From contig CP070737.1 in the NCBI GenBank assembly GCA_020347665.1, positions 458,158 to 522,157 on the forward strand: a stretch of DNA of 64,000 nucleotides, in the 5' to 3' direction. The notes beneath the pieces are model-generated. The model saw only the letters and a list, made by a program, of their open reading frames with translations, searched no databases and was not told where the DNA came from. Both the position numbers and the translations under genes were made by a program. Shown here one piece after another: positions 1-64,000 of this stretch. Source of the DNA: Nitrospiraceae bacterium (GTDB lineage Bacteria; Nitrospirota; Thermodesulfovibrionia; Thermodesulfovibrionales; UBA6898). Every line of letters starts with the position of its first letter. Positions within the stretch are counted from its first letter, which is position 1.

Positions 1-98
1 CCGGGAAGTACCATGACGCTGGGGCCGTTCGGGATCGACGCGCACCCTGTGAATAACGTAACCACGACAAGAAGTGACAGTATCACTAAACGATGCAT
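1..98 (-). CDS. Lipoprotein, N-terminal fragment (glycine-zipper-family-like), cut by window edge
   Basis: Reading leftward from an ATG at 98, a hydrophobic signal segment is followed by the lipobox LFTGC at residues 15-19, so the product is probably an outer-membrane lipoprotein. A ribosome binding site (GGAGG) lies just upstream, inside the end of the preceding gene, whose stop codon is only 4 bases away; the two are probably co-transcribed. After the lipid-carrying Cys the sequence runs through PNGPSVMVLPG, which I recall as the start of a widespread family annotated as glycine zipper lipoproteins. Only about 32 codons are in the window, so the family call is tentative while the lipoprotein call is firm. 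Confidence 0.7.
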   Translation of the reverse strand, partial: MHRLVILSLLVVVTLFTGCASIPNGPSVMVLP

Positions 99-102
99 TG
101 CA

Positions 103-696
103 TTACCTCCGCGGATTGTCAGGCGGATGAGCAGGAACTGTCTGCCATCCGTCCGGACATTCCTTGACATAAGGATAATAAGATTCTGATTCAGGGCAGT
201 AATACCATATGCCTGACCGGGTGGAATCGTCATCACGCTGGGGCCGCTCGATGTACTCCTGCGGCGATGACGGCACGCTGACCGCAGGCGGGTAATAATA
301 AGGAGAATAGGGGTAGTAATAAGGGTAGTTGTAAGGGTAGTACCAGCCAGGCCAGCCGAACCAGACGCCCAGACCGCTTCTGTAGTAGCCCCCATAATAA
401 CCCCTTCCCCTATAGTAGCCGCCGTAATAGCCTCTGCCTCCATAGCGCCTGCCTTTATAACCGCCGCCACCATAATATCCGCCCTTATGGCCCCTGCCGC
501 CGGAGTAGCCTCTGCCTCCATAGTGCCTGCCTTTATAACCGCCGCCACCATAATGTCCGCCCTTATGGCCCTTGCCCCCTGAATAGCCACCCCTCTGACC
601 ACTACCTCCGGAATAGCGGTCTGCGAATGCCGCGCCGCTTACCAACAGGCCCATCGACAACATAACCACCATCAATATCAGCTTGAGCGATCTCAT
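103..696 (-). CDS. Secreted Gly/Tyr-rich repeat protein
   Basis: The chosen start at 696 has a good ribosome binding site (AAGGAGA) and gives a signal peptide of about 26 residues ending near SGAAFA, so the protein is exported. A start 15 codons further out exists but would bury the signal peptide. The mature part is rich in Gly, Tyr, Arg and His, with a 26-residue repeat present about twice, then a Tyr/Pro-rich stretch. The last 40 residues have the pattern WYYC-x6-YYPYV-x2-C-x2-GW-x-VPA, a small two-Cys tail module I have seen at the end of many such low-complexity envelope proteins. Function is unknown; it lies just upstream of a lipoprotein gene and may be an envelope or surface protein. 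Confidence 0.75.
   Translation of the reverse strand: MRSLKLILMVVMLSMGLLVSGAAFADRYSGGSGQRGGYSGGKGHKGGHYGGGGYKGRHYGGRGYSGGRGHKGGYYGGGGYKGRRYGGRGYYGGYYRGRGYYGGYYRSGLGVWFGWPGWYYPYNYPYYYPYSPYYYPPAVSVPSSPQEYIERPQRDDDSTRSGIWYYCPESESYYPYVKECPDGWQTVPAHPPDNPRR
441..596. repeat. 78-bp tandem repeat inside the Gly/Tyr-rich gene
   Basis: Two head-to-tail units, 441-518 and 519-596, differ at only a few bases and keep the reading frame (26 codons). They encode the HKGG-x-YGGGGYKGR-x-YGGRGY module of the secreted protein. The high nucleotide identity suggests recent duplication or slippage. Confidence 0.75.
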
Positions 697-965
697 TTTA
701 TCTCCTTGAACCGGCTTTATCAAACGTCCATATTTCAGCAAGAGCTATGACATTTACAGGTTAATGATTTTTTCTTTGAAATCTTTGTGATCTTCATTGA
801 TTTATCCCTTTATTTTTAGCATATCACAAAAATCATGAAGAAACTATGATCCCAAGTATCAATAATGCGGATTCCGAAAAGGGCTTTGTTACCATATCCT
901 TTTGTTCTTTGCCTTTCCCTTTGCACGCCTTTATTCTGCGGTCTTGCAGGTGGAATAGATTCTAC

Positions 966-999
966 AATCTGCGTATTTCCGTATGTAACCTTCAGTATT
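966..999. repeat. 34-bp dispersed element, copy 1
   Basis: This segment matches 3176-3209 at 30 of 34 positions without gaps. The core CTGCGTATTTCCGT is identical in both, followed by GTAA and TTCAGTATT blocks. It lies in the upstream region of the channel gene. It could be a regulator binding site or a remnant of a dispersed repeat. Confidence 0.55.
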
Positions 1000-1221
1000 A
1001 GTTGAGTCCTCAAAGTTGAAGGTTTTAGGAAGTAACACAGCATAAATATTTCGTCCTGAAGTCAACAAGCCGGTTAAGACGTTAGAATTATTTATTGCAC
1101 CCGCGAGCAGTCATTTTATTATTGTTATTTGCAATTTATTCTTTTATAAATACAGAAATCCATATAATCACTTGTTAGCAAGCCACCTTCATCCAAGTTA
1201 AGCCATTTCCATATCGATTCA

Positions 1222-1250
1222 TTGACGATGATTGAATTTTGCACCATAAT
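1222..1250 (+). promoter_or_regulatory. Promoter of the potassium channel gene
   Basis: A -35 box TTGACG (1222-1227) and a -10 box CATAAT (1245-1250) are separated by 17 bases, ending about 20 bases before the channel start codon. This fits a housekeeping sigma factor promoter giving a very short leader. Confidence 0.6.
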
Positions 1251-1270
1251 GATATATAAGGAAATAATCC

Positions 1271-2962
1271 ATGAAATATTTACCTTCTCAACTGCTCTAC
1301 TTTTTTTTACAGAACAAAACAATCAAGAAGAATATACGCATCCTGGTTAAGTTCTTACTGGTTATTCTTGTAACCATTATCCTTTACAGCATCCTCTTTC
1401 ATTTCATTATGGAGTATGAAGGGAGGCAGTATTCGTGGATTACGGGCTTTTACTGGACCCTGACCGTAATGTCAACACTTGGTTTCGGTGATATCACATT
1501 TACGAGCGACCTGGGACGTCTCTTTTCGATGGTTGTTCTCTTAACGGGCATTATCTTCTTGCTAATACTCCTCCCGTTCACCGTTATCCGTTTTTTTTAT
1601 GCTCCCTGGCTGGAATCACAGGCTCAGCTCCGCACTCCGCGTGAATTGCCCGAGGGCACGAGTAACCATATAGTCATAACGAATTTCGAGCCTATCGCCA
1701 TGAGCCTTATAAAGCATCTTAGGCAATATAATTTTGATTATGTTATCGCTGTAAACAATACGCAGGCCGCGGCTGAACTTCTGGACATGGACTATAAGGT
1801 TGTAATAGGTGAACTTGATAAACCTGAAACATACAGGAAGCTTAGAGTTGATAAAGCCGCTCTCGTTGTTGTGAATAATGACGATATGCTTAATACCAAT
1901 ATTATTGCCACTATTCGGGAGGTCTCAGACTGCGTCCCAATCATTACCACTGCCGATGCGTACGATTCTATAGATATCCTTGAACTTGCTGGGGCAACCC
2001 ATGTCTTTCAATTTACCAAAATGCTGGGCGTTGCCATGGCACATCACACACTCGGAGTATCTACACAGACTAATATTATCGGCAGTTTTGGAGAGGCCCT
2101 TATAGCCAAGGCCCATGCTGCCTTTACACCATATGAAGGCAAAAAACTCGAAGAGAGCAGGCTGCGCGAGATAACGGGGGTAAATGTTGTCGGCATATGG
2201 CAGAGAGGCAAGTTTGAGATTCCACGACCTGAAACCGTTATTCACCCCTCTTCTACTCTCCTGCTTTCAGGGTCCGCGGAGCATTTCAGCAAGTATGATG
2301 ATTTTGTCGGCAGTTCCCGTACCTTTTCGGCTCCGGTTGTGATATTGGGAGGCGGGCGGGTCGGACAGGCCGCTGCCGATACCTTAGCAGAACGCGAAAT
2401 AGAATACCGTGTAGTAGAAAAAAATAAGAATCTCATAAAGGAAGACAAAAAATATATTCTGGGAAACGCGGCAGATATTCACGTGCTTGAACGTGCCGGA
2501 ATCGCCGAGGAAACCCCATCAGTGCTTATTACTACTCACAGTGATGACATTAATATTTATCTCACGATTTACTGCAGAGAATTGAGGCCAAATATACAGA
2601 TTATCAGCAGGGCTACGAGCGACCGCAATATAAGTAAACTCTACTCCGTAGGGGCAAACTTTGTCATGTCATATGGCTCAATGGGAGCAAATAAGATTCT
2701 TAATATTCTCATGCCCGATAAAATTCTGATGCTGGCTGAGGGATTGACTGTCTTCAAGGCACCTGTTCCGGCTTCATTAGCAGGAAAAACACTGGCTGAA
2801 AGCCAGATAAGAAGAAAGACTGGCTGTAATGTTGTTGCAATTAAATCAGGAAGCATTTTTAACATTAATCCTGATCCGGTGGCTTATCTGAATAAAAATG
2901 ACGAGTTGGTTCTTATCAGTACCACCGCGGTTGAAAAGCAGTTTATCAATAACTTATCTTAA
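1271..2962 (+). CDS. Potassium channel with two tandem RCK domains
   Basis: Ligand-gated K+ channel of the inner membrane. Residues 24-46 and 83-106 are two membrane helices flanking a pore loop with the filter TLGFGD (69-74), a variant of the usual TVGYGD. Two cytoplasmic RCK (TrkA-N, Rossmann) domains follow, about 131-250 and 352-470; the second keeps the nucleotide-binding GGGRVG pattern, the first does not. Each is followed by a TrkA-C-like segment (about 275-345 and 490-560). Having both RCK domains in one chain is the architecture of Geobacter GsuK rather than MthK, which makes its second RCK from an internal start. The gene stands alone with its own promoter. A small hairpin with a 7-bp stem (2966-2984) follows the stop codon but has no T-run. 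Confidence 0.9.
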   Translation: MKYLPSQLLYFFLQNKTIKKNIRILVKFLLVILVTIILYSILFHFIMEYEGRQYSWITGFYWTLTVMSTLGFGDITFTSDLGRLFSMVVLLTGIIFLLILLPFTVIRFFYAPWLESQAQLRTPRELPEGTSNHIVITNFEPIAMSLIKHLRQYNFDYVIAVNNTQAAAELLDMDYKVVIGELDKPETYRKLRVDKAALVVVNNDDMLNTNIIATIREVSDCVPIITTADAYDSIDILELAGATHVFQFTKMLGVAMAHHTLGVSTQTNIIGSFGEALIAKAHAAFTPYEGKKLEESRLREITGVNVVGIWQRGKFEIPRPETVIHPSSTLLLSGSAEHFSKYDDFVGSSRTFSAPVVILGGGRVGQAAADTLAEREIEYRVVEKNKNLIKEDKKYILGNAADIHVLERAGIAEETPSVLITTHSDDINIYLTIYCRELRPNIQIISRATSDRNISKLYSVGANFVMSYGSMGANKILNILMPDKILMLAEGLTVFKAPVPASLAGKTLAESQIRRKTGCNVVAIKSGSIFNINPDPVAYLNKNDELVLISTTAVEKQFINNLS

Positions 2963-2986
2963 TTTATCGCATGTAAAATGCGGTAA

Positions 2987-3023
2987 CTGGGTCAGGCCGT
3001 GACAGCAGGAGATGGGGTCAGGG
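2987..3023. repeat. Pair of GGGTCAGG motifs, possible REP-type remnant
   Basis: TGGGTCAGG (2988-2996) and GGGGTCAGGG (3014-3023) occur 26 bases apart in the spacer after the channel gene. A GGGGTCAGG also occurs at 9160-9168 in another spacer. Such motifs often mark remnants of REP elements mobilised by Y1 transposases, but no transposase is seen nearby. Confidence 0.3.
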
Positions 3024-3175
3024 CTTGTATCTAAATATTTAAATATAAATTTCTAACAACATATTGCATCTGATGCTCCGCACAGGTGACTTCGATGTTA
3101 TACAAGTTTTTAACCAGTAATCATCAGTTTTTCGGGCTGACAAAAATCATACTTTGTAGGTGAAGTCGATTTTCA

Positions 3176-3209
3176 AATCTGCGTATTTCCGTCAGTAATA
3201 TTCAGTATT
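3176..3209. repeat. 34-bp dispersed element, copy 2
   Basis: Second copy of the element at 966-999 (30 of 34 bases identical, no gaps). It ends about 35 bases before the miaB start codon, so it could be part of that gene's control region. Confidence 0.55.
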
Positions 3210-3243
3210 TGAAGTATACCCCTGAATCGTGGTAAATTTCAAT

Positions 3244-4530
3244 ATGCAAAAATCTGTTTATATCTATACATATGGCTGCCAGATGAACGTCCATGACTCG
3301 GAAAAGATGCTTGGAATTCTTGGTAATAACGGCTATGTAGCTGCCGGAAAGCCTGAAGACGCTGACGTCATCATATTCAACACGTGCGCAATCAGGGAAA
3401 AGGCCGAACAGAAATTTTTTAGCCAGCTGGGAAGAACCAAGCAGCTTAAGAAGAAGAACCATAATTTGACTATTGCCGTTGCCGGATGTGTTGCCCAGAG
3501 CGAACAGGAAACCGTACGGAAGAGGGCGCCTCATGTTGATGTAATGCTTGGCCCGCAGAATATAGGCCGTATATCAGACATGGTCTCAGGACAGGCGTCT
3601 AATGGTTCCTTTGATGAAAACCATGAGCTTGCCTATGAAGAGCTTTTCGTTACGAGGAGCAGCAGAATCAAGGCCTGGATTTCGATCATGTACGGGTGCA
3701 ATAATTTCTGCAGTTATTGTATCGTTCCCTATACACGAGGAAGAGAGGTATCACGGCCGAGCAGTAGCATAGTATCTGAAGTACTACGTCTGAGAGGGCA
3801 GGGGTATCGGGAGATTACCCTGCTCGGACAGAATGTTAACTCGTATAAGAGCGACTGTGATTTCACGGAATTATTGAGATTGATTGACAAAACAGAGATT
3901 GAGCGGATGCGTTTTGTGACATCCCATCCCCGTGATCTTTCACTGGAACTGATAAGAACCATGCAGGAACTTCCCAGTGTCTGTGAGCACGTGCATCTGC
4001 CTCTTCAGGCAGGCTCTGATAATATCCTGCGCATGATGAACCGAGGCTATACGTATGGAGAATATCAGAAAAAGGTGGACATGCTCAGAGAGGCTGTTCC
4101 GGATATTGCTATTACAACAGATATTATTACGGGTTTTCCCGGGGAAACCAGGCAGGACTTTGAGCAGACAGTGTATGCCCTCAATGGAATCGAGTATGAC
4201 GGAATCTTTGCATTCAAGTATTCGCCAAGAAAAGGAACAACGGCCTTTGATATGGAAAACACTGTTCCTGATGAAGAAAAGTCGGAACGGCTCAATCGCG
4301 TCTTGCAGATCCAGGAAGAGATAACATATAAGAAGAACAGGAAGCTAGAAGGAACAACTCAGGAGGTGTTGATCGAGGGTTCTTCAGATACGGACACCGC
4401 TCTGCTTTCCGGAAGAACCCGGACAAATAAGATCGTAACCCTGCCTGATTCCGGTGATGAGATCGGTTCATTTGTTTCTGTACTTATTTCTAAGGCCCGC
4501 CGTCATTCACTGTCCGGAGAAAAATGTTGA
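3244..4530 (+). CDS. miaB: tRNA-2-methylthio-N6-dimethylallyladenosine synthase MiaB
   Basis: Radical-SAM methylthiotransferase that adds a methylthio group to i6A37 of tRNAs. The N-terminal UPF0004 domain has its three cluster Cys in YGCQMN (C12), NTCAIRE (C48) and AGCVAQ (C82); the radical SAM motif CNNFCSYC gives C152, C156 and C159; a TRAM RNA-binding domain closes the protein. The NTCAIRE and GCQMN signatures separate MiaB from MtaB and RimO. I start at the ATG at 3244, which places the first strand right before YGCQMN as in the family; a GTG at 3229 is an alternative and neither has a clear ribosome binding site. MtaB, a related enzyme, is encoded 145 bases downstream. Confidence 0.95.
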   Translation: MQKSVYIYTYGCQMNVHDSEKMLGILGNNGYVAAGKPEDADVIIFNTCAIREKAEQKFFSQLGRTKQLKKKNHNLTIAVAGCVAQSEQETVRKRAPHVDVMLGPQNIGRISDMVSGQASNGSFDENHELAYEELFVTRSSRIKAWISIMYGCNNFCSYCIVPYTRGREVSRPSSSIVSEVLRLRGQGYREITLLGQNVNSYKSDCDFTELLRLIDKTEIERMRFVTSHPRDLSLELIRTMQELPSVCEHVHLPLQAGSDNILRMMNRGYTYGEYQKKVDMLREAVPDIAITTDIITGFPGETRQDFEQTVYALNGIEYDGIFAFKYSPRKGTTAFDMENTVPDEEKSERLNRVLQIQEEITYKKNRKLEGTTQEVLIEGSSDTDTALLSGRTRTNKIVTLPDSGDEIGSFVSVLISKARRHSLSGEKC

Positions 4531-4674
4531 CACTACCCCGGACATCCAGGAAAATAAACAGACTGTGAAAGAGACATGCCGTTCTTCAGAATCTGGGGTT
4601 CAACATTAATGAGGTGGTACCATATCCAGCGTTTGGACATATGGACAGAGAGCGTCTGAAACAAAGGATTTGTC

Positions 4675-5913
4675 ATGAAAGTTGCTGTAGTAACGTTGGG
4701 GTGTAAAGTAAATCAGGCAGAGGCCAATATTATTCAAGGAACACTTAAAGATAATGGCATATCTATCGTAAAATTAAAAGAAAATCCAGATTATTGCATT
4801 GTCAATACCTGTTCTGTAACTGCAAAGAGTGATTATAATTCCAGGCAATTAATACGACGCGCTGCAAGAGAAGGTTCCAAAGTTATTGTTACTGGATGTT
4901 ATTCTCAGCTCAGGCCGGCAGAAGTAAGAAGGATTCACGGCGTAGAGGAAATCATTGACATCAGCAGGAAGAATGACATTATTTCTCTGCTGACAAAGAA
5001 AACTGCGGTCCCGTACCATGGAAATCATAGCCAGTCAAGGCCTCTTATAAAAATTCAGGATGGTTGCGATTTTCAGTGCTCATACTGTGTTGTACCTCTG
5101 GCCCGTGGAAAATCGCGGAGCATTCCGTATGAAACGATTCTGGAGCAGTCAAAGATCATAGAGTCATTGGGATACCATGAGGTCGTATTAACCGGTATAC
5201 ATCTGGGAACGTACGGTCGTGACTTACGTGAAAAGACAACCTTGAACAGCATAGTGAGGCGTCTTCTGGATGACCTTACCATTGATCGGATACGGCTGAG
5301 TTCGCTGGAAATCAATGAAATAAATGACGAATTAATTGAGATCATGCAGGATAAAAGAATCTGTAGGCATCTTCATATTCCACTACAGAGCGGAAGTAGC
5401 AGAATCCTGCAATTGATGAGAAGGACCTATTCAGCAGAATACTTTGAAGAGCGATTCAAATATATTTTCTCAAGGATTGACAACATATCCATTGGAACGG
5501 ACGTTATCGTGGGATTTCCAGGAGAGCATGAAAATGAATTCAGGCAGACGTATGAACTCACTCGTGCATTACCATTCTCTTATATTCATGTGTTCCCTTT
5601 TTCATCGCGTCCGGGAACCGAAGCCTCAAAAATGAAAGGCAAGCTGTCAGTCAAAGAAATTCGTTGCCGGATGAAGAGCATGATTCAGTTGAAAGAGATG
5701 AAGAAAAAGGAGTACATGATAAAACAATTGCAGGAACCCCTGGATGTTATTCTTGAGGATCGGGTATCCAAGAGCACGATTATGGGAACTTCGGGAAACT
5801 ATATGAAGGTGTCTGTGGTATCTGAAACGCATGCAAAGGGAGAGCGTGTATTTGTAAGGGCCGACAGGATTAGGAATAATCTGCTTGAAGGAAATGTGAT
5901 GAAATGTTCATAA
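4675..5913 (+). CDS. mtaB: tRNA (t6A37) methylthiotransferase MtaB
   Basis: Radical-SAM enzyme converting t6A37 to ms2t6A37 in tRNA. The N-terminal domain shows LGCKVNQAE (C10), NTCSVT (C46) and TGCYSQ (C75), the MtaB version of the UPF0004 motifs. The radical SAM cluster motif CDFQCSYC is at C131, C135 and C138. The length of 412 residues is normal, with a short TRAM-like C-terminal end. The start codon has only a weak purine stretch upstream. It follows miaB on the same strand, so this genome groups both tRNA position-37 methylthiolases. Confidence 0.93.
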   Translation: MKVAVVTLGCKVNQAEANIIQGTLKDNGISIVKLKENPDYCIVNTCSVTAKSDYNSRQLIRRAAREGSKVIVTGCYSQLRPAEVRRIHGVEEIIDISRKNDIISLLTKKTAVPYHGNHSQSRPLIKIQDGCDFQCSYCVVPLARGKSRSIPYETILEQSKIIESLGYHEVVLTGIHLGTYGRDLREKTTLNSIVRRLLDDLTIDRIRLSSLEINEINDELIEIMQDKRICRHLHIPLQSGSSRILQLMRRTYSAEYFEERFKYIFSRIDNISIGTDVIVGFPGEHENEFRQTYELTRALPFSYIHVFPFSSRPGTEASKMKGKLSVKEIRCRMKSMIQLKEMKKKEYMIKQLQEPLDVILEDRVSKSTIMGTSGNYMKVSVVSETHAKGERVFVRADRIRNNLLEGNVMKCS

Positions 5914-6071
5914 CCGATTGAATATGTATTATTATTTGCCTGCCTAAAACCTAGACAACGCCGTTGAAATGAATGAGGGACTGCATACGCCTGAACTACT
6001 GACATACCTGCCAACAACTTATCAACAGTACGTGTTTATTTAAAATGACCGATAAGATATATTATGTTAAA

Positions 6072-7235
6072 TTATATTTCTCTCTTTATCTTATCCAGAA
6101 ACCGCTTAGCTCCCCCCTTCGTCCTGATTTTATTAGAAAAAATTCTTTTTTTGACGTCATTTATTACTTTGCCTAAAAGTATGCCTTCAGGAAGCCCTGT
6201 TATAGCCTTGATTTCATCTGTTGATAACAATGGTTCCCTGTCAATTTTGAGGTATTTATCCATCTTATTAAGCAATTTAATTTGATTATTCATGATAAGA
6301 TAATCCGACGCATTATCGCCCATAAGACAGAATAATCTGAAAAGCATATGCCTCGATGGCGGCCTATTGAAATCAGTTATTTGTGAGGCCCGTTCAATGA
6401 GGCCCAAACGCTTCTGTAGAAGCGAACTCAGTGACAAATGGCATTTCGGAAGACCTTTCATAAGCACTTCCAGATGTAATAACCCTCTGTAATTCAGGCC
6501 TTGCGAGATCACCCGAGTAAGGTCAAATCGCTTACTAATGTGTCTGCTCTGCAGAATTCTCTGCATTCGAGTAATTTCTTCGATTTTGACTGTTAACTCC
6601 TTATTATTATGAATAATTATTCTATTCAAAATTCCGTCATCGCGGAGTTCCCTGAGAGACACATGGCATGATTCCGCATTCAAAATCCTGAAAAACTCTG
6701 AAGTAATTCTTTCATGCTTGGCGCTTTCTATGTGTGGGGACAGCTTCCGCATAGTCCTTCGAGTGTTTTGTTCAATGAAAAAAGAGAGTTCATTCGATAT
6801 TCGGTAAGCCCTCAGGATTCTTATGGGGTCATCTAAGATGTTTTCCATGCGGATCATTCGTATTACATTTCGACCTAAATCCATTAATCCCTGGGAAACA
6901 TCAGTCAGTCCTGCTTGAGGAGACCATGCCAGAGCATTTATGGTGAAGTCTCTGAACAGAAGATCGTGCTCTATATTTTTCTTAATAGGAGTGAAATCAA
7001 GCAGAGTACCGTCCGGAAGTACAATCCGATAGAGATCATGTTTTCCTATCCGTATAAGCTTTCCTTTCAGTTTTGAGGCAACAGTCGCGAGATTTCGTTT
7101 GAAATTACCTGAAACTGAGTAATCCCTGTCCAGCCCTTCCCTGCCAAGAATGAGATCCCGCAGATACCCGCCGACGAGATAGGGATTATTCTGCTTCATG
7201 GTATTAAAAACTATTCTATTACAGCTATCGACCAT
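6072..7235 (-). CDS. CCA-adding enzyme / poly(A) polymerase family nucleotidyltransferase
   Basis: Class II nucleotidyltransferase that acts on RNA 3' ends. The head domain has GGYLRDLILGR followed by DRDYSV, the metal-binding DxD site, and the RDFTINALAW and DDPIRILRAYR motifs of the CCA/PcnB family. The C-terminal half is an all-helical region without an HD domain. I start at the ATG at 7235; in-frame ATGs at 7283 and 7319 would add 16 or 28 residues, the last with an AAGGA directly before it, so the start is uncertain. It is transcribed divergently from tRNA-Gly, only 42-126 bases away. Whether it adds CCA, only part of it, or poly(A) cannot be settled from sequence alone, and the one tRNA here already encodes CCA. 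Confidence 0.85.
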   Translation of the reverse strand: MVDSCNRIVFNTMKQNNPYLVGGYLRDLILGREGLDRDYSVSGNFKRNLATVASKLKGKLIRIGKHDLYRIVLPDGTLLDFTPIKKNIEHDLLFRDFTINALAWSPQAGLTDVSQGLMDLGRNVIRMIRMENILDDPIRILRAYRISNELSFFIEQNTRRTMRKLSPHIESAKHERITSEFFRILNAESCHVSLRELRDDGILNRIIIHNNKELTVKIEEITRMQRILQSRHISKRFDLTRVISQGLNYRGLLHLEVLMKGLPKCHLSLSSLLQKRLGLIERASQITDFNRPPSRHMLFRLFCLMGDNASDYLIMNNQIKLLNKMDKYLKIDREPLLSTDEIKAITGLPEGILLGKVINDVKKRIFSNKIRTKGGAKRFLDKIKREI

Positions 7236-7322
7236 TATCTGACGGCGTATCTTCTTGCTGGCGGTAGTGGCAGTTCCAAGCATACAAGAATTGTATACTA
7301 TTAAAACAGCAAATGACATTCC

Positions 7323-7351
7323 TTGACATTTACAATTATTCTGATTTATAA
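7323..7351 (+). promoter_or_regulatory. Promoter of tRNA-Gly
   Basis: TTGACA (7323-7328) and TTATAA (7346-7351) are separated by 17 bases and end 10 bases before the mature tRNA, a spacing that fits direct transcription of the tRNA gene. Confidence 0.65.
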
Positions 7352-7361
7352 AAAAACTGCT

Positions 7362-7436
7362 GCGGGCGTAACTCAGTGGTAGAGTGTTAGCTTCCCAAGC
7401 TGATGGTCGCGGGTTCGAATCCCGTCGCCCGCTCCA
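7362..7436 (+). tRNA. tRNA-Gly (anticodon CCC)
   Basis: The cloverleaf folds completely: a 7-bp acceptor stem GCGGGCG/CGCCCGC, a D arm with GGTAGAG, an anticodon stem TTAGC/GCTGA holding the loop TTCCCAA (anticodon CCC), a T arm GCGGG-TTCGAAT-CCCGT, and an encoded TCCA end. The short variable loop makes it a class I tRNA. Confidence 0.95.
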
Positions 7437-7456
7437 TACTTCCGGATATCAGCCTG

Positions 7457-8326
7457 TTATGCAAAGAATTTTTTCAGGGTTTCTTTCTTGATATGACTAC
7501 CTATTAATACTACACGACTTTCTGCTATTGGCCCGGCAAATGGCATAATTCCTGTGTGACCGTAAGAAAGATCGAACCGGTACGGACCTTGGTCTGTCTG
7601 CACCAATGCCTTTGCCCGAACTACCGATCCGAACGTACCCTCAGCAACATCCTGAAAGAATCTGTTGAATGAGTCAAAGGACCTTGTATCAGGAATGAAG
7701 AGAGAGAATGTATCAAAGCTAAAAAAAGAACCGTCTTTTGCTATGATACGCTCTTTTTCGAAAACATGAAGCATAGGCCTGTCTATGGCTGAATGAACCG
7801 TACGGAACAGAAGAGCTTCCGGATTCATTTGTTCGATAATGGTAATTGTTTTCTCGATCATATGCATTTCTGCCAGGTCAATCTTATTAATAAGGATAAT
7901 ATCTGAATTTCTTATCTGATCTTCCACATACGGGCCGTACATGCGGGATTCGTACAGATGAGGAAATTCAGATGAATCAACAATACCAACAACTGTTTCC
8001 CCTTTGATATGCATTGCCCTAAGTGTATCGAGCACGCCTGACGGTGATGCTATACCGCTTGGTTCAATGATAAGGTGATCAGGGCGAAAGTCGTCCTGAA
8101 TTTTTTTTATTGTGCTAATGAGGTCGTCTTTCAGGGTACAACATATGCAGCCACTAGGTAATTCTACTGACTCTATGCCCTCGGATGACAGGACTTCTCC
8201 ATCAATGCCTGCATCCCCAAAATCATTAACCAGCACAACCGTCTTCCCTTTACAGTGCTTCATATTATGATGAATAAACGTGGTCTTTCCCGCGCCAAGC
8301 AGGCCGGAGACTATGGTTATGTCCAT
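7457..8326 (-). CDS. CobW/COG0523 family GTPase (putative metallochaperone)
   Basis: G3E-family P-loop GTPase. Residues 8-16 are the Walker A GLLGAGKTT; the SGCICC motif (C60, C62, C63) is the CxCC metal site that defines COG0523 proteins; HLIIEPSG is the Walker B region and INKIDL the guanine-specificity motif. The C-terminal CobW_C domain is short. Family members deliver zinc or cobalt to client enzymes. Here the neighbours are an OsmC protein on the opposite strand and, 0.9 kb further, the corrinoid/zinc methyltransferase operon, so a role in supplying metal there is possible but only an inference. The start at 8326 has an AAAGGG ribosome binding site. Confidence 0.85.
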   Translation of the reverse strand: MDITIVSGLLGAGKTTFIHHNMKHCKGKTVVLVNDFGDAGIDGEVLSSEGIESVELPSGCICCTLKDDLISTIKKIQDDFRPDHLIIEPSGIASPSGVLDTLRAMHIKGETVVGIVDSSEFPHLYESRMYGPYVEDQIRNSDIILINKIDLAEMHMIEKTITIIEQMNPEALLFRTVHSAIDRPMLHVFEKERIIAKDGSFFSFDTFSLFIPDTRSFDSFNRFFQDVAEGTFGSVVRAKALVQTDQGPYRFDLSYGHTGIMPFAGPIAESRVVLIGSHIKKETLKKFFA

Positions 8327-8444
8327 GTTTTCCCTTTGTTATACACGAGCTTGATGTATTGTAATACGAAAGTCCATGCATAAGTCATGATTCATATCAT
8401 AGCCTTTTAATAGAAGGCAAAATATACTGGAGAAAGGACGTACT

Positions 8445-8963
8445 ATGCCAAAGAATAAACCTGATATCAAAGAGATCGTATCCCGGCGGATTGAGTTATT
8501 CAAGAGAAAACCTGAGTCTGCGATCTACCGGCCACATGTTTCTTCGAGGCATATTAAAAATTTGTATACCGAGACGAAGGTCCGTGATCATATCGTAAAG
8601 GCTGATTATGCCGAACCAGCAGGTGGAGACAACAGGGCTCCCAACCCGATTGAGCTTTTACTGGCGGCATTTGCTGCCTGTATCGAGAGCGCCTTTTACG
8701 AATTTGCACTCTGTGAAGGGTTCACGGTAAACGGACTGTCTGTTGATGTTGAAGGCACCCTGGACCTGAGAGGCCTTTTTATGATAGATGAGAGTATTCC
8801 GGCAGGATTCACAAATCTAAAGTATTCCTTCATGGTCGAATCGCCTGACCATGAAGATAAGCTCCGGGATTTGGCGGAAAGAGTTATATTCCATTGCCCG
8901 GTCGTGGACAGCCTCGTAAGGCGGGTACCGGTAGCTGGAGAGATTACGATCCGCAAACAGTAA
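8445..8963 (+). CDS. OsmC/Ohr family protein
   Basis: OsmC-fold protein of 172 residues. The two conserved Cys of the family are present: C79 in FAACIES and C151 in FHCPVVDSL. The segment NPIELLLAAFAAC is the hallmark central helix. Related proteins reduce organic hydroperoxides with a thiol, though many OsmC proteins have no proven substrate. The start has a strong ribosome binding site (GGAGAAAGGA). It is divergent from the CobW-family gene; the 118-bp spacer contains an inverted repeat GTATT-GT-AATAC at 8356-8367 that might be an operator. Confidence 0.85.
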   Translation: MPKNKPDIKEIVSRRIELFKRKPESAIYRPHVSSRHIKNLYTETKVRDHIVKADYAEPAGGDNRAPNPIELLLAAFAACIESAFYEFALCEGFTVNGLSVDVEGTLDLRGLFMIDESIPAGFTNLKYSFMVESPDHEDKLRDLAERVIFHCPVVDSLVRRVPVAGEITIRKQ

Positions 8964-9067
8964 GCGTCACATGGAATTTCATTCTTTCAGAAAGGGATAA
9001 GGTTTGTGCATTTTTACTCGCTCACGAATGCCGAGATCATCATCGATAGAGTAAAAAATTTGGACAT

Positions 9068-9096
9068 CCGATAAATGCTGTGGTATGTATTATCGG
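9068..9096. promoter_or_regulatory. Inverted repeat upstream of the methyltransferase operon
   Basis: CCGATAA (9068-9074) and TTATCGG (9090-9096) form a perfect 7-bp inverted repeat with a 15-base gap, just upstream of the operon promoter. No T-run follows on the + strand, so an operator is as likely as a terminator for the OsmC gene. Confidence 0.4.
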
Positions 9097-9123
9097 TCAG
9101 AAATTATTAATGTAATTAATGGG

Positions 9124-9151
9124 TTGTTTTTATTTGCTTATAGCTTATAAT
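9124..9151 (+). promoter_or_regulatory. Probable promoter of the methyltransferase/CoM operon
   Basis: A perfect -10 box TATAAT (9146-9151) is preceded 16 bases earlier by TTGTTT (9124-9129). Transcription from about 9158 would give a leader of some 90 bases, beginning with the GGGGTCAGG motif at 9160-9168, before the first gene at 9247. Confidence 0.5.
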
Positions 9152-9246
9152 ATTAATGCGGGGTCAGGTAAACGAGAAAGACGATTGTGCTGTCTCATTC
9201 AGATGTCTGGGTATTTTTTTATATTTCATAAAAGGAGGGTGCATTT

Positions 9247-10290
9247 ATGTCCATGACACCAAGAGAAACAATTCTGAAGGCCTTTGCAATGGAGAAGCCG
9301 GAACGGATTCCAGTAACGCTTTTTGGAGGTGGAATGTGGTCTATTAAAGACTATGGTACCTCGTTCGAGGAACTCTCCGGAAATGTCGACAAGATGGTTG
9401 ATATGTGTGTTACTGAGGCCGAAAAAATCAGAAGTGATGTAGTGTATGTTGGATCGGGATACAACAATTTTCATGCCGTTGCTATCGGAAAAAATCTTGG
9501 TGCTGACATTAAGTATCGTGAAATCGGTGCCCCGGACCTGACCACTCACTTTGTCAACGCAGAAGAAGATATAGACAAGCTCACTATAGCTGATATCCAT
9601 AACCATCCTGTGGTAAAAACAGTTGCTGAAGCTACCCTGAAAGTGAAAGAAAGGATTGGCGATACCTATCTTGTTACTATGACCTGCTGGGGGCCGTTCA
9701 CGCTGGCTGCCCGTTGTGTCGGTGAAGAACAGTTCATGAAATATACCTTTAAAAAACCGGCATTTGTAGAAAGAATGATTGATTTTTGCGCTGACCTCTT
9801 GATCGCCTTATACGAGCCTCTGGTACATGCCGGCTTAGAGGTCTTAAGCATTGCAGATCCGACTGCTTCCGGAGATTTAATCAATCCAAAACAGATGGAA
9901 CGGTTTGCAGTGCCTCCTCTGAAGAAAATGAGCGACTGGGCCCGCATGAAAAATGCCCACACCATTCTTCATATCTGCGGAGACACGAGCGACCGTATTG
10001 AACTCTTTCCAGCTACAGGATGCTCTACCATATTTTTTGACCAGAAAGTGGATATAGCAGGAGCCAAAGAGATTCTGAAGGAAAAAATGTGTTTTGGCGG
10101 TAATATTGCTCCTGTTCATGTACTGCTCGAAAAAACACCGACAGAAGTGGAAACTGAGTGCAAAGAGGTAATACAGAAAGCAGGAAAAGACGGGGGGTTT
10201 GTCTTGGTGCCGGGGTGCGATATTCCACCCACGATACCATATGAGAATATACGAACATTCCATGATGTGGCGTTGAACTGGAAATACTGA
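9247..10290 (+). CDS. MtaA-like methylcobamide methyltransferase (URO-D family), copy 1
   Basis: TIM-barrel protein of the uroporphyrinogen decarboxylase superfamily, methyltransferase branch. The zinc ligands of methylcobamide:coenzyme M methyltransferases are all present with normal spacing: H242 and C244 in LHICGDT and C324 in PGCDIPP. A true heme-pathway decarboxylase would lack this set. In the known family zinc activates the thiol that accepts a methyl group from a corrinoid protein; other relatives demethylate aryl methyl ethers. The start has a strong AAAGGAGG site. It is the first gene of the operon, with a corrinoid protein, MtrH-like protein and CoM biosynthesis genes downstream, so CoM is the favoured thiol; a demethylase role is the alternative. 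Confidence 0.85.
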   Translation: MSMTPRETILKAFAMEKPERIPVTLFGGGMWSIKDYGTSFEELSGNVDKMVDMCVTEAEKIRSDVVYVGSGYNNFHAVAIGKNLGADIKYREIGAPDLTTHFVNAEEDIDKLTIADIHNHPVVKTVAEATLKVKERIGDTYLVTMTCWGPFTLAARCVGEEQFMKYTFKKPAFVERMIDFCADLLIALYEPLVHAGLEVLSIADPTASGDLINPKQMERFAVPPLKKMSDWARMKNAHTILHICGDTSDRIELFPATGCSTIFFDQKVDIAGAKEILKEKMCFGGNIAPVHVLLEKTPTEVETECKEVIQKAGKDGGFVLVPGCDIPPTIPYENIRTFHDVALNWKY

Positions 10291-10351
10291 CAGGAAGGGA
10301 GGTGAAAGAAGAACTGTTTATGGCTAAGACCTTCTACGGGGAGGATCTGAG

Positions 10352-10873
10352 ATGGGAATTCTGGATGTAATAAAAAAACTGCTCGTTTCGGACAGTGATG
10401 ATTCCGGGACAGAGGTGGAGGTAGAAATGGCAGAAGAAAAAAAGATGACGGCTGAGGAAGCTAATGAGTATATGCAAAAGGTAATGGGGTTTGTCCCCAG
10501 GATGTTTAAGATTGTGAACACAGTAACCCCTGATCCGGGCAGGACGTTTGCTGATTTCTATGCGACTATTTTTGGCGACGGCGCACTTTCAAAAAAAGTG
10601 AAGGAACTCATGTTTACTGCAATTGGAGTTTCCTATTGTTCACCCCGCTGCATTATTCATGTGATTCCTGCTATTAATGCCGGAGCAACGACCGGAGAAA
10701 TATTTGAGGCGGTTTCAGTGGGTATGATTGGCGCCGGTTTTGTTCCGGGAGGACCCGGTATCCCCTATGCCTTTGAATACGCGTTGAAGTGTCTTGACAT
10801 TGAAGCAAAGTTCAGAAAAGGGGAGGAATGGGAATACCTGCCGCAGCCGAAATTTGATCGCGGTATTTATTAA
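10352..10873 (+). CDS. Carboxymuconolactone decarboxylase / AhpD-like protein
   Basis: Small all-helical protein of 173 residues. After an acidic N-terminal 30 residues comes a CMD-fold core with the segment YCSPRCIIHVIPAINAGAT, i.e. C-x3-C-x2-H, close to the AhpD redox motif C-x2-C-x3-H but with an extra residue. It is followed by the typical EIFEAVSVGMIGAGF helix. AhpD-type proteins exchange thiols and disulfides, so this one may handle thiol or disulfide chemistry of the operon, for example around CoM; that is inference. It lies 61 bases after the first methyltransferase and 57 before the MtrH-like gene. Confidence 0.75.
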   Translation: MGILDVIKKLLVSDSDDSGTEVEVEMAEEKKMTAEEANEYMQKVMGFVPRMFKIVNTVTPDPGRTFADFYATIFGDGALSKKVKELMFTAIGVSYCSPRCIIHVIPAINAGATTGEIFEAVSVGMIGAGFVPGGPGIPYAFEYALKCLDIEAKFRKGEEWEYLPQPKFDRGIY

Positions 10874-10930
10874 AACCATGAGGGCGTGCCCCAGTGCACG
10901 CCCTTCCCCATTCCATCTGAAGGAGATTTC

Positions 10931-11878
10931 ATGTTTCTCTTCGCAAAAGAACAAAAAGAATATAAGATCAATTCGATAACGGTAGGGGGACAGCCAGGAG
11001 CACATCCTCCTCTTTTGATAGCATCAATGTTTCATAACAAGGATAAGATTTTAAAAGATAGAAAGGGCAATTTTGACAGGGACAGAGCACGAGAGCTGAT
11101 AAAAACTCAGGAGAAGCTTTCTGCGTCAACCGGCATTCCTTCAATGGTAGCAATGGTTGCTAACTCGGCCGAGGAAGCACGGATATATATTGATTTTTTT
11201 CTTGAAACAACGGATATGCCCTTTGGTATTGATATGTGGATGGCTGAAAAAAGGGCACAGGCGACCGAATATGTGGCTCAGTTGGGTGTGCAGAATAAAT
11301 TCCTGTATAACAGCATAACGCCATGGGATAAGGATATTAGTGGTCAGGTGAAGAAATTAAGAGATCTCGGCATACAGCATGTCGTGATCCAGGCTTTTGA
11401 TGATAAGGATCAGACACCCGAAGGAAGGCTGAAATCGCTCGAACAGATACTTTCACAGGGGGCTGATGGTTTTGAGACCATAATAGTTGATACGTCGGTC
11501 ATGAATTTACCTGCAACATCTTTTTCCCTGATCGCAAACAAGATAATTAAAGAAAAGACAGGGCTTCCATGCGGCGGCGCGTATTCAAACGGTACGCATA
11601 TGTGGAAGGCCTCAAAAGAGATCTGGGGTCTTGACGGCTTCAGGACAATGGATGCGGTAGCACAGGCAATGTCATCGGTATTATGGAGTGATTTCAATTT
11701 TTATGGCCCGATTGTGACGGCACCGAGAATTTTTCCGGCTGTTGCCACTGCTCATATACTTCTTTCTACCCTTGTATACCATGAAATCAAGAATATTCCT
11801 GAGAATACTGATCTGCCTATCCGGCGATATTTCTCAGATTTTATAGAAAAGCTTGAAGCAGGAGCCGCGAGAAAGTGA
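10931..11878 (+). CDS. MtrH-family tetrahydropterin/tetrahydrofolate:corrinoid methyltransferase
   Basis: A 315-residue protein of the MtrH family, the subunit that in methanogens moves the methyl group between methyl-tetrahydromethanopterin and the corrinoid of the Mtr complex. Recognisable family segments are GGQPGAHPPLLIASMFH near the start, PFGIDMW, and GLPCGGAYSNGTHMW in the last third. Bacterial relatives (for example MtvA of acetogens) use tetrahydrofolate. I start at 10931, behind GAAGGAGA; an ATG 15 codons upstream overlaps the preceding intergenic hairpin-like sequence. No other Mtr subunit is present, so the partner is most likely the soluble corrinoid protein encoded at 12945. Confidence 0.88.
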   Translation: MFLFAKEQKEYKINSITVGGQPGAHPPLLIASMFHNKDKILKDRKGNFDRDRARELIKTQEKLSASTGIPSMVAMVANSAEEARIYIDFFLETTDMPFGIDMWMAEKRAQATEYVAQLGVQNKFLYNSITPWDKDISGQVKKLRDLGIQHVVIQAFDDKDQTPEGRLKSLEQILSQGADGFETIIVDTSVMNLPATSFSLIANKIIKEKTGLPCGGAYSNGTHMWKASKEIWGLDGFRTMDAVAQAMSSVLWSDFNFYGPIVTAPRIFPAVATAHILLSTLVYHEIKNIPENTDLPIRRYFSDFIEKLEAGAARK

Positions 11879-11906
11879 ATGTGGAGACTTTCGGAAAGGA
11901 GAACAG

Positions 11907-12941
11907 ATGACAGTGGATAACAGTAGCCCCAGACAGAGGATCCTCAATCTTTTTGCTGGCAAAAAGACAGACAGAGTCCCGTGCTTCAGCGGCATGGGCA
12001 ATGTCACTACTGAGGGCCTGAAAAAATTCGGTTATAAATTTGCAGAACTGCATTCAAACGCAAAAATGTTGGCAGATGCTGCTGCATCGACATATAAACT
12101 TTTCGGATTTGAGTGCGGAATTGTACCGTTCGACCTTTGTGTTGAAGCAGAAGCTCTTGGTTGTGAAATCAATGTATATGCACACTCTGATGACATTCTC
12201 TATCCCACCATAAAGAAGAAATTGATCACCAATGAAGAAGAGATGGACATCAGGATCCCATCTGATGTGAGCAACAGAGGACGGATGCCGCTTATGAAAG
12301 ACGCCATACGCCATCTTAAGTCTGACATAGGAGATAACGCTGTGATTGGATCATATGTCCTTGGTCCTTTTACTCTGGCAGGACAGATTATGGAACTCAA
12401 TGATCTTTTGAAGCTATCATTCAAGAAACCGGACAAGGTTGGCAAACTGCTTGACAATCTTTCTGACGTTATTATCAGCGTGGCAAAAGAATATGAGAGT
12501 GCAGGAGTTGATTTCATTACGGTGAGGGAAATGGGAGCAACATCCGACGTGCTCAGTCCCCGGGTATTCAAAAGTCTGATCTTGCCGTATCTTAAAAAAG
12601 TATTCTCTGAATTAAAGTCAGCCAATGTCCTCCATATCTGCGGTAAGACGAATGACATTGCGGTCTTTATGCTTGAGTCCGGGGCAAAGGCTATCAGTGT
12701 TGATCAGAAAAATGACGTCGCAGAGACGAGAAAAAAGATAGGTAGTAATGCCCTGCTATTTGGCAACTATGACCCGTATAATGTGCTTGTTTCAGGTACT
12801 CCTGAACTGGTTCATGAAACAATAAAGAAATGCATTGACAGCGGTGTCAGTGCGGTATGGCCCGGATGCGATATATGGCCGACTGTGCCACCTGATAATT
12901 TTAAGGCAATGATGGATACAGTACAGCAATACAGGAGGTAG
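11907..12941 (+). CDS. MtaA-like methylcobamide methyltransferase (URO-D family), copy 2
   Basis: Second URO-D-fold methyltransferase of the operon, 344 residues, clearly diverged from the copy at 9247. The zinc ligands are again complete: H243 and C245 in LHICGKT, C321 in PGCDIWP. VLGPFTLAGQIM matches the MtaA/MtbA active-site region. The start at 11907 follows AAAGGAGAA; a longer frame into the end of the MtrH gene lacks a ribosome binding site. It sits 28 bases after the MtrH gene and 3 before the corrinoid protein gene, the place usually held by the corrinoid protein's direct partner, so it is the best candidate for the corrinoid:CoM methyltransferase. Confidence 0.87.
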   Translation: MTVDNSSPRQRILNLFAGKKTDRVPCFSGMGNVTTEGLKKFGYKFAELHSNAKMLADAAASTYKLFGFECGIVPFDLCVEAEALGCEINVYAHSDDILYPTIKKKLITNEEEMDIRIPSDVSNRGRMPLMKDAIRHLKSDIGDNAVIGSYVLGPFTLAGQIMELNDLLKLSFKKPDKVGKLLDNLSDVIISVAKEYESAGVDFITVREMGATSDVLSPRVFKSLILPYLKKVFSELKSANVLHICGKTNDIAVFMLESGAKAISVDQKNDVAETRKKIGSNALLFGNYDPYNVLVSGTPELVHETIKKCIDSGVSAVWPGCDIWPTVPPDNFKAMMDTVQQYRR

Positions 12942-12944
12942 GAG

Positions 12945-13637
12945 ATGACAGGCGAAGACAGGAAGCAGGAAATTTTAGAAGCCCTCAAAAATGCGGTTGT
13001 TCAGTATGATGAAGATGCCGCGAAAGAAGCTGCCCAAAAAGCTCTTGATCTTGATATTAATGTGAATGACGCCATATTCAACGGTCTTGTGTCAGGGATG
13101 GAAGAAGTCGGTAGGCTTTTTGAGGCACAGGAGTATTTTGTTCCTGAGTTGTTGATGTGCGCTGACGCTCTCTATGCGGGTCTTGACTTGTTAAAACCCC
13201 ATGCAGAGACTATGGACCTTGGCGTGAAAGGTTCTGTGGTCATAGGTACGGTCGAGGGAGATGTACATGATATCGGAAAAAACATCGTGAAGATGATGTT
13301 CGATGTGGCGGGTTTTACTGTCTATGACCTTGGCCGTGATGTCCCGCTCGACAAATTTGTCGAAGAGCAGCTAAGGACCGATTCTGATCTCGTATGCCTG
13401 TCTGCCATGATGACAACGACTATGGTGGGGATGCAGAAAGTGATAGACAGGCTGAAGGAAAAAAATCCGGACGTGAAGATTATGATCGGCGGCGCGCCTG
13501 TTTCAAAAGAACTTGCAGATAAATGGGGTGCTGACGGCTATGCTGATGATGCTAATAATGCACTCAAGGACGCTATCAACATGATCAGTTCGCTGAAGAA
13601 GATGAAGGAGGATGCCGAGGCTAAAAAGAGTTCATGA
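12945..13637 (+). CDS. Methyltransferase corrinoid protein (MtaC/MtmC/MtbC family)
   Basis: Methyl carrier of the operon. Residues 1-95 are the helical B12-binding-2 cap; the B12-binding Rossmann domain follows, with the base-off/His-on motif EGDVHDIGKN whose H108 ligates cobalt, then the later SAMMTTT and IGGAPVS loops that contact the nucleotide tail. The length of 230 residues is typical. The gene follows the second MtaA-like gene by 3 bases and overlaps the next gene by 4 bases (ATGA), showing tight translational coupling. Confidence 0.95.
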   Translation: MTGEDRKQEILEALKNAVVQYDEDAAKEAAQKALDLDINVNDAIFNGLVSGMEEVGRLFEAQEYFVPELLMCADALYAGLDLLKPHAETMDLGVKGSVVIGTVEGDVHDIGKNIVKMMFDVAGFTVYDLGRDVPLDKFVEEQLRTDSDLVCLSAMMTTTMVGMQKVIDRLKEKNPDVKIMIGGAPVSKELADKWGADGYADDANNALKDAINMISSLKKMKEDAEAKKSS

Positions 13638-14260
13638 ACGAACAGATAGAAAATCGGCTGATTGGTGCTGGCGCCTCAGTTGTCGGATTTGCAGATGTTA
13701 CCGAGATCCTGGATAATAAAATATCACATCTTGAAAAGGCTATCTCGATCGGAATTGACAGAAAACTGAATGAAAATACCATACATATTCTCTGTGGATT
13801 GCAGAAGCAGACTGCCGGTTACCTGAAAGCCCAGGGATTCAAGTATCTCCGGATCCCCCCTGATTCAGACAGAGTAAGCGGAACGTTTATTTCCAGACTG
13901 TATCCTCTTTTTACTCATAAAATAGCTGCTACCTGTTCAGGGATTGGATGGATCGGGAAAAACGGTCTGCTAATAAACCCTGTTTATGGACCACGTCTTT
14001 CGCTCGCAACTGTTCTTACGGATGCGCCGCTGAGGACTGCCCAACCGATTGAATCCGGAAGGTGCGGCGATTGCAGTCTGTGTGTTGACTCATGTCCTTC
14101 AAAGGCAATTACAGGAAACACCTGGAAGAGATGCAATCCCTTTATTGAACTGCTACACCAGGAGGTCTGTATCTCATACAAAAAAAAAAGCAGGCCGGTT
14201 AACGGCAAACCGAATTGCGGACTGTGCATCAACATCTGCCCTTACGGAAGAGATAGATAG
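13634..14260 (+). CDS. QueG-like 2x[4Fe-4S] ferredoxin protein of the methyltransferase operon
   Basis: A 208-residue protein resembling the middle of epoxyqueuosine reductase QueG: GWIGKNGLLINPVYGPRLSLATVLTD-like segment, then CGDC-x2-C-x3-C and, later, CGLC-x2-C-x3-CP cluster motifs. The N-terminal region is shorter than in QueG (about 310-380 residues) and the C-terminal HEAT-type part is missing, so it is unlikely to be the tRNA enzyme. QueG and reductive dehalogenases are corrinoid enzymes; this protein, coupled by a 4-base overlap to the corrinoid protein gene, may pass electrons to the corrinoid or to its activator. That function is inferred from position. Confidence 0.75.
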   Translation: MNEQIENRLIGAGASVVGFADVTEILDNKISHLEKAISIGIDRKLNENTIHILCGLQKQTAGYLKAQGFKYLRIPPDSDRVSGTFISRLYPLFTHKIAATCSGIGWIGKNGLLINPVYGPRLSLATVLTDAPLRTAQPIESGRCGDCSLCVDSCPSKAITGNTWKRCNPFIELLHQEVCISYKKKSRPVNGKPNCGLCINICPYGRDR

Positions 14261-14407
14261 AGAAGAATATGATGTTTGTTCAAGGAACGGTTGCGGAACC
14301 ATACATCCTTCATGGACTTCATGAGATATGAACTCCATTGTATTAAGGCATTAAGGAATTACTGAGTCTGAGATGGTTTTGAAAATGACGATAGTGGAGA
14401 TGTATAT

Positions 14408-16381
14408 ATGAAAAAACATAAGGTAATATTCCAGCCCTCGGGAAGGAGAGGTGAGATAGCAGAAGGGAAAACTCTCCTTGAAGCTGCGCAATCGCTCGGT
14501 GTTGATATTGAAGGGCTCTGCGGAAAAAAGAAGGTCTGCGGTAAATGTAAGGTGAGAATCGAGGAAGGGTATTTTGAAAAAGATAATATTGATTCCGGAA
14601 TGTCTCACCTCTCTCCGGTAACAGAGGATGAATTAAAGCACATCAAACCAGAGGATGGGCCGGGCATACGTCTTGCGTGCACTGCAGAAATCAGTGGCGA
14701 TGTAAAGGTATTCGTTCCAGAACGATCCCGAGCAGGTAAACAGGTCGTACGCAAGGCTGCCAAGGAACTTTCAATCCCGCTTGATCCTGCAGTCAGAAAG
14801 TATAATATTGTATTAAACCAGCCTACCCTGCATGACATGACCACAGGCGACTATGAACGGATTTTGACATTTCTTGAAGAGGATTACGGGCTGAAAGGGC
14901 TTTCTTTTGACTATACGGCGTTAAAGGATCTTCAGGATGTTTTACGAAGAGGCAAATGGAATATATCCGTGACTGTTTGGATGGATCGAGAGATCATCAA
15001 GGTTGAGCCCGGCTTCGTTGAGAACTGTTATGGCCTTGCAGTAGATGTCGGTACCACGACGGTTGTGGGCTATCTGAGCGATTTGACTACAGGCCGTGTC
15101 GTCAATACTGAGTCAATGATGAATCCCCAGGTGCCGTATGGCGAGGACGTTATGTCCCGTATCACCTATGCCATGTCCAATCCTGAGGGGCTTGAAATAA
15201 TGCAGAAGGCTATTATAGACGGCCTGAATCAGATTATTCGCAATGTTGTTTCTGAAATTAAAGATGACGGTCCTGACCCGGGGCATGCTATTGACGATTT
15301 GACCATAGTCTTCAATACGGCAATGCATCACATATTTCTTGGTCTCAACCCTGAGTACATTGGGAGATCCCCTTTTATCCCGGCTGTGCAGGATTCATTG
15401 AACGTAAAGTCGAGAGATATCGGGATACGAATAAATCCGGCGGCTTATGTCCATGTACTTCCCATTGAGGCCGGATTTGTGGGGGCAGATAATGTTGGAG
15501 TCCTTATTGCTGAAGAGCCGTATAACCAGGACGAAATGGTGCTTATCATAGATATCGGAACGAACGGCGAACTCCTCTTGGGCAACCGGAATAAGATATA
15601 TTCTACTTCCTGCGCAACAGGACCTGCCTTTGAAGGTGCGCAGATAAAGTTTGGCATGAGAGCTGCCCCCGGGGCAATTGAGCGGGTGCAAATAGATCCT
15701 GCGACCAAAGATCCATTATATAAGGTGATTGGTAAGGCTGACTGGCATACGCATCTGGAAAAAGTAAACGCAAAAGGCATTTGTGGCTCCGGCATTATTG
15801 AAGTCGTTGCCGAAATGTTCAAGGCGGAAATCATAGACAAAACCGGAAGATTTGCCAAAGATGTCAGGACATCACGTGTACGCAAGGATACAGAAGGAAA
15901 GCCTGAATATGTCCTTGCATGGGCTGAGGAAACATCAATAGGAACTGACATAACAGTAACACAGGGTGATGTGCGTGCCCTTCAGCTGGCGAAAGGTGCC
16001 CTTTATGCCGGTGCCAAGCTGATGATGGAGAAACTGGGCATTACCAAACTTGACAAAGTCTTACTGGCTGGTGCGTTTGGCAGTCATATAAGCAGAGAGG
16101 CATCACTGACACTTGGTATGTTTCCTGATTGTTCTATCAAAAATGTTTGCGCAGTCGGCAATTCTGCTGGAGACGGCGCGCGGATGACATTATTGAATAA
16201 GTCGAAACGAATTGAAGCTGATGAGCGGGCTCGATGGGTCGAATTTCTGGAAATTGCTACAGAGCCGGCATTTGAAAAGCAGTTCATGCAGGCGATGCAT
16301 TTTCCTCATATGAAGGATTCGTTTCCAAATTTAAAATCAATGCTGGCTGAATCAAGCAGCGGTAAAGAAATCAAAGGCTAA
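14408..16381 (+). CDS. RACo-type reductive activator of corrinoid proteins
   Basis: ATP-dependent activator that reduces accidentally oxidised Co(II) back to Co(I). An N-terminal plant-type [2Fe-2S] domain has C38, C44, C47 and C91 (C-x5-C-x2-C...C); a linker leads to the large ASKHA ATPase domain with DVGTTTVVGYL and IIDIGTNGEL phosphate-binding motifs and GAFGSHI near the C-terminus. The length of 657 residues fits RACo; archaeal RamA is a different, two [4Fe-4S] version. A 147-base gap separates it from the preceding gene, and GGAG precedes the start. Presence of this activator shows that the corrinoid protein cycles through Co(I), as methyltransferases require. Confidence 0.92.
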   Translation: MKKHKVIFQPSGRRGEIAEGKTLLEAAQSLGVDIEGLCGKKKVCGKCKVRIEEGYFEKDNIDSGMSHLSPVTEDELKHIKPEDGPGIRLACTAEISGDVKVFVPERSRAGKQVVRKAAKELSIPLDPAVRKYNIVLNQPTLHDMTTGDYERILTFLEEDYGLKGLSFDYTALKDLQDVLRRGKWNISVTVWMDREIIKVEPGFVENCYGLAVDVGTTTVVGYLSDLTTGRVVNTESMMNPQVPYGEDVMSRITYAMSNPEGLEIMQKAIIDGLNQIIRNVVSEIKDDGPDPGHAIDDLTIVFNTAMHHIFLGLNPEYIGRSPFIPAVQDSLNVKSRDIGIRINPAAYVHVLPIEAGFVGADNVGVLIAEEPYNQDEMVLIIDIGTNGELLLGNRNKIYSTSCATGPAFEGAQIKFGMRAAPGAIERVQIDPATKDPLYKVIGKADWHTHLEKVNAKGICGSGIIEVVAEMFKAEIIDKTGRFAKDVRTSRVRKDTEGKPEYVLAWAEETSIGTDITVTQGDVRALQLAKGALYAGAKLMMEKLGITKLDKVLLAGAFGSHISREASLTLGMFPDCSIKNVCAVGNSAGDGARMTLLNKSKRIEADERARWVEFLEIATEPAFEKQFMQAMHFPHMKDSFPNLKSMLAESSSGKEIKG

Positions 16382-16414
16382 ATCTCATATCAGTATGCCG
16401 TACTGTGAGGTCAC

Positions 16415-16726
16415 ATGACTAACGTTACTATTCATCCAGGCATATGCGGATATGTCGTAAGGGTTTCAGCAAGAAAGACAAATGACAAAAAAGTTCTCGT
16501 TTCGATCGATACAGAATGTGAAACGGTTCGGCAGATGATGAATGACATTACAGTGCTCGATATGAAAGAAGCATGTACAGGATATCTTCAAAATCCTGTT
16601 TACCGGTCTGCGGCACGATGTCTCCAGCATGTTGCCTGTCCAGTACCCTCTGGAATTCTGAAGGCACTTGAAGTGGAACTGGAGCTCTGCCTTCCGGAAG
16701 AAGTGAAGATAACGTTTACTGAATAA
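16415..16726 (+). CDS. Small Cys-rich conserved protein (DUF6951-like)
   Basis: A 103-residue protein with seven Cys: HPGICGY, TECE, EACTGY, ARC-x4-AC and, near the end, ELCLP. I recall this pattern as a family of unknown function (DUF6951) found beside corrinoid activators in methyltransferase operons, but could not check it. The conserved Cys could bind a metal or a cofactor. It lies 33 bases after the RACo gene and 17 before the cytochrome b gene, linking the methyl-transfer part with the electron-transfer part of the operon. Confidence 0.65.
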   Translation: MTNVTIHPGICGYVVRVSARKTNDKKVLVSIDTECETVRQMMNDITVLDMKEACTGYLQNPVYRSAARCLQHVACPVPSGILKALEVELELCLPEEVKITFTE

Positions 16727-16743
16727 TAAGGAATCAGCTGAAC

Positions 16744-17433
16744 ATGAGGACAACGGGAATTATCCTGATTGCTGCCACATACAGTGTTTATCTCGCTTTC
16801 TGGATTCGTATCATCTGGCATTTCATCATCTGGTATCGGGCAGCCAACGCTTTTAAGGTATATCCTCTCTCGTCAAAAACGTCGCTGGATATGCTCGCTC
16901 TTATTGCAGCGGATCTCTTCCTTTTCAGAAGACTTTTCATATCGAACAAATTACTCTGGATAGGCTCATGGACATTTCATCTGGCCTTTGTACTTGTTCT
17001 CTTTCAACATCTGAGATTCTTTATGGATCCTGTTCCGTCAATCATTTTCGTCATGCAGCCGATTGGGAGGGCAGCGGGATACGTACTTCCGGTATCACTC
17101 GTATATATATTTGGACTGAAAATGATAAGGGAAAGACAGAGATATGTATCTCGACTCAATATTCTTGTCATGAGTCTGATATTTCTTATCAGCGCGAGCG
17201 GATTTGCATTAAAATTCGTGGCACGTCCTGATCTTGTTCAGGTAAAGGCTTTTATGATCGGAATTCTGAGATTTTCACCTGAAGTAGTCCCGGAGAGTTC
17301 TCTTTTTCTGTTTCATTTCCTTATGGTTCTTTTCCTGCTGCCCTATCTTCCGTCTCATGTTTTTACAGCTCCATTTGTTACTATAGAAGCAACAAAACGT
17401 GATGAGGAACTGAACATTCTATTGCGTGATTAA
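16744..17433 (+). CDS. HdrE/NarI-like cytochrome b membrane subunit
   Basis: Integral membrane protein of 229 residues with about five to six hydrophobic helices. His residues occur in pairs typical of heme b ligation in the NarI/DsrM/HdrE family: WTFH-x9-H-x-R in one helix and FLFHF...LPSH in the last helix, with an earlier WHFIIWY. The size is close to HdrE of Methanosarcina. It is followed 23 bases later by the HdrD-like gene, so the two should form an HdrDE-type complex that links disulfide chemistry to membrane quinones (or to another lipid carrier). Heme binding is inferred from the His pattern. Confidence 0.8.
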   Translation: MRTTGIILIAATYSVYLAFWIRIIWHFIIWYRAANAFKVYPLSSKTSLDMLALIAADLFLFRRLFISNKLLWIGSWTFHLAFVLVLFQHLRFFMDPVPSIIFVMQPIGRAAGYVLPVSLVYIFGLKMIRERQRYVSRLNILVMSLIFLISASGFALKFVARPDLVQVKAFMIGILRFSPEVVPESSLFLFHFLMVLFLLPYLPSHVFTAPFVTIEATKRDEELNILLRD

Positions 17434-17456
17434 CAAGAGGTAAGAGATCTGCTCGT

Positions 17457-18689
17457 ATGTCAAAAGATCGGACGACTCATAAGAAGCGGTCATTTATAGA
17501 AGAACTGACAAAACAACAGGTTCTGGAAATTGATGCCTGCACACAATGCGGAGAATGTCTCAGGCACTGTCCTGTCCAGGAAGTCAGTGGAAACCTGTCG
17601 ATTTCACCCCCGGAGAAGATACGCATGTTCCGGGAATTTATACGAGCGACAGAAGGCTTAAAGAACTGGTTATTCGGCAGAGATGTTGATCAGAAACTAC
17701 TGGAGGACTTTACCCGAGCGGTCTTTGAATGCACGACCTGCGGTTCGTGCAGCCAAAACTGTCCTGTCGGTATCTATACACAACGGCTCTGGCCAGTGTT
17801 GAGAAAAGAGATGGTCAAGCGTGGACTGGGTCCGCTGGGTCAGCAGGCTGAGATGCCCGCCGTCATAGAGAAGACCGGCAATCCCTATAACAAACCGCCG
17901 GATCAGAGATTTAGCCCATGGTTTCCCGAAGGGGTTGCAATATCTGAGCAGGCCGACATTGCCTATTATGCCGGGTGTACCGGTTCCTACGAAGCTTATC
18001 CCATGGTGCGGGGCGATGTCCTGGTGCTGAGTTCAATCGGTTCACCATTTACTACCCTCCCTCCTGAGGAAGAAGTGTGTTGCGGTTTTCCACTTTTTAT
18101 TACCGGGCAACATGACCTGCTTGAGAAGCTTGTAAAGAGACTGGTGAATGCGTATCAGGAAAGAGGAGTAAAAACGCTTCTCTGCTCCTGTCCCTGCTGT
18201 GTCAATATTATGGTCCGTGATTGGCCGGTATTCTATGGAAAAAAACTCCCTTTCAGCATACGACATATAACGCAATTTGTCTCAGATGCGCTCAAGAAAG
18301 GGGCACTGGTGATCACGAGTGAGCTGAACCAGAGGGTTATTTACCATGATCCGTGTTATTTGAGCAGAGGGGTGGGGATCATGGAAGAACCGAGGACAAT
18401 TCTCAACAGTATTCCGGGCATTACGCTGCTGGAATTTGACAGACATGGACTTGATTCGCGCTGCTGCGGTGCCGGAGGTGCTGCACGAAAGGTTTTTCAG
18501 GAAAATGCCATGGCAATGGGCAGATTAACAATTGACGAAGCAGTCTCCAAAAAAGCTGATAAACTCATATTGAGTTGCCCAGCCTGTTATGAAAAGGTGA
18601 ATGATGCCATGAAGGGGCATGATAACCAGATACAGATAGTAGATATTATGGAACTCCTTGCTGATCTTATAGAAGGATGTAATCAGTGA
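17457..18689 (+). CDS. HdrD-like heterodisulfide reductase catalytic subunit
   Basis: A 410-residue Fe-S protein, essentially the length of methanogen HdrD. Two ferredoxin motifs come first (C28, C31, C34, C38 and C92, C95, C98, C102). Two full CCG domains follow: C174, C208-C209, C245, C248 and C300, C336-C337, C374, C377, with spacings that fit the CX31-39CCX35-36CXXC rule. In HdrB/HdrD these hold the unusual [4Fe-4S] clusters that split CoM-S-S-CoB. GlpC and lactate-utilisation proteins share the architecture, but the cytochrome b upstream and CoM genes downstream favour an Hdr role. The stop codon overlaps the next start (GTGA), so it is translationally coupled to the cysteate synthase gene. 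Confidence 0.85.
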   Translation: MSKDRTTHKKRSFIEELTKQQVLEIDACTQCGECLRHCPVQEVSGNLSISPPEKIRMFREFIRATEGLKNWLFGRDVDQKLLEDFTRAVFECTTCGSCSQNCPVGIYTQRLWPVLRKEMVKRGLGPLGQQAEMPAVIEKTGNPYNKPPDQRFSPWFPEGVAISEQADIAYYAGCTGSYEAYPMVRGDVLVLSSIGSPFTTLPPEEEVCCGFPLFITGQHDLLEKLVKRLVNAYQERGVKTLLCSCPCCVNIMVRDWPVFYGKKLPFSIRHITQFVSDALKKGALVITSELNQRVIYHDPCYLSRGVGIMEEPRTILNSIPGITLLEFDRHGLDSRCCGAGGAARKVFQENAMAMGRLTIDEAVSKKADKLILSCPACYEKVNDAMKGHDNQIQIVDIMELLADLIEGCNQ

Positions 18690-19945
18690 GCCATTTCACG
18701 ATACAATGCAGAAATTGCGGGAAAGACTTGAGAGAAGTGTACTGTGCATTTTGTGAGCATTGCAAAAACGCACTTCTCGTTACGAAATATAAAGATAAAA
18801 CCTTCAGTAACACGGTTGGCCGGGGTATCTGGGGATTTAACTGGCTTCCGATTCACCATGCTGATTTTAACCAGTCCGGGCCTGTGGTTTATAAATCAAA
18901 AGGATTGTCGACTCATATCGGGCTTGATGATCTCTATATTGCGTTTAATGGGTATGCCCCTGAAATAGGAGCATCACTCGAGACCTGTACGTTTAAGGAA
19001 TTTGAGGCTGCGGTTGTGCTTCAGAATGCTCTTGAAAACGGTATGAGTGGTCTTGTGGTTGCTTCTGCGGGGAATACAGCCAAGGCATTCTCGCACCTGT
19101 CAGTCATATCGGGATATCCGGTCATTGTAGTTGTACCGACAATGTGCCTTGTGGATATGTGGTATCTTGAGCATTCATCGTCGATTCTGACGGTTGCTGT
19201 TGGAGACGGTGACTATGCTGATTCAATTGATGTGGCAAGAAGGATATCTCTGATAGCAGGTTTCCCGTTTGAGGGTGGTGTAAAAAATATCGCCAAACGG
19301 GATGGACTGGGACTGGTCTTGTTGGAAGCTGTCTCGGAAATGGGCAGGCTGCCAGCACACTATTTTCAGGCAGTAGGAAGCGGTACCGGGGCCGTCGGCG
19401 TGTGGGAAATGGCAGAACGGTTTGTTCAGGATGGGAGGTTTGGTAGTGCGTTGCCGACCTTGCATCTGGCGCAAAACCTTCCCTTTGCCCCGATGGTATA
19501 TGCATGGAATAAGAATAGCAGAGAGCTTTTTCAGGACGATTTGAGGCCTGAATTACTGAGTCAGATTACCACACGGGTGCTCTCTACACGTTATCCGGCT
19601 TATTCCGTAAAAGGCGGAGTATTTGACGCACTTACCGCTACCAATGGAAGAATGTACGGGATAGAGAATAAAGAAATCTTCCGTGCAATGGAAATCTTCG
19701 AACATACGGAATGTCTGGATATTGTCCCTGCTGCTGGCGTTGCTGTTGCTGCTCTCATGAATGCCGCAGACCAAGGGAATGTTTTGAGAGATGAATTAAT
19801 TCTGCTCAATATAACCGGTGGTGGAGAAAAAAGATTAATGGAGGACAAGAAAACGTTTGCTGTTGAACCCCATATTATATCCAAAAAAATTTCAGATGGG
19901 GAAATTGAGGATCGCCTGTGCCATACCCTGAAGAAGAACTCGTAA
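18686..19945 (+). CDS. Cysteate-synthase-like PLP enzyme (coenzyme M biosynthesis)
   Basis: Fold type II PLP enzyme related to threonine synthase, 419 residues. The N-terminal end carries zinc-ribbon-like Cys (C8, C11, C20, C23, C26). K104 in CTFKEFEA is the likely Schiff-base Lys, and ASAGNTAKA (N130) binds the PLP ring; GSGTGA later binds phosphate. The overall pattern matches the Methanosarcina cysteate synthase, which replaces the phosphate of O-phosphoserine with sulfite to make L-cysteate, a CoM precursor. An ordinary threonine synthase is the alternative, but the next gene encodes the next-but-one enzyme of CoM synthesis, as in Methanosarcina. The start is a GTG overlapping the HdrD stop by 4 bases. 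Confidence 0.85.
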   Translation: MSHFTIQCRNCGKDLREVYCAFCEHCKNALLVTKYKDKTFSNTVGRGIWGFNWLPIHHADFNQSGPVVYKSKGLSTHIGLDDLYIAFNGYAPEIGASLETCTFKEFEAAVVLQNALENGMSGLVVASAGNTAKAFSHLSVISGYPVIVVVPTMCLVDMWYLEHSSSILTVAVGDGDYADSIDVARRISLIAGFPFEGGVKNIAKRDGLGLVLLEAVSEMGRLPAHYFQAVGSGTGAVGVWEMAERFVQDGRFGSALPTLHLAQNLPFAPMVYAWNKNSRELFQDDLRPELLSQITTRVLSTRYPAYSVKGGVFDALTATNGRMYGIENKEIFRAMEIFEHTECLDIVPAAGVAVAALMNAADQGNVLRDELILLNITGGGEKRLMEDKKTFAVEPHIISKKISDGEIEDRLCHTLKKNS

Positions 19946-21072
19946 GCATACTGAAGAACGGCGGTGTAGATTTCACCTCTTCACTGCCCTGTGAGAAAAT
20001 CAAATTCCTGCTGGAATTGCTGCCCGAATCTTTTTTCCATGTCCCTTTGACCCGTGAGGAAGAAGGTGTGGGCATCAGCGCGGGAGCGGCGCTTGCCGGA
20101 AAAAGACCGGCCATGTTTGTCCAGAGTTCGGGTATTGGAAATATGGTCAATGCACTGCTCTCGCTCACAGCATTTTATACATTGCCTCTTTCGATTTTTA
20201 TCAGCCACAGGGGTATACATAAAGAAAAGATAGCAGCGCAGGTGCCTATGGGTTACAGACTCGCCGGGGTGTTAAAGGGAGCGGGTATATCATATTCCAT
20301 GATCAGGAAACAAGAGGACTTTGGTATGATTAAAAAGGTTCTTAACCGGATGTATAAGAAGAATATGATACACGCTTTTCTCATGAGTCCGGCTCTATGG
20401 AAAACAGCCGATCCGGACCGTCAGATGTCGGAGGTAAGAGTCCGAACGAGACAGCACCTGATGAAGAAAACGGAACCGTCATCCAAACAAACGCGATCAT
20501 CTTTGTCACTGCTCTCCCGTTTCGAGATCTTACAGACAATGGCTCCCTTTATAACATCGAAAGCTGTTATTTGTAATTTAGGCTGGCCGGCAAAGGAACT
20601 GTTTTATGTAAAACATCAGCCCTCGAATTTCTATATGTTGGGAAGCATGGGCATGGCATCGCCGATAGGGCTGGGTATCAGTCTTACGAGTACAAAAGAG
20701 GTTCTCGTTATTGATGGGGACGGCAGTTTGCTGATGAATCCTGGCATTCTGGCAACTGCAGCGCATTATGCGCCGTCGAATCTTACCATACTGGCTATTG
20801 ATAACAGTTCCTATGGTTCGACGGGCGACCAGCCTACGCTTACAGGTTCCTGTGTGGATCTTGAGGCTGTTGCCAGAGGTTTTGGCATCAGAAATACGGT
20901 TAAGGTATCGAACAAGAGGCAGATTACTTATGCGATGAAAAAGAGTCACCCGGAACTACGGTTCATCCATGCTCTGGCTCGTGCCGGAAACGAGGATGTT
21001 CCTAATATAACGCTTGATTACCTGAAAAACAAAAAGCAGTTCCAGCGTTTTCTGAAAAACGAGAGCAGTTAA
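19918..21072 (+). CDS. comDE: Fused ComDE-like sulfopyruvate decarboxylase
   Basis: Thiamine-diphosphate enzyme of 384 residues combining the ComD and ComE halves. The first half has LTREEEGVGISAGA (catalytic Glu at 47-49) and SSGIGNMVNALLSL; the second has LGSMGMASPIGLG, the cofactor motif GDGS (267-270) and DNSSYGSTGDQPT. Sulfopyruvate decarboxylase makes sulfoacetaldehyde, the step before reductive thiolation to CoM. Phosphonopyruvate decarboxylase is closely related, but the coupling to a cysteate-synthase gene (28-base overlap, GTG start) points to sulfopyruvate. An aminotransferase for cysteate and the final thiolation enzyme are not in the operon. The stop codon overlaps that of the convergent next gene. 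Confidence 0.85.
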   Translation: MPYPEEELVSILKNGGVDFTSSLPCEKIKFLLELLPESFFHVPLTREEEGVGISAGAALAGKRPAMFVQSSGIGNMVNALLSLTAFYTLPLSIFISHRGIHKEKIAAQVPMGYRLAGVLKGAGISYSMIRKQEDFGMIKKVLNRMYKKNMIHAFLMSPALWKTADPDRQMSEVRVRTRQHLMKKTEPSSKQTRSSLSLLSRFEILQTMAPFITSKAVICNLGWPAKELFYVKHQPSNFYMLGSMGMASPIGLGISLTSTKEVLVIDGDGSLLMNPGILATAAHYAPSNLTILAIDNSSYGSTGDQPTLTGSCVDLEAVARGFGIRNTVKVSNKRQITYAMKKSHPELRFIHALARAGNEDVPNITLDYLKNKKQFQRFLKNESS

Positions 21073-21659
21073 AGACGTCCTGTTCTGTTATACGCATCAA
21101 TATAGAGTCTCATCGCACGCATGAGGAGCCATTCCTGCGAAACACCATGTTCGGCAGCAATTGCTATCATGTGATCGAGAAGATTCCTATTGTCCGCTAA
21201 GTGTTCCTGAGATCGGTGATCATCCTTGTCAAGAGAGAGTTCTGATGTGGTGTCGGGCATTCTCTTCTTATGTTCCCTGTGCAACAATTCCATGAGGAGC
21301 TTAACATCGCCTGACTGAACAGCCCGCTGTACGTCTTCCGGGGGCTCATGAGAGTGTGGCTCTGTTTCTCCACCTGCTGTCCTGTCTGTGACGGACATGC
21401 CTTTTTGATCTTTGGAATCGTCATTGAGACCATGTATTGGCATCATGCCCATTAAACCCATCATCAATTCAGTCAGCTTTCTGCCATATAAGGAATCAGG
21501 CAGTTCCTGCTGTATAAATTCATTCATGGTGCCATCAACCAGTGCCCTCGCCATCCTGTCGAACATGAGGGCATTGTCGGACTTATGTTCTTCAAAGAAT
21601 TTCTTTGTTCCAAATGGAGTTTTTGGCGGCTTCGGCAGCGGCCTGTCTTTTTTTGTCAT
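21069..21659 (-). CDS. Hypothetical protein with charged, helical C-terminus
   Basis: A 196-residue soluble protein starting at the ATG at 21659 behind AAAGGAGA. The N-terminal part is Pro/Lys-rich; the middle has a hydrophobic Met-rich stretch (MMGLMGMMP) and a His/Asp-rich low-complexity linker; the last 40 residues look like a compact helical segment (MIAIAAEHGVSQEWLLMRAM). I do not recognise a family. Its stop codon overlaps the ComDE stop in the convergent orientation, so it ends the operon region. No signal peptide or membrane helix that would clearly be inserted is seen. Confidence 0.6.
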   Translation of the reverse strand: MTKKDRPLPKPPKTPFGTKKFFEEHKSDNALMFDRMARALVDGTMNEFIQQELPDSLYGRKLTELMMGLMGMMPIHGLNDDSKDQKGMSVTDRTAGGETEPHSHEPPEDVQRAVQSGDVKLLMELLHREHKKRMPDTTSELSLDKDDHRSQEHLADNRNLLDHMIAIAAEHGVSQEWLLMRAMRLYIDAYNRTGRL

Positions 21660-21791
21660 ATTCTCTCCTTTTTTTACTATAGCATACAAATGCCGTATAT
21701 GATGATATGCTATTGGAAATTCCGGAATTATGCGTTGTGATATAATGATAGAGAATTATGAATACCGCTGCTCAGGGAGTTCATACGGCAC

Positions 21792-22550
21792 GTGCCGGAG
21801 CAGACAGATGTCAAGAGATGTCGGCATTGTATCGTGGATAAGAGAAGACATAAGAGATTTTTCGTCAAAGAGATAAAAGTAGTTTCTGAAAAACACTTGA
21901 GCACTGAAATCCAGTTGGCTGACATCGGGATTGGTGGTGCCTGCATTAAATCTCCTCATAGACTGAAGTTGAATCAGGATTATCTCTTGGTGTTTGAGAG
22001 GGAAGATTCACAAACCGACATTCTCTGTACGGTCGTGTGGGAGGATTTCACGGGTACTGTCAGGGATATTGAAGGCGGCTATACTCATAGTTACCTGTAT
22101 GGCTTACAATTCAAGGATCTCGATGAAGGGAAGTGGGATGAAATGCGGGGCACCCTTGATGGTCTCTTCATGTCCTCGGAGCAACGGTACTCTGATGAGC
22201 GGCGGGTTTCCGGTTTACGGTTTAAATTTTATGAGGAAAAAACAGCCACGTTGCACTATCACGAAAAATACAGTGTCAAAAAAATAAGTTATGGGGGGAT
22301 GCTCATAGAAAGTCACAGAATGATAGAGCCGGAACAGACGAATACCATGGAACTGCTTCTTCCGGGTGATAGCCATCCCATTGAATTTCGTGGTCGCATC
22401 GTGTCCTGCAAAGAGATTCCAGGTACAGAAGAGGACCGGTTCGAGATTGGGATTGAATTTCTTAAAATGGACGACTACGAAAGAGATCGACTGGTAAAAT
22501 TTATTAGCGAGCTGTATCTGTCTGAGGAGTCGTCGAATGAAGACATGTGA
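21792..22550 (+). CDS. Tandem PilZ-domain protein
   Basis: A 252-residue protein with two PilZ-like domains. The first has KRRHKRF (an RxxxR motif) and the later DIGIGGACI in place of D/NxSxxG; the second starts at DERRVSGLRF and has KISYGGMLIES and GIEFLKMD. PilZ domains bind cyclic di-GMP and control motility or surface polymers; the first copy keeps the RxxxR arginines, the second is more degenerate. The start is a GTG about 11 bases after GGGAG. Neighbours do not hint at the target. Confidence 0.75.
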   Translation: MPEQTDVKRCRHCIVDKRRHKRFFVKEIKVVSEKHLSTEIQLADIGIGGACIKSPHRLKLNQDYLLVFEREDSQTDILCTVVWEDFTGTVRDIEGGYTHSYLYGLQFKDLDEGKWDEMRGTLDGLFMSSEQRYSDERRVSGLRFKFYEEKTATLHYHEKYSVKKISYGGMLIESHRMIEPEQTNTMELLLPGDSHPIEFRGRIVSCKEIPGTEEDRFEIGIEFLKMDDYERDRLVKFISELYLSEESSNEDM

Positions 22551-22655
22551 TAATCACAATCTCCAAAGGACACCCTGCTCACCGATTTTCATTATCAAGA
22601 ACTTATAATTAAATAACATCAATTTAAGAATGATACACTCATGCATTACTATACG

Positions 22656-23645
22656 TTATTGGGTGGTAATTTCGTCGTTATAGTGATCCTGTGGAGGATG
22701 TATGCTATCTATTATGCTCATATCAAAAATGTCATCTTCTTCGAGGATATGCCTGATATAACCAAGCTGTTTTAATATTTTCACGAAATCAATGGTGGCA
22801 GATCGGTATTCAAGACTGAGATAAGCACAATATTTTGGAGAAACCATTATCGTGTCCATGACAAAATCCCGGTCGATAAATCCGACATAATCTGAAATTA
22901 CCTGAGAAGCTTCAAGGGGCATTCGCCTCAGAAACGACGTGACGTCCTCATGTGCTGAGAGAAACGTTCCTATCAGTTCGGTCTTTTCAGTTAACAATTC
23001 TCGCGTCACAAGAATTCCATAACTCGGATTGTTTGGCCAAAGCAGGAATGGTGGATACAGTATCTTTCCGCTGGCATAACGTTTGAGGGCTATCGACAGA
23101 GCTGGCGTACCGCATGCCGCAGCAATCTCTCCTTTCCCTACAGCTTCCAGTATAAGATCGGCCCAACGGAAATTGACTACAGAGACATCATCTCCGGCGT
23201 GACATGCTTCAAGGTAGTGTCTAAGTATGACATCATGGATAGAGCCTTTCCCCGGAACACCGATTTTAAATCCGTGAAACTGCTTTAGAATAGTTTTGAT
23301 ATCGCTTACTTCAGGAAACCCGGTTAACGTTTTTATTCCACTAAGCACAGTACCTTCCATATGCCCGCCTGCAACGCATGTTATCGGGACACCGCGATCA
23401 ATACCAATTATGGCAGGCGGAAGGCCAACATAAGCCAGATCAATCTGTCCCATTTCAAAAGCGTTCACAATATCCGGGCCGGTTCCGAATAAGCGCCATT
23501 CAATCTCTGCGTCAACGCCTCTAAGGAATTCAGGCTTTGCCATCATGGTAATTGCCGTATGGTAGAACGTTGAAAGATGTCCTATTCTTAATCTTCTAAC
23601 GTTATTCTTTCCATGCACCTTACCCCTGGCTTTAATACTTTTCAT
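22656..23645 (-). CDS. NMT1/SsuA-like substrate-binding protein without signal peptide
   Basis: A 329-residue periplasmic-binding-protein fold of the nitrate/sulfonate/taurine (NMT1, SsuA) type: LRIGHLSTFYHTAI at the start, FGTGPDIVNAFEMGQIDLAYVG and GVPGKGSIHDVIL as ligand-lobe motifs. No signal peptide or lipobox is visible from either possible start, and no ABC permease or ATPase lies nearby, so it may be cytoplasmic, a sensor or a biosynthetic relative. The start at 23645 (behind GGAAAG) overlaps the nitroreductase gene by 14 bases, so the two are made together. Sulfonate specificity would fit the CoM theme but is speculation. Confidence 0.7.
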   Translation of the reverse strand: MKSIKARGKVHGKNNVRRLRIGHLSTFYHTAITMMAKPEFLRGVDAEIEWRLFGTGPDIVNAFEMGQIDLAYVGLPPAIIGIDRGVPITCVAGGHMEGTVLSGIKTLTGFPEVSDIKTILKQFHGFKIGVPGKGSIHDVILRHYLEACHAGDDVSVVNFRWADLILEAVGKGEIAAACGTPALSIALKRYASGKILYPPFLLWPNNPSYGILVTRELLTEKTELIGTFLSAHEDVTSFLRRMPLEASQVISDYVGFIDRDFVMDTIMVSPKYCAYLSLEYRSATIDFVKILKQLGYIRHILEEDDIFDMSIIDSIHPPQDHYNDEITTQ

Positions 23646-24147
23646 AGTGAATTTTACTTTCCTGAAACTCCGTATCTTTATGGGGCTCATGGTGTTTCGA
23701 AGGATACCCTAACGGCATAAGGCAGTGCACGCGGATATGATCTGGAATATCCAGTATTTCTTTAACATACGCTTCAGGGTCTCCTTTACTTCCTTCAGCC
23801 CCATCAGATATCTGTATGTAGCACGTTCCCAGATCCTGATTTACTGCCTCGAGATAGACGTGCCCTGCAGCAATTGAACAGTCTTCCTTGAAACGGTTTC
23901 CTTTGTCAGTATCGTAAGCAATAATAATTATTATGGGTGCATTTTTGGCAAATGAAGCATAAGGAGTTGCCTGTGACAACCGTTTTTTATTAGCGGAATC
24001 TTTGACGATAATGAATTCCCATGGCCGTAATGCACGTGCGGTAGGCGAAAACATTGCAGCCTTAAGAATCTCAGTTATTTTATCCTCTTCGATTTCTTTT
24101 TCAAAATAAGATCTAATACTTCTTCTTTTTCTTATTATCTCAAGCAT
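23632..24147 (-). CDS. Nitroreductase family flavoprotein
   Basis: A 171-residue FMN-binding nitroreductase-fold protein. RKRRSIRSYF at residues 6-15 and SPTARALRPWEFIIV are the FMN phosphate and isoalloxazine contact regions; AAGHVYLEAVNQDLGTCYI is the dimer helix, and MPLGYP closes the fold. Members reduce nitro groups, quinones or other acceptors with NAD(P)H. It is too short and lacks the marks of BluB. It overlaps the downstream substrate-binding-like gene, so the pair likely shares one pathway, unknown to me. It is divergent from the corrinoid adenosyltransferase gene. Confidence 0.8.
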   Translation of the reverse strand: MLEIIRKRRSIRSYFEKEIEEDKITEILKAAMFSPTARALRPWEFIIVKDSANKKRLSQATPYASFAKNAPIIIIIAYDTDKGNRFKEDCSIAAGHVYLEAVNQDLGTCYIQISDGAEGSKGDPEAYVKEILDIPDHIRVHCLMPLGYPSKHHEPHKDTEFQESKIHYEKY

Positions 24148-24208
24148 GACACGCCCTCCTGGATTCGTTTATTTATTTTAACAAAATCATACTGCACATT
24201 GGATAGTA

Positions 24209-24237
24209 TTGACTTGCACTGACAAAGTGTGTAGATT
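24209..24237 (+). promoter_or_regulatory. Promoter of the corrinoid adenosyltransferase gene
   Basis: TTGACT (24209-24214) and TAGATT (24232-24237) are spaced by 17 bases. Transcription would begin about 8 bases before the ATG at 24252, leaving almost no leader and no Shine-Dalgarno site. Confidence 0.5.
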
Positions 24238-24251
24238 ACAAGTCGGGCATA

Positions 24252-24776
24252 ATGAAGAAGGGATACATTCATATCTATACCGGTGATGGGAAAGGGAAGA
24301 CGACAGCCGCTGTTGGTCTTGCAGCGAGGGCAAAAAGCCAGGGGTTCAGGGTCCTGTTTGTACAATTTTTTAAAGAACATCGACAAAGCGGTGAGATCAG
24401 ATTGCTTGAGAATGCAGGTATAGAAACCATGATATTTAAAGATGTTCGTTCGCCGTTATTTAATCCTTCCTTGAACAAAAATAAACTGAGAAAGAAAACA
24501 GAGGACGCCATGGAGATGCTCAAAAAGGTTTTGGATAAAGATGAGTTTGACCTCATGGTACTTGATGAATTTAACTGTCTGATATATGAAGGATTGCTTT
24601 CAGAAGACGAAGCAGCGGCATTCATACGGAACAAGCCCGAAAGACTTGAACTGGTCCTAACCGGAAGGGGTGCCCCTGAAAGGACAATAGAAATCGCCGA
24701 TTATGTTACGGTAATGCAAAAGGTTAAACATCCCTACAGAGACAACATCAAGGGAAGAAAGGGCATTGAGTTTTAA
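24252..24776 (+). CDS. cobO: Corrinoid adenosyltransferase CobO/BtuR (CobA type)
   Basis: ATP:cob(I)alamin/cob(I)yrinate adenosyltransferase of 174 residues. The family P-loop GDGKGKTTAA is at residues 11-20, LMVLDEFN is the Walker B-like region, LVLTGRGAPE and VKHPY are conserved late motifs. It makes adenosyl-corrinoids from salvaged or newly made corrinoids. It is monocistronic here but lies 3.2 kb after the end of the corrinoid methyltransferase operon, consistent with a strain that depends on corrinoids. The N-terminal region upstream of the P-loop is short, as in CobA-type enzymes. Confidence 0.92.
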   Translation: MKKGYIHIYTGDGKGKTTAAVGLAARAKSQGFRVLFVQFFKEHRQSGEIRLLENAGIETMIFKDVRSPLFNPSLNKNKLRKKTEDAMEMLKKVLDKDEFDLMVLDEFNCLIYEGLLSEDEAAAFIRNKPERLELVLTGRGAPERTIEIADYVTVMQKVKHPYRDNIKGRKGIEF

Positions 24777-24795
24777 ACGACTGCCGAAAGAGACG

Positions 24796-25374
24796 TCATT
24801 CCTGTCCATCCTTTATAGTCTGTCGCCATACGTAATGCACCCTTTGAATCACGGTCATATGAGTGAGAATGAGCAGAATCCATAAAACAGGCAGGATAAA
24901 TCCCGTTATTGTACCGATCGCAATCAGAATGATTCGCTCAGGTCTTTCCATCAAACCATGCTTGCAGTCCACGCCGAGTCCCTCGGCCCGCGCCCGGGCG
25001 TAGCTGATCAGAAAAGAGCCGATAAGTGTTCCCAGGCAGAGTAGCACGCCTCCATGGCTGTTATGTTGTCCCAGATTCCATGCGATGGCCAATAATATAA
25101 AGGCATCAGCATACCGGTCGAACACTGAATCAAGGTAGGCACCGAATATAGTACTACGGTTATTAACACGGGCAACAATACCATCCAGCATGTCAAAGCA
25201 GCTCCCGACAACGATGAATATTCCTCCTATCCTGAGGTTATACGTGAGAACATAGGAACCACATAACGTAATAAGAAATCCTATGACTGAAAGAGCATTG
25301 GGTGTAAGGGGTATTCTTTGAGCAAGTGGTTTAAGAGGTTTATCAAGGACATGTCCTAGTTTTTCACCGATCAT
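24796..25374 (-). CDS. CDP-alcohol phosphatidyltransferase (phosphatidylinositol-phosphate synthase-like)
   Basis: Membrane enzyme of 192 residues with about five to six helices. The catalytic motif of the family is complete: D-x2-D-G-x2-A-R-x8-G-x3-D-x3-D, read from DMLDGIVAR to DSVFDRYAD. It joins a CDP-activated lipid to an alcohol. The upstream gene, 8 bases away, encodes inositol-3-phosphate synthase, so the alcohol is most likely inositol phosphate, giving a phosphatidylinositol-type lipid. This pairing is uncommon outside Actinobacteria and Archaea. Substrate is inferred from context. Confidence 0.85.
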   Translation of the reverse strand: MIGEKLGHVLDKPLKPLAQRIPLTPNALSVIGFLITLCGSYVLTYNLRIGGIFIVVGSCFDMLDGIVARVNNRSTIFGAYLDSVFDRYADAFILLAIAWNLGQHNSHGGVLLCLGTLIGSFLISYARARAEGLGVDCKHGLMERPERIILIAIGTITGFILPVLWILLILTHMTVIQRVHYVWRQTIKDGQE

Positions 25375-25382
25375 GAAAAAAG

Positions 25383-26486
25383 TTAAATGCTTTTTGTCCC
25401 CTTTATGAAATCTTCAAGCATTTCTCTCGCAATATCATCAGAAAACTGTCGTGGGGGATGTTTCATGAAATAAGCAGACGATGAAACCAGAGGACCACCT
25501 ATTCTTCTGTCCCGTGCGAGTTTACAGCATCTGATTGCATCAATGACAACGCCTGAGCTATTAGGAGAATCTTCCACTGAGAGCCGCATTTCGAGCTGCA
25601 GTGGTACATTTCCGAAACCCCTGCCCTCGAGCCTGAGAAAACATACCTTATTATCGTTCAGCCAGGGAATGTAATCGGATGGGCCGATATGTATGTTCTC
25701 ATGTTCCATTGGGTTCGAGAAAATCGACTGCACGGCCTCTGTTTTAGATTTCTTCTTTGTTTTGACACGGGCATGATTCAACATGTTCAGAAAATCTGTG
25801 TTGCCGCCCACGTTCATCTGGTAGGTTCTGTCAATTCTCACTCCCCTGTCTTCGAACAATTTTGCCAGGCAACGATGTACGATAGTTGCGCCGACCTGGC
25901 TTTTGACGTCATCTCCGATGGCCGGTATCCCGGCATCCGTAAAGCGACGTGCCCATTTCTGGCTGGATACAATAAAAACTGGTATGCAGTTGATAAAGCT
26001 TACACCTGCTTTCAAGCAGGCATCGGTATAATAAGCAGTTGCCCTTTCCGACCCGACAGGCAGGTAATTCAGCAGAATATCTGTACGGGTTTTTTTCAAA
26101 ACACGGACGACATCAACCGGTTTTCTGCGAGCCGCAATAAATCGTCTGTCATCAGGATAGTCTTTCATATGATGAGATATGCCATCCAGCACGTTGCCCA
26201 TAGATACCCTGACAGGAGAGCGTGTCTTCACGGCATGAAATATCTTTGTGCAATTCGGCTTACTGGACAGAGCCTGCGTAATGAATTTGCCAACCTTTCG
26301 TCTGTCAACATCAAAGGCAGCGACTACTTTTATGGTGTCGGGAGTATATCCGCCCAGATCATAGTGCATTAGGCCGAGCAAACGATCATCACCATGCTCT
26401 TTGATCTTTTTATAATATTCAATACCCTGAATTAAAGCGCTGGCACAGTTTCCGAGTCCCGCAATCGCAATCCGAATTTGTCTCAT
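25383..26486 (-). CDS. ino1: Inositol-3-phosphate synthase
   Basis: NAD-dependent enzyme turning glucose 6-phosphate into inositol 3-phosphate, 367 residues, the shorter prokaryotic form. The Rossmann motif AGLGNCASALIQG opens the protein; NYLPVGSERAT, NCIPVFI, GDDVKSQVGATI and MNVGGNTDF are the family's active-site blocks, including the catalytic Lys in DDVKSQ. The start ATG overlaps the stop of the upstream InsA-like gene (ATGA), and the lipid transferase follows by 8 bases: a three-gene unit for inositol lipid synthesis. Confidence 0.92.
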   Translation of the reverse strand: MRQIRIAIAGLGNCASALIQGIEYYKKIKEHGDDRLLGLMHYDLGGYTPDTIKVVAAFDVDRRKVGKFITQALSSKPNCTKIFHAVKTRSPVRVSMGNVLDGISHHMKDYPDDRRFIAARRKPVDVVRVLKKTRTDILLNYLPVGSERATAYYTDACLKAGVSFINCIPVFIVSSQKWARRFTDAGIPAIGDDVKSQVGATIVHRCLAKLFEDRGVRIDRTYQMNVGGNTDFLNMLNHARVKTKKKSKTEAVQSIFSNPMEHENIHIGPSDYIPWLNDNKVCFLRLEGRGFGNVPLQLEMRLSVEDSPNSSGVVIDAIRCCKLARDRRIGGPLVSSSAYFMKHPPRQFSDDIAREMLEDFIKGTKSI

Positions 26487-26941
26487 TCAGTTTTTCCTTC
26501 CGTCATCATTTTATAGGCAAGTCCGTATCTGCTTTTTCGTGTTGTCCTGTTATATAAATGAGTGATGAGATCCTCAAGTTTTATATTGAAATCCTCTAAG
26601 AGATCGTTCATAGATTCTTCACAGTAATCCAGGAATTTCTTCCATATCCTCTGCACAGTGTCTTTGTCTATTTTAGCGGCATTCGCCGCTTCCCGGTAAC
26701 TCATACCTTCAAGGAGATATTCAATCACCTCCTTGATTTTAGCTTCCTTCGTATGCATTCTATAAAAAAAAGTGAGTCTTCTTTCTGAAAACTTTCCATC
26801 GCATGTTTTGCATCTTAGCAATCTCTTGTGATTCTTTCCGTATCTGTTCTGTACGCTTATATTCCCCAGGCCTCTCCTTCCATGATCAGAACAGTATTTA
26901 TTGGGACAGAAAAAATCTGTTTGGGAAATTGATTGTTCCAT
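26483..26941 (-). CDS. InsA/IS1-type zinc-finger helix-turn-helix protein (possibly a domesticated transposase N-part)
   Basis: A 152-residue protein. Residues 12-18 and 44-47 supply C-x4-C and C-x2-C, a zinc ribbon like that in IS1 InsA and related transposases; a helix-turn-helix (EVIEYLLEGMSYREAANAAKIDKDTVQRIWKKF-like region, residues 72-104) follows. There is no catalytic DDE domain, no inverted repeat and no second transposase frame. Instead the gene overlaps ino1 by 4 bases (ATGA) and seems to be part of its operon. The likeliest reading is a DNA-binding regulator derived from a transposase; a fragment of an old insertion is the alternative. Confidence 0.65.
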   Translation of the reverse strand: MEQSISQTDFFCPNKYCSDHGRRGLGNISVQNRYGKNHKRLLRCKTCDGKFSERRLTFFYRMHTKEAKIKEVIEYLLEGMSYREAANAAKIDKDTVQRIWKKFLDYCEESMNDLLEDFNIKLEDLITHLYNRTTRKSRYGLAYKMMTEGKTE

Positions 26942-26997
26942 AAGGGCACTACATATATAACAGAGTTTCTATGTTATGTCAAGAATAAAAAAATAAA

Positions 26998-27017
26998 GTG
27001 GGGACAGCATTTTTTTG
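26998..27017. repeat. GTGGGGACAGC plus T-run motif upstream of mdh
   Basis: A GTGGGGACAGC motif followed by seven T residues lies in the spacer before malate dehydrogenase. This resembles the flanks of REP-type mobile remnants, though no repeat partner of the same sequence was found in the window. Confidence 0.25.
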
Positions 27018-27066
27018 TGATTTACTGCTTGCTATTAAGAATATTCTCTTTTATAATTACATTCTC

Positions 27067-27993
27067 ATGAATTCAAAAGTCTCAGTTATTGGTGCAGGCA
27101 ATGTAGGTGCAACCATTGCGCAGTTGCTCGCCTCTGAAAATATTTCGGACGTTGTCCTTTTTGATATTCTCGAAGGTATGCCACAGGGGAAAGCTTTAGA
27201 CATCGCCGAGGCTTGTCCTGTATGGAAATCATCTGCCTCTGTTGTCGGAACAAATGATTTTGCAGATACTGCCGGCTCAGACGTCCTAGTTTTGACTGCT
27301 GGATTTCCACGTAAACCGGGTATGAGCAGGGATGACTTGTTACTTGCGAACGCCGATGTAATACGTACTGTTGTAAAGGGAACTTCGGGATTGTCACCAG
27401 ATAGTGTCCTGATTATTGTTACCAATCCTATGGATGCCATGGCACACATGGCACTGGATGAATCCGGTTTTGCGTCGCAGAAGGTTCTTGGCATGGGAGG
27501 TATTCTGGATTCTGCACGTTTGAGAACATTTGTTTCAATGGAACTCGGCATTTCTCCAAAGGATATTGAGACGCTGGTGCTTGGAGGACATGGAGATCAG
27601 ATGGTTCCCTTAATTCGATATACTACGGTTAAAGGAGTCCCGATTACTGAGTTGCTCGATAGAAACAGAATTAATAGCCTTATAGAACGGACACAGAATG
27701 GAGGAGCCGAAATCGTTTCCTTCTTGAAGACAGGAAGCGCATATTATGCTCCGGCTGCTTCAACCGTCGAAATGATACGGGCTGTTCTCTATGATGAAAA
27801 ACGGCTTCTTCCGTGCTCTGCACTCCTGGACGGGCCCTATGGCATTTCAGGGTTATTTATCGGTGTCCCTGTCTATCTTGGCAAAAACGGTGTAGAAAAG
27901 ATTGTTGAACTGCAATTAACAGAGGGTGAGCGGGAGCTCCTTGAAAAATCAGCTGCTTCTGTTAAAGATCTGCTATCTGTACTCAAAAAATAA
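27067..27993 (+). CDS. mdh: Malate dehydrogenase (LDH-like type)
   Basis: NAD-dependent malate/oxaloacetate enzyme of 308 residues. The N-terminal VIGAGNVGAT is the dinucleotide-binding loop, VTNPMDAMAH and LGMGGILDSARLR the central motifs, and LGGHGDQMVPL holds the catalytic His. Arg residues in GFPRKPGMSRDDLL (instead of a Gln in the lactate enzyme) fix malate specificity. I start at the ATG at 27067, right before the Rossmann strand; the frame is open further upstream but that part is AT-rich and lacks a ribosome binding site. The gene stands alone. Confidence 0.93.
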   Translation: MNSKVSVIGAGNVGATIAQLLASENISDVVLFDILEGMPQGKALDIAEACPVWKSSASVVGTNDFADTAGSDVLVLTAGFPRKPGMSRDDLLLANADVIRTVVKGTSGLSPDSVLIIVTNPMDAMAHMALDESGFASQKVLGMGGILDSARLRTFVSMELGISPKDIETLVLGGHGDQMVPLIRYTTVKGVPITELLDRNRINSLIERTQNGGAEIVSFLKTGSAYYAPAASTVEMIRAVLYDEKRLLPCSALLDGPYGISGLFIGVPVYLGKNGVEKIVELQLTEGERELLEKSAASVKDLLSVLKK

Positions 27994-28076
27994 AAGGCTG
28001 AAGCTGAAGTGGTTAACGCATTTCTCCGAAAAGACCAGACCGAGATACGGTAATCCCCTTTAATGAGAATCGGTAT

Positions 28077-28829
28077 TTAAATGCTTCCACTAATTACTTC
28101 ATTATAATTAATCAAATACTTGGCAACAACTGCTTCAATAGTAGAACGCGCAGTCATGCCTTTTTGCAGCAGTCGTATAACTTCCAGATCTGATTTCCAG
28201 GCACGGGCATTGGGTGTCAGAAAACAGATGCTTCCGGGTTCACGGCCTGCGCAGAGACCACCGCCCCTCTCGTAATAGTAATAGTCCTGACTCACTTCGA
28301 TGGGATACGCACGCATACCCGGCGGGATATCATGCGGCGCGAACCACAACTTGATTTCCCGTTCTGCTTCAGCAACCGTGGCAGAGGCGTGAATAAGATT
28401 GTCCATCCGCTCGCCGATCACATTTCCTTCGGAATCTTTAAGTGGCGCTAGCGTACCCAGTGAACGAATACATCCCGGTTTGCTGTCCCGGGCAACGAGG
28501 GGATTCGTCGGCCCTGCTATGTCCCGTATTTTCTTCGTAGCATCAAGCCCCTGATATACGAGGGCAATTACCCTCCGTCCACCGGGTTCATCGGGATAGT
28601 GAATACGACCCATAATAAAGTCGATGAGAGACGAAAAAAATACTTTATCACGATGTTCTGCATAGTGCTCTTCGGCAAGCATCTGACTCACATGAACAAT
28701 CTTTGCTCCAGCGTACCGCAGGCCCGTATGGTATTCGGAAAGGTGAGAAAGGACATATCCTGTTAATGAGTTTCTTAATGCATCCGGTTTGATCAGCACA
28801 AGTGACTGCTCTGTTCTTTGCTTATCCAA
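28077..28829 (-). CDS. ndk: Nucleoside diphosphate kinase with long insert and C-terminal extension
   Basis: A 250-residue member of the NDK family. LVLIKPDAL (K14 contacts the phosphate), GPTNP, RDSKPGCIRSLGT and NLIHASATVAEAEREI (catalytic His) are all present. Normal NDK is about 140 residues. Here an insert lies between the two Arg/Gly blocks (VARDSKPG...LKDSEGNVIGERMD), and about 75 residues follow the NDK core, including a Tyr/Gly-rich stretch and a helical end (SDLEVIRLLQKGMTARST). I do not recognise the extension as a separate domain. It is divergent from clpC. Confidence 0.85.
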   Translation of the reverse strand: MDKQRTEQSLVLIKPDALRNSLTGYVLSHLSEYHTGLRYAGAKIVHVSQMLAEEHYAEHRDKVFFSSLIDFIMGRIHYPDEPGGRRVIALVYQGLDATKKIRDIAGPTNPLVARDSKPGCIRSLGTLAPLKDSEGNVIGERMDNLIHASATVAEAEREIKLWFAPHDIPPGMRAYPIEVSQDYYYYERGGGLCAGREPGSICFLTPNARAWKSDLEVIRLLQKGMTARSTIEAVVAKYLINYNEVISGSI

Positions 28830-29024
28830 ACTGTTCCCCCTTTGCCATTCTCATCGATTGAAAAAACACTGTTATTGTAGCGGAAAGAAGCGTTATTTTC
28901 AAAGTTCATGACTGTCTTTATACCGAAAGAGGGGCGGTTCTGTCAATTCGCTATACTTAGTCCTTTTCGGGAAAAAGAGGTTTCTCGGACAAAAATATCT
29001 GTTATAATCGTTTTTTGCTGATTC

Positions 29025-29047
29025 TCATTATTGACAATCATTATTGA
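29025..29047. promoter_or_regulatory. Perfect 10-bp direct repeat over the clpC -35 box (operator-like)
   Basis: TCATTATTGA occurs at 29025-29034 and again at 29038-29047, separated by CAA. The -35 box TTGACA (29031-29036) lies across the first copy, so a bound regulator would block the promoter. The AATCATTAT part resembles a Fur box half. Confidence 0.55.
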
Positions 29048-29060
29048 AAAAAAGTATTAT
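29031..29060 (+). promoter_or_regulatory. clpC promoter
   Basis: A perfect -35 box TTGACA (29031-29036) and -10 box TATTAT (29055-29060) are 18 bases apart, about 40 bases before the clpC start codon. Confidence 0.7.
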
Positions 29061-29100
29061 GTAATTAGAGTTATGTCACTGTACCATATGGAGATTGTAT

Positions 29101-31542
29101 ATGTTTGAAAAATTCACAGAACGAGGCAGAAAAGTAATAATCTTTGCAAAAGAGGAAGCAGAAAAACGACAGAACGATTATCTCGGGACTGAACATCTGT
29201 TACTTGCCATTTTAAGAGAAGATGATGGTCTCCCAGTGGCCATACTTAAAAAAATGGGCCTGGGCATTGAAGAGCTCAGAATGGAAGTAGAAAGAAACCT
29301 TCCTGCCGGAATGAATCTTCTTACCTTCGGAGACATCCCCTTCACACCCCGTGCAAAAAAAGTGCTGGAGCTGGCTGTAGAAGAGGCTCGGTTACTCGGA
29401 CATAATTATATCGGAAGTGAACATCTCCTCTTAGGATTGGTCCGGGAAGATGAAGGCATTGCCGGTAAAATACTGCGAAACCTCGGTGCCAATTTACTCG
29501 GAGCACGTCAGCTTACGATCAATCTTTCTATGAAGTCGTACGCACATATAAGAGAAAAAAGAACCACAACACCTGCACTTGACGAATTTGGGAGAGACCT
29601 TACCCATATGGCGAAAGAAAACCGCCTCGATCCTGTGATAGGAAGACAGGATGAAATCGAGAGAGTATTACAGGTTCTTGGCAGGAGACTGAAGAATAAT
29701 CCGGCCATTATTGGTGAGCCCGGTGTTGGGAAGACAGCAGTTGTTGAAGGGCTGTGTCACAGGATTATTGCTGGTGACATACCCGAGAGTCTTTTAGGTA
29801 AAAGGATCATTTCTTTGGATCTGGGCTCCTTGATTGCGGGGACAAAATATCGGGGCCAATTTGAGGAAAGACTGAAGATCGTGATGAAGGAGATCGTTCA
29901 GGCCGATAATGTTATTCTGTTTATCGATGAATTGCATACCCTCATTGGTGCTGGTGCTGCCGAGGGCTCAATTGACGCTTCGAGTATGCTAAAACCTGCT
30001 CTGTCGAGAGGTGAAATACAATGTATCGGCGCATCTACTCCTGACGAGTACAGAAAATATATTGAAAAAGATAGAGCTCTTGAGAGAAGATTTCAGCCGA
30101 TTCATATCCAGCCACCCGAAATAAACAGTACCATTGAAATATTGAATGGCCTCAAGCCGAAATATGAAACACACCATAAGGTCAAAATTAGCCAGGATGC
30201 TATAGATGCGTCAGCCAGGCTTTCGGACAGATATATCTCAGACCGTTTCTTGCCTGATAAGGCTATAGATGTGCTTGATGAAACAGGATCACGTATAAAG
30301 CTGAAGCTCTTTACGCCTCCCGCTGAATTAAAGGATATAGAGTCAAAAATCAACCGGTTGGTTAAGGAAAAGAATCTTTATATCAAACTGCATGATCTTG
30401 AAAAAGCAGCTGCAATCAAGGCAGACGAAGAAAAGTTCAGGCAATTATTCGATCAAACCAATGACAAATGGCGGACGAGTTTAAATAAGGAGATTCCCGT
30501 AATAGAAGAAGAGGATGTTGCCTATACGGTCTCTAAGATGACTGGTATTCCTGTTGTAAAGATCGAAGAAAAGGAATCTGAAAAGCTGTTAAAAATGGAG
30601 GATGAAATACACAAGAGGATTATTGCTCAAGAGGAAGCCGTAAAGGCTGTGTCCAAATTATTGAGAAGATCGCGTGCCGGACTGAAGAGTGGCAAGAAAC
30701 CTATAGGATCGCTGTTTTTCCTTGGCCCGACAGGCGTTGGAAAAACGGAACTGGCAAAGGCACTTGCAAGTTACATTTTTAATGACGAAAATTCTCTTAT
30801 AAAAATTGACATGTCTGAGTATGTCGAGAGATTTAATGTTTCCCGACTCACCGGAGCGCCTCCGGGGTATGTTGGCTATGAAGAAGGTGGCCAGCTGACG
30901 GAGAGAGTTCGTAAAAAGCCATATGCCGTTGTACTCTTTGATGAAATAGAAAAAGCTCATCCCGATGTATTTAATGTATTGCTTCAGGTGCTTGACGAGG
31001 GTGTATTGACGGACAGCTTCGGTAGGAAAGTTGATTTTCGGAATACTATCATTATCATGACCTCCAACGTCGGATCGCGTATCATAGAAAAGTCGACTCC
31101 CCTTGGATTTCGCCGGAAAGAAAGTGGCGAGCTGTATGATACGATCAAAGAGAATGTTCTGAACGAATTAAAGAAAGCATTTAATCCGGAATTCCTGAAC
31201 CGTGTTGACGAGATAGTCGTATTCCACCCGCTTGAAAAAGAGCACCTTCTTTCCATAATTGATCTGTTAATTGAGGACACCAACAAACTGCTTATCGAAC
31301 AGGAATTAGTTCTTGAAGTATCGAAGGAAGTTAAAGAATGGATCTTGGATCAGCATTATAAACCGGCATACGGCGCACGGCCGATGCGAAGAGCTGTTCA
31401 AAAGATTATTGAGGATCCGCTCTCAGAAGAAATACTCAAGGGCCGCTTCAAAGGGACGCATAAAATCAAGGTTATGCTTGAATCCGGCGGTCCTGTTTTC
31501 GTCGCCGCTGAAGAAGCCCCGGTACTCTCCGGAGTGAGTTAA
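29101..31542 (+). CDS. clpC: ATP-dependent Clp protease ATP-binding subunit ClpC
   Basis: AAA+ unfoldase of 813 residues that feeds proteins to ClpP. Two Clp-N repeats cover residues 1-145 (each with GTEHLLL or GSEHLLLGL); AAA module 1 has Walker [10 protein letters not shown] and Walker B ILFIDE; a middle region carries a UVR-like pair of helices ([20 protein letters not shown] area), the ClpC hallmark that separates it from ClpA and ClpB; AAA module 2 has GPTGVGKTE and [10 protein letters not shown], and the D2-small domain closes it. Start chosen at the ATG at 29101, 8 bases after GGAG. clpP is not in the window. A direct repeat over its promoter suggests regulated expression. Confidence 0.93.
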
Positions 31543-31624
31543 AGCATTTAAATATACGATAGCGGAGAGGATCAGAGCTACGAGAGCACCTTCCCGAAAG
31601 GCTGCTCTTAACAGATAACCGCAT

Positions 31625-32146
31625 ATGGGAGTCCCCGTCAAACCGGAAAAGGCAATTCTTTTTGTGGGATGTCTCTTTGCACGGCATGACATATTTGAAT
31701 CTGCAGAGGCGTTGTTAACGGAGAATTTCGGATCTGTTTATTTCAAAAGCCAGGTCGTGCCGTGGAATTACTCGACCTATTACGAGAGGGAAATGACTTC
31801 TCCCTTATTCAGGATTTTCTGTTTCTTTGAGAGAATCATCGATCCATCCTATCTTGCCGAGGCAAAGCTACGGACAAATGAGATTGAACAGCAATTTGCT
31901 GCAGATGACAGACGTCAGATTAACCTTGATCCGGGCTATATTACTCCTGCGAAGGTTATTCTGGCCTCTACAAAGAATTATTCTCACAGAGTTTATTTAA
32001 GCAAGGGTATATACGGTGAAGTCGCCTTATTATACAAAAACAAAAATTATCAATCCCTCCCCTATACCTACAGGGACTATCAGGATCCCATCTTTATTGA
32101 TGTGTTCAAACAGGCAAGATGTTTCTTTAAAAAGACTGAGCGATAA
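31625..32146 (+). CDS. DUF4416 family protein
   Basis: A 173-residue protein I recognise as DUF4416 from KAILFVGCLF at the start, VPWNYSTYYEREM, RIIDPSYLAEAKLRTNEIE, RQINLDPGYITPAKVILAST and YGEVALLYKNK. The family is common in anaerobic Gram-negative bacteria and has no known function. Two strongly conserved acidic/His-rich blocks suggest an enzyme, but nothing in the sequence names its substrate. It follows clpC by 82 bases and converges with proB. Confidence 0.85.
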   Translation: MGVPVKPEKAILFVGCLFARHDIFESAEALLTENFGSVYFKSQVVPWNYSTYYEREMTSPLFRIFCFFERIIDPSYLAEAKLRTNEIEQQFAADDRRQINLDPGYITPAKVILASTKNYSHRVYLSKGIYGEVALLYKNKNYQSLPYTYRDYQDPIFIDVFKQARCFFKKTER

Positions 32147-32168
32147 TCGATAAAAGCTGTAAAAATAT

Positions 32169-33266
32169 TTACAAAATAACGAGATTATCTCTGTGAATCG
32201 CCTCGTCAGAATATTTGTATCCGAGTATCGCTTCAATTTCCGAGGTCTTGTGACCCTTGATCTTTTTAATATCCGATGAAGAGTAATTCATAAGGCCTTT
32301 GGCGACACGTTTTCCTTCGGGGTCTAAACAATACACGGCGTCACCAACTTCAAAGGAGCCCTCGACGGACACAATTCCTGACGGCAAAAGACTCTTCCCC
32401 ATCTTACGCAGGGCCTTCACCGCTCCACTGTCGATAGCAATGGATCCTTTGGAGCGGCTACTGTATGCGATCCAGCTTTTTCGGTGAGATAATCCCTGTT
32501 TTTTAGGTTCGAAATACGTGCCGGCTTTGTCTCCATCAATCAAGCCCTTTAATAATCCTGGTTTTTTCCCGCTGATAATATGCACGCCGATGCCGTGATG
32601 AGTAGCCTTCTTCGCCGCCAATACCTTCGAATACATGCCACCGGTACCAACCAACGTCTTTGACTCACCGGCCATTTTTTCAACGTCCGGGGTGATTTCA
32701 TCAACATGATGTATGATAACCGCATTTTTGTTCAATCTCGGGTCATCATCGTACAGACCTTTGACATCAGATAGCATAATGCATTGATCAGCCTCAACAA
32801 GAATAGACACAAAAGAAGCCAGGTTATCGTTATCACCGAATTTTATTTCATCGGTAGAGACGGTGTCATTTTCATTCACAATGGGAATAACATCATACGA
32901 TAAGAGTGTTAAAAGGGTGTTTTTGGCGTTTATATATCGTTTCCGGTCGCAAAAATCCTCAGTGGTCAAAAGTACCTGGGCGACTTTTTTCCCAAATTTT
33001 GCAAAGCCCCGTTCATATGCCCACATAAGGTTACTCTGTCCCACCGCCGCCGCTGCCTGTTTGTGCCGTATGTCTTTAGGCCTTCTTGTAAGTCCAAGCT
33101 TCTTAATCCCAGCAGCAATCGAACCGGATGACACAAGAACGACCTCATAACCCGATGAAGCAATATGTGATATATCTTTCGACAACGCCTGTATGGTATC
33201 CAGGTTCAGGCCTGACCGTTCGGTTGCAAGAATATTACTTCCTATTTTAATCACAAGCCGTTTCAT
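32169..33266 (-). CDS. proB: Glutamate 5-kinase
   Basis: First enzyme of proline synthesis, phosphorylating glutamate; 365 residues with an amino-acid-kinase domain and a C-terminal PUA domain, the long form. KIGSNILA at the start, VLVSSGSIAAG, VNENDTVSTDEIKFGDND and GTGGMYSKVLAAKKA are the substrate and ATP-binding blocks. The start ATG overlaps the obgE stop (ATGA), so the two are coupled. proA is not in the window. Confidence 0.96.
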   Translation of the reverse strand: MKRLVIKIGSNILATERSGLNLDTIQALSKDISHIASSGYEVVLVSSGSIAAGIKKLGLTRRPKDIRHKQAAAAVGQSNLMWAYERGFAKFGKKVAQVLLTTEDFCDRKRYINAKNTLLTLLSYDVIPIVNENDTVSTDEIKFGDNDNLASFVSILVEADQCIMLSDVKGLYDDDPRLNKNAVIIHHVDEITPDVEKMAGESKTLVGTGGMYSKVLAAKKATHHGIGVHIISGKKPGLLKGLIDGDKAGTYFEPKKQGLSHRKSWIAYSSRSKGSIAIDSGAVKALRKMGKSLLPSGIVSVEGSFEVGDAVYCLDPEGKRVAKGLMNYSSSDIKKIKGHKTSEIEAILGYKYSDEAIHRDNLVIL

Positions 33267-34264
33267 ATTTTCTGTAAATGCTGTGCAAGATGATATATTA
33301 ATTCTTTGATTCCTTCTCCGGTAACGGACGATATTTTTATCAACTCGATATGGTTAGTTTTGCAATATTTCTCCAGTATGTCAAGCTTCCTTTTATCGCT
33401 TGCGATATCCAGTTTAGTAGCGACAACTGCCTGGTGTTTTGCGAGCAATTCCTCTCTGTACATTCCCAATTCCTTCCGTATCATATGATAGTGTTCTACC
33501 GGATCGCCCTGCGCATTGTCGGATATATCAATAAGGTGAAGAAATATTTTGGTCCGCTCAATATGTCTCAAAAACTGAATGCCCAGTCCTGCGCCCGCAT
33601 GCGCTCCTTCTATTAATCCGGGGATGTCTGCGACAACAAAGCTCTTGTGTTCTTCAACCCTGACGACACCCAGATTCGGAACCGTCGTTGTAAAAGGATA
33701 ATCAGCAATCTTAGGTCTGGCAGCTGAGATAACCGAAATGAGTGTTGATTTCCCTGCATTCGGAAGGCCAACGAGGCCCACATCGGCAATCAGCTTTAGT
33801 TCCAGTATCAGCCAGCGTTCTTCTCCTTCCTGTCCGGGTTGAGCAAATTTAGGAACCTGACGGGTTGAAGTAGCAAAATGTTCGTTTCCAAGGCCACCTT
33901 TTCCTCCGCGCGCTGCAACGAAAGAATCACTCTCCTCCTTCAGATCGGCCAAGATCGCATTCTGTTCGCAGGACTTTACCACGGTTCCGACGGGAACTGG
34001 AATGCAAAGGTCCGTCCCGTTCTTTCCGTGCATATTCTTGCCCATACCGTCCTGTCCTTTCTGTGCACGATATTCACGTTTATAACGAAAATCCAGTAAC
34101 GTCTGGAGCTGCACGGTAGCCTGTAAGATAACATTCCCTCCCTTGCCTCCATCACCTCCGTCAGGCCCCCCCCTGGGCACGTATTTTTCCCGCCGAAAAC
34201 TGACACATCCCTTGCCACCGTTTCCGCTTCTGACATATATTTTTGCGTAATCAACGAATCTCAT
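33263..34264 (-). CDS. obgE: GTPase ObgE/CgtA
   Basis: Ribosome-associated GTPase of 333 residues. The Gly-rich Obg domain (residues 1-157) has GGKGCVSFRREK and GGDGGKGGNVIL; the G domain has GLPNAGKSTLIS (G1), DIPGLIEGA (G3) and TKLDI (G4). The extra C-terminal OCT domain is absent, as in many bacteria. It is the third gene of the rplU-rpmA-obgE-proB run and lies behind a terminator-like hairpin, which probably lowers its expression compared with the ribosomal protein genes. Confidence 0.96.
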   Translation of the reverse strand: MRFVDYAKIYVRSGNGGKGCVSFRREKYVPRGGPDGGDGGKGGNVILQATVQLQTLLDFRYKREYRAQKGQDGMGKNMHGKNGTDLCIPVPVGTVVKSCEQNAILADLKEESDSFVAARGGKGGLGNEHFATSTRQVPKFAQPGQEGEERWLILELKLIADVGLVGLPNAGKSTLISVISAARPKIADYPFTTTVPNLGVVRVEEHKSFVVADIPGLIEGAHAGAGLGIQFLRHIERTKIFLHLIDISDNAQGDPVEHYHMIRKELGMYREELLAKHQAVVATKLDIASDKRKLDILEKYCKTNHIELIKISSVTGEGIKELIYHLAQHLQKI

Positions 34265-34280
34265 GAGCAGACAAAAAACA

Positions 34281-34306
34281 AAAAAAAAGGCAGATAACGA
34301 TCTGCC
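34281..34306 (-). terminator. Intrinsic terminator/attenuator between rpmA and obgE
   Basis: On the minus strand GGCAGAT-CGTT-ATCTGCC forms a 7-bp perfect stem followed by eight T residues. It lies between rpmA and obgE and should stop most transcripts after the ribosomal protein genes. Confidence 0.75.
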
Positions 34307-34334
34307 CTTACCTGTGCCAATGCTTGTGTGCTAC

Positions 34335-34598
34335 TTAATCCTTTGGATGTGGATGAACGCTGATCTGTAATCGGTCCCTGTTCTTTCTCTCAAAATTGAC
34401 AATACCGTCAGCAACAGCATACAGTGTGTCGTCAGATCCTTTCCTTACATTGATGCCGGGATGAAATTTTGTTCCTCTCTGACGTATGAGGATATTGCCT
34501 GATTTAACAAGTTGTCCTCCGAATTTCTTTACACCTAACCGTTTTGATTCACTGTCTCTGCCGTTTCGAGAGCTTCCTACGCCCTTTTTATGTGCCAT
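34335..34598 (-). CDS. rpmA: Ribosomal protein bL27
   Basis: An 87-residue bL27 with the typical start [20 protein letters not shown] and the GVKKFGGQ-x-V-x-SGNIL-x-RQRGT core. The N-terminus has no cleavable Firmicute-type extension. It directly follows rplU (1-base gap). Confidence 0.97.
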
Positions 34599-34599
34599 C

Positions 34600-34917
34600 T
34601 TATCCTCCGAAAACGATGTCTGTTATCTTCAATATGGTATAATGCTGACTGTGACCCCTGAGTTTTCTGTGTCCCTTTCTCGGTTTCTGTTTAAATACAA
34701 GAACCTTGTTCGACCTGCCGGAATCTTTCACCTCAGCTTTAACCAATGCATTATCAAGAAACGGAGTCCCCACATAAACAGAATCATCTTTGGCAAGGAG
34801 AAGAACCTTATTAAATTCTACCTTCCCCGTTGTATCATCCATTCTTTCGCTTATTCTCACCTCGTCACCTTGAGATACCCTGAGCTGTTCTCCTCCAGCT
34901 TCAACAATTGCGTACAT
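34600..34917 (-). CDS. rplU: Ribosomal protein bL21
   Basis: A 105-residue bL21 ([19 protein letters not shown] at the start, [17 protein letters not shown] near the end). It is the first gene of the leftward rplU-rpmA-obgE-proB unit and has an excellent ribosome binding site (CGGAGGTGAT). Confidence 0.97.
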
Positions 34918-34939
34918 GTTGTATCACCTCCGAAATAAT

Positions 34940-34969
34940 ATTAAAATATATATAATTTAAAAAAGTCAA
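34940..34969 (-). promoter_or_regulatory. Promoter of the rplU operon
   Basis: On the minus strand TTGACT (34964-34969) and TTTAAT (34940-34945) are 18 bases apart in a very AT-rich stretch, giving a leader of about 16-20 bases before rplU. Confidence 0.6.
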
Positions 34970-34984
34970 CTTTATCCAGGAAAA

Positions 34985-35046
34985 TAAAAAAACGAGTGCT
35001 TATCCTGTCTCCGATCAGGAAATCGGCCATTTATTCCTTCACTCGT
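34985..35046 (-). terminator. Terminator-like hairpin upstream of the rplU promoter
   Basis: On the minus strand ACGAGTG (35040-35046) pairs with CACTCGT (34992-34998), followed by seven T residues. Inside the 41-base loop CCGAT-CAGGAA-ATCGG forms a second hairpin. No leftward gene ends here, so the transcript it would end is not identified. Confidence 0.4.
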
Positions 35047-35084
35047 GTGTGAGCAAAGGATAAAAGTTCCTTGAGAAGTATTGA

Positions 35085-35112
35085 TTGACACATATGCTTT
35101 TTTTTGTTATGT
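35085..35112 (+). promoter_or_regulatory. Promoter of the 35119 gene, possibly leaderless
   Basis: TTGACA (35085-35090) and TTATGT (35107-35112) are 16 bases apart. Transcription would start almost at the first ATG (35119), and no Shine-Dalgarno sequence is visible. Confidence 0.45.
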
Positions 35113-35118
35113 TTTTTC

Positions 35119-35916
35119 ATGATGAAATGGCTTTTTTCTCTCTTTTTTTCACTAGTATTATTGATCCTTATGTTACCTGAACCTGGATTGTGTTTTGATA
35201 TATTAGGATTGCAGCCGGTCTCTCCTCATGGAGTTTTTTCGACGTTTAGCGCTGAGAGCAATCCGAAGCAGAAATATTCCTTCGAGTTGTCAGCCGAGAG
35301 TTCCATAGATCCGGATTTTTTTCGATATGCCCTGAAGGGATCATATGGTATTTCTGATTCCGTTGAGCTGAGCATCACTATTCCCTATGTCCATGAGTTT
35401 TTGGACACCATTGACGGTCTTGAAGACATTGCTTTCGGCGTCAAGCACAGGATTTATGATGAAGGCACATATGGACCTTCCATTGCCTATTTGATTCATG
35501 GATCGCTTTCCACCGGACGTGAAGAGCTGAGTTCGGACGGTAAGCTGGGGGTAGGATTGATTATCAGTAAGCGTATTCCGCCGTTCAGGGGTCATTTCAA
35601 TGCCCTATACGCCCGTCCTGGAGACAGTTCATTGGAGGATGAAATTATTCTATCCGGAGGAATAGAATTATCTATCGCCCATAACGTCTCGATGCTTGGT
35701 GAACTGCATGCAAAGAAGGGCTTCTATTCAGACGAATATGATCAAGTTGAAGCACGATTGGGATATCGGATAAAGACGACGGATACGATTTATACGAACA
35801 TTGGATTGGGCTTTGATCTCAAGAACAGATCGCCCGAATACCGTATTATCTTTTCCGTGGGTTTTGTTGCACCGCACGAAAAAAAACATCTGAAGAAAAT
35901 ATACGAAGAAGAGTAA
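35119..35916 (+). CDS. Putative outer-membrane beta-barrel protein
   Basis: A 265-residue exported protein: a hydrophobic signal (about 22 residues after MMKW) ending at GLCF, then a sequence of alternating amphipathic strands with aromatic ends (SFELSAESS, SDSVELSITIPYVHEF, LGYRIKTTDTIYTNIGLGFD), ending in RIIFSVGFVAP plus a short charged tail. This looks like a small beta-barrel of the phenol-degradation/DUF3187 transporter-like type, with unknown cargo. The ATG at 35119 or 35122 is preferred over a TTG at 35104 because the signal peptide then starts normally. The tat genes follow. Confidence 0.65.
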   Translation: MMKWLFSLFFSLVLLILMLPEPGLCFDILGLQPVSPHGVFSTFSAESNPKQKYSFELSAESSIDPDFFRYALKGSYGISDSVELSITIPYVHEFLDTIDGLEDIAFGVKHRIYDEGTYGPSIAYLIHGSLSTGREELSSDGKLGVGLIISKRIPPFRGHFNALYARPGDSSLEDEIILSGGIELSIAHNVSMLGELHAKKGFYSDEYDQVEARLGYRIKTTDTIYTNIGLGFDLKNRSPEYRIIFSVGFVAPHEKKHLKKIYEEE

Positions 35917-35953
35917 ATCAGGTTTCTAAAATAACGTCGTTAAGGATTATATC

Positions 35954-36334
35954 ATGTTTGATCTTGGCTTGCAGGAATTGATTGTAATTTTTTTTGTTGC
36001 TCTTCTTGTTGTCGGCCCCAAGAAACTTCCGGAACTTGCCAGAACTCTGGGTAAATGGATGACTGAGGTGCGAAGAGGTTTTTATCAGGCAAAATCTCAG
36101 ATAGAAACAGAGTTCGATCAGGTACGACAGGATACCGTAACAGGCAATGATACACATCTGGACGAAGTGCAGAAGGAAGACATTATGGAGCAGGACGAAG
36201 TGCAGAAGGAAGGCATTATGGAGCAGGACGAAGTGCAGAAGGAAGGCATTATGGAGCAGGACGAAGTGCAGAAGGAAGGCATTCCGGAGCAGGACGAAAT
36301 GCAGAAAAAATCCGGAGAAGGGGAAGGGATATAA
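35954..36334 (+). CDS. Twin-arginine translocase subunit TatA/TatB family with repeat tail
   Basis: A 126-residue protein. The N-terminal membrane helix MFDLGLQELIVIFFVALLVV, the GPKKLPELART hinge and the following amphipathic helix define the TatA/TatB family; the start MFD-x-G-x-x-ELI is closer to TatB. From residue 70 on the tail consists of four copies of the 11-residue unit DEVQKEGIMEQ (small variations) plus a partial fifth, very acidic. Such a tail is not part of the core family. tatC starts 2 bases after the stop codon, so the two form one translocase unit. Confidence 0.88.
   Translation: MFDLGLQELIVIFFVALLVVGPKKLPELARTLGKWMTEVRRGFYQAKSQIETEFDQVRQDTVTGNDTHLDEVQKEDIMEQDEVQKEGIMEQDEVQKEGIMEQDEVQKEGIPEQDEMQKKSGEGEGI
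36161..36310. repeat. 33-bp tandem repeat in the tatA/B tail
   Basis: Four full units start at 36161, 36194, 36227 and 36260, with a partial fifth at 36293. Units two and three are identical and the others differ by one to three bases. All keep the frame, encoding 11-residue acidic repeats. Confidence 0.9.
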
Positions 36335-36335
36335 A

Positions 36336-37115
36336 TTGGAAGAAGCTAAAATGCCTTTGACAGAACATCTCTCTGAATTACGAAAGAGAATTGTTGTGCC
36401 TCTGGTTTGTATTTGCCTGGCTTTTATTATTACATTTTATTTTTCGGAGAATATATTTAACCTCCTTTCTTTTCCTCTGAAATCGGAGCTGAAGCTGAAA
36501 CTCAACAGTCCTTATGTTCAAATCATTGAAAAAACATCGTCTCCTCTGAAGTCTCTCGTATTTCTCAGGCCTGCCGAAGCATTATGGATGCATTTCAAAA
36601 TTGCCTTTGTTGCGTCACTTATTATTAATTTGCCATTAATTTTTTATCAGTTCTGGCGGTATGTTTCTCCGGGTCTCCTTGCGCGGGAGAAGAAATTCTT
36701 GCTTCCTTTTCTCTTCTCTTCAACCGGCCTTTTTCTCTTAGGGGTATTGTTTTGCTTTTTAATTGTTCTCCCGTTTGCCTTATCTTTTCTCTTTGGCTAT
36801 AAGACACAGAATCTGGTGCCGATGATTGCAGTTGGTCACTATATCGATTTTGCCTTGAAGTTCATTTTAGCTTTTGGTCTTGTCTTCGAATTGCCGCTCA
36901 TAATTGTTTTTCTGACAAAATTTGGCTTCGTTACTCCGCAAAAACTTACCAGATTCAGAAAATACGCTGTGCTATTGGCCTTTGTAGCGGCGGCTATTCT
37001 GACCCCTACGCCTGATGCCTTTAACCAGACTCTCATGGCAGGCCCTATAATTCTCCTCTATGAAGTTGGTATACTACTATCGAAAATAATGTATCGGAAG
37101 AAAGACAATGGCTGA
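36336..37115 (+). CDS. tatC: Sec-independent protein translocase TatC
   Basis: Six-helix membrane core of the Tat system, 259 residues. Near the start PLTEHLSELRKRI is the signal-peptide contact region; RPAEALWMHFKIAF, FYQFWRYVSPGL and TPTPDAFNQTLMAGP are conserved. I use the TTG at 36336, which has a strong site (GAAGGGA) and yields the family-like beginning LEEAKMPLTEHL; an in-frame ATG at 36351 is possible. The frame is open much further upstream, but only as the out-of-frame reading of the tatA/B repeats. Confidence 0.94.
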   Translation: MEEAKMPLTEHLSELRKRIVVPLVCICLAFIITFYFSENIFNLLSFPLKSELKLKLNSPYVQIIEKTSSPLKSLVFLRPAEALWMHFKIAFVASLIINLPLIFYQFWRYVSPGLLAREKKFLLPFLFSSTGLFLLGVLFCFLIVLPFALSFLFGYKTQNLVPMIAVGHYIDFALKFILAFGLVFELPLIIVFLTKFGFVTPQKLTRFRKYAVLLAFVAAAILTPTPDAFNQTLMAGPIILLYEVGILLSKIMYRKKDNG

Positions 37116-37383
37116 TATACGTGGTAAAAGTGTCAAAGCTATAACCTATGATGTTGCTGATGGGTATGCTACGATCAATCCTATATTTCTGAAGTCCTTT
37201 CCCTCCGCACTCCTTAAGGATTTTTATAAGGAAATATTAAAAGTTCAGCAGGAAATTCGCACGTCCCGGTTTCCAACCGGTGATATTGATGCGATTCGTC
37301 GCAGAAATTTAAGACTTCAGCGTCTGAACACATCCGTAATTATCATTAGAAATTTTGCCAGAGAACGTAGGATTCAGCTGTAG
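37108..37383 (+). CDS. Hypothetical 91-residue protein coupled to tatC
   Basis: Small, basic, soluble protein whose ATG lies 8 bases inside the end of tatC, so it is translationally coupled. The C-terminal half is strongly helical and Arg-rich (DIDAIRRRNLRLQRLN). The repeated IR/LR pattern suggests binding to a nucleic acid or to a partner protein, but I do not recognise a family. Confidence 0.6.
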   Translation: MADIRGKSVKAITYDVADGYATINPIFLKSFPSALLKDFYKEILKVQQEIRTSRFPTGDIDAIRRRNLRLQRLNTSVIIIRNFARERRIQL

Positions 37384-37518
37384 ACCGCCTTTACTTCAAT
37401 CAATCTTCCATGCCGTATACCGTTATGATTTCACTGCAGCTTCATTGACAAAATGTTCTGATACAAAATATAATTAGGGCAAAACGAAAACGCTAATTGG
37501 TGGCAAAAGGAGGAATGC

Positions 37519-37851
37519 ATGTCTGAGGGTGTACTTGAGGTTACTACTGATACCTGGGAAAAAGAGGTGATGAATTCCGCTGGTCTGATTATGATCGATT
37601 TCTGGGCTGTATGGTGCGGACCCTGCCGCATCGTTGCACCGACGGTTGAGGAACTGTCCAAAGAATACAGCGGAAAAGTCAAAATAATGAAACTCAATAC
37701 AGATGAAAATCCTGATATCGCCAGTAAATATAAAATAATGGGCATACCCACCTTGATGTTTTTTAAAGACGGGCAGAGAGTCGACCAGGTTGTCGGTGCT
37801 GTTCCCAAACCACAGCTAAAAGCAAAAATTGACTCACTGCTCACTTCCTGA
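37519..37851 (+). CDS. trxA: Thioredoxin
   Basis: A 110-residue classical thioredoxin with the redox site WCGPC (C33, C36), the buried DFWA before it, and the cis-Pro loop GIPT at about residue 75. No signal peptide, so it acts in the cytoplasm. The ribosome binding site AAAAGGAGG is strong. It sits upstream of a TlpA-like lipoprotein, but with separate likely roles. Confidence 0.95.
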   Translation: MSEGVLEVTTDTWEKEVMNSAGLIMIDFWAVWCGPCRIVAPTVEELSKEYSGKVKIMKLNTDENPDIASKYKIMGIPTLMFFKDGQRVDQVVGAVPKPQLKAKIDSLLTS

Positions 37852-37901
37852 TTGCGCTGGAATACGCGGCATTATTTCCTGAGACCACTTTTGAGAGGCT
37901 T

Positions 37902-38417
37902 ATGTTGAAACGTATAGCGCAATTCGTTGTCATTCTGTTCTGCACAGCTTTTGTCTCTTGTGATAGCACTCAGGACATGAAAAAGACGGTTCAGAAAGGG
38001 TTACCTGCTCCGAACTTTACACTTTCAGATATCAATGGCAGGGATGTTAGTTTATCGGATTTCAGAGGCAAAGTAGTTTTACTGGAATTCTGGGCAACAT
38101 GGTGTCCCCCCTGCATAGAATCTGTTCCAGAACTTATTATGCTCCAGGAAAGATATAAAGAAAAGGGCTTTACTATCGTGGCAATATCGCTGGACAAGGG
38201 CGCGGATAAAAACAGCATGGTTGCGGCATTTTCAGATAAATTCAAGATAAATTACCCTATTCTTTTTGCTGATGAGAATATTATTGATAGCTATCAGATT
38301 ATTAGCATACCTACTAGTGTAATTCTGGACAGAGACGGTGTCGTTATACACATCTATTCGTCATACGGTATGGACTTTGAAGATCATCTGAGTAAGGAGA
38401 TAGAGAAGGTATTATAA
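37902..38417 (+). CDS. TlpA/ResA-like thiol-disulfide oxidoreductase lipoprotein
   Basis: A 171-residue thioredoxin-fold protein for the cell envelope. The signal segment ends in FVSC (C20), an acceptable lipobox. The redox site is WCPPC (C68, C71) in EFWATWCPPCIES, followed by the AhpC/TSA-type insert with YKEKGFTIVAISLD and cis-Pro IPTSV. Such proteins reduce apo-cytochrome c or other envelope thiols. The stop codon directly abuts the ffh start (no gap). Confidence 0.88.
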   Translation: MLKRIAQFVVILFCTAFVSCDSTQDMKKTVQKGLPAPNFTLSDINGRDVSLSDFRGKVVLLEFWATWCPPCIESVPELIMLQERYKEKGFTIVAISLDKGADKNSMVAAFSDKFKINYPILFADENIIDSYQIISIPTSVILDRDGVVIHIYSSYGMDFEDHLSKEIEKVL

Positions 38418-39737
38418 ATGCTTGAAAGCTTGAGCGATAAACTGGATGCGGTTCTCAGAAAGCTGAAAGGCAAGGGTCTGCTGAAAGAAGAAGACATCGA
38501 GACTGCTCTCAAGGAAATAAGACTGGCACTTCTTGAAGCGGATGTCAATTTCAGAGTCGTAAAAGATTTTGTTCAGAAGATCAAGGCCAAGGCTACTGGC
38601 AAAGAAATACTCGAAAGTCTAACTCCGGGTCAGCAGGTCGTGAAAATCGTTCATGAGGAACTCTGTACTTTGCTCGGCACGTCTCATACAAAAATTGCCC
38701 TTTCACCAAATCCTCCTACGATCCTAATGATGGTGGGTCTTCAGGGGTCGGGGAAGACGACAACCGCTGCAAAACTGGCCAGGATCTTCAAGAAAGAGGG
38801 AAGACGGCCGATGCTTGTGGCATGCGATCTTCAGAGACCCGCTGCCATTGATCAGCTCATAACGTTAGGAAAACAGCTGGATGTCAATGTTTTTCATTCA
38901 AAGGAAAGCAAAGATCCGGTTGCGCTCGCGCAGGAATCTGTCAGGAAAGCAAGACTGGACGCTCAGGATATTCTCATTGTGGATACCGCCGGAAGACTGC
39001 ACATAGACGATCGTCTTATGGAAGAACTGATCACAATCAAGAACGCTATCACTCCAAAAGAGATCCTTTTTGTGGCAGATGCAATGACCGGACAGGATGC
39101 TGTGACGATTGCTCGGCAGTTTAATGAAAAAATAGGAATAGACGGAATTATTCTTACAAAGATGGACGGAGATGCACGGGGTGGAGCGGCTCTTTCAATA
39201 CGATCCATAACTGATAGGCCGATCAAATTTATAGGTGTTGGAGAAAAAATCGATATGCTGGAGCCTTTTCATCCAGACAGAGTTGCTTCACGGATTCTTG
39301 GCATGGGTGATGTGCTGAGTTTAATCGATAAAGCACAGCAGAATTTTGATCAGAAAGAAGCAGAAAAACTTCAAGATCGGATTCTGACCGATTCGTTCAC
39401 CTTTGATGATTTAAGGGAACAGCTGAGGAAAGTTAGAAGTATGGGACCGCTTGAGAATCTGCTGGGCATGATACCAGGAATAGGGAAATTAAAGAATATT
39501 AATGTTGACCAGAAAGAATTTATCAAAGTGGAAGCTATCATAAACTCAATGACAAAACAGGAAAAAATAAATCATAACGTACTCAATGGAAGCAGGAGGA
39601 AGCGAATCGCCCGGGGAAGCGGGACGACAGTGGCTGACGTCAACAGAGTTATCAAGCAATATATTGAGCTCAAAAAAATGCTTAAGAGGTTTAAAGGCAA
39701 GAAGAAACTTTCATTGCCAAACGCATTTCCCTTTTAA
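38418..39737 (+). CDS. ffh: Signal recognition particle protein Ffh
   Basis: GTPase of the bacterial SRP, 439 residues. The N domain is followed by the G domain (GLQGSGKTTTAAKLA, DTAGRLHID, TKMDGDARGGAALS) and the Met-rich M domain with GPLENLLGMIPG and the RNA-binding RRKRIARGSGTTVADVNRVI segment. The start ATG immediately follows the TlpA-like stop codon. It heads the classical ffh-rpsP-khpA-rimM-trmD-rplS-rnhB neighbourhood. Confidence 0.97.
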   Translation: MLESLSDKLDAVLRKLKGKGLLKEEDIETALKEIRLALLEADVNFRVVKDFVQKIKAKATGKEILESLTPGQQVVKIVHEELCTLLGTSHTKIALSPNPPTILMMVGLQGSGKTTTAAKLARIFKKEGRRPMLVACDLQRPAAIDQLITLGKQLDVNVFHSKESKDPVALAQESVRKARLDAQDILIVDTAGRLHIDDRLMEELITIKNAITPKEILFVADAMTGQDAVTIARQFNEKIGIDGIILTKMDGDARGGAALSIRSITDRPIKFIGVGEKIDMLEPFHPDRVASRILGMGDVLSLIDKAQQNFDQKEAEKLQDRILTDSFTFDDLREQLRKVRSMGPLENLLGMIPGIGKLKNINVDQKEFIKVEAIINSMTKQEKINHNVLNGSRRKRIARGSGTTVADVNRVIKQYIELKKMLKRFKGKKKLSLPNAFPF

Positions 39738-39800
39738 TGGACGCTCTCCTTTGATCTGGCTCGTAAGGACTCGTAGCGGCATTCCGGGGGTTACTCCAAA

Positions 39801-39822
39801 CTGCCTGTCTTCCGTCAGGCAG
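39801..39822. terminator. Hairpin after ffh
   Basis: CTGCCTG (39801-39807) and CAGGCAG (39816-39822) make a perfect 7-bp stem with an 8-base loop, 64 bases after ffh. No T-run follows, so it may shape mRNA processing rather than end transcription. Confidence 0.4.
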
Positions 39823-39918
39823 ACATAACGACGGTCAGGGAGCACGTGCGCGATACGGGGTTTACTTTGTCATATTCAATATATTAAAATTTATGATATC
39901 TCAAACAAGGAGGATTCG

Positions 39919-40155
39919 TTGGTTAAGATACGTCTAACGCGCATAGGAACGCATAAGAGACCTTTTTATCGGTTTGTTGTTGCTGATTCCAGGACAAGAA
40001 GAGATGGCCGTTTTATAGAAATTTTGGGTACCTATAACCCTCTGCAGAAACCATCAGAAATCAAGATAGATTTGGAAAAAGCCAGACTGTGGATACAGAA
40101 AGGGGCACAGCCTACTGCTACGGTATTGAAACTAATGCAAAAGGCTGGATTATAA
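39919..40155 (+). CDS. rpsP: Ribosomal protein bS16
   Basis: A 78-residue bS16 ([20 protein letters not shown] at the start, [13 protein letters not shown] in the middle). The start is a TTG directly behind a near-perfect AAGGAGG site; no ATG exists at the right place. Confidence 0.96.
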
Positions 40156-40183
40156 GCAGCCAAACTTTCACTTGGAGGTAGGA

Positions 40184-40417
40184 ATGATGAAAGACTTAGT
40201 TGGAATGATGGCAAAAGCGCTCGTTGACAAACCTGAAGATGTACTGGTAAATGAGATTGACGGTGAAAAAACCACGGTTTATGAACTCAGGGTTTCATCA
40301 AGTGATCTCGGAAAAGTTATCGGCAAGCAGGGCAAGACTGCCCGGGCAATGAGAACGATTCTCAGTGCGGCGGGGACGAAAGTTGGCAAACGCTGTGTGC
40401 TTGAGATTCTCGAATAG
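40184..40417 (+). CDS. khpA: KH-domain RNA-binding protein KhpA
   Basis: A 77-residue protein with one KH domain. [21 protein letters not shown] contains the GxxG loop (GKQG). The start at 40184 lies behind GGAGG; a second ATG follows directly. In other bacteria KhpA pairs with KhpB and affects cell size and translation. Its place between rpsP and rimM is the standard one. Confidence 0.93.
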
Positions 40418-40436
40418 AACGAACAAGGAGCTTTAA

Positions 40437-40955
40437 CCTTTTAATAAATCACATTACATCGCCTTATTACAAATCGTAAAATCCTGGGGGCTTAAGGGTG
40501 AAATCAAGGCCCTCCCCCTATCGGATCACCCAGAGATCCTCCATCCTGGAAAAAGAGTCACAGTTTGCACCCCTGATGGCTTAAAAGAAGAAAAGCACAT
40601 TACGTCTATACGAAAACAGAACAGGTTCATTATTCTGTCATTCGCTGATGTTAAAAGTCCTGAGGTAGCATCACGATACAGAGGTGCAACCGTGAATATC
40701 CAGCGAAGAGAATACCCTGATCTGATGGAGGGAGAGTTTTTCTATGACGAAATTATTGGGATTGCTGTCTATACCGACGAAGGTGAGTTTTTAGGTGAAG
40801 TGCATGATATCTTCAATACCGGCAGCAATGATGTGTATGTCATCAAAAAAAACAAAAAAGAGTATTTACTACCGGCGATCAAAGATGTTATTAAAGAAAT
40901 TGATATTGTAAGCGGCAGAATGATTATTACCCTTATCGATGGATTGCTGGATTGA
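40437..40955 (+). CDS. rimM: Ribosome maturation factor RimM, without a visible canonical start codon
   Basis: The frame from the TAA at 40434-40436 to the stop at 40955 encodes a full RimM of about 172 residues. IALLQIVKSWGLKGEIKALPL is the family's N-terminal barrel, YRGATVNIQRREYPDL the linker, and YDEIIGIAVYTDEGEFLGEV with EYLLPAI the PRC-barrel domain. RimM helps assemble the 30S head. The frame holds no ATG, GTG or TTG before GTG 40692, which would delete the whole first domain. A good site AAGGAG is at 40425-40430, so translation should begin near 40437-40443 on a non-standard codon, or the start has been altered by a mutation or an assembly error. Confidence 0.85.
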   Translation, partial: PFNKSHYIALLQIVKSWGLKGEIKALPLSDHPEILHPGKRVTVCTPDGLKEEKHITSIRKQNRFIILSFADVKSPEVASRYRGATVNIQRREYPDLMEGEFFYDEIIGIAVYTDEGEFLGEVHDIFNTGSNDVYVIKKNKKEYLLPAIKDVIKEIDIVSGRMIITLIDGLLD

Positions 40956-41103
40956 CGCTGTCTATATGACAGACGTATTGCTGTTGTATGCCCGTATCTA
41001 TGGCACAGACGAAAGTCCACAGCAGTGCCGCTGCTCCTCGGATGAGCGACTGTCTTCACTTACCGCTATCACTTTTCTCGGGTGATGCGATATTATATAT
41101 TCA

Positions 41104-41838
41104 ATGAAATTCAATGTTGTAACTATTTTTCCTGAAATAGTTCACGCCTACGTCGGCATGAGTATCCTGAAGCGGGCTGTCGAGAAGAATCTGATAACCG
41201 TGGATATTCATAATCTGAGAGATTATGCAGAAGATAAACATAAGATGGTCGATGACTATCCCTATGGTGGAGGATCTGGCATGGTTATGAAACCGGAGCC
41301 TTTTTTCAGGATTGCTGAATCGATATGGCCTCAGAAGAACAAAAGAAAGATTATAGCTCTTTCCCCGAAAGGACGATTATTTACCCAGGAGCTCGCCTCG
41401 GAGATTTCCCGTGAAAGCAGGGACATTGTGCTGTTATGTGGCAGATATGAGGCGATAGATGAACGGGTTATGCAGCACCTGGCAGATGATGAAATTTCTA
41501 TAGGTGATTATATATTGACTGGCGGAGAACTACCGGCTTTGGTTATAATAGACGCTGTTTCGAGACTGCTCACGGGTGTGCTCGGTGACTCTCATTCTGC
41601 GAAGGAAGAATCTTTTTCATGGGGATTACTTGATTATCCTCATTATACGAGACCGGATGAATATGACGGCATGGCAGTACCACGAGTGTTGCTATCCGGC
41701 AATCATAACGAAATTACGTTATGGAGAAAAAAACAGGCATTAAAGATTACTCAGAAGCGAAGGCCTGACCTACTCAGAAAATATTCGCTTACGCAAGACG
41801 AACAAAGATTACTTAATGATATAAAGGAGGAGTTGTGA
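41104..41838 (+). CDS. trmD: tRNA (guanine-N1)-methyltransferase TrmD
   Basis: SPOUT methyltransferase making m1G37 in tRNA, 244 residues. VVTIFPEIV at the start, [30 protein letters not shown] and [22 protein letters not shown] form the trefoil knot; the C-terminal half with [10 protein letters not shown] binds tRNA. It is separated from rimM by 148 bases and has no strong ribosome binding site. It overlaps rplS by one base. Confidence 0.97.
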
Positions 41839-42194
41839 TGACATTGATAGATGCTTTAGAAGAGGGATTTAAAAGAAATCCCGGAACATTCAGTGTTGGA
41901 GATACGGTAAAGGTGTCCGTCAAGGTTGTTGAAGGTGACAAGGAGCGGATACAGCCTTTTCAGGGAGTTGTAATCGCAAGACGAGGGAGTGGGACTAGAG
42001 AGACATTTATGGTCAGAAAAGTCTCTTTTGGAGTAGGCGTGGAAAGGATATTTCCTGTCTGTTCACCCACGATACAGAAGGTTGAGGTCCTGAAGAGAGG
42101 CGATGTAAGAAGATCGAAACTTTACTATATTCGCGGCAAGAAGGGCAAGTCGGCAAAGATTAAGGAAAAAGACATCACCTCGTCAGCTTCCTGA
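41838..42194 (+). CDS. rplS: Ribosomal protein bL19
   Basis: A 118-residue bL19 with [19 protein letters not shown] and [12 protein letters not shown], and [17 protein letters not shown]. The ATG at 41838 overlaps the trmD TGA stop and lies behind AAAGGAGGAG. Confidence 0.97.
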
Positions 42195-42206
42195 ACATTT
42201 TTTGAA

Positions 42207-42821
42207 ATGAGTATTTACCAGTATGATGAAACCTACAGACACAAGGGGTATCAACTCATTGCTGGTATTGATGAAGCAGGACGGGGTCCTCTTGCCGGTC
42301 CTGTAGTTGCGGCAGCCGTTGTCCTTGCGTCAGATGTCCGGATAAAAGGACTCAAGGATTCCAAGAAAGTAGCAGAGCGTTACTTTCCAGATTTGTTCCT
42401 TGACATCTTTTCGCGATCAGCAGGCATAGGCATCGGTATTGTGTACAATGAGGAAATCGACCGGTTGAATATTTTGAGATCCACCAGACTTGCGATGCAA
42501 AAAGCTGTGGATGATCTTGTCGTTTCTCCCGATTTTCTCATTATTGACGCTATGAAACTGACTTCTGTTCCGATAGAACAGGTTTCCCCGATCAAGGCCG
42601 ATGCAAAGAGCGCATCGGTCGCTGCCGCTTCCATCGTGGCCAAACATGTCAGGGATTCAATAATGCATGCTTATCACAGGTTCTATCCTGTTTATAATTT
42701 CAGAAAACACAAGGGATACTGTACACGGGAACATTTAGAACGGCTTCGAACCTACGGTCCGTGTCCGATACACAGAAAATCATTTAAGAAAGTTACGACT
42801 ATTGCTTTGCCTTTTCAATAA
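42207..42821 (+). CDS. rnhB: Ribonuclease HII
   Basis: Removes RNA from RNA-DNA hybrids, 204 residues. IAGIDEAGRGPLAGPVVAAAV has the first acidic residues (DEAGRG), DSKKVAE the second, LIIDAMKL the third and AASIVAKHVRD the fourth. It ends the ribosomal-protein block. Confidence 0.96.
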   Translation: MSIYQYDETYRHKGYQLIAGIDEAGRGPLAGPVVAAAVVLASDVRIKGLKDSKKVAERYFPDLFLDIFSRSAGIGIGIVYNEEIDRLNILRSTRLAMQKAVDDLVVSPDFLIIDAMKLTSVPIEQVSPIKADAKSASVAAASIVAKHVRDSIMHAYHRFYPVYNFRKHKGYCTREHLERLRTYGPCPIHRKSFKKVTTIALPFQ

Positions 42822-42862
42822 TGAATAAGATATTTTGAGTTTTTTTATCCCGTAGGATAGCA

Positions 42863-42868
42863 TATAAT
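42863..42868 (+). promoter_or_regulatory. -10 box of the DtxR-family gene, likely leaderless
   Basis: A perfect TATAAT lies 6 bases before the ATG at 42875, so transcription would start at or next to the start codon. No Shine-Dalgarno sequence is present. A -35-like TTGAGT is 22 bases upstream, longer than ideal. Confidence 0.45.
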
Positions 42869-42874
42869 TTATTT

Positions 42875-43540
42875 ATGACGATAATACAGGACAAGGAACG
42901 CATTGATGAGGCTCTAGAGTTAATATGGGTGCTGGGCGAAGAAGGTCATAACGAACTTGCCCGTTTCTCGATTAGCTCTGACGATCCGGATACGGATTCT
43001 CTTATCGAAACTCTGAATAAGAAGGCGCTCGCCCGCCTGGAAAATGACCAAATATTTTTTACGGAAAACGGTAGGAAACAAGCAAAAGGTCTCATCAGGA
43101 GACAGCGTCTCGCCGAAAGGCTATTCACAGATGTATTTGAAATGCCCGTCGAAGCTGTCGTTGATGATGCATGTAAAATGGAACATATTTTGAGTGAGGA
43201 ACTTACCGAAAGTGTCTGTACATTTCTGGGACACCCTCAGACCTGTCCCCATGGCAAACCGATCCCCAGAGGAGAATGCTGCAAGAAGTTTAAGATTGAA
43301 ATTACCCCTGTCGTTACAAGGCTGTGTGATTTTGAGGTTGGTGCTACTGGAAAAATAACGTTTATCGTTCCATCCGACTCTTCACGGATCAGCAAACTGA
43401 ATTCTCTCGGAATAACCGCTGGAAGTGTCATAAAATTCATTCAGAAGACCCCTTCCTGTGTCCTTCAGATTGATGAGACAACCGTTGCTCTCGATCCTGA
43501 AATTGCCAGGGAGATTCACGTAAAGAAGATTATTCAATAG
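42875..43540 (+). CDS. DtxR/MntR-family metal-dependent regulator with FeoA-like domain
   Basis: A 221-residue transcription regulator. The N-terminal winged helix is followed by RRQRLAERLFTDVFEM and ACKMEHILSEELTESVCTFLGHP, the DtxR dimerisation and metal-binding region with Cys, Glu and His in the standard places; CPHGKPIP is a family motif, here extended to GECCK. The last 75 residues are an SH3/FeoA-like domain. Such proteins sense Fe(II) or Mn(II). The gene is probably leaderless. Targets are unknown. Confidence 0.85.
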   Translation: MTIIQDKERIDEALELIWVLGEEGHNELARFSISSDDPDTDSLIETLNKKALARLENDQIFFTENGRKQAKGLIRRQRLAERLFTDVFEMPVEAVVDDACKMEHILSEELTESVCTFLGHPQTCPHGKPIPRGECCKKFKIEITPVVTRLCDFEVGATGKITFIVPSDSSRISKLNSLGITAGSVIKFIQKTPSCVLQIDETTVALDPEIAREIHVKKIIQ

Positions 43541-43661
43541 ACTTTGGTTGTTCGATTTCGTTGACTGCTTTAAGACACTTCATTTCCATCGCGTATGATC
43601 ATTCTTGTGTGTTCGCTGCTATACTAAAACTAAGGAGATCTTATTTGCGTTACACTAGGTT

Positions 43662-44480
43662 ATGATGACGGTCGATGAAAGAATAAGCCGAGCATCATCA
43701 GCGCAGGGCGAAGAGTTATGGAAATATGTTCGGGATCCTGTTTCCGAGGTCGTTCTGAATGTGGTCCTGAATAGAAAATTCTCTGAGGAAATGGCTATTT
43801 ACCTGGCGAAGCAAAAGAGTACGCGTGCCGACGTGCTCGGAATACTTGCTAATGATGTCAGGTTTAAAGACAGTTATCGTCTTAAACTCTCCATCTGTAA
43901 GAATCCGAAAACGCCTCTAAACATCTCAATGTCGCTCTTAAAATATTTTAGACTCTTTGACCTTGGCGACATGACGAAAGATCAGAATATCCCCATCAAT
44001 CTGAGGCAGAAAATTGAATACGCTATCACTGAAAAGATTCCCGCCATGCCGGCGGGGAACAAGATTGCTCTGTCAAAGAGGTCCAGTAGTACCATTGTTA
44101 TGGCTTTGCTGGAAAGAGGTGACCAGAGGGTGATAACTGCCTGTCTGGAGAGCCCGTTGATAAGTGAGGGGCATCTTTGTAAGGCAGTTAACAGGCGGCG
44201 GACAAAGCCAATGATCATCAGATTGATTTCTGAACACCCAAAGTGGTCTTTGAGATATACGGTTCGATATGCCTTGATACGGAACTATCATACACCAATG
44301 ACACGGATTACCTCTTTTTTGAAGGACATGAAAACTATTGATCTTAAAGACCTGTATGAAGATAGAAGCCTTCCCCTTTCCACAAAACCGTTCATATACC
44401 GGGAACTGCTCGACAGGAAAGAAACAACCACCGTTGATGTCGTTGATACCTATGATATTTCAGATAGCGAAGACATATGA
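43662..44480 (+). CDS. Conserved hypothetical helical-repeat protein
   Basis: A 272-residue helical protein. Blocks such as NPKTPLNISMSLLKYFRL, NIPINLRQKIEYAI, LSKRSSSTIVMALLERGDQRVI and ISEHPKWSLRYTVRYALIRN resemble HEAT or leucine-rich-variant repeats of a family I know from deltaproteobacterial and Nitrospirota genomes, always without assigned function. The AAGGAG upstream is some 27 bases away from the ATG and instead precedes a six-codon TTG frame whose TGA overlaps this start. No export signal. Confidence 0.7.
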   Translation: MMTVDERISRASSAQGEELWKYVRDPVSEVVLNVVLNRKFSEEMAIYLAKQKSTRADVLGILANDVRFKDSYRLKLSICKNPKTPLNISMSLLKYFRLFDLGDMTKDQNIPINLRQKIEYAITEKIPAMPAGNKIALSKRSSSTIVMALLERGDQRVITACLESPLISEGHLCKAVNRRRTKPMIIRLISEHPKWSLRYTVRYALIRNYHTPMTRITSFLKDMKTIDLKDLYEDRSLPLSTKPFIYRELLDRKETTTVDVVDTYDISDSEDI

Positions 44481-44614
44481 GGGATAGAGATGGAAGGCCT
44501 TCAAAAACGTAATCATGACATGCTTTTTTTCGCTGATCAGTGACCATAGTTCTCTTTGAGCTTGATAAAATAAGAAGAGAAATGGGTATACGGATAAAAG
44601 GGGGTATATCACAG

Positions 44615-45061
44615 ATGAACTATATCAGAAATACCATTTTTTTGTTGCTGGTGTTAGCTTCAGCATGCGCATATTCCGTTAGTTCTATACGTTTAGAAGA
44701 AGTAGATACGATACCGCAGAAGAGCTTTGAAACGTATCTTTACAGCGCGGGTTTCGGTGAAATTTTCCGGGCAATTCTGCTGAAGGATCCTGACAGCCTG
44801 GTTGAGATTGTTCCGTATACTGTTCAGATTCGCAAAGCAACCGGAACATTTGATGATGCCATACTGTTTATGAGCAGAGGAAGGTTATATAAGAGAGTAC
44901 ACGTGCAGAGTATCATGTATAAGGGCGAGAAAATCGGTTATCTTCTTACTCAGCCGAGAAAATACGGGCCGTATAACATCGGTTACGTTGAGGTTAATCT
45001 GTTTGAACGGAGCGGCAAAATCTATTTTGATGTAGATGAAAAGATCATTTACGGAGAATAA
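44615..45061 (+). CDS. Hypothetical exported protein
   Basis: A 148-residue protein with a clear signal segment (MNYIRNTIFLLLVLASACAYS). It may be cut by signal peptidase I, or be a lipoprotein with the weak lipobox ASAC. The start at 44615 follows AAAAGGGGG; upstream in-frame starts at 44540 and 44582 would place charged residues before the signal. The mature part is a mixed alpha/beta domain (VEIVPYTVQIRKATGTFDDA, GKIYFDVDEKI) I do not recognise. Confidence 0.6.
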   Translation: MNYIRNTIFLLLVLASACAYSVSSIRLEEVDTIPQKSFETYLYSAGFGEIFRAILLKDPDSLVEIVPYTVQIRKATGTFDDAILFMSRGRLYKRVHVQSIMYKGEKIGYLLTQPRKYGPYNIGYVEVNLFERSGKIYFDVDEKIIYGE

Positions 45062-45133
45062 TGGTTAAAGGATTGGAGAAAAAAAATGGGGTGACTTGCA
45101 GGAAAAGAACGCTGACATGGGAAGGTATCTGAT

Positions 45134-45391
45134 TTAGGCCGTTGATCGCTCTTTAAACAGCTGATACCACTTCCCTCTCAGGTCATCATAACATATCTTA
45201 TAGATAAAACCGTCTTCACAGATGACAGTAAAAAACCGTTTGATATCCCTCTGATCGATATCTTCTGTAATCCACCGGTCAATAATGTCCAGAATTTCTA
45301 CACGCCTCCTTTCCACGTAGAGCGCACGGGGACTTTCATAGCCGCGGTGCCCTGCATAAGCTTCTACCTGAATTTCCCTGGAAGTCGTCAT
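45134..45391 (-). CDS. Small conserved protein coupled to a glutamine amidotransferase
   Basis: An 85-residue soluble protein (IQVEAYAGHRGYESPRAL, then VEILDIIDRW, then FFTVICEDGFIYKICYDD and GKWYQLF). The segment order resembles short conserved hypothetical proteins with a single beta domain. Its ATG overlaps the stop of the upstream amidotransferase gene (ATGA), so it is translated with it. Function unknown. Confidence 0.6.
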   Translation of the reverse strand: MTTSREIQVEAYAGHRGYESPRALYVERRRVEILDIIDRWITEDIDQRDIKRFFTVICEDGFIYKICYDDLRGKWYQLFKERSTA

Positions 45392-46086
45392 TGATTTTTA
45401 GCTAATCGATTAAATATTCCTGATAAAGCATCATTATTCTTTTTAAACATTTTAGATCCCTGCATGAGTATTTCATCTGCGCTCTGTATATGAGGGGACT
45501 GCACAAGCTCATCTCTGCAGTTCTCGACAAGCTGTTGTACACTGTCATGGGTTGATTCAAGATGAAATTGTAGACCGATAACCCGGCCGTCATAGAGAAA
45601 TGCCTGATTCTGGCATGCCTCACTGCTTGCAAGAAGGAGAGCGTTTTCCGTTATATCAAACGTATCACCATGCCAGTGAAAAACGGTAAGATGGGCAGGC
45701 AAAAAGCCAAATATTTCAGATTGCCGGGCAGCCACAGAAAAGGCTATAGGGAACCATCCAATCTCCTTGTGACTATTACGATAAACCCGTGCACCGAGAG
45801 TATCGGCTATGAGTTGAGCGCCGAGACAAATTCCGACAACAATCTTCCGGGCTTCAATCGCTTTCCCTATAAAGTTCTTTTCCCTGACAAGCCAGCCATG
45901 TTCATCTTCCTGATAGATATTCATTGGTCCGCCTATAATGACAAGCCAGTCAATGGTATCCATTTCCGGTAATATCTCGTTTTTATAGATTTGTGTTGAT
46001 GTAAGTTTGTGTCCGTTCGAAGTTGACCAGAGCTCTATGCTGCCCGGCCCTTCGTACGGAACGTGCTGTACATAATGAATATTCAT
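45388..46086 (-). CDS. Class I glutamine amidotransferase-like protein
   Basis: A 232-residue protein of the GuaA-N/YfeJ type. GICLGAQLIAD holds the nucleophile Cys, FHWHGDTFD the substrate loop and GLQFHLEST the catalytic His-Glu. WLVIIGGPMNIYQEDEHGWL at the start is the typical first loop. It lacks a synthetase domain, so it could be a stand-alone amidase or a gamma-glutamyl hydrolase-like enzyme. Confidence 0.85.
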   Translation of the reverse strand: MNIHYVQHVPYEGPGSIELWSTSNGHKLTSTQIYKNEILPEMDTIDWLVIIGGPMNIYQEDEHGWLVREKNFIGKAIEARKIVVGICLGAQLIADTLGARVYRNSHKEIGWFPIAFSVAARQSEIFGFLPAHLTVFHWHGDTFDITENALLLASSEACQNQAFLYDGRVIGLQFHLESTHDSVQQLVENCRDELVQSPHIQSADEILMQGSKMFKKNNDALSGIFNRLAKNQ

Positions 46087-46159
46087 ACGCTCTTATGCAC
46101 CGTGGTGCTCATGACCGATTGTGTGGTCTGTTTGCAGAAGGTATAGCATGCACTGCTTT

Positions 46160-46846
46160 TTATGCTCGCGAACAATGTCCTATGAAACCTCCCTGTCGTC
46201 CGAATGGTTTTTTTGCATAACGGTATGAATAATATTTATCCGGATAGCAGTAAGTACATTCATCGGAGATCCAGATGTTATCCTCTGAAACACCGAGCGT
46301 CAGTGCCTGAATCTTGTTGGCCGTTGCAAGATCAAGACAGTGTTTATCTTCTTTCTCTTTGTAGTAATCACCCTCACCTGTTTGCTTCATGACTGCTTTA
46401 AAAACATCGGAATCAACCTCATAACAGCACCACTTTATGCTTGGGCCCATAGCCATTTGAATGTTTTCCGGCCTGCATGTAAATTCCCGAATCATGAGAC
46501 GAATGGTCTTCTGCAGCAGTGCATGAGCAGTGCCTCTCCATCCTGCGTGGACAACCGACACAACACCTCTTTTACTTTCATGCATCAGAATTGGTACGCA
46601 GTCAGCAACCTGTATTCCCAGCAGCACGCCCTGCTCCCTTGTGATAATCGCATCAGCAATTACTGGTTTGCGATCGGCATGAAGAATATGAATCGTATCG
46701 GTATGCTCTTGCATAGGCATGAATATATCTTCTTTCTTTATCTTGAGCATAGCACTGATGGCATCCAGATCCGCCCCTGGATGTTTGCGGGTAAATACAG
46801 CAATAACAGAATCCTTAAAAATATCAGGTGCGATAAACTGCTTCAT
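46160..46846 (-). CDS. pgeF: Peptidoglycan editing factor PgeF (YfiH family)
   Basis: A 228-residue protein of the former laccase-domain family. QVADCVPILMHE, VVSVVHAGWRGTAH, MGPSIKWCCYEV and ISDECTYC hold the zinc-binding His and Cys residues. PgeF proteins remove misplaced amino acids (L-Ser) from peptidoglycan precursors. The ATG at 46846 overlaps the nnrDE stop codon (TGATG), a coupled start. Confidence 0.92.
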   Translation of the reverse strand: MKQFIAPDIFKDSVIAVFTRKHPGADLDAISAMLKIKKEDIFMPMQEHTDTIHILHADRKPVIADAIITREQGVLLGIQVADCVPILMHESKRGVVSVVHAGWRGTAHALLQKTIRLMIREFTCRPENIQMAMGPSIKWCCYEVDSDVFKAVMKQTGEGDYYKEKEDKHCLDLATANKIQALTLGVSEDNIWISDECTYCYPDKYYSYRYAKKPFGRQGGFIGHCSRA

Positions 46847-48432
46847 CACACGTGCAGTGAAGAGAATGCCTTAGGCAGCATGGCAGTAATATCTGATGCT
46901 ATAAGAGAATGCATTCCGAATTCAGCTGCAGCAAAATCGCCTGCAAGGCCATGCAGGTATGGTCCCAGGATTGCTGCAGAGCACGGCGAAAGTCCCTGAC
47001 CAAGGATCGCAGCGATCATACCGGTAAGAACATCACCTGATCCTGCTGTAGCCATTCCCGGATTTCCGGTCGTATTGATATAAACACTTCCATCAGATTC
47101 GGCAACAACGGTCGGAGCCCCTTTGAGCACGACACAGACCCCCATTATTTTTGAAAATGAACGAACCATACCTATTCTATCTGATTCAATCTCTTTTCGA
47201 GCACCTCTCTGTGCCGCTCCGGTCTTTGTGCTCTCGCTCGTCTTCCGGCTGAATTCTGGTAATTGCATGATCAGCCGTGCCATCTCACCGGGATGTGGTG
47301 TGAGAATAACGGGAGCCTTGGCTTTTTTCAGTGCGGTTATTCCCCTGCTCAGGGAGTTCAGTCCGTCTGCATCAATAACCATCGGTGCCGTTGATTTTTG
47401 GACAAGATCTGAAATGATTTTGACCGTATGATCAGTAAGACCGATTCCAGGACCAATCGCCAAGATATCAGCATTTTTACTGAGAAATCTCAATATCTGG
47501 GGAGCAGCCTTTTTGGAAAGTGAGCCATCCCCATTATCAGCAAGCGGCAATACCATTTCTTCAGTTACCCGTGCCTGAAACACGTCAATGAGTGTTTCAG
47601 GAACACCTATGGTTATCATGCCTGCGCCTGATCTGAGACATGCTTCAGCAGCCATCATTGCTGCGCCTGTTTTTCCCTTGGAGCCGGCAACCAGTAATAT
47701 ATGTCCGTAATCTCCTTTATGAGAATCATCAAAACGTTCTGGCAGCAGGAGCGCAGCATCAGATTGCTCGATTGTCTGTGTCTGCAGTGTTTCAGAGTTT
47801 GTAAGTTCCTCGGGAAAACCGATATCCTGAATGTCTAATTTTCCGGTATAGTGCGCCCCCGGAAAGAGTTTATGGCCGATCTTAGGAAGGCCAAAGGTAA
47901 TTGTATGGCCTGCACGAACCGCTTCACCCATGACCTGCCCGTTGTCAGAAGAGATACCAGACGGAATATCAACAGCCAGCACATCAGCACGTGAACTGTT
48001 GATCACTGATATTACCTGTGCAAGAGGATATCTGACGGTTTTATTGATTCCGGTACCAAGGAGGGCATCAACAACAAGAGAGCGACTGAGTTCACTGCTC
48101 TTCATAACCGTCCGGAATTCGACCGACACTCCCTTTTTGACCGCTGATTGATACTGCAACAGGCAATCAGGGCTCAATTTATCCTTCGGTGAACAGACAT
48201 ATGACGTTACATTCCATTTCCACTTGTGCAGGATTCGTGCAGCGACGAGTCCGTCACCTCCGTTGTTTCCACCACCGCAAAGTACGATCACTTTTCGCTT
48301 TCGGTAAAGCTCTTTTACCTTCTCGGCTACTGCAGTTCCTGCACGCTCCATAAGGACACGTCCGGAAATGCCAAATTCCTGTATGGTCTGCCTATCTATG
48401 TCCTGCATCTCTTCAGCCGTTACTACTTTCAC
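46846..48432 (-). CDS. nnrDE: Bifunctional NAD(P)H-hydrate epimerase / ADP-dependent dehydratase
   Basis: Repairs damaged NADH and NADPH hydrates, 528 residues. The N-terminal epimerase domain has GGGNNGGDGLVAAR and VDALLGTGINK; the C-terminal dehydratase domain has VLLVAGSKGKTGAAMMA, AIGPGIG, LTPHPGEMARL, and NTTGNPGMATAGSGDVLTG. The start is a GTG overlapping the acpS stop (GTGA). acpS-nnrDE-pgeF is a common gene order. Confidence 0.95.
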   Translation of the reverse strand: MKVVTAEEMQDIDRQTIQEFGISGRVLMERAGTAVAEKVKELYRKRKVIVLCGGGNNGGDGLVAARILHKWKWNVTSYVCSPKDKLSPDCLLQYQSAVKKGVSVEFRTVMKSSELSRSLVVDALLGTGINKTVRYPLAQVISVINSSRADVLAVDIPSGISSDNGQVMGEAVRAGHTITFGLPKIGHKLFPGAHYTGKLDIQDIGFPEELTNSETLQTQTIEQSDAALLLPERFDDSHKGDYGHILLVAGSKGKTGAAMMAAEACLRSGAGMITIGVPETLIDVFQARVTEEMVLPLADNGDGSLSKKAAPQILRFLSKNADILAIGPGIGLTDHTVKIISDLVQKSTAPMVIDADGLNSLSRGITALKKAKAPVILTPHPGEMARLIMQLPEFSRKTSESTKTGAAQRGARKEIESDRIGMVRSFSKIMGVCVVLKGAPTVVAESDGSVYINTTGNPGMATAGSGDVLTGMIAAILGQGLSPCSAAILGPYLHGLAGDFAAAEFGMHSLIASDITAMLPKAFSSLHV

Positions 48433-48806
48433 GGGGAAGTCTCCAGAACCACGCAGGCAACGCCAAACTCTCTTTCATGGCTGAGACTCAGATGAATCGA
48501 GGTAATTGATTTGCCTACGAAAAAAGCCTTCAGTTTTCCCATAACGTTGATGAATGGACGCCCGTTTCCGTAATTCACAACCTCAATGTCAGTGAGGGAG
48601 ACCGGAATATCAGAACCAATAGCTTTTATAAGGGCTTCTTTGGCAGCGAATCTCACAGAGAGTGAGAGGTAAGGATCTTTTTTTTCATAGCAGTACGAGA
48701 TCTCTTTTTCTGTGAACACTCTCTTGAGAAACCGCTCCTCCCACCGGTGCACAGCTGTTCTTACGCGATCGATCTTAACGAGATCTATGCCAATGCCGTA
48801 TATCAT
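48429..48806 (-). CDS. acpS: Holo-[acyl-carrier-protein] synthase
   Basis: Transfers phosphopantetheine to acyl carrier protein, 125 residues. IYGIGIDLVKIDRV holds the Mg-binding Asp, RFAAKEALIKAIG the second site, and SLSHEREFGVACVV the C-terminal motif. The ATG at 48806 gives the standard family start; one six codons upstream is less likely. Confidence 0.94.
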   Translation of the reverse strand: MIYGIGIDLVKIDRVRTAVHRWEERFLKRVFTEKEISYCYEKKDPYLSLSVRFAAKEALIKAIGSDIPVSLTDIEVVNYGNGRPFINVMGKLKAFFVGKSITSIHLSLSHEREFGVACVVLETSP

Positions 48807-48991
48807 ATTGAAAAGAAAGTGCAATCAGCAGTACGGAATATTTAAAGCATAACATTAAATTAAGACATATAACATGCTATATTATTTGTAATAATTAATA
48901 TGTTTAATGCTATCACACTGCTCAGAACTGCTGTTTTCGCCATGCGCTTTGCGCTATGCGTTTCTTCTTATCCTTAACGTTAACCTTGACC

Positions 48992-49717
48992 TTATCCTGT
49001 TTTTCTTGCTTTGTCCATTAACTCCTTCATTTCACGAACAGCTCGCTCAATCCCGACCAGGACAGCCCGTGATATAATACTGTGCCCTATATAGAGTCCT
49101 CGTATATCCTTATGTTCTGCAATTTGAGACACATTCGTATAGTTCAGGGCATGGCCTGCATTGGCTTCCAGGCCGACTGCAACTGCCTTGTTTATCGCAT
49201 CGATGACCCTAATCAGCTCTTTATCCTGCTGTCTCCCTTTCCGATTGGCATACTGACCAGTATGGATTTCAACCATGTCCGCACCGATCGTTTTTGACAA
49301 ATCGATATCATTTTTAGAGGGATTGATAAAGAGACTTACAAAGATATTACTGTCCTGAAGGGTTTTAATTGCTCGTTGCAGCGTATGTCGATTTCTTTTG
49401 ATGTCCAGTCCGCCTTCTGTGGTTAGTTCTTTTCTTTTTTCGGGAACCAGGGTTACCATATCAGGCCGTTTCTTTTTTGCGATGGATATCATTTCCCTGG
49501 TTGCAGCCATCTCCAGATTCAGTTCAACAGGAACAATCTCCTTCAGGAGATCGAGATCACGGTCTTGAATGTGACGACGGTCTTCTCGCAAGTGTATCGT
49601 GATGCCATCTGCCCCGCCGAGAATAGCGAGCGATGCAGCTATGACCGGATCAGGTTCAACACCAAGGCGAGCCTGTCTTACTGTGGCAACGTGATCTACA
49701 TTAACTCCCAGTATCAC
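48992..49717 (-). CDS. pdxJ: Pyridoxine 5'-phosphate synthase
   Basis: Last step of DXP-dependent vitamin B6 synthesis, 241 residues. LGVNVDHVATVRQAR at the start, GADGITIHLREDRRHI and GLEANAGHALNYTNV are the substrate-binding blocks. The 185-base spacer to acpS is AT-rich and holds short palindromes (GCGC-TTT-GCGC, TTAACGTTAA) but no gene. Confidence 0.96.
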   Translation of the reverse strand: MILGVNVDHVATVRQARLGVEPDPVIAASLAILGGADGITIHLREDRRHIQDRDLDLLKEIVPVELNLEMAATREMISIAKKKRPDMVTLVPEKRKELTTEGGLDIKRNRHTLQRAIKTLQDSNIFVSLFINPSKNDIDLSKTIGADMVEIHTGQYANRKGRQQDKELIRVIDAINKAVAVGLEANAGHALNYTNVSQIAEHKDIRGLYIGHSIISRAVLVGIERAVREMKELMDKARKTG

Positions 49718-49737
49718 TGTTTCCTCCCCCGCCCGGT

Positions 49738-50163
49738 TTATGGCACTATCGTAACGTCTTTCACTGACGAGGCAATAACAAAAACCTTCTCATTATTAGA
49801 TCCTAGGTCTACCGGTATCAGAAAAAATCCCTTCAGATTTCCATCCATTTTTGAGAGGAAAAAACCATGTTTCCAGGGGACGTCTCCTTCAAGAAAACCC
49901 ACAAGAGATTCACCATCCTTGAACTTGATAAATACCCGTTTTCCCGTCGGTTTGCTTAATCCATATACTTTCTTTTCATGATAATTTTCATCTCCTACAA
50001 AAAATCTCACGAAAAATATTGCCTTCAATTTATCAATGTGAACCGTACGAATTTTCTCAGAATCCTGTTCTTTTATGGTCACCTCATCTTTTGCAGGAGA
50101 AAAGTCCTTTACATAACCTTTTATCATGTTGCCGTTATTATATCGTAATACAGCTTTCTTCAT
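49738..50163 (-). CDS. Conserved hypothetical protein (DUF6982-like)
   Basis: A 141-residue, all-beta, soluble protein: VLRYNNGNMIKGYVKDFSP, then IDKLKAIFFVRFFVGDENY, then VFIKFKDGESLVGFLEGDVP, i.e. two similar small-barrel halves. I recall this layout as DUF6982, often near PilZ or chemosensory genes, but cannot verify it. Function unknown. It lies between pdxJ and the parvulin gene on the same strand. Confidence 0.6.
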   Translation of the reverse strand: MKKAVLRYNNGNMIKGYVKDFSPAKDEVTIKEQDSEKIRTVHIDKLKAIFFVRFFVGDENYHEKKVYGLSKPTGKRVFIKFKDGESLVGFLEGDVPWKHGFFLSKMDGNLKGFFLIPVDLGSNNEKVFVIASSVKDVTIVP

Positions 50164-50172
50164 CGCTCTATA

Positions 50173-51069
50173 TTAAAGGTTTATTTCGATCTTGGCCATC
50201 TTTTTTCTGTCAGCTACCCAGTGCGCAATGGCCGCCTGTCTTTTCTGTTGCAATAACAGAGTATTTATATCGTCTTTCACCTCTTCAAACCTTGCTACGG
50301 TTTCCTTTTCCCGATCTTTAACCCGTATCAGGAAATAACTGTTCTTCCCCATGTACGGTCCTCCGTGTGTGCCAACGTCGAGACCTTTTATTGCCGATGA
50401 TATTGATCGTGAAAAAACAGCGGGATTTACCCATCCATAATCAGTCGAAAAAGCTTTTTTTTCTTCTCTTAATTCATCTGCCATTTGATCAAAACTGATT
50501 TTATTATTTTTCATGATGTCCAGGGCTGCAAGTGCTGCCTCTTCATTCGGAAACTCTACGAGTCTCATAAAGACGCGGATCGGTTTGATGAAGGGTTTTG
50601 GACTATTGGAATAGTACTCCCGAATCTCATGTTCCTGGACAGCATCTTCGTTCACCAGAGTATTGATAAATTTTGAAATAATCATCTTTTCTTTTGTCAT
50701 GGTCTTAAACTGATCAAAGGCTATTCCTCTTTCCTTCAATCTGCTGTCGAATTCTTCCTTGCCTGCCGATTTCCTCATGGATGTAATCTGTTTATCGAGC
50801 TCTTCATCTGAAACCTGTATGTCCCGTCCTGCAGCTTCTTCGAGTATCAGGGTTTCACCAATCAGTTCCTGTATAACAGCCTGTTTGATTCTGGACATGT
50901 CCACTCCCAATTTCATCTGTTTATGTGCCTCAACACGCTCATTCAATCGAAACTCATAGGTTTTTCCGTCTATTTCTTTCCCGTTTACAATGATTGGCGG
51001 TTTGGAACAACCAGAAAGAAAAACCAGAATCACGATCGAGAAGACAAGGATGGTAGTGTAGTTCTTCAC
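50173..51069 (-). CDS. Parvulin-type peptidyl-prolyl isomerase lipoprotein (SurA/PrsA-like)
   Basis: A 298-residue envelope foldase. The start is GTG at 51069 behind AAGGGGGGA; it gives a signal segment ending in the lipobox LSGC. A SurA-N-like helical region with coiled-coil character (IKQAVIQELIGETLILEEAA) precedes a PpiC/parvulin domain (residues about 160-260) with TDYGWVNPAVF. It probably helps fold exported proteins. It follows hypE by 13 bases but need not share its function. Confidence 0.82.
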   Translation of the reverse strand: MKNYTTILVFSIVILVFLSGCSKPPIIVNGKEIDGKTYEFRLNERVEAHKQMKLGVDMSRIKQAVIQELIGETLILEEAAGRDIQVSDEELDKQITSMRKSAGKEEFDSRLKERGIAFDQFKTMTKEKMIISKFINTLVNEDAVQEHEIREYYSNSPKPFIKPIRVFMRLVEFPNEEAALAALDIMKNNKISFDQMADELREEKKAFSTDYGWVNPAVFSRSISSAIKGLDVGTHGGPYMGKNSYFLIRVKDREKETVARFEEVKDDINTLLLQQKRQAAIAHWVADRKKMAKIEINL

Positions 51070-51082
51070 AGTATTCCCCCCT

Positions 51083-52132
51083 TCAGCAGATTCGAGGCAA
51101 TTGGTCACCGGAAAGCATGTCAATAATTCGTGTGCCACCAAAATCAGTTTTCAATAACACAGTCTTTTCCGGCTTTTCGGATACTTCACCTATGATAGCA
51201 GAATCGCGACCAAAAGTATGTTTTTTCATTTCATAAATCAGTTTATCAGCATCACCATTGGCAACGACCGCAACCAGAATACCTTCATTTGCTACATAAA
51301 GCGGATCGAGACCGAGGAGCTCACATGCCCCCCTAACACCCGACTGAATACGGACAGCATTTTCAAAAAGAGTTACCCCGTACCCGGAATCATTCGCCAT
51401 TTCTTTCAAAGTCGTTGCGAGGCCTCCTCTTGTAGGATCTCTCATAGTCCTGATGTTCTTGGATGTTCGCAGTATCGTCTCCACAAGATTGTTCAGAGGT
51501 CGCACATCACTCATAATCTGTGGTTCAAAACTTATACCATTTCGTTCCGCCATTACCGATATACCATGATTTCCGATAGAACCGCTCAGGATTATCTTAT
51601 CTCCGGGCTTCATCTCCGAAGACGAAATAGTCACTCCTTCGTATACAACCCCGATGCCCGCCGTATTAATAAATACACCATCTGCTTTTCCCTTATCCAC
51701 CACTTTTGTATCCCCGGCAACGACTGCTACGCCAGTTTTATCTGCAAGTGATTTCATGGAATTGAGAATCCTCTCAAGATCTGAAACCGGAAAACCCTCC
51801 TCGATGATAAATCCGGCAGTGAGGTAGAGCGGCCGTGCACCTGAAACAGCAAGGTCGTTGACCGTACCGCATATGGCAAGTGTGCCAATATCACCTCCAG
51901 GAAAGAATAAGGGTGAAACAACATAGGAATCAGTCGTAATGGCCAGTTTCTGTTTTGCCGGTATGTCGACAACTGCCGAATCAGAGAGCGTTTTAATATC
52001 GAATGCAGGCACAAAATACTCCCTGATTAATCTGTGCATCATCGTGCCGCCGCTTCCGTGGCTTAACTGAATGGTCTCCAAATCTTCGTCTCTATCATCG
52101 TGCTCAGATGGATCGTGATGTGATGACATCAT
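51083..52132 (-). CDS. hypE: Hydrogenase maturation protein HypE
   Basis: Makes the cyanide ligand precursor of [NiFe]-hydrogenase: dehydrates the C-terminal thiocarbamate. 349 residues, AIR-synthase-like, with LSHGSGGTMMHRLI and TTDSYVVSPLFFPGGDIG, and the C-terminal PRIC whose last Cys receives the carbamoyl group. The N-terminal 15 residues are His/Asp-rich (SSHHDPSEHDDRDED). The start is 1 base after the hypD stop. Confidence 0.96.
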   Translation of the reverse strand: MMSSHHDPSEHDDRDEDLETIQLSHGSGGTMMHRLIREYFVPAFDIKTLSDSAVVDIPAKQKLAITTDSYVVSPLFFPGGDIGTLAICGTVNDLAVSGARPLYLTAGFIIEEGFPVSDLERILNSMKSLADKTGVAVVAGDTKVVDKGKADGVFINTAGIGVVYEGVTISSSEMKPGDKIILSGSIGNHGISVMAERNGISFEPQIMSDVRPLNNLVETILRTSKNIRTMRDPTRGGLATTLKEMANDSGYGVTLFENAVRIQSGVRGACELLGLDPLYVANEGILVAVVANGDADKLIYEMKKHTFGRDSAIIGEVSEKPEKTVLLKTDFGGTRIIDMLSGDQLPRIC

Positions 52133-52133
52133 G

Positions 52134-53201
52134 CTATGACCGTGTCACACCGGAATATTTGTAATATGCTGCACAACTGCCTTCTGAACTGACCATGCAG
52201 GCGCCCACCGGTTTTTCTGGTGTACAAGCCCTGCCGAAGAGAGCACAATCCGTAGGTATTTTAATACCCTTCAGGACATCTCCGCAAGCACATGCCCGTG
52301 GTTCTGATGCGTCAGATACGTTACATGACAAAACTGATGCGATGTCTCTGTGTTTGTACTGACTTCGTAATGCCAGTCCGCTTTTTGGTATGGTCCCGAT
52401 TCCCCGCCACACAGCATCTACAGGTTCAAAATGCTCATCGATAAGGGCTATTGCTTTCGGATTACCCTCTTGGCGCACTATTCTTGAATATTGGTTCTCG
52501 ACAAGAGAACGCTCCGAGGCAATCTGATCCAGAAGCATCATGATAGCCTCGAGAATGTCACCAGCATCAAATCCGGTTATCACGGATGGCTTATGATAAT
52601 CAGATGCGATGAAATCATATGGCCGTGACCCGATTATGGTACTGACATGTCCGGGCAGTATGAAGCCGTCGACAAGGACATCTCCGGAGGACAGTAACGC
52701 CTTCAATGCGGGGGGTACTAGCTTATGCGTTGAATATATATAAAAATTACTAATTTCATGCTTATCTGCTTCCTGAATCGTACCTGCTATAGATGGTGAC
52801 GTTGTTTCAAACCCTGTGGCGAAAAAAATGATCGTTCTATTCTGGTTCTCTTGCGCTATCGTCAGTGCATCCAGAGGGGAATACACTATTCTGATATCAC
52901 AGCCTTCAGATTTTGCTTGAAAGAGAGATTTTTTATTTCCCGGAACTCTCATCATATCGCCAAAGGTGACAACAGTCACCTGTTCTTTTTTTGCCATACA
53001 AAGCACCGTATCAACGTCTTTAACAGATGTAACACATACCGGACATCCGGGACCACTGAGAAGTTGCATATCATCGGGCAGCAGGCTCCTTATTCCGTGT
53101 TTGAAGATTGTGACCGTATGAGTCCCGCACACTTCCATTAATCTGACTGGACGCTGGATTGACTTCTTTAGATCCATTATTCTGCTTATGACCGCCTTCA
53201 A
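52134..53201 (-). CDS. hypD: Hydrogenase maturation protein HypD
   Basis: Scaffold on which the Fe(CN)2CO unit is built, 355 residues. MEVCGTHTVTI, LSGPGCPVCVTS, ATGFETTSP, LPGHVSTIIG and the C-terminal cluster Cys (EPRACACGDVLKG, DCALFGRACTPEKPVGACMVSSEGSC region) are all present. The start is a TTG behind GGGAG, only one base after the hypF stop. The usual hypC partner gene is not between hypF and hypD. Confidence 0.95.
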   Translation of the reverse strand: MKAVISRIMDLKKSIQRPVRLMEVCGTHTVTIFKHGIRSLLPDDMQLLSGPGCPVCVTSVKDVDTVLCMAKKEQVTVVTFGDMMRVPGNKKSLFQAKSEGCDIRIVYSPLDALTIAQENQNRTIIFFATGFETTSPSIAGTIQEADKHEISNFYIYSTHKLVPPALKALLSSGDVLVDGFILPGHVSTIIGSRPYDFIASDYHKPSVITGFDAGDILEAIMMLLDQIASERSLVENQYSRIVRQEGNPKAIALIDEHFEPVDAVWRGIGTIPKSGLALRSQYKHRDIASVLSCNVSDASEPRACACGDVLKGIKIPTDCALFGRACTPEKPVGACMVSSEGSCAAYYKYSGVTRS

Positions 53202-53202
53202 T

Positions 53203-55548
53203 TCAAATACTCCCTTTCTTTATTCGCTCTCTCAGAAGGTAAGCCTGTCCGAGTGATATTCCTGCATCATTGCATGGTACCGCTTCGTTAAGAAATACCG
53301 AGCATTCTTCATGAGCGAAAGCGTCTAGAAGTCTCTTCAAAAGATACCGATTCTGAAAAACACCGCCACTAAGCAGAACGTTGTGCAGGTTATACATTAT
53401 TGAAAGTTTTCTTGTTACCGCTATTATTCCCGTAATAACCGTATTATGAAACCTGGTTGCTATAACCTCCGTTGCCACGTTGTTTGAAAGATCCTCTATA
53501 ATCTTGAGAATTGTGTAAGAAAAATCAATCTCTATCATATCCTGAAAAGTTACATCAACGGGATAATCCTCATATACATCCTGCACGACATGAGACTCCA
53601 GTGCAATCGCAGCCTCACCTTCGAATGTATTTATGTCACAGATACCGAGCAGGGCAGAGACCGCGTCAAACAGGCGTCCTGCTCCTGAAGAAAGCGGAGA
53701 AAACTCCCTTTTTCCTGAAATATTGACTATTTGTTCTATCCGGTCTTTTCCATGACGCGCAATAAATTCCGGTCTTATGTAATCCCATAGCTGATCTCCT
53801 GTCGCCTCCTGTAGATAACTGACGGCGATTCTCCAGGGTTCCCTCACCGCCATTTCACTGCCTGGCAATGGTACATACTTGAGATGGGCGGCTCGTTTAA
53901 ATCCATGAATATCGCATATGAGAAATTCACCGCCCCACAATGTTCCGTCTACACCGTAGCCGTTTCCATCAAATGAGATCCCTATAACTCTTTCTTTGAG
54001 ACCCTTTTCTGCCATGACTGAAGCTATGTGTGCATAATGATGCTGTATGCCCTGCGTTGTTATCATGCGGCCTCCGGCATCTGATTTCTGCTGCAATGCC
54101 CATTTCGTTGAAAGATAATGCGGATGAAGATCATAAGCTATTGCTTCCGGTTCTGCACGATAGGCTGCCGTGAGGTTTTGAAGTGTCTCTTCGAAAAAAT
54201 CCACTGTCTCGTAATTTTCCATATCACCGATATGCTGGCTGGGGATAGCGTAACGTCCTTTTATCAATGTAAATGTGTTTTTTATATCAGCGCCACATCC
54301 GAGAACATCAGGCCCATCTGAGTGAAGCGGTATCGGGTTTGGAGCGAACCCACGTGACCGTCTGATAAAAATAAATTTTGAACCTGAGGAGTCCGGACGT
54401 TCGTTTATTATTCGGACTACCGAGTCATCGACTCTCATATGGATATCACGATTGTGCGTTAAAAAAGCGTCTGCAACAGGTGCAAGACGGGAGCAGGCAT
54501 CATCAAGGTCAATAATGATCGGCTCCTCGCTGAGGTTTCCGCTTGTCATTACCAGTGCCTTGAAATCAGGTGCCGAATGCAAATCATCCGGATAAAACAA
54601 CAAATAGTGTAATGGCGTATAGGGGAGCATGCAGCCAAGGGTACTGTTCTGTGGTGCGACTGCGTCCGTCAGTACTGCCGGCAATCGCTTTTGAAGAAGT
54701 ACAATCGGTCTTGCGGGCGAAGAAAGCACCTGTCTTTCCTTTTCAGAAACATGACAGATGGAAGTGATTGCTTCAATATCAGGCGCCATAACTGCGAAGG
54801 GTTTATTGCTTTTTCGCTTCCTTTGGCGCAGTTTTTTTACTGCATCACTATTTGTAGCGTCACATGCCAGGTGAAAGCCTCCCAGCCCCCTGACTGCAAT
54901 GATCTTCCCATCTTTCAGAAGATTGCGGGCTGACCTCATCGGGCTGTCAATCGAAAAATCTTTCAAGAAAGTATCGAGACCGATCAGTTTGACCCGGGGT
55001 CCGCACTGCGGGCAGGCATTCGGTTGTGCATGAAAACGTCTATTTGAGGGGTCATGATATTCCGCATCACAGTCACTGCACATTTCAAAAACTTTCATGG
55101 TAGTGTTTCTTCTGTCATACGGTACTGATTTCGTTATGGTATACCGCGGACCGCAGTTCGTGCAGTTAATAAACGGATAATGATAACGCCTGTCCTGCTT
55201 GTCGAAGAGTTCCCTAAGACAGTCATTACAGATCGATATATCAGGCGATACAAGCGTAAATGTTCCTTTTTCAGAACTGTCTTTTATGGAAAAAACCGTA
55301 TATCCGACGGGTTCTGACGGAGATATTTCTACACTCATAATTTTTGAAAGAGGCGGCGACTCTGTTCTCACCCGCTCCAGAAAATCGTCAAGGTTACATC
55401 CTTCCACGGATATAAATACCCCGTCAGAGGTATTTGTAACAAAGCCTTTCAGCGAGAGTTCCTGAGCAAGATTATACACAAACGGGCGGAATCCAACCCC
55501 CTGGACGATTCCTTTAATAGCAATATGTAGCGAATCTATATCCTGCAT
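53203..55548 (-). CDS. hypF: Carbamoyltransferase HypF
   Basis: Makes thiocarboxamide on HypE from carbamoyl phosphate, 781 residues. Domains in order: acylphosphatase (GIVQGVGFRPFVYNLA), two zinc fingers (CNDC...CTNCGP; CSDC...CPQCGP), YrdC-like (GGFHLACDA, KPFAVMAP), and the Kae1-like carbamoyltransferase domain (HHYAHIASVMAE, SFDGNGYG, LSGGVFQN). All parts are intact. Confidence 0.96.
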   Translation of the reverse strand: MQDIDSLHIAIKGIVQGVGFRPFVYNLAQELSLKGFVTNTSDGVFISVEGCNLDDFLERVRTESPPLSKIMSVEISPSEPVGYTVFSIKDSSEKGTFTLVSPDISICNDCLRELFDKQDRRYHYPFINCTNCGPRYTITKSVPYDRRNTTMKVFEMCSDCDAEYHDPSNRRFHAQPNACPQCGPRVKLIGLDTFLKDFSIDSPMRSARNLLKDGKIIAVRGLGGFHLACDATNSDAVKKLRQRKRKSNKPFAVMAPDIEAITSICHVSEKERQVLSSPARPIVLLQKRLPAVLTDAVAPQNSTLGCMLPYTPLHYLLFYPDDLHSAPDFKALVMTSGNLSEEPIIIDLDDACSRLAPVADAFLTHNRDIHMRVDDSVVRIINERPDSSGSKFIFIRRSRGFAPNPIPLHSDGPDVLGCGADIKNTFTLIKGRYAIPSQHIGDMENYETVDFFEETLQNLTAAYRAEPEAIAYDLHPHYLSTKWALQQKSDAGGRMITTQGIQHHYAHIASVMAEKGLKERVIGISFDGNGYGVDGTLWGGEFLICDIHGFKRAAHLKYVPLPGSEMAVREPWRIAVSYLQEATGDQLWDYIRPEFIARHGKDRIEQIVNISGKREFSPLSSGAGRLFDAVSALLGICDINTFEGEAAIALESHVVQDVYEDYPVDVTFQDMIEIDFSYTILKIIEDLSNNVATEVIATRFHNTVITGIIAVTRKLSIMYNLHNVLLSGGVFQNRYLLKRLLDAFAHEECSVFLNEAVPCNDAGISLGQAYLLRERIKKGSI

Positions 55549-55631
55549 TATTTTTTTTATTATAACTTAATCCTGTCTACAGCGAAAATCGGATGATACA
55601 GTGCAGCTCTTGCGGAAGAATTTTCAGCAGA

Positions 55632-56276
55632 CTACTTTTGAGCAAGTCTCTTGAGCCAGTCAACCCACTCCTGGATGCCCTGACCTGTCCTGCAGGAAAT
55701 CTCGAATATATGCAGCGCAGGGTTGAGCGATAGTGAGTCCTTTTTTATCTTTGCTATATCAACGTCCGTATACGGTGCAAGATCTATCTTATTTAATATC
55801 AGGGCTGACGATTCCTGAAACATGAGCGGATATTTAAGCGGTTTATCGTGACCTTCAGTAATACTCAGAAGCATAACTTTTATATCCTCTCCGACCTTAA
55901 ACTCAGCCGGACATACGAGATTCCCGACATTTTCAACGAAAACGATACCGAGCGTATCGAGAGGCAGATCCCGAATAACTTCATTGATCATATTTGCATC
56001 AAGATGACAGGCGCCTCCGGTATTGATCTGCACAACTGGTATGTCCAGACGTTGTATTCGTTCTGCATCATCACTTCCCGCAATATCACCTTCGATAATT
56101 CCGATGTGCATGTCTGATGATTTCCGAATGGTCTGTTCAAGGAGTGATGTTTTCCCTGCTCCCGGAGCACTCATGAGGTTAATAACAAATATCCCGTTTT
56201 CATCAAATATGTTCCGGTTCTCCAGCGCTATTCTGTCATTTGCTTCCAGAATCTTTGTAATGACTTTTACCTTCAC
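55632..56276 (-). CDS. hypB: Hydrogenase nickel-incorporation GTPase HypB
   Basis: Delivers nickel to hydrogenase, 214 residues. LMSAPGAGKTSLLE is the P-loop, GDIAGSDDAERI switch I, FVENVGNLVCP the metal-linked Cys loop and LNKIDLAPY the G4 motif. No poly-His stretch or N-terminal CxxCGC motif, so it is the minimal type. Confidence 0.95.
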   Translation of the reverse strand: MKVKVITKILEANDRIALENRNIFDENGIFVINLMSAPGAGKTSLLEQTIRKSSDMHIGIIEGDIAGSDDAERIQRLDIPVVQINTGGACHLDANMINEVIRDLPLDTLGIVFVENVGNLVCPAEFKVGEDIKVMLLSITEGHDKPLKYPLMFQESSALILNKIDLAPYTDVDIAKIKKDSLSLNPALHIFEISCRTGQGIQEWVDWLKRLAQK

Positions 56277-56349
56277 CAGTTTGAAACCTCCTTATTGACA
56301 TTACATAAACAAGACGTCTCGACACATTAATGATCGTCACAACCTGTAA

Positions 56350-56694
56350 CTATACTGCTTCGATATCTATGATATCCAGCTCACGGCCCCCTGTTATCGT
56401 GAATGACGTTCCCTTACATAACGGACATGAGAGGATGTACTGCTCTTCAACAGCAAAATCCTTGTCACAATCACTGCATAATCCGGTAACCGGCACTTCT
56501 TCGATATGAAGGGAAGCATTTTTTGCTATTGAATCCTGTTTGGCTGCATCAAAGGCAAACAGCAGTGCGTCACAGAACACACCGGAAGCCTTGCCGATTT
56601 TCACATGTATGGATTCAATTTCTGCGCAGTCTGCTCTTCTGCACTGTTCGGAAGCAATATCGAGCACATTAAGAGCGATGGACATTTCATGCAT
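56350..56694 (-). CDS. hypA: Hydrogenase nickel-incorporation protein HypA
   Basis: Nickel chaperone with zinc finger, 114 residues. It begins with MHEMSIA, whose His2 binds nickel, and has the zinc Cys pairs CSDC and CPLC. I start at 56694 so that MHE forms the true N-terminus. An extended -10 box lies close upstream. Confidence 0.95.
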   Translation of the reverse strand: MHEMSIALNVLDIASEQCRRADCAEIESIHVKIGKASGVFCDALLFAFDAAKQDSIAKNASLHIEEVPVTGLCSDCDKDFAVEEQYILSCPLCKGTSFTITGGRELDIIDIEAV

Positions 56695-56707
56695 TTTTTC
56701 TTTATAC

Positions 56708-56716
56708 ATTATAGCA
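56708..56716 (-). promoter_or_regulatory. Extended -10 promoter of the hyp operon
   Basis: On the minus strand TGCTATAAT, a perfect extended -10 box, ends 13 bases before the hypA ATG. No good -35 box is seen, as is allowed for extended -10 promoters. Confidence 0.5.
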
Positions 56717-56795
56717 CAGCGTTAAGCTTGCCCGGCAGACTCCATTCAGACGATCTTTTTCCAATGCCGTTCCTGTTTATGGTATTCTTTTTTGT

Positions 56796-57899
56796 ATGAG
56801 CGACGAGTTTTTTATTAAAAGGACCCTCGCACTTGCTTCGCGGTCGCGGGGTCAGACCAGTCCCAACCCGATGGTCGGGGCCCTCATTGTCAAAAATGGA
56901 AGCATTGTGTCGGAAGCATATCATAAAAAGGCAGGAACTCCTCATGCCGAAGTCATAGCCCTAGATAATGCAGGAAGTAAAGCTGCTGGATCAACACTCT
57001 ATACAAGCCTTGAGCCATGCTGTCATGAGGACAAAAGAACCCCTCCCTGCGTAGACAGGATAATTGCTTCAGGTGTCAGGAAAGTTGTCATATCTATGGA
57101 GGATCCCAACCCAAAGGTATTTGGCCAGGGCATTGAAACCTTACGTCAAGCCGGTATCGAGGTCGTCGTGGGCGTACACGAAGATAACGCCCGAAGACTG
57201 AATGAAGTATACATCAAGAATATTAAAACCGGCCTTCCTTTTGTAGTTATGAAAGTAGCCATGACCCTGGACGGCAAAATAGCCACACCTGAGGGGAAGT
57301 CCCATTGGATCACAGGTGAAAAGTCACGGAGGCTCGTTCATAAATTGAGGGGAAGCACAGACGCAGTTATGACCGCTATTGGTACCGTAAGAGCCGATGA
57401 TCCGGAGCTCACCTGCCGAATGGCCAGAGGCAGAAATCCCGTACGTATTGTTATTGATTCTGAAATGGAAATAAAACCCGATGCACATGTCATTTCAGTC
57501 CCACCCCCTACTCTCATCGTTGCCCGTAAATCGGCTGTACACAATCTGAAGATTGAAGATCAAATGAAAAAATATATATTAGAAGAAAGAGGGGTAAAAC
57601 TAATCGAACATGCAGGGAATACCGTTGATCTTAACTGGCTCATGCATGAGCTCGGAAGAAAGCATATTACATCAATCCTGATCGAAGCAGGTGGTTCATT
57701 TAATGCCTCATGTCTTGAAGCAGGGATTGTAGACAAAGTCATGATTTTCATAGCACCAAAGATTATTGGCGGCAAAGATTCAGTTCCTGCAGTTGGCGGC
57801 AAGCAGTTTAGAGAGCTTGAAAACGCTTATCAGCTCGAACAGGTATCAATCAAGCGCATAGCCGAAGATATCCTTGTTGAAGGATATATCAAAAAGTAA
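56796..57899 (+). CDS. ribD: Bifunctional riboflavin biosynthesis deaminase/reductase RibD
   Basis: Deaminates and reduces the pyrimidine intermediate of riboflavin synthesis, 367 residues. The deaminase domain has H50-A-E and EPCCHEDKRTPPC (zinc Cys C75 and C85); the reductase domain has VMKVAMTLDGKIATP, SHWITGEKSR, GTVRADDPELT and ILIEAGG. ribE, ribA and ribH are not in the window. No FMN riboswitch fits in the 100-base spacer to hypA. Confidence 0.95.
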   Translation: MSDEFFIKRTLALASRSRGQTSPNPMVGALIVKNGSIVSEAYHKKAGTPHAEVIALDNAGSKAAGSTLYTSLEPCCHEDKRTPPCVDRIIASGVRKVVISMEDPNPKVFGQGIETLRQAGIEVVVGVHEDNARRLNEVYIKNIKTGLPFVVMKVAMTLDGKIATPEGKSHWITGEKSRRLVHKLRGSTDAVMTAIGTVRADDPELTCRMARGRNPVRIVIDSEMEIKPDAHVISVPPPTLIVARKSAVHNLKIEDQMKKYILEERGVKLIEHAGNTVDLNWLMHELGRKHITSILIEAGGSFNASCLEAGIVDKVMIFIAPKIIGGKDSVPAVGGKQFRELENAYQLEQVSIKRIAEDILVEGYIKK

Positions 57900-58024
57900 T
57901 TGCAAAAAACATTGCCAAATCAAAAACATCTCTCCCTTTATTGGGGATCACGGCGGTTCATGGAGATATCCTTGTATAAAATATGATTTCTTTGGGGCTT
58001 ACGATCTGATACCATCAGCGGACA

Positions 58025-58432
58025 TTAGCCCGTCGACCTGATCATTTTATCATGTAATGCTCTTAATTTCTGAATCCATTTTCGGGCACGTGCTTCACGT
58101 CGAAAAACCGATATGGCAATGAGTTCATTTTCTCACGTTGCGGTAAGCATCCTCGTCAGACCAAAAACGTAATTACTGTTCGAAACAACAGATAAAGCAC
58201 CTCGTTCAAACTGTCCAAAAGTTGATATAATCTTGCTCGTAATCATTTTTTCTTCCTGTTCGGTACAATACAGTTTCAGATCATCATTTATAACAATCTC
58301 ATATATATGTTTGTTACCCGCGTTCAATTCAAGCAAACCGCGCAATGCGGTAAGGGCGTCATGGTATGTATGACGTCCGCCAAAATGTGTAACAATAAGA
58401 CTGTCTTTCTCTACCCGTCTTTGTTTGAACAT
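58025..58432 (-). pseudogene. Small STAS-like conserved protein split by an in-frame TGA
   Basis: Reading leftward from 58432, the frame encodes 99 residues, meets TGA at 58135-58133, and then stays open in the same frame for 35 more codons to TAA at 58027-58025. The second part (ISVFRREARARKWIQKL) looks like the natural last strand and helix of a family of roughly 135-residue proteins that end in a VFRD-x2-EA-x2-WL motif. So the TGA most likely is a nonsense mutation; readthrough is possible. No bacterial SECIS-like hairpin follows the TGA. Function unknown. Confidence 0.6.
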
Positions 58433-58495
58433 CTTTATTCTATGTGCTCAGCCTTAACCTTATTCCGCTGGAGACGTATAACCCTCAACGTGTCT

Positions 58496-59065
58496 TCAGA
58501 GTCTTGGTTTTGCAAGTATTTCGAGTACTCTCAGATCAAGAAACCGCTTTGACGCAGCTGATCGCAGAACCATAACCGTGTCCGCGCCATATCCGGTGCC
58601 GGCAACTGCGAGAACCTCTTCCTGCTCAGGTATCAATCCCCCATCGACCGCCATCATCACAATCTCGCAGCATACCTTAGCCCCCTCCCCGAATCGCCTT
58701 AACGATTGTGCAACAATCATTGCCGGATAGATACCGCTGAATTTAGCATTCAAAGACGTTTCAATCGAATGTGTGAGCATTGTGCCCGTATACATTTTGT
58801 TCCCGTTTGCCAATATTTTTTCTTTTATGCCATCCGCAAACTCAAACGTATTTGGTCCTTTAAAACCAACCGAATGACTGACAACAACAAGGTTCAGTTC
58901 TGTATCCTTAAGAGCTTCAGAAAAAAGAAGTCCAGTCTCTCCGGTTGTCGAGGCTACGACTGCGTGTTTATAGTCATCCCGTTTGACAGCTTCCTTCAGC
59001 AGTTCGAGACATGCATCGGTATTATGCTTTCCTTTTTTTTCAAAATAGACTATTCTTTTATCCAT
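58496..59065 (-). CDS. Pyruvate-kinase-C-terminal-domain-like protein (COG1751)
   Basis: A 189-residue protein resembling the free-standing pyruvate kinase alpha/beta domain. IVYFEKKGKHNTDACLELLKEA opens it; HAVVASTTGETGLLFSEAL and LVVVSHSVGF give the phosphate-site-like loop; CCEIVMMAVDGGLIPEQEEVLAVAGTGYGADTV is the strongest conserved block. It lacks the catalytic barrel, so it is not a pyruvate kinase. Family members are uncharacterised. The start is uncertain (59065 or 59074). Confidence 0.72.
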   Translation of the reverse strand: MDKRIVYFEKKGKHNTDACLELLKEAVKRDDYKHAVVASTTGETGLLFSEALKDTELNLVVVSHSVGFKGPNTFEFADGIKEKILANGNKMYTGTMLTHSIETSLNAKFSGIYPAMIVAQSLRRFGEGAKVCCEIVMMAVDGGLIPEQEEVLAVAGTGYGADTVMVLRSAASKRFLDLRVLEILAKPRL

Positions 59066-59122
59066 GAATTCCATTATAAGATAAAGAATGTGCTGATGCA
59101 ATTCAATCTGGTAGAATAGAAC

Positions 59123-59878
59123 ATGTCCAAGCAATCGAAGATAGATATAAAAGCCAAGGGTTCTGAAGAACTGAATAATGCTGTCACAATAGATGATATT
59201 ACCTACCAGGTCCAGACTGAGGATATGGGGCCACGAACGAATACGGCGATAACGACGATTTACCTGAAAGGCAAAATTGTATATTCAAAGAAATCAAATT
59301 ATACTCATCTCAAGAAATTAAAGTCTTTCACAAACAAACTCAAGACCTTCCTGGAAAAGCAGCATCAGGAAGCTATTGACATGTTTATTTCAAGTCAGGC
59401 TAAAGTGCAAAAACGGAAGTCCGTGTATTTCGAAGAGGTTCAACATCTGCTCAGGAACAAAAATCCCAAAAACGCACTCCGTACGCTCAGAGAGGCACTT
59501 GAGGTATATCCGAAGGATCCCTTTCTGCTATCGTATTACGGGTGTCTTGTGGCCGTTATAGAAAATAAGCCGCGGGAAGGGATATCGATATGTCGTGATG
59601 CCTTAGACAGGCTGAATGAGACTATGACATTCGGCATTGAATTCTTTTATCCGGTGTTTTACCTCAATTTAGGCAGGGCTTACATTAAGGGCAAAAAGAA
59701 AAAGGAGGCTATCAAGGCCCTGAAGGACGGATTACAATATGACCCTGACAACCACGATATTTTGTGGGAAATGAACAAATTCGGGGTACGCCGTAAGAAA
59801 TCCGTACCCTTTCTGGAAAGAAGCAATCCGATAAACAAGTATATTGGGCTGATCCTTCATAAAACAGCACGAAACTGA
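59123..59878 (+). CDS. Tetratricopeptide-repeat protein
   Basis: A 251-residue soluble protein. The first 75 residues are a small beta-rich domain (VTIDDITYQVQTEDMG, ITTIYLKGKIVYSKK). Residues about 95-220 are TPR-like helices: NPKNALRTLREALEVYPKDPFLLSYYG and KKEAIKALKDGLQYDPDNHDILWEM are clear units. It ends with an Arg/Lys-rich tail. It is a likely protein-interaction scaffold; partner unknown. Confidence 0.75.
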   Translation: MSKQSKIDIKAKGSEELNNAVTIDDITYQVQTEDMGPRTNTAITTIYLKGKIVYSKKSNYTHLKKLKSFTNKLKTFLEKQHQEAIDMFISSQAKVQKRKSVYFEEVQHLLRNKNPKNALRTLREALEVYPKDPFLLSYYGCLVAVIENKPREGISICRDALDRLNETMTFGIEFFYPVFYLNLGRAYIKGKKKKEAIKALKDGLQYDPDNHDILWEMNKFGVRRKKSVPFLERSNPINKYIGLILHKTARN

Positions 59879-59882
59879 AGCC

Positions 59883-60761
59883 CTATCCAGTGAGAATGCT
59901 ATATATTTCCTTATATCGTGCCAAAGCCTTTTCAACAATATGTGCTGGCAGTTCAGGTCCGGGATATGTTTTGTTCCAGTCAAGCGTTAGCAGATAGTCC
60001 CGTATGATCTGCTTGTCATAACTGTCCTGCGATCTCCCGGTCTCATAGGCATTGACAGCCCAGAATCGTGATGAATCAGGTGTAAGTATTTCATCAATCA
60101 GTATTATCTCGCTATCGTAGAAACCGAATTCAAACTTGGTATCCGCTATGATAATACCTTTTTTTTCGGCCATTTCTCTTGCCTTTGCGTATATGCTGAG
60201 GCTCACCGCTTTCAGCTTCTCTGCTGTTTCCTTGCCGACAATATCGGCTGCCTGGGCAAATGATATGTTTACATCATGTCCCTCATCCGCTTTGGTGCTC
60301 GGGGTAAAGATCGGGATATCGAACCGTTCTGATTCTTTCATGCCTTTGGGAAGATCAAGGCCGCATATCATACCCGTGGCCTGATATTCTTTCCAGCCAC
60401 TTCCTGAAAGATATCCCCTCACTATGCATTCAACAGGAATCTGTCTGGCCTTTTTTACGAGCATGCTTCGTTCTTCAAGCTGATCACGGTATTTCCGGCA
60501 CTGAATGGGATAATCATTCACATCTGCAGAGATCAAATGATTCGCTATGATATCTTCCATCTCCGTAAACCAATAGAGCGAAATCTGCGTCAAGACCTTT
60601 CCTTTCCCCGGTATGCCGGATGGAAGTACCACATCAAATGCAGATATTCGGTCAGAGGCAATAAGCAAAAGACTGTCACCAAGATCATAGATATCCCTGA
60701 CCTTGCCCCTTCGTGATAACGGGATGTCAGGCATTTCGGTTTTAATCACTGTTTTGTCCAT
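59883..60761 (-). CDS. purC: Phosphoribosylaminoimidazole-succinocarboxamide synthase
   Basis: Purine synthesis enzyme making SAICAR, 292 residues, the long yeast-like form. [52 protein letters not shown] and [14 protein letters not shown] are the substrate- and ATP-binding blocks. The start ATG follows AAAGGAGATC. It converges with the TPR gene, 4 bases apart. Confidence 0.96.
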
Positions 60762-60816
60762 CTGATCTCCTTTCCTGTTCATCGGATGAATCAGCACAAG
60801 GATTTTGACTGCCGTT

Positions 60817-63447
60817 TCAACTCCGCTGTTTTCTCCTGAAGTATTTCTCTGTTTCGACCGCACAAAAGACCACTGATGATAACACAAGGGTAAAGACCAG
60901 CTCTGATGGGGTCAGGGGTTTTGTCTTGAATATGGGATTGAGATACGGCACATATATCGTTGCCATCTGAAGCGCCAGGGTGAGCACAAAGGCCCCTAAC
61001 AGCGGCATATTAGAGAAGACACCCATTGTGAAGAAAGACTCCTTCTCGGATCGCACAGCAAGCACATGGCCCATCTGGCTCAGGCAGAGCACGGTAAACA
61101 CAATCGTCTGCCAGTTTTCATGTCCGGTCTTTATTGCCCACGCCTGCGAAAAAATGGAGACGCCACCCATAAGAAGCCCTACCCACAATATGTGCGATCC
61201 CAGTCCGTGCGCAAAAATGCTTTCTTTTGGATGTCGCGGAGGTCTGCTCATGATTTCCTTTTCCGCCGGCTCTGCCGCCAATGCAAGCCCGGGCAGGCCA
61301 TCAGTTACCAGATTAATCCAGAGAATGTGTATCGGTAATAGAGGAATCGGCAGACCAAAAAAAGGAGCAAGGAAAATAGTCCAGATTTCTCCGGAGTTAC
61401 TGGTCATGGTATATTTTATGAACTTGCGGATATTATCGAATATTCTTCTTCCTTCTTTGACAGCCTTAACAATCGTTGCAAAGTTATCATCCAGAAGAAT
61501 CATATGGGCTGATTCCTTTGATACATCCGTGCCGGTAATGCCCATAGCAATTCCGATATCAGCTCGCTTGAGTGCAGGGGCATCATTGACCCCATCACCG
61601 GTCATGGCAACAAAATGCCCCTTGTCCTGTAGTGCTTTCACAATTTTCAGTTTCTGTTCAGGGGCAACGCGGGCATACACACTCAGCCGCTCAACCCGCT
61701 CCTCAAAATCTTCAAAGGGAAGTTTTTTGAGTTCTCGTCCGGTAATAACAGCCTTTGAGCCTTCTTCGATGATCCCCATACGTTTTGCAATCACATGGGC
61801 TGTTATGGGATGGTCACCGGTGATCATTACCGGTCTGATACCAGCTGTTTTACAGAGCTGTACAGCCTCTATCGCTTCCGGTCGCGGCGGATCCATCATT
61901 CCGGCCAGTCCCAATAAGGTCAGGTTTGTTTCCACTGCTTCTGCTGTTATATCTTCAGGCAACTGCTTCCAGATTCTCATGGCTACGCCCAGAACTCTCA
62001 TGCCGTCGGCGGCCATGCGGTTATGCACCCGCTGAATTTCATCATTGTCAATATACCCTGCACCATCAGATGTCAGGATATTATCGGTTTTCTGCATTAA
62101 TACATCGACAGCGCCTTTTGTAAAAGAGACCCAGGTATCATGCGACCATTTATGAATTGTGGTCATGCATTTCCGGTCTGAATCAAAAGGGATTTCATAG
62201 GTACGGGGAAACTGCTTCTCAAGACGGTCTTTGACGAAGCCATGCTCCCTGGAGATGGCATATAATGCAATCTCCGTAGGATCGCCGATGATATTTCCGT
62301 CAGACCCCACTCTGACATCATTGTTCAGGGCTATCGAACGCAAAAAGGTGACCAGAGCCGGTTTCTGTTCAATACGATCATGTTTTTCATTCAGCTGTGT
62401 GCGTTTCAACATCTGACCATTAACATATATTTCTTCAACACTCATTTTATTCAACGTAAGCGTCCCGGTTTTATCCGAACAAATGAAGGTAACCGATCCC
62501 AGTGTTTCAACCGCTGGCAATTTACGTATCAAGGAATTCTGCCGTACCAGTTTTTTTGCTCCAAGAGCCAGCGAGATGGTAACCACTGCAGGGAGCGCCT
62601 CAGGAATGGCCGCTACTGCAAGAGAAATTGCTGTCAGGAGCATAAGAAGCGGCGGCTCTCCTCTCAAAAGACCAAACCCAAACACAACCGCACAGATAAC
62701 CAGAACAATAACGGCAAGTCTCTGCCCAAAAACAGCAAGCCGTTTCTGTAGAGGCGTTTTAACCTCTTCTTCTTCCTGAAGCATAGTGGCGATCCTGCCG
62801 AGTTCTGTCTCCATACCAGTAGCAACAACAATCCCCGATCCCCTTCCATACGAAACAGAGGTCCCATTAAAAACCATATTTTTCCGATCCCCTATGGGAA
62901 GCAGTTCATCGTGAATGGACCGTATATGCTTTTCCACAGATTCTGATTCGCCAGTGAGCGCGGACTCAACTGCCTTCAGCTGAACTGCCTCCAGTAAACG
63001 CAGGTCTGCAGGGATAATATTGCCTGCCTCAAGGATCACAAGGTCACCAGGAACCAGTTGACGTGCAGGGATATTTATTGACTCTCCGTCCCGTATGACG
63101 TGAGCCACTGGAGCAGACAGCTGTTTCAGTGCTGCTATTGCACGTTCAGCCCGATATTCCTGAACAAAACCGATAATAGCGTTCAGGGCGACGATTACAA
63201 TAATTGCTATGGTATCGGTGAGTTCGCCGATAAAACCTGAGACAATGGCCGCCATAATAAGAACGATTATCATGAAATCCCTGAACTGGTCAAGAAGCAT
63301 CACGAATGGCGTTCTTTTCTTCTTTTCTATTAATGCATTAGGGCCGTATTGTTTAAGTGCTTTCCCAGCTTTTTTTGAAGTAAGCCCTTTTCGGGAAGTG
63401 TCAAGTTCTGCAATTACCGTATCAATATCTTTTTGATGCCAGTACAT
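60817..63447 (-). CDS. Cation-transporting P-type ATPase (calcium type, P2A)
   Basis: Ion pump of 876 residues. TGES at 165-168 (actuator), PEALP at 282-286 in helix M4, the phosphorylation site DKTGT at 325-329, [32 protein letters not shown] in the P domain, and about ten membrane helices, the last ones with [15 protein letters not shown], as in Ca2+-pumps. It fits the prokaryotic calcium ATPase group, though the exact ion cannot be proven from sequence. It lies between htpX and purC. Confidence 0.92.
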
Positions 63448-63542
63448 GGATGTCGGCTCCTCACCATCTGTTTAACAGAAAAAAGACTACGCAGCAAAAA
63501 GGGAAAGAATTACATAAGCATACAGCAGGGCATCTGCTGTTG

Positions 63543-64000
63543 TTAACTCCCCAAGGACAATGATTCCAGCCTCGCAATTCTCTCTTCCATCGGCGGATGT
63601 GTGCTGAAAAGTTTCATCATTGATCTGCCGCTTAACGGGCTGACAATGAGCATATGAGACGTTGCGGGATTTACGTTCATTGGTACTGCCTTAACACCTT
63701 TATGCAGTTTTCTGAGCGCACTGGCAAGTGCTCGCGGATTCCCGTGAATGTGCGCGCCGCCCGCATCCGCTGCATATTCCCTAGATCGAGAAATAGCCAT
63801 CTGAATCAACATGGCCGCAATCGGTACAACTATCATCATAATCAAAGCAACGATCGGGTTGCCACCCCTATCATCACTTGACCGCCCGCCGAAGATCATT
63901 GCCCAACGGGCCATCATGGCCAGATAACTGATCGCTCCAGCAATTGTTGCGGCAATCGTCCCGATCAGGATGTCCCGATGTTTAACATGGGCCAGTTCAT
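63543..64000 (-). CDS. htpX: Membrane zinc protease HtpX, C-terminal part (cut by window edge)
   Basis: The frame runs to the window edge, where the zinc motif HELAH and the following [18 protein letters not shown] are read. Further on come two membrane helices, [15 protein letters not shown] (third zinc ligand Glu) and the end [25 protein letters not shown]. HtpX removes misfolded membrane proteins. The N-terminal two helices are outside the window. Confidence 0.93.

Follow-up and report, generated by a model that had tools for sequence, protein, structure and literature searches.

A conserved Nitrospirota operon combining genes for corrinoid-dependent methyl transfer, an HdrDE-like pair and probable coenzyme M synthesis

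What could coenzyme M (CoM) do in a dsrA-carrying bacterium that lacks MCR? This question is raised by a locus in a 64,000-nucleotide stretch of DNA (the window) from a Thermodesulfovibrionales bacterium (Nitrospirota), where genes for CoM synthesis share an operon with genes for methyl transfer and thiol redox chemistry. To our knowledge, bacterial CoM is otherwise known from alkene/epoxide metabolism, where it is made by a different, convergent pathway. The ORF list of the window contains twelve ORFs spanning 9247..21072, all on the plus strand (Table 1). The gaps between consecutive genes amount to 61, 57, 28, 3, -4, 147, 33, 17, 23, -4 and -28 bases, in full agreement with the original prediction of twelve same-strand genes with overlaps of 4 and 28 bases, and a purine-rich stretch lies 5' of the start in most of the twelve. 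Archaeal contamination is ruled out by the ordinary bacterial genes flanking the operon on a single 2.25 Mb contig.

Table 1 Genes of the operon and two neighbouring genes, with coordinates in the window.
Feature	Position	Strand	Characteristics
mtaA1	9247..10290	+	MtaA/UroD-family zinc S-methyltransferase; H242, C244, C324 invariant
CMD/AhpD-like protein	10352..10873	+	C100, H103 invariant
MtrH-family methyltransferase	10931..11878	+	probably methyl-THF:corrinoid protein
mtaA2	11907..12941	+	H243, C245, C321 invariant
Methyltransferase corrinoid protein	12945..13637	+	D-x-H-D-x-G-type B12 motif, invariant
QueG-like protein	13634..14260	+	two 4Fe-4S motifs
RACo, corrinoid reductive activator	14408..16381	+	2Fe-2S plus ASKHA domain
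DUF6951	16415..16726	+	C11, C35, H72, C75 invariant
HdrE/DsrM/NarI-like membrane cytochrome b	16744..17433	+	His 79, 89, 191, 205 invariant
HdrD-type protein	17457..18689	+	two 4Fe-4S and two complete CCG motifs, every Cys invariant
Cysteate synthase (TIGR03844)	18686..19945	+	
Fused sulfopyruvate decarboxylase ComDE	19918..21072	+	
F12	21069..21653	-	protein of unknown family
F11	22656..23690	-	SsuA/NMT1-like sulfonate-binding-fold protein, no signal peptide (cytosolic)

The identities of the last two genes of the operon proved robust in profile searches. Cysteate synthase reached 464.5 bits with its model (cut-off 324.9), and the fused protein passed the ComD model TIGR03845 (182.5 versus 148) while staying slightly under that for ComE (TIGR03846, 211.5 versus 221.5). 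Threonine synthase and phosphonopyruvate decarboxylase, the identities that would have spoken against the original prediction, are ruled out by scores of at most 69 bits and of 189 against a cut-off of 312, respectively. The succession of cysteate synthase and ComDE, with similar gene sizes, is known from MA3297-MA3298 in Methanosarcina (PMC12713407). That type-2 pathway of CoM biosynthesis continues with ComF/MMP16 (MA3299), whereas the operon described here resides in a bacterium whose genome is devoid of MCR, lacks a COG1900 ComF and has an SsuA-like protein in its neighbourhood. A search for the ComF/MMP16/COG1900 CoM synthase (PF01837), positive in Methanosarcina and Methanocaldococcus controls, found no such gene in the host or in any genome carrying the cysteate synthase gene (cysS), and CoM formation is therefore not closed genetically. 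Note that sulfoacetaldehyde and sulfide can yield CoM without an enzyme (PMC12068725). Xanthobacter-type CoM synthesis is ruled out, since ComA-type phosphosulfolactate synthase (PF02679) had no match in the host genome; Xanthobacter autotrophicus Py2 has bacterial CoM in common with the present case but starts its synthesis with ComA and uses the cofactor differently, in epoxide carboxylation. CoM synthesis by the operon is strongly supported, with CoM itself the probable product as judged from the sequences. The earlier claim that the host makes CoM holds as far as cysteate synthase and ComDE are concerned, but not for the last step, for which no known gene is present.

A candidate for this step lies next to the operon. 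F11 is present in all 47 carriers of cysteate synthase among the 121 relatives studied, an association newly found in this analysis and, as the archaeal COG1900 family is absent, F11 may be the missing CoM synthase or a CoM-handling protein. The other neighbour, F12, is accompanied by cysteate synthase in 40 of the 44 relatives that have it.

At the opposite end of the operon, profile tests place mtaA1 and mtaA2 in the URO-D/MtaA family. The best match of mtaA2 is methylcobalamin:CoM methyltransferase (PDB 4ay7, E 2.8e-45), and its scores exceed the cut-offs of PRK06252 (272 versus 244) and mtaA_cmuA (253 versus 235), both of which mtaA1 fails (185). With 245.6 and 167.5, mtaA2 and mtaA1 both stay under the MtaA equivalog cut-off of 400. 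The His-x-Cys...Cys zinc site aligns with that of 4ay7 and is invariant in both paralogues; such a His-Cys-Cys site is taken to mark S- or Se-methyltransferases (PMC10418091). The mtrH product passes the MtrH subfamily cut-off (337 versus 287) and remains below that of the archaeal equivalog TIGR01114 (158 versus 271), and the corrinoid protein, with a score of 212, falls short of its cut-off (215). Elsewhere among bacteria, MtaA- and MtrH-type enzymes work with tetrahydrofolate (THF) as well, so that methyl groups could flow either way. RACo, DUF6951 and CMD/AhpD were clearly assigned by Pfam; DUF6951 has an IscU/SufE-like fold in its predicted structure, and the QueG-like protein is a possible corrinoid reductant.

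In 45 sequences of the HdrD-type protein, both CCG sites (C174/C208/C209/C245/C248 and C300/C336/C337/C374/C377) are invariant. Among curated models this protein scores highest with TfrB, a subunit of CoM/CoB thiol:fumarate reductase (197 bits, compared with 89 bits for DsrK). The cytochrome b has no Pfam match, its top NCBIfam model is DsrM (64 bits), and its helical membrane model retrieved only weak matches to diheme b cytochromes in a structure search; the four invariant histidines would fit two b hemes. Some relatives have another NarI-like cytochrome (top match QmoC) in its place. HdrE is therefore a loose label. Like the HdrDE and DsrMK membrane complexes, the pair joins a cytochrome b to a CCG iron-sulfur protein, and differs from them by the exchange of the cytochrome partner in some relatives.

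At least 22 relatives share the complete set of twelve genes in an identical order, which excludes chance as the reason for their arrangement and confirms the block as conserved among relatives of the host. The gene order is also found in other orders and probably in the class Nitrospiria. Cysteate synthase is encoded in 61 of 396 sampled Nitrospirota genomes; the collection scan, made with exact peptides from the window protein, covers near relatives and not the distribution outside Nitrospirota. All of the 47 carriers among the 121 relatives also possess the operon's mtrH (Fisher p 2e-30, a statistic that ignores kinship), and the postulated coupling of CoM synthesis to methyl transfer is thereby upheld. 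The two halves of the operon do not occur independently: a single relative (G071) keeps the methyl half while hdrED-cysS-comDE and F11 are missing, and it has a sulfonate importer. FolD is inserted into the operon in eight genomes, tying it to tetrahydrofolate C1 chemistry, and among relatives an SsuA-type sulfonate ABC importer that passes its curated cut-off has entered the operon at three separate positions. Together with the SsuA-like neighbour, these insertions strengthen the case for CoM and methyl transfer. The host and nearly all relatives carry dsrA, as expected of sulfate reducers. Profile searches for McrA (PF02249) gave no match in the 121 genomes, which rules out MCR-based methane or alkane chemistry; methylotrophy on methanol, trimethylamine or betaine is likewise ruled out, as MtaB is found in none of the 121 genomes and MttB in only four, the host not among them.

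We consider it probable that the operon encodes an MCR-free, CoM-dependent module for methyl exchange and thiol redox chemistry, and infer the partners of its methyltransferases, the substrate of the HdrDE-like pair and its purpose as follows. Cysteate synthase would combine phosphoserine with sulfite to give cysteate. A general aminotransferase would turn this into sulfopyruvate, and ComDE would yield sulfoacetaldehyde, from which CoM could arise either by chemical addition of sulfide or by the action of F11. RACo and the QueG-like ferredoxin protein would keep a single corrinoid protein in the reduced state, and three enzymes would exchange its methyl groups: the MtrH-like protein with tetrahydrofolate, mtaA2 with CoM, and mtaA1 with a third thiol or thioether. 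Cluster motifs and context suggest that the cytochrome b/HdrD pair links the menaquinone pool to a CoM-containing disulfide by electron transfer. The oxidative direction appears more likely: a methyl-S compound would be converted via methyl-THF to CO2 along with sulfate reduction, CoM acting as methyl carrier. The lack of MCR counts against this model, as methyl-CoM would need some other fate and any disulfide some other source. Further points against it are the scores of the MtrH-like protein and mtaA1 below the archaeal equivalog cut-offs, the weak structure matches of the cytochrome and the methyl half kept by G071 in the absence of CoM genes. Of the full interpretation originally put forward, the gene identities and the connection of CoM to methyl transfer stand, whereas the direction of methyl flow and the action of HdrDE on a CoM disulfide retain the conditional form given here.

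In principle, CoM could instead serve as a general thiol buffer. The behaviour of the MtrH-like protein, passing the broad subfamily model and failing the archaeal equivalog, would be compatible with this, as would the FolD insertions, the resemblance of the zinc sites to those of bacterial methyl-S/Se clusters (PMC10418091) and the protection of Methanosarcina from oxidants by CoM (PMC12713407). Such a buffer should, however, be encountered alone, yet none of the 121 relatives has cysS without methyl genes, and a CoM-specific enzyme is closest to mtaA2; we regard this explanation as unlikely. Even less credible is the idea that cysS and comDE owe their position to regulatory convenience and deliver sulfoacetaldehyde or another sulfonate (taurine, isethionate or a sulfonolipid precursor) for some use unrelated to CoM. 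Although the last CoM step is missing and cysteate synthase is used for sulfonolipids in some bacteria (PMC11211663), the operon contains no sulfonolipid or sulfoacetaldehyde-consuming gene, cysS/comDE are tightly coupled to MtaA-type S-methyltransferases and, in a host with dsrA, the non-enzymatic reaction of sulfide with sulfoacetaldehyde (PMC12068725) could supply CoM.

It is possible, if on the whole not probable, that the HdrDE-like pair acts like DsrMK on a protein thiol, be it the AhpD-like CMD protein or DsrC, rather than on a CoM disulfide. The DsrM match of the cytochrome and its replacement by the QmoC-like one point this way; the two complete CCG sites of HdrD, its preference for TfrB over DsrK and the location of the CoM genes directly 3' of hdrED argue against it. 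One step of the preferred CoM-dependent mechanism would then change, leaving the CoM synthesis part unaffected. A bolder version of that mechanism, in which F11 is the CoM synthase and provides a new last step, methyl-CoM and CoM disulfide are real intermediates of an MCR-free energy metabolism and HdrDE is a respiratory site, is speculative and seems doubtful to us.

No bacterial pathway known to us from the literature combines these parts, and no paper describing the operon was found in the mainly open-access journals covered; the Ca. Sulfobium paper mentions neither CoM nor corrinoid methyltransferases. The methanogen Mtr complex and MtaABC share with the operon an MtrH homologue, a corrinoid protein, MtaA homologues and a corrinoid reactivation protein, but here the other Mtr subunits are absent from the operon and MtaB from the genome, and THF is expected in place of tetrahydromethanopterin. 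Mto and Mtg demethylation systems likewise have an MtrH-family enzyme, a small corrinoid protein and RACo, whereas the operon has the His-Cys-Cys (S/Se type) zinc site, CoM genes and HdrDE, and no MttB. The type 1 mlp clusters of non-methanogens (Kountz and Balskus, PMC10418091) resemble it in their multiple MtaA-like His-Cys-Cys proteins, corrinoid protein and activator; they are mostly from Firmicutes and without conserved synteny, unlike the present operon, whose gene order is fixed and takes in CoM synthesis and HdrDE, and neither MtrH nor cysteate synthase is mentioned for them.

If our interpretation is correct, CoM-based methyl transfer exists without MCR in dsrA-carrying Nitrospirota. 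This would have consequences for the evolution of methanogen-type cofactors and for the flow of carbon and sulfur through the groundwater, sediment and paddy soil inhabited by the uncultured carriers. With F11, a biosynthetic step so far without an assigned gene gains a definite candidate and, should the bolder version hold, methanogen-type cofactor chemistry would be uncoupled from methane in bacteria.

Open reading frames and profile searches bore out the original prediction that twelve genes on one strand (9247-21072, with small gaps and three overlaps) unite methyl transfer, HdrDE-type electron transfer and coenzyme M (CoM) synthesis. The genes encode two MtaA/UroD-family methyltransferases (mtaA1, mtaA2), an AhpD-like protein, an MtrH-family protein, a two-domain corrinoid protein, a QueG-like double 4Fe-4S protein, RACo, DUF6951, a membrane cytochrome b (hdrE), an HdrD-type protein, cysteate synthase (cysS) and a fused sulfopyruvate decarboxylase (comDE); the enzyme families are all known. 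The last two had been predicted as such, and curated models agree: cysteate synthase scored 464.5 bits against a cut-off of 324.9, compared with at most 69 bits for all threonine synthase models, which excludes the latter identity. The fused decarboxylase exceeded the cut-off of the alpha model, fell narrowly below that of the beta model and did not reach that for phosphonopyruvate decarboxylase, which is likewise excluded.

Genes flanking the operon and importer genes inserted into it in relatives
Feature	Coordinates	Location
Corrinoid adenosyltransferase	24252-24776	operon flank, window and several relatives
CobW-family GTPase	7457-8326	operon flank, window and several relatives
OsmC-like protein	8445-8963	operon flank, window and several relatives
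SsuABC-type sulfonate ABC importer	L109:7319-9899	inside relative's operon
SsuABC-type sulfonate ABC importer	L152:13123-15698	inside relative's operon
SsuABC-type sulfonate ABC importer	L153:13965-16547	inside relative's operon
SsuABC-type sulfonate ABC importer	L054:1291-3782	inside relative's operon

The union of the CoM-synthesis and methyl-transfer halves, which independent occurrence would have contradicted, also held among 121 relatives: cysS is present in 47 (one as a split gene, the other 46 scoring above the cut-off), the operon mtrH in 50, and no genome has cysS without it (Fisher p 2e-30, uncorrected for shared ancestry). All twelve genes follow one order in 22 of 39 loci examined around cysS; the others are mostly interrupted by contig ends. 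Two genomes (loci L038 and L048) have cysS-comDE relocated to a site outside the methyl operon, with both parts retained. For ten of the eleven other operon proteins, all but mtaA1, pairwise distances track those of cysS more closely than in 500 permutations, as expected from joint inheritance. Those relatives that bear a name and share this cysteate synthase belong to the Nitrospirota, mainly Thermodesulfovibrionia, and include Nitrospiraceae bacterium Ngb-4, taken as Ca. Sulfobium mesophilum (PMC5812927). Across the phylum, 61 of 396 sampled genomes carry cysS, including other orders and family f25 (one member named Nitrospiria), again with the same operon. One contig filed as Actinomycetota (JACUUL010000001.1, Thermoleophilia Kmv30) carries the operon followed by the genes for F12 and F11 (see below) in a Nitrospirota-like arrangement; its cysteate synthase clusters with a Nitrospirota sequence (support 94/95), and misbinning, misnaming or transfer may account for the filing. 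In G080, cysS lacks residues 35-363 (L163:3835-4103) next to intact comDE and F11 genes, through either deletion or assembly collapse.

Insertions in relatives' operons act as natural tests. Eight genomes carry FolD between the DUF6951 gene and hdrE (or its substitute), which connects the system to tetrahydrofolate. Five genomes (one seen partially) have a three-gene ABC importer within the operon, at three different positions overall; its binding protein exceeds the aliphatic-sulfonate SsuA cut-off (194 and 196 versus 163.5). One of these five, G071, retains the methyl half and has lost hdrED, cysS, comDE and F11. The most economical interpretation is that this methyl half requires a sulfonate such as CoM, obtained by synthesis or import.

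Both MtaA-like proteins retain, in every sequence, the His-x-Cys...Cys zinc site that Kountz and Balskus (PMC10418091) take to mark S- or Se-methyltransferases and that has one Cys substituted in O-demethylases. The closest structure to mtaA2 is 4ay7, a methylcobalamin:CoM methyltransferase. HdrD retains eight cubane-cluster cysteines and two complete CCG motifs. Structure searches with the cytochrome gave weak matches; its four invariant histidines are consistent with two b hemes. For DUF6951 (16415-16726), the predicted IscU/SufE-like fold (Foldseek probability 0.99, E 0.03) and conserved C11, C35, H72 and C75 suggest an iron-sulfur or sulfur carrier.

The window lies within a single 2.25 Mb contig of a genome that encodes dsrA, and genome searches found no MCR, MttB or MtaB. 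The CdhC domain of acetyl-CoA synthase, present in 116 of 121 genomes searched, was not detected in the host; this absence may be real or reflect an assembly gap (91% completeness). Nor was the archaeal COG1900 enzyme found that converts sulfoacetaldehyde to CoM, the final step of synthesis (PMC12068725). F11 (22656-23690, minus strand), a cytosolic SsuA/NMT1-like protein without signal peptide, could act as CoM synthase, bind CoM or serve as a sensor. It occurs in all 47 cysS carriers and in three genomes without intact cysS (G008, G021, G080), adjoins both relocated cysS-comDE pairs, and its invariant His and Cys residues include C81, C264 and H86. Alternatively, sulfide chemistry alone could supply this step in a sulfide producer. 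F12 (21069-21653, minus strand) matches no family; 40 of 44 relatives with it carry cysS.

In the literature found, bacterial CoM is linked to alkene and epoxide metabolism and made by a different pathway, whose first enzyme, ComA, was not found in the host genome. The openly accessible literature searched yielded no description of this operon. Gene content, motifs and co-occurrence are direct findings, and CoM is strongly supported as the product of its synthesis genes. At the centre of the proposed mechanism, the single corrinoid protein would pass methyl groups to and from tetrahydrofolate via the MtrH-like protein, CoM via mtaA2 and a third sulfur compound via mtaA1; the direction of flow, the third substrate and, in a genome without MCR, the source of any CoM disulfide are what we infer. 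The HdrDE-like pair would connect this disulfide with menaquinone.
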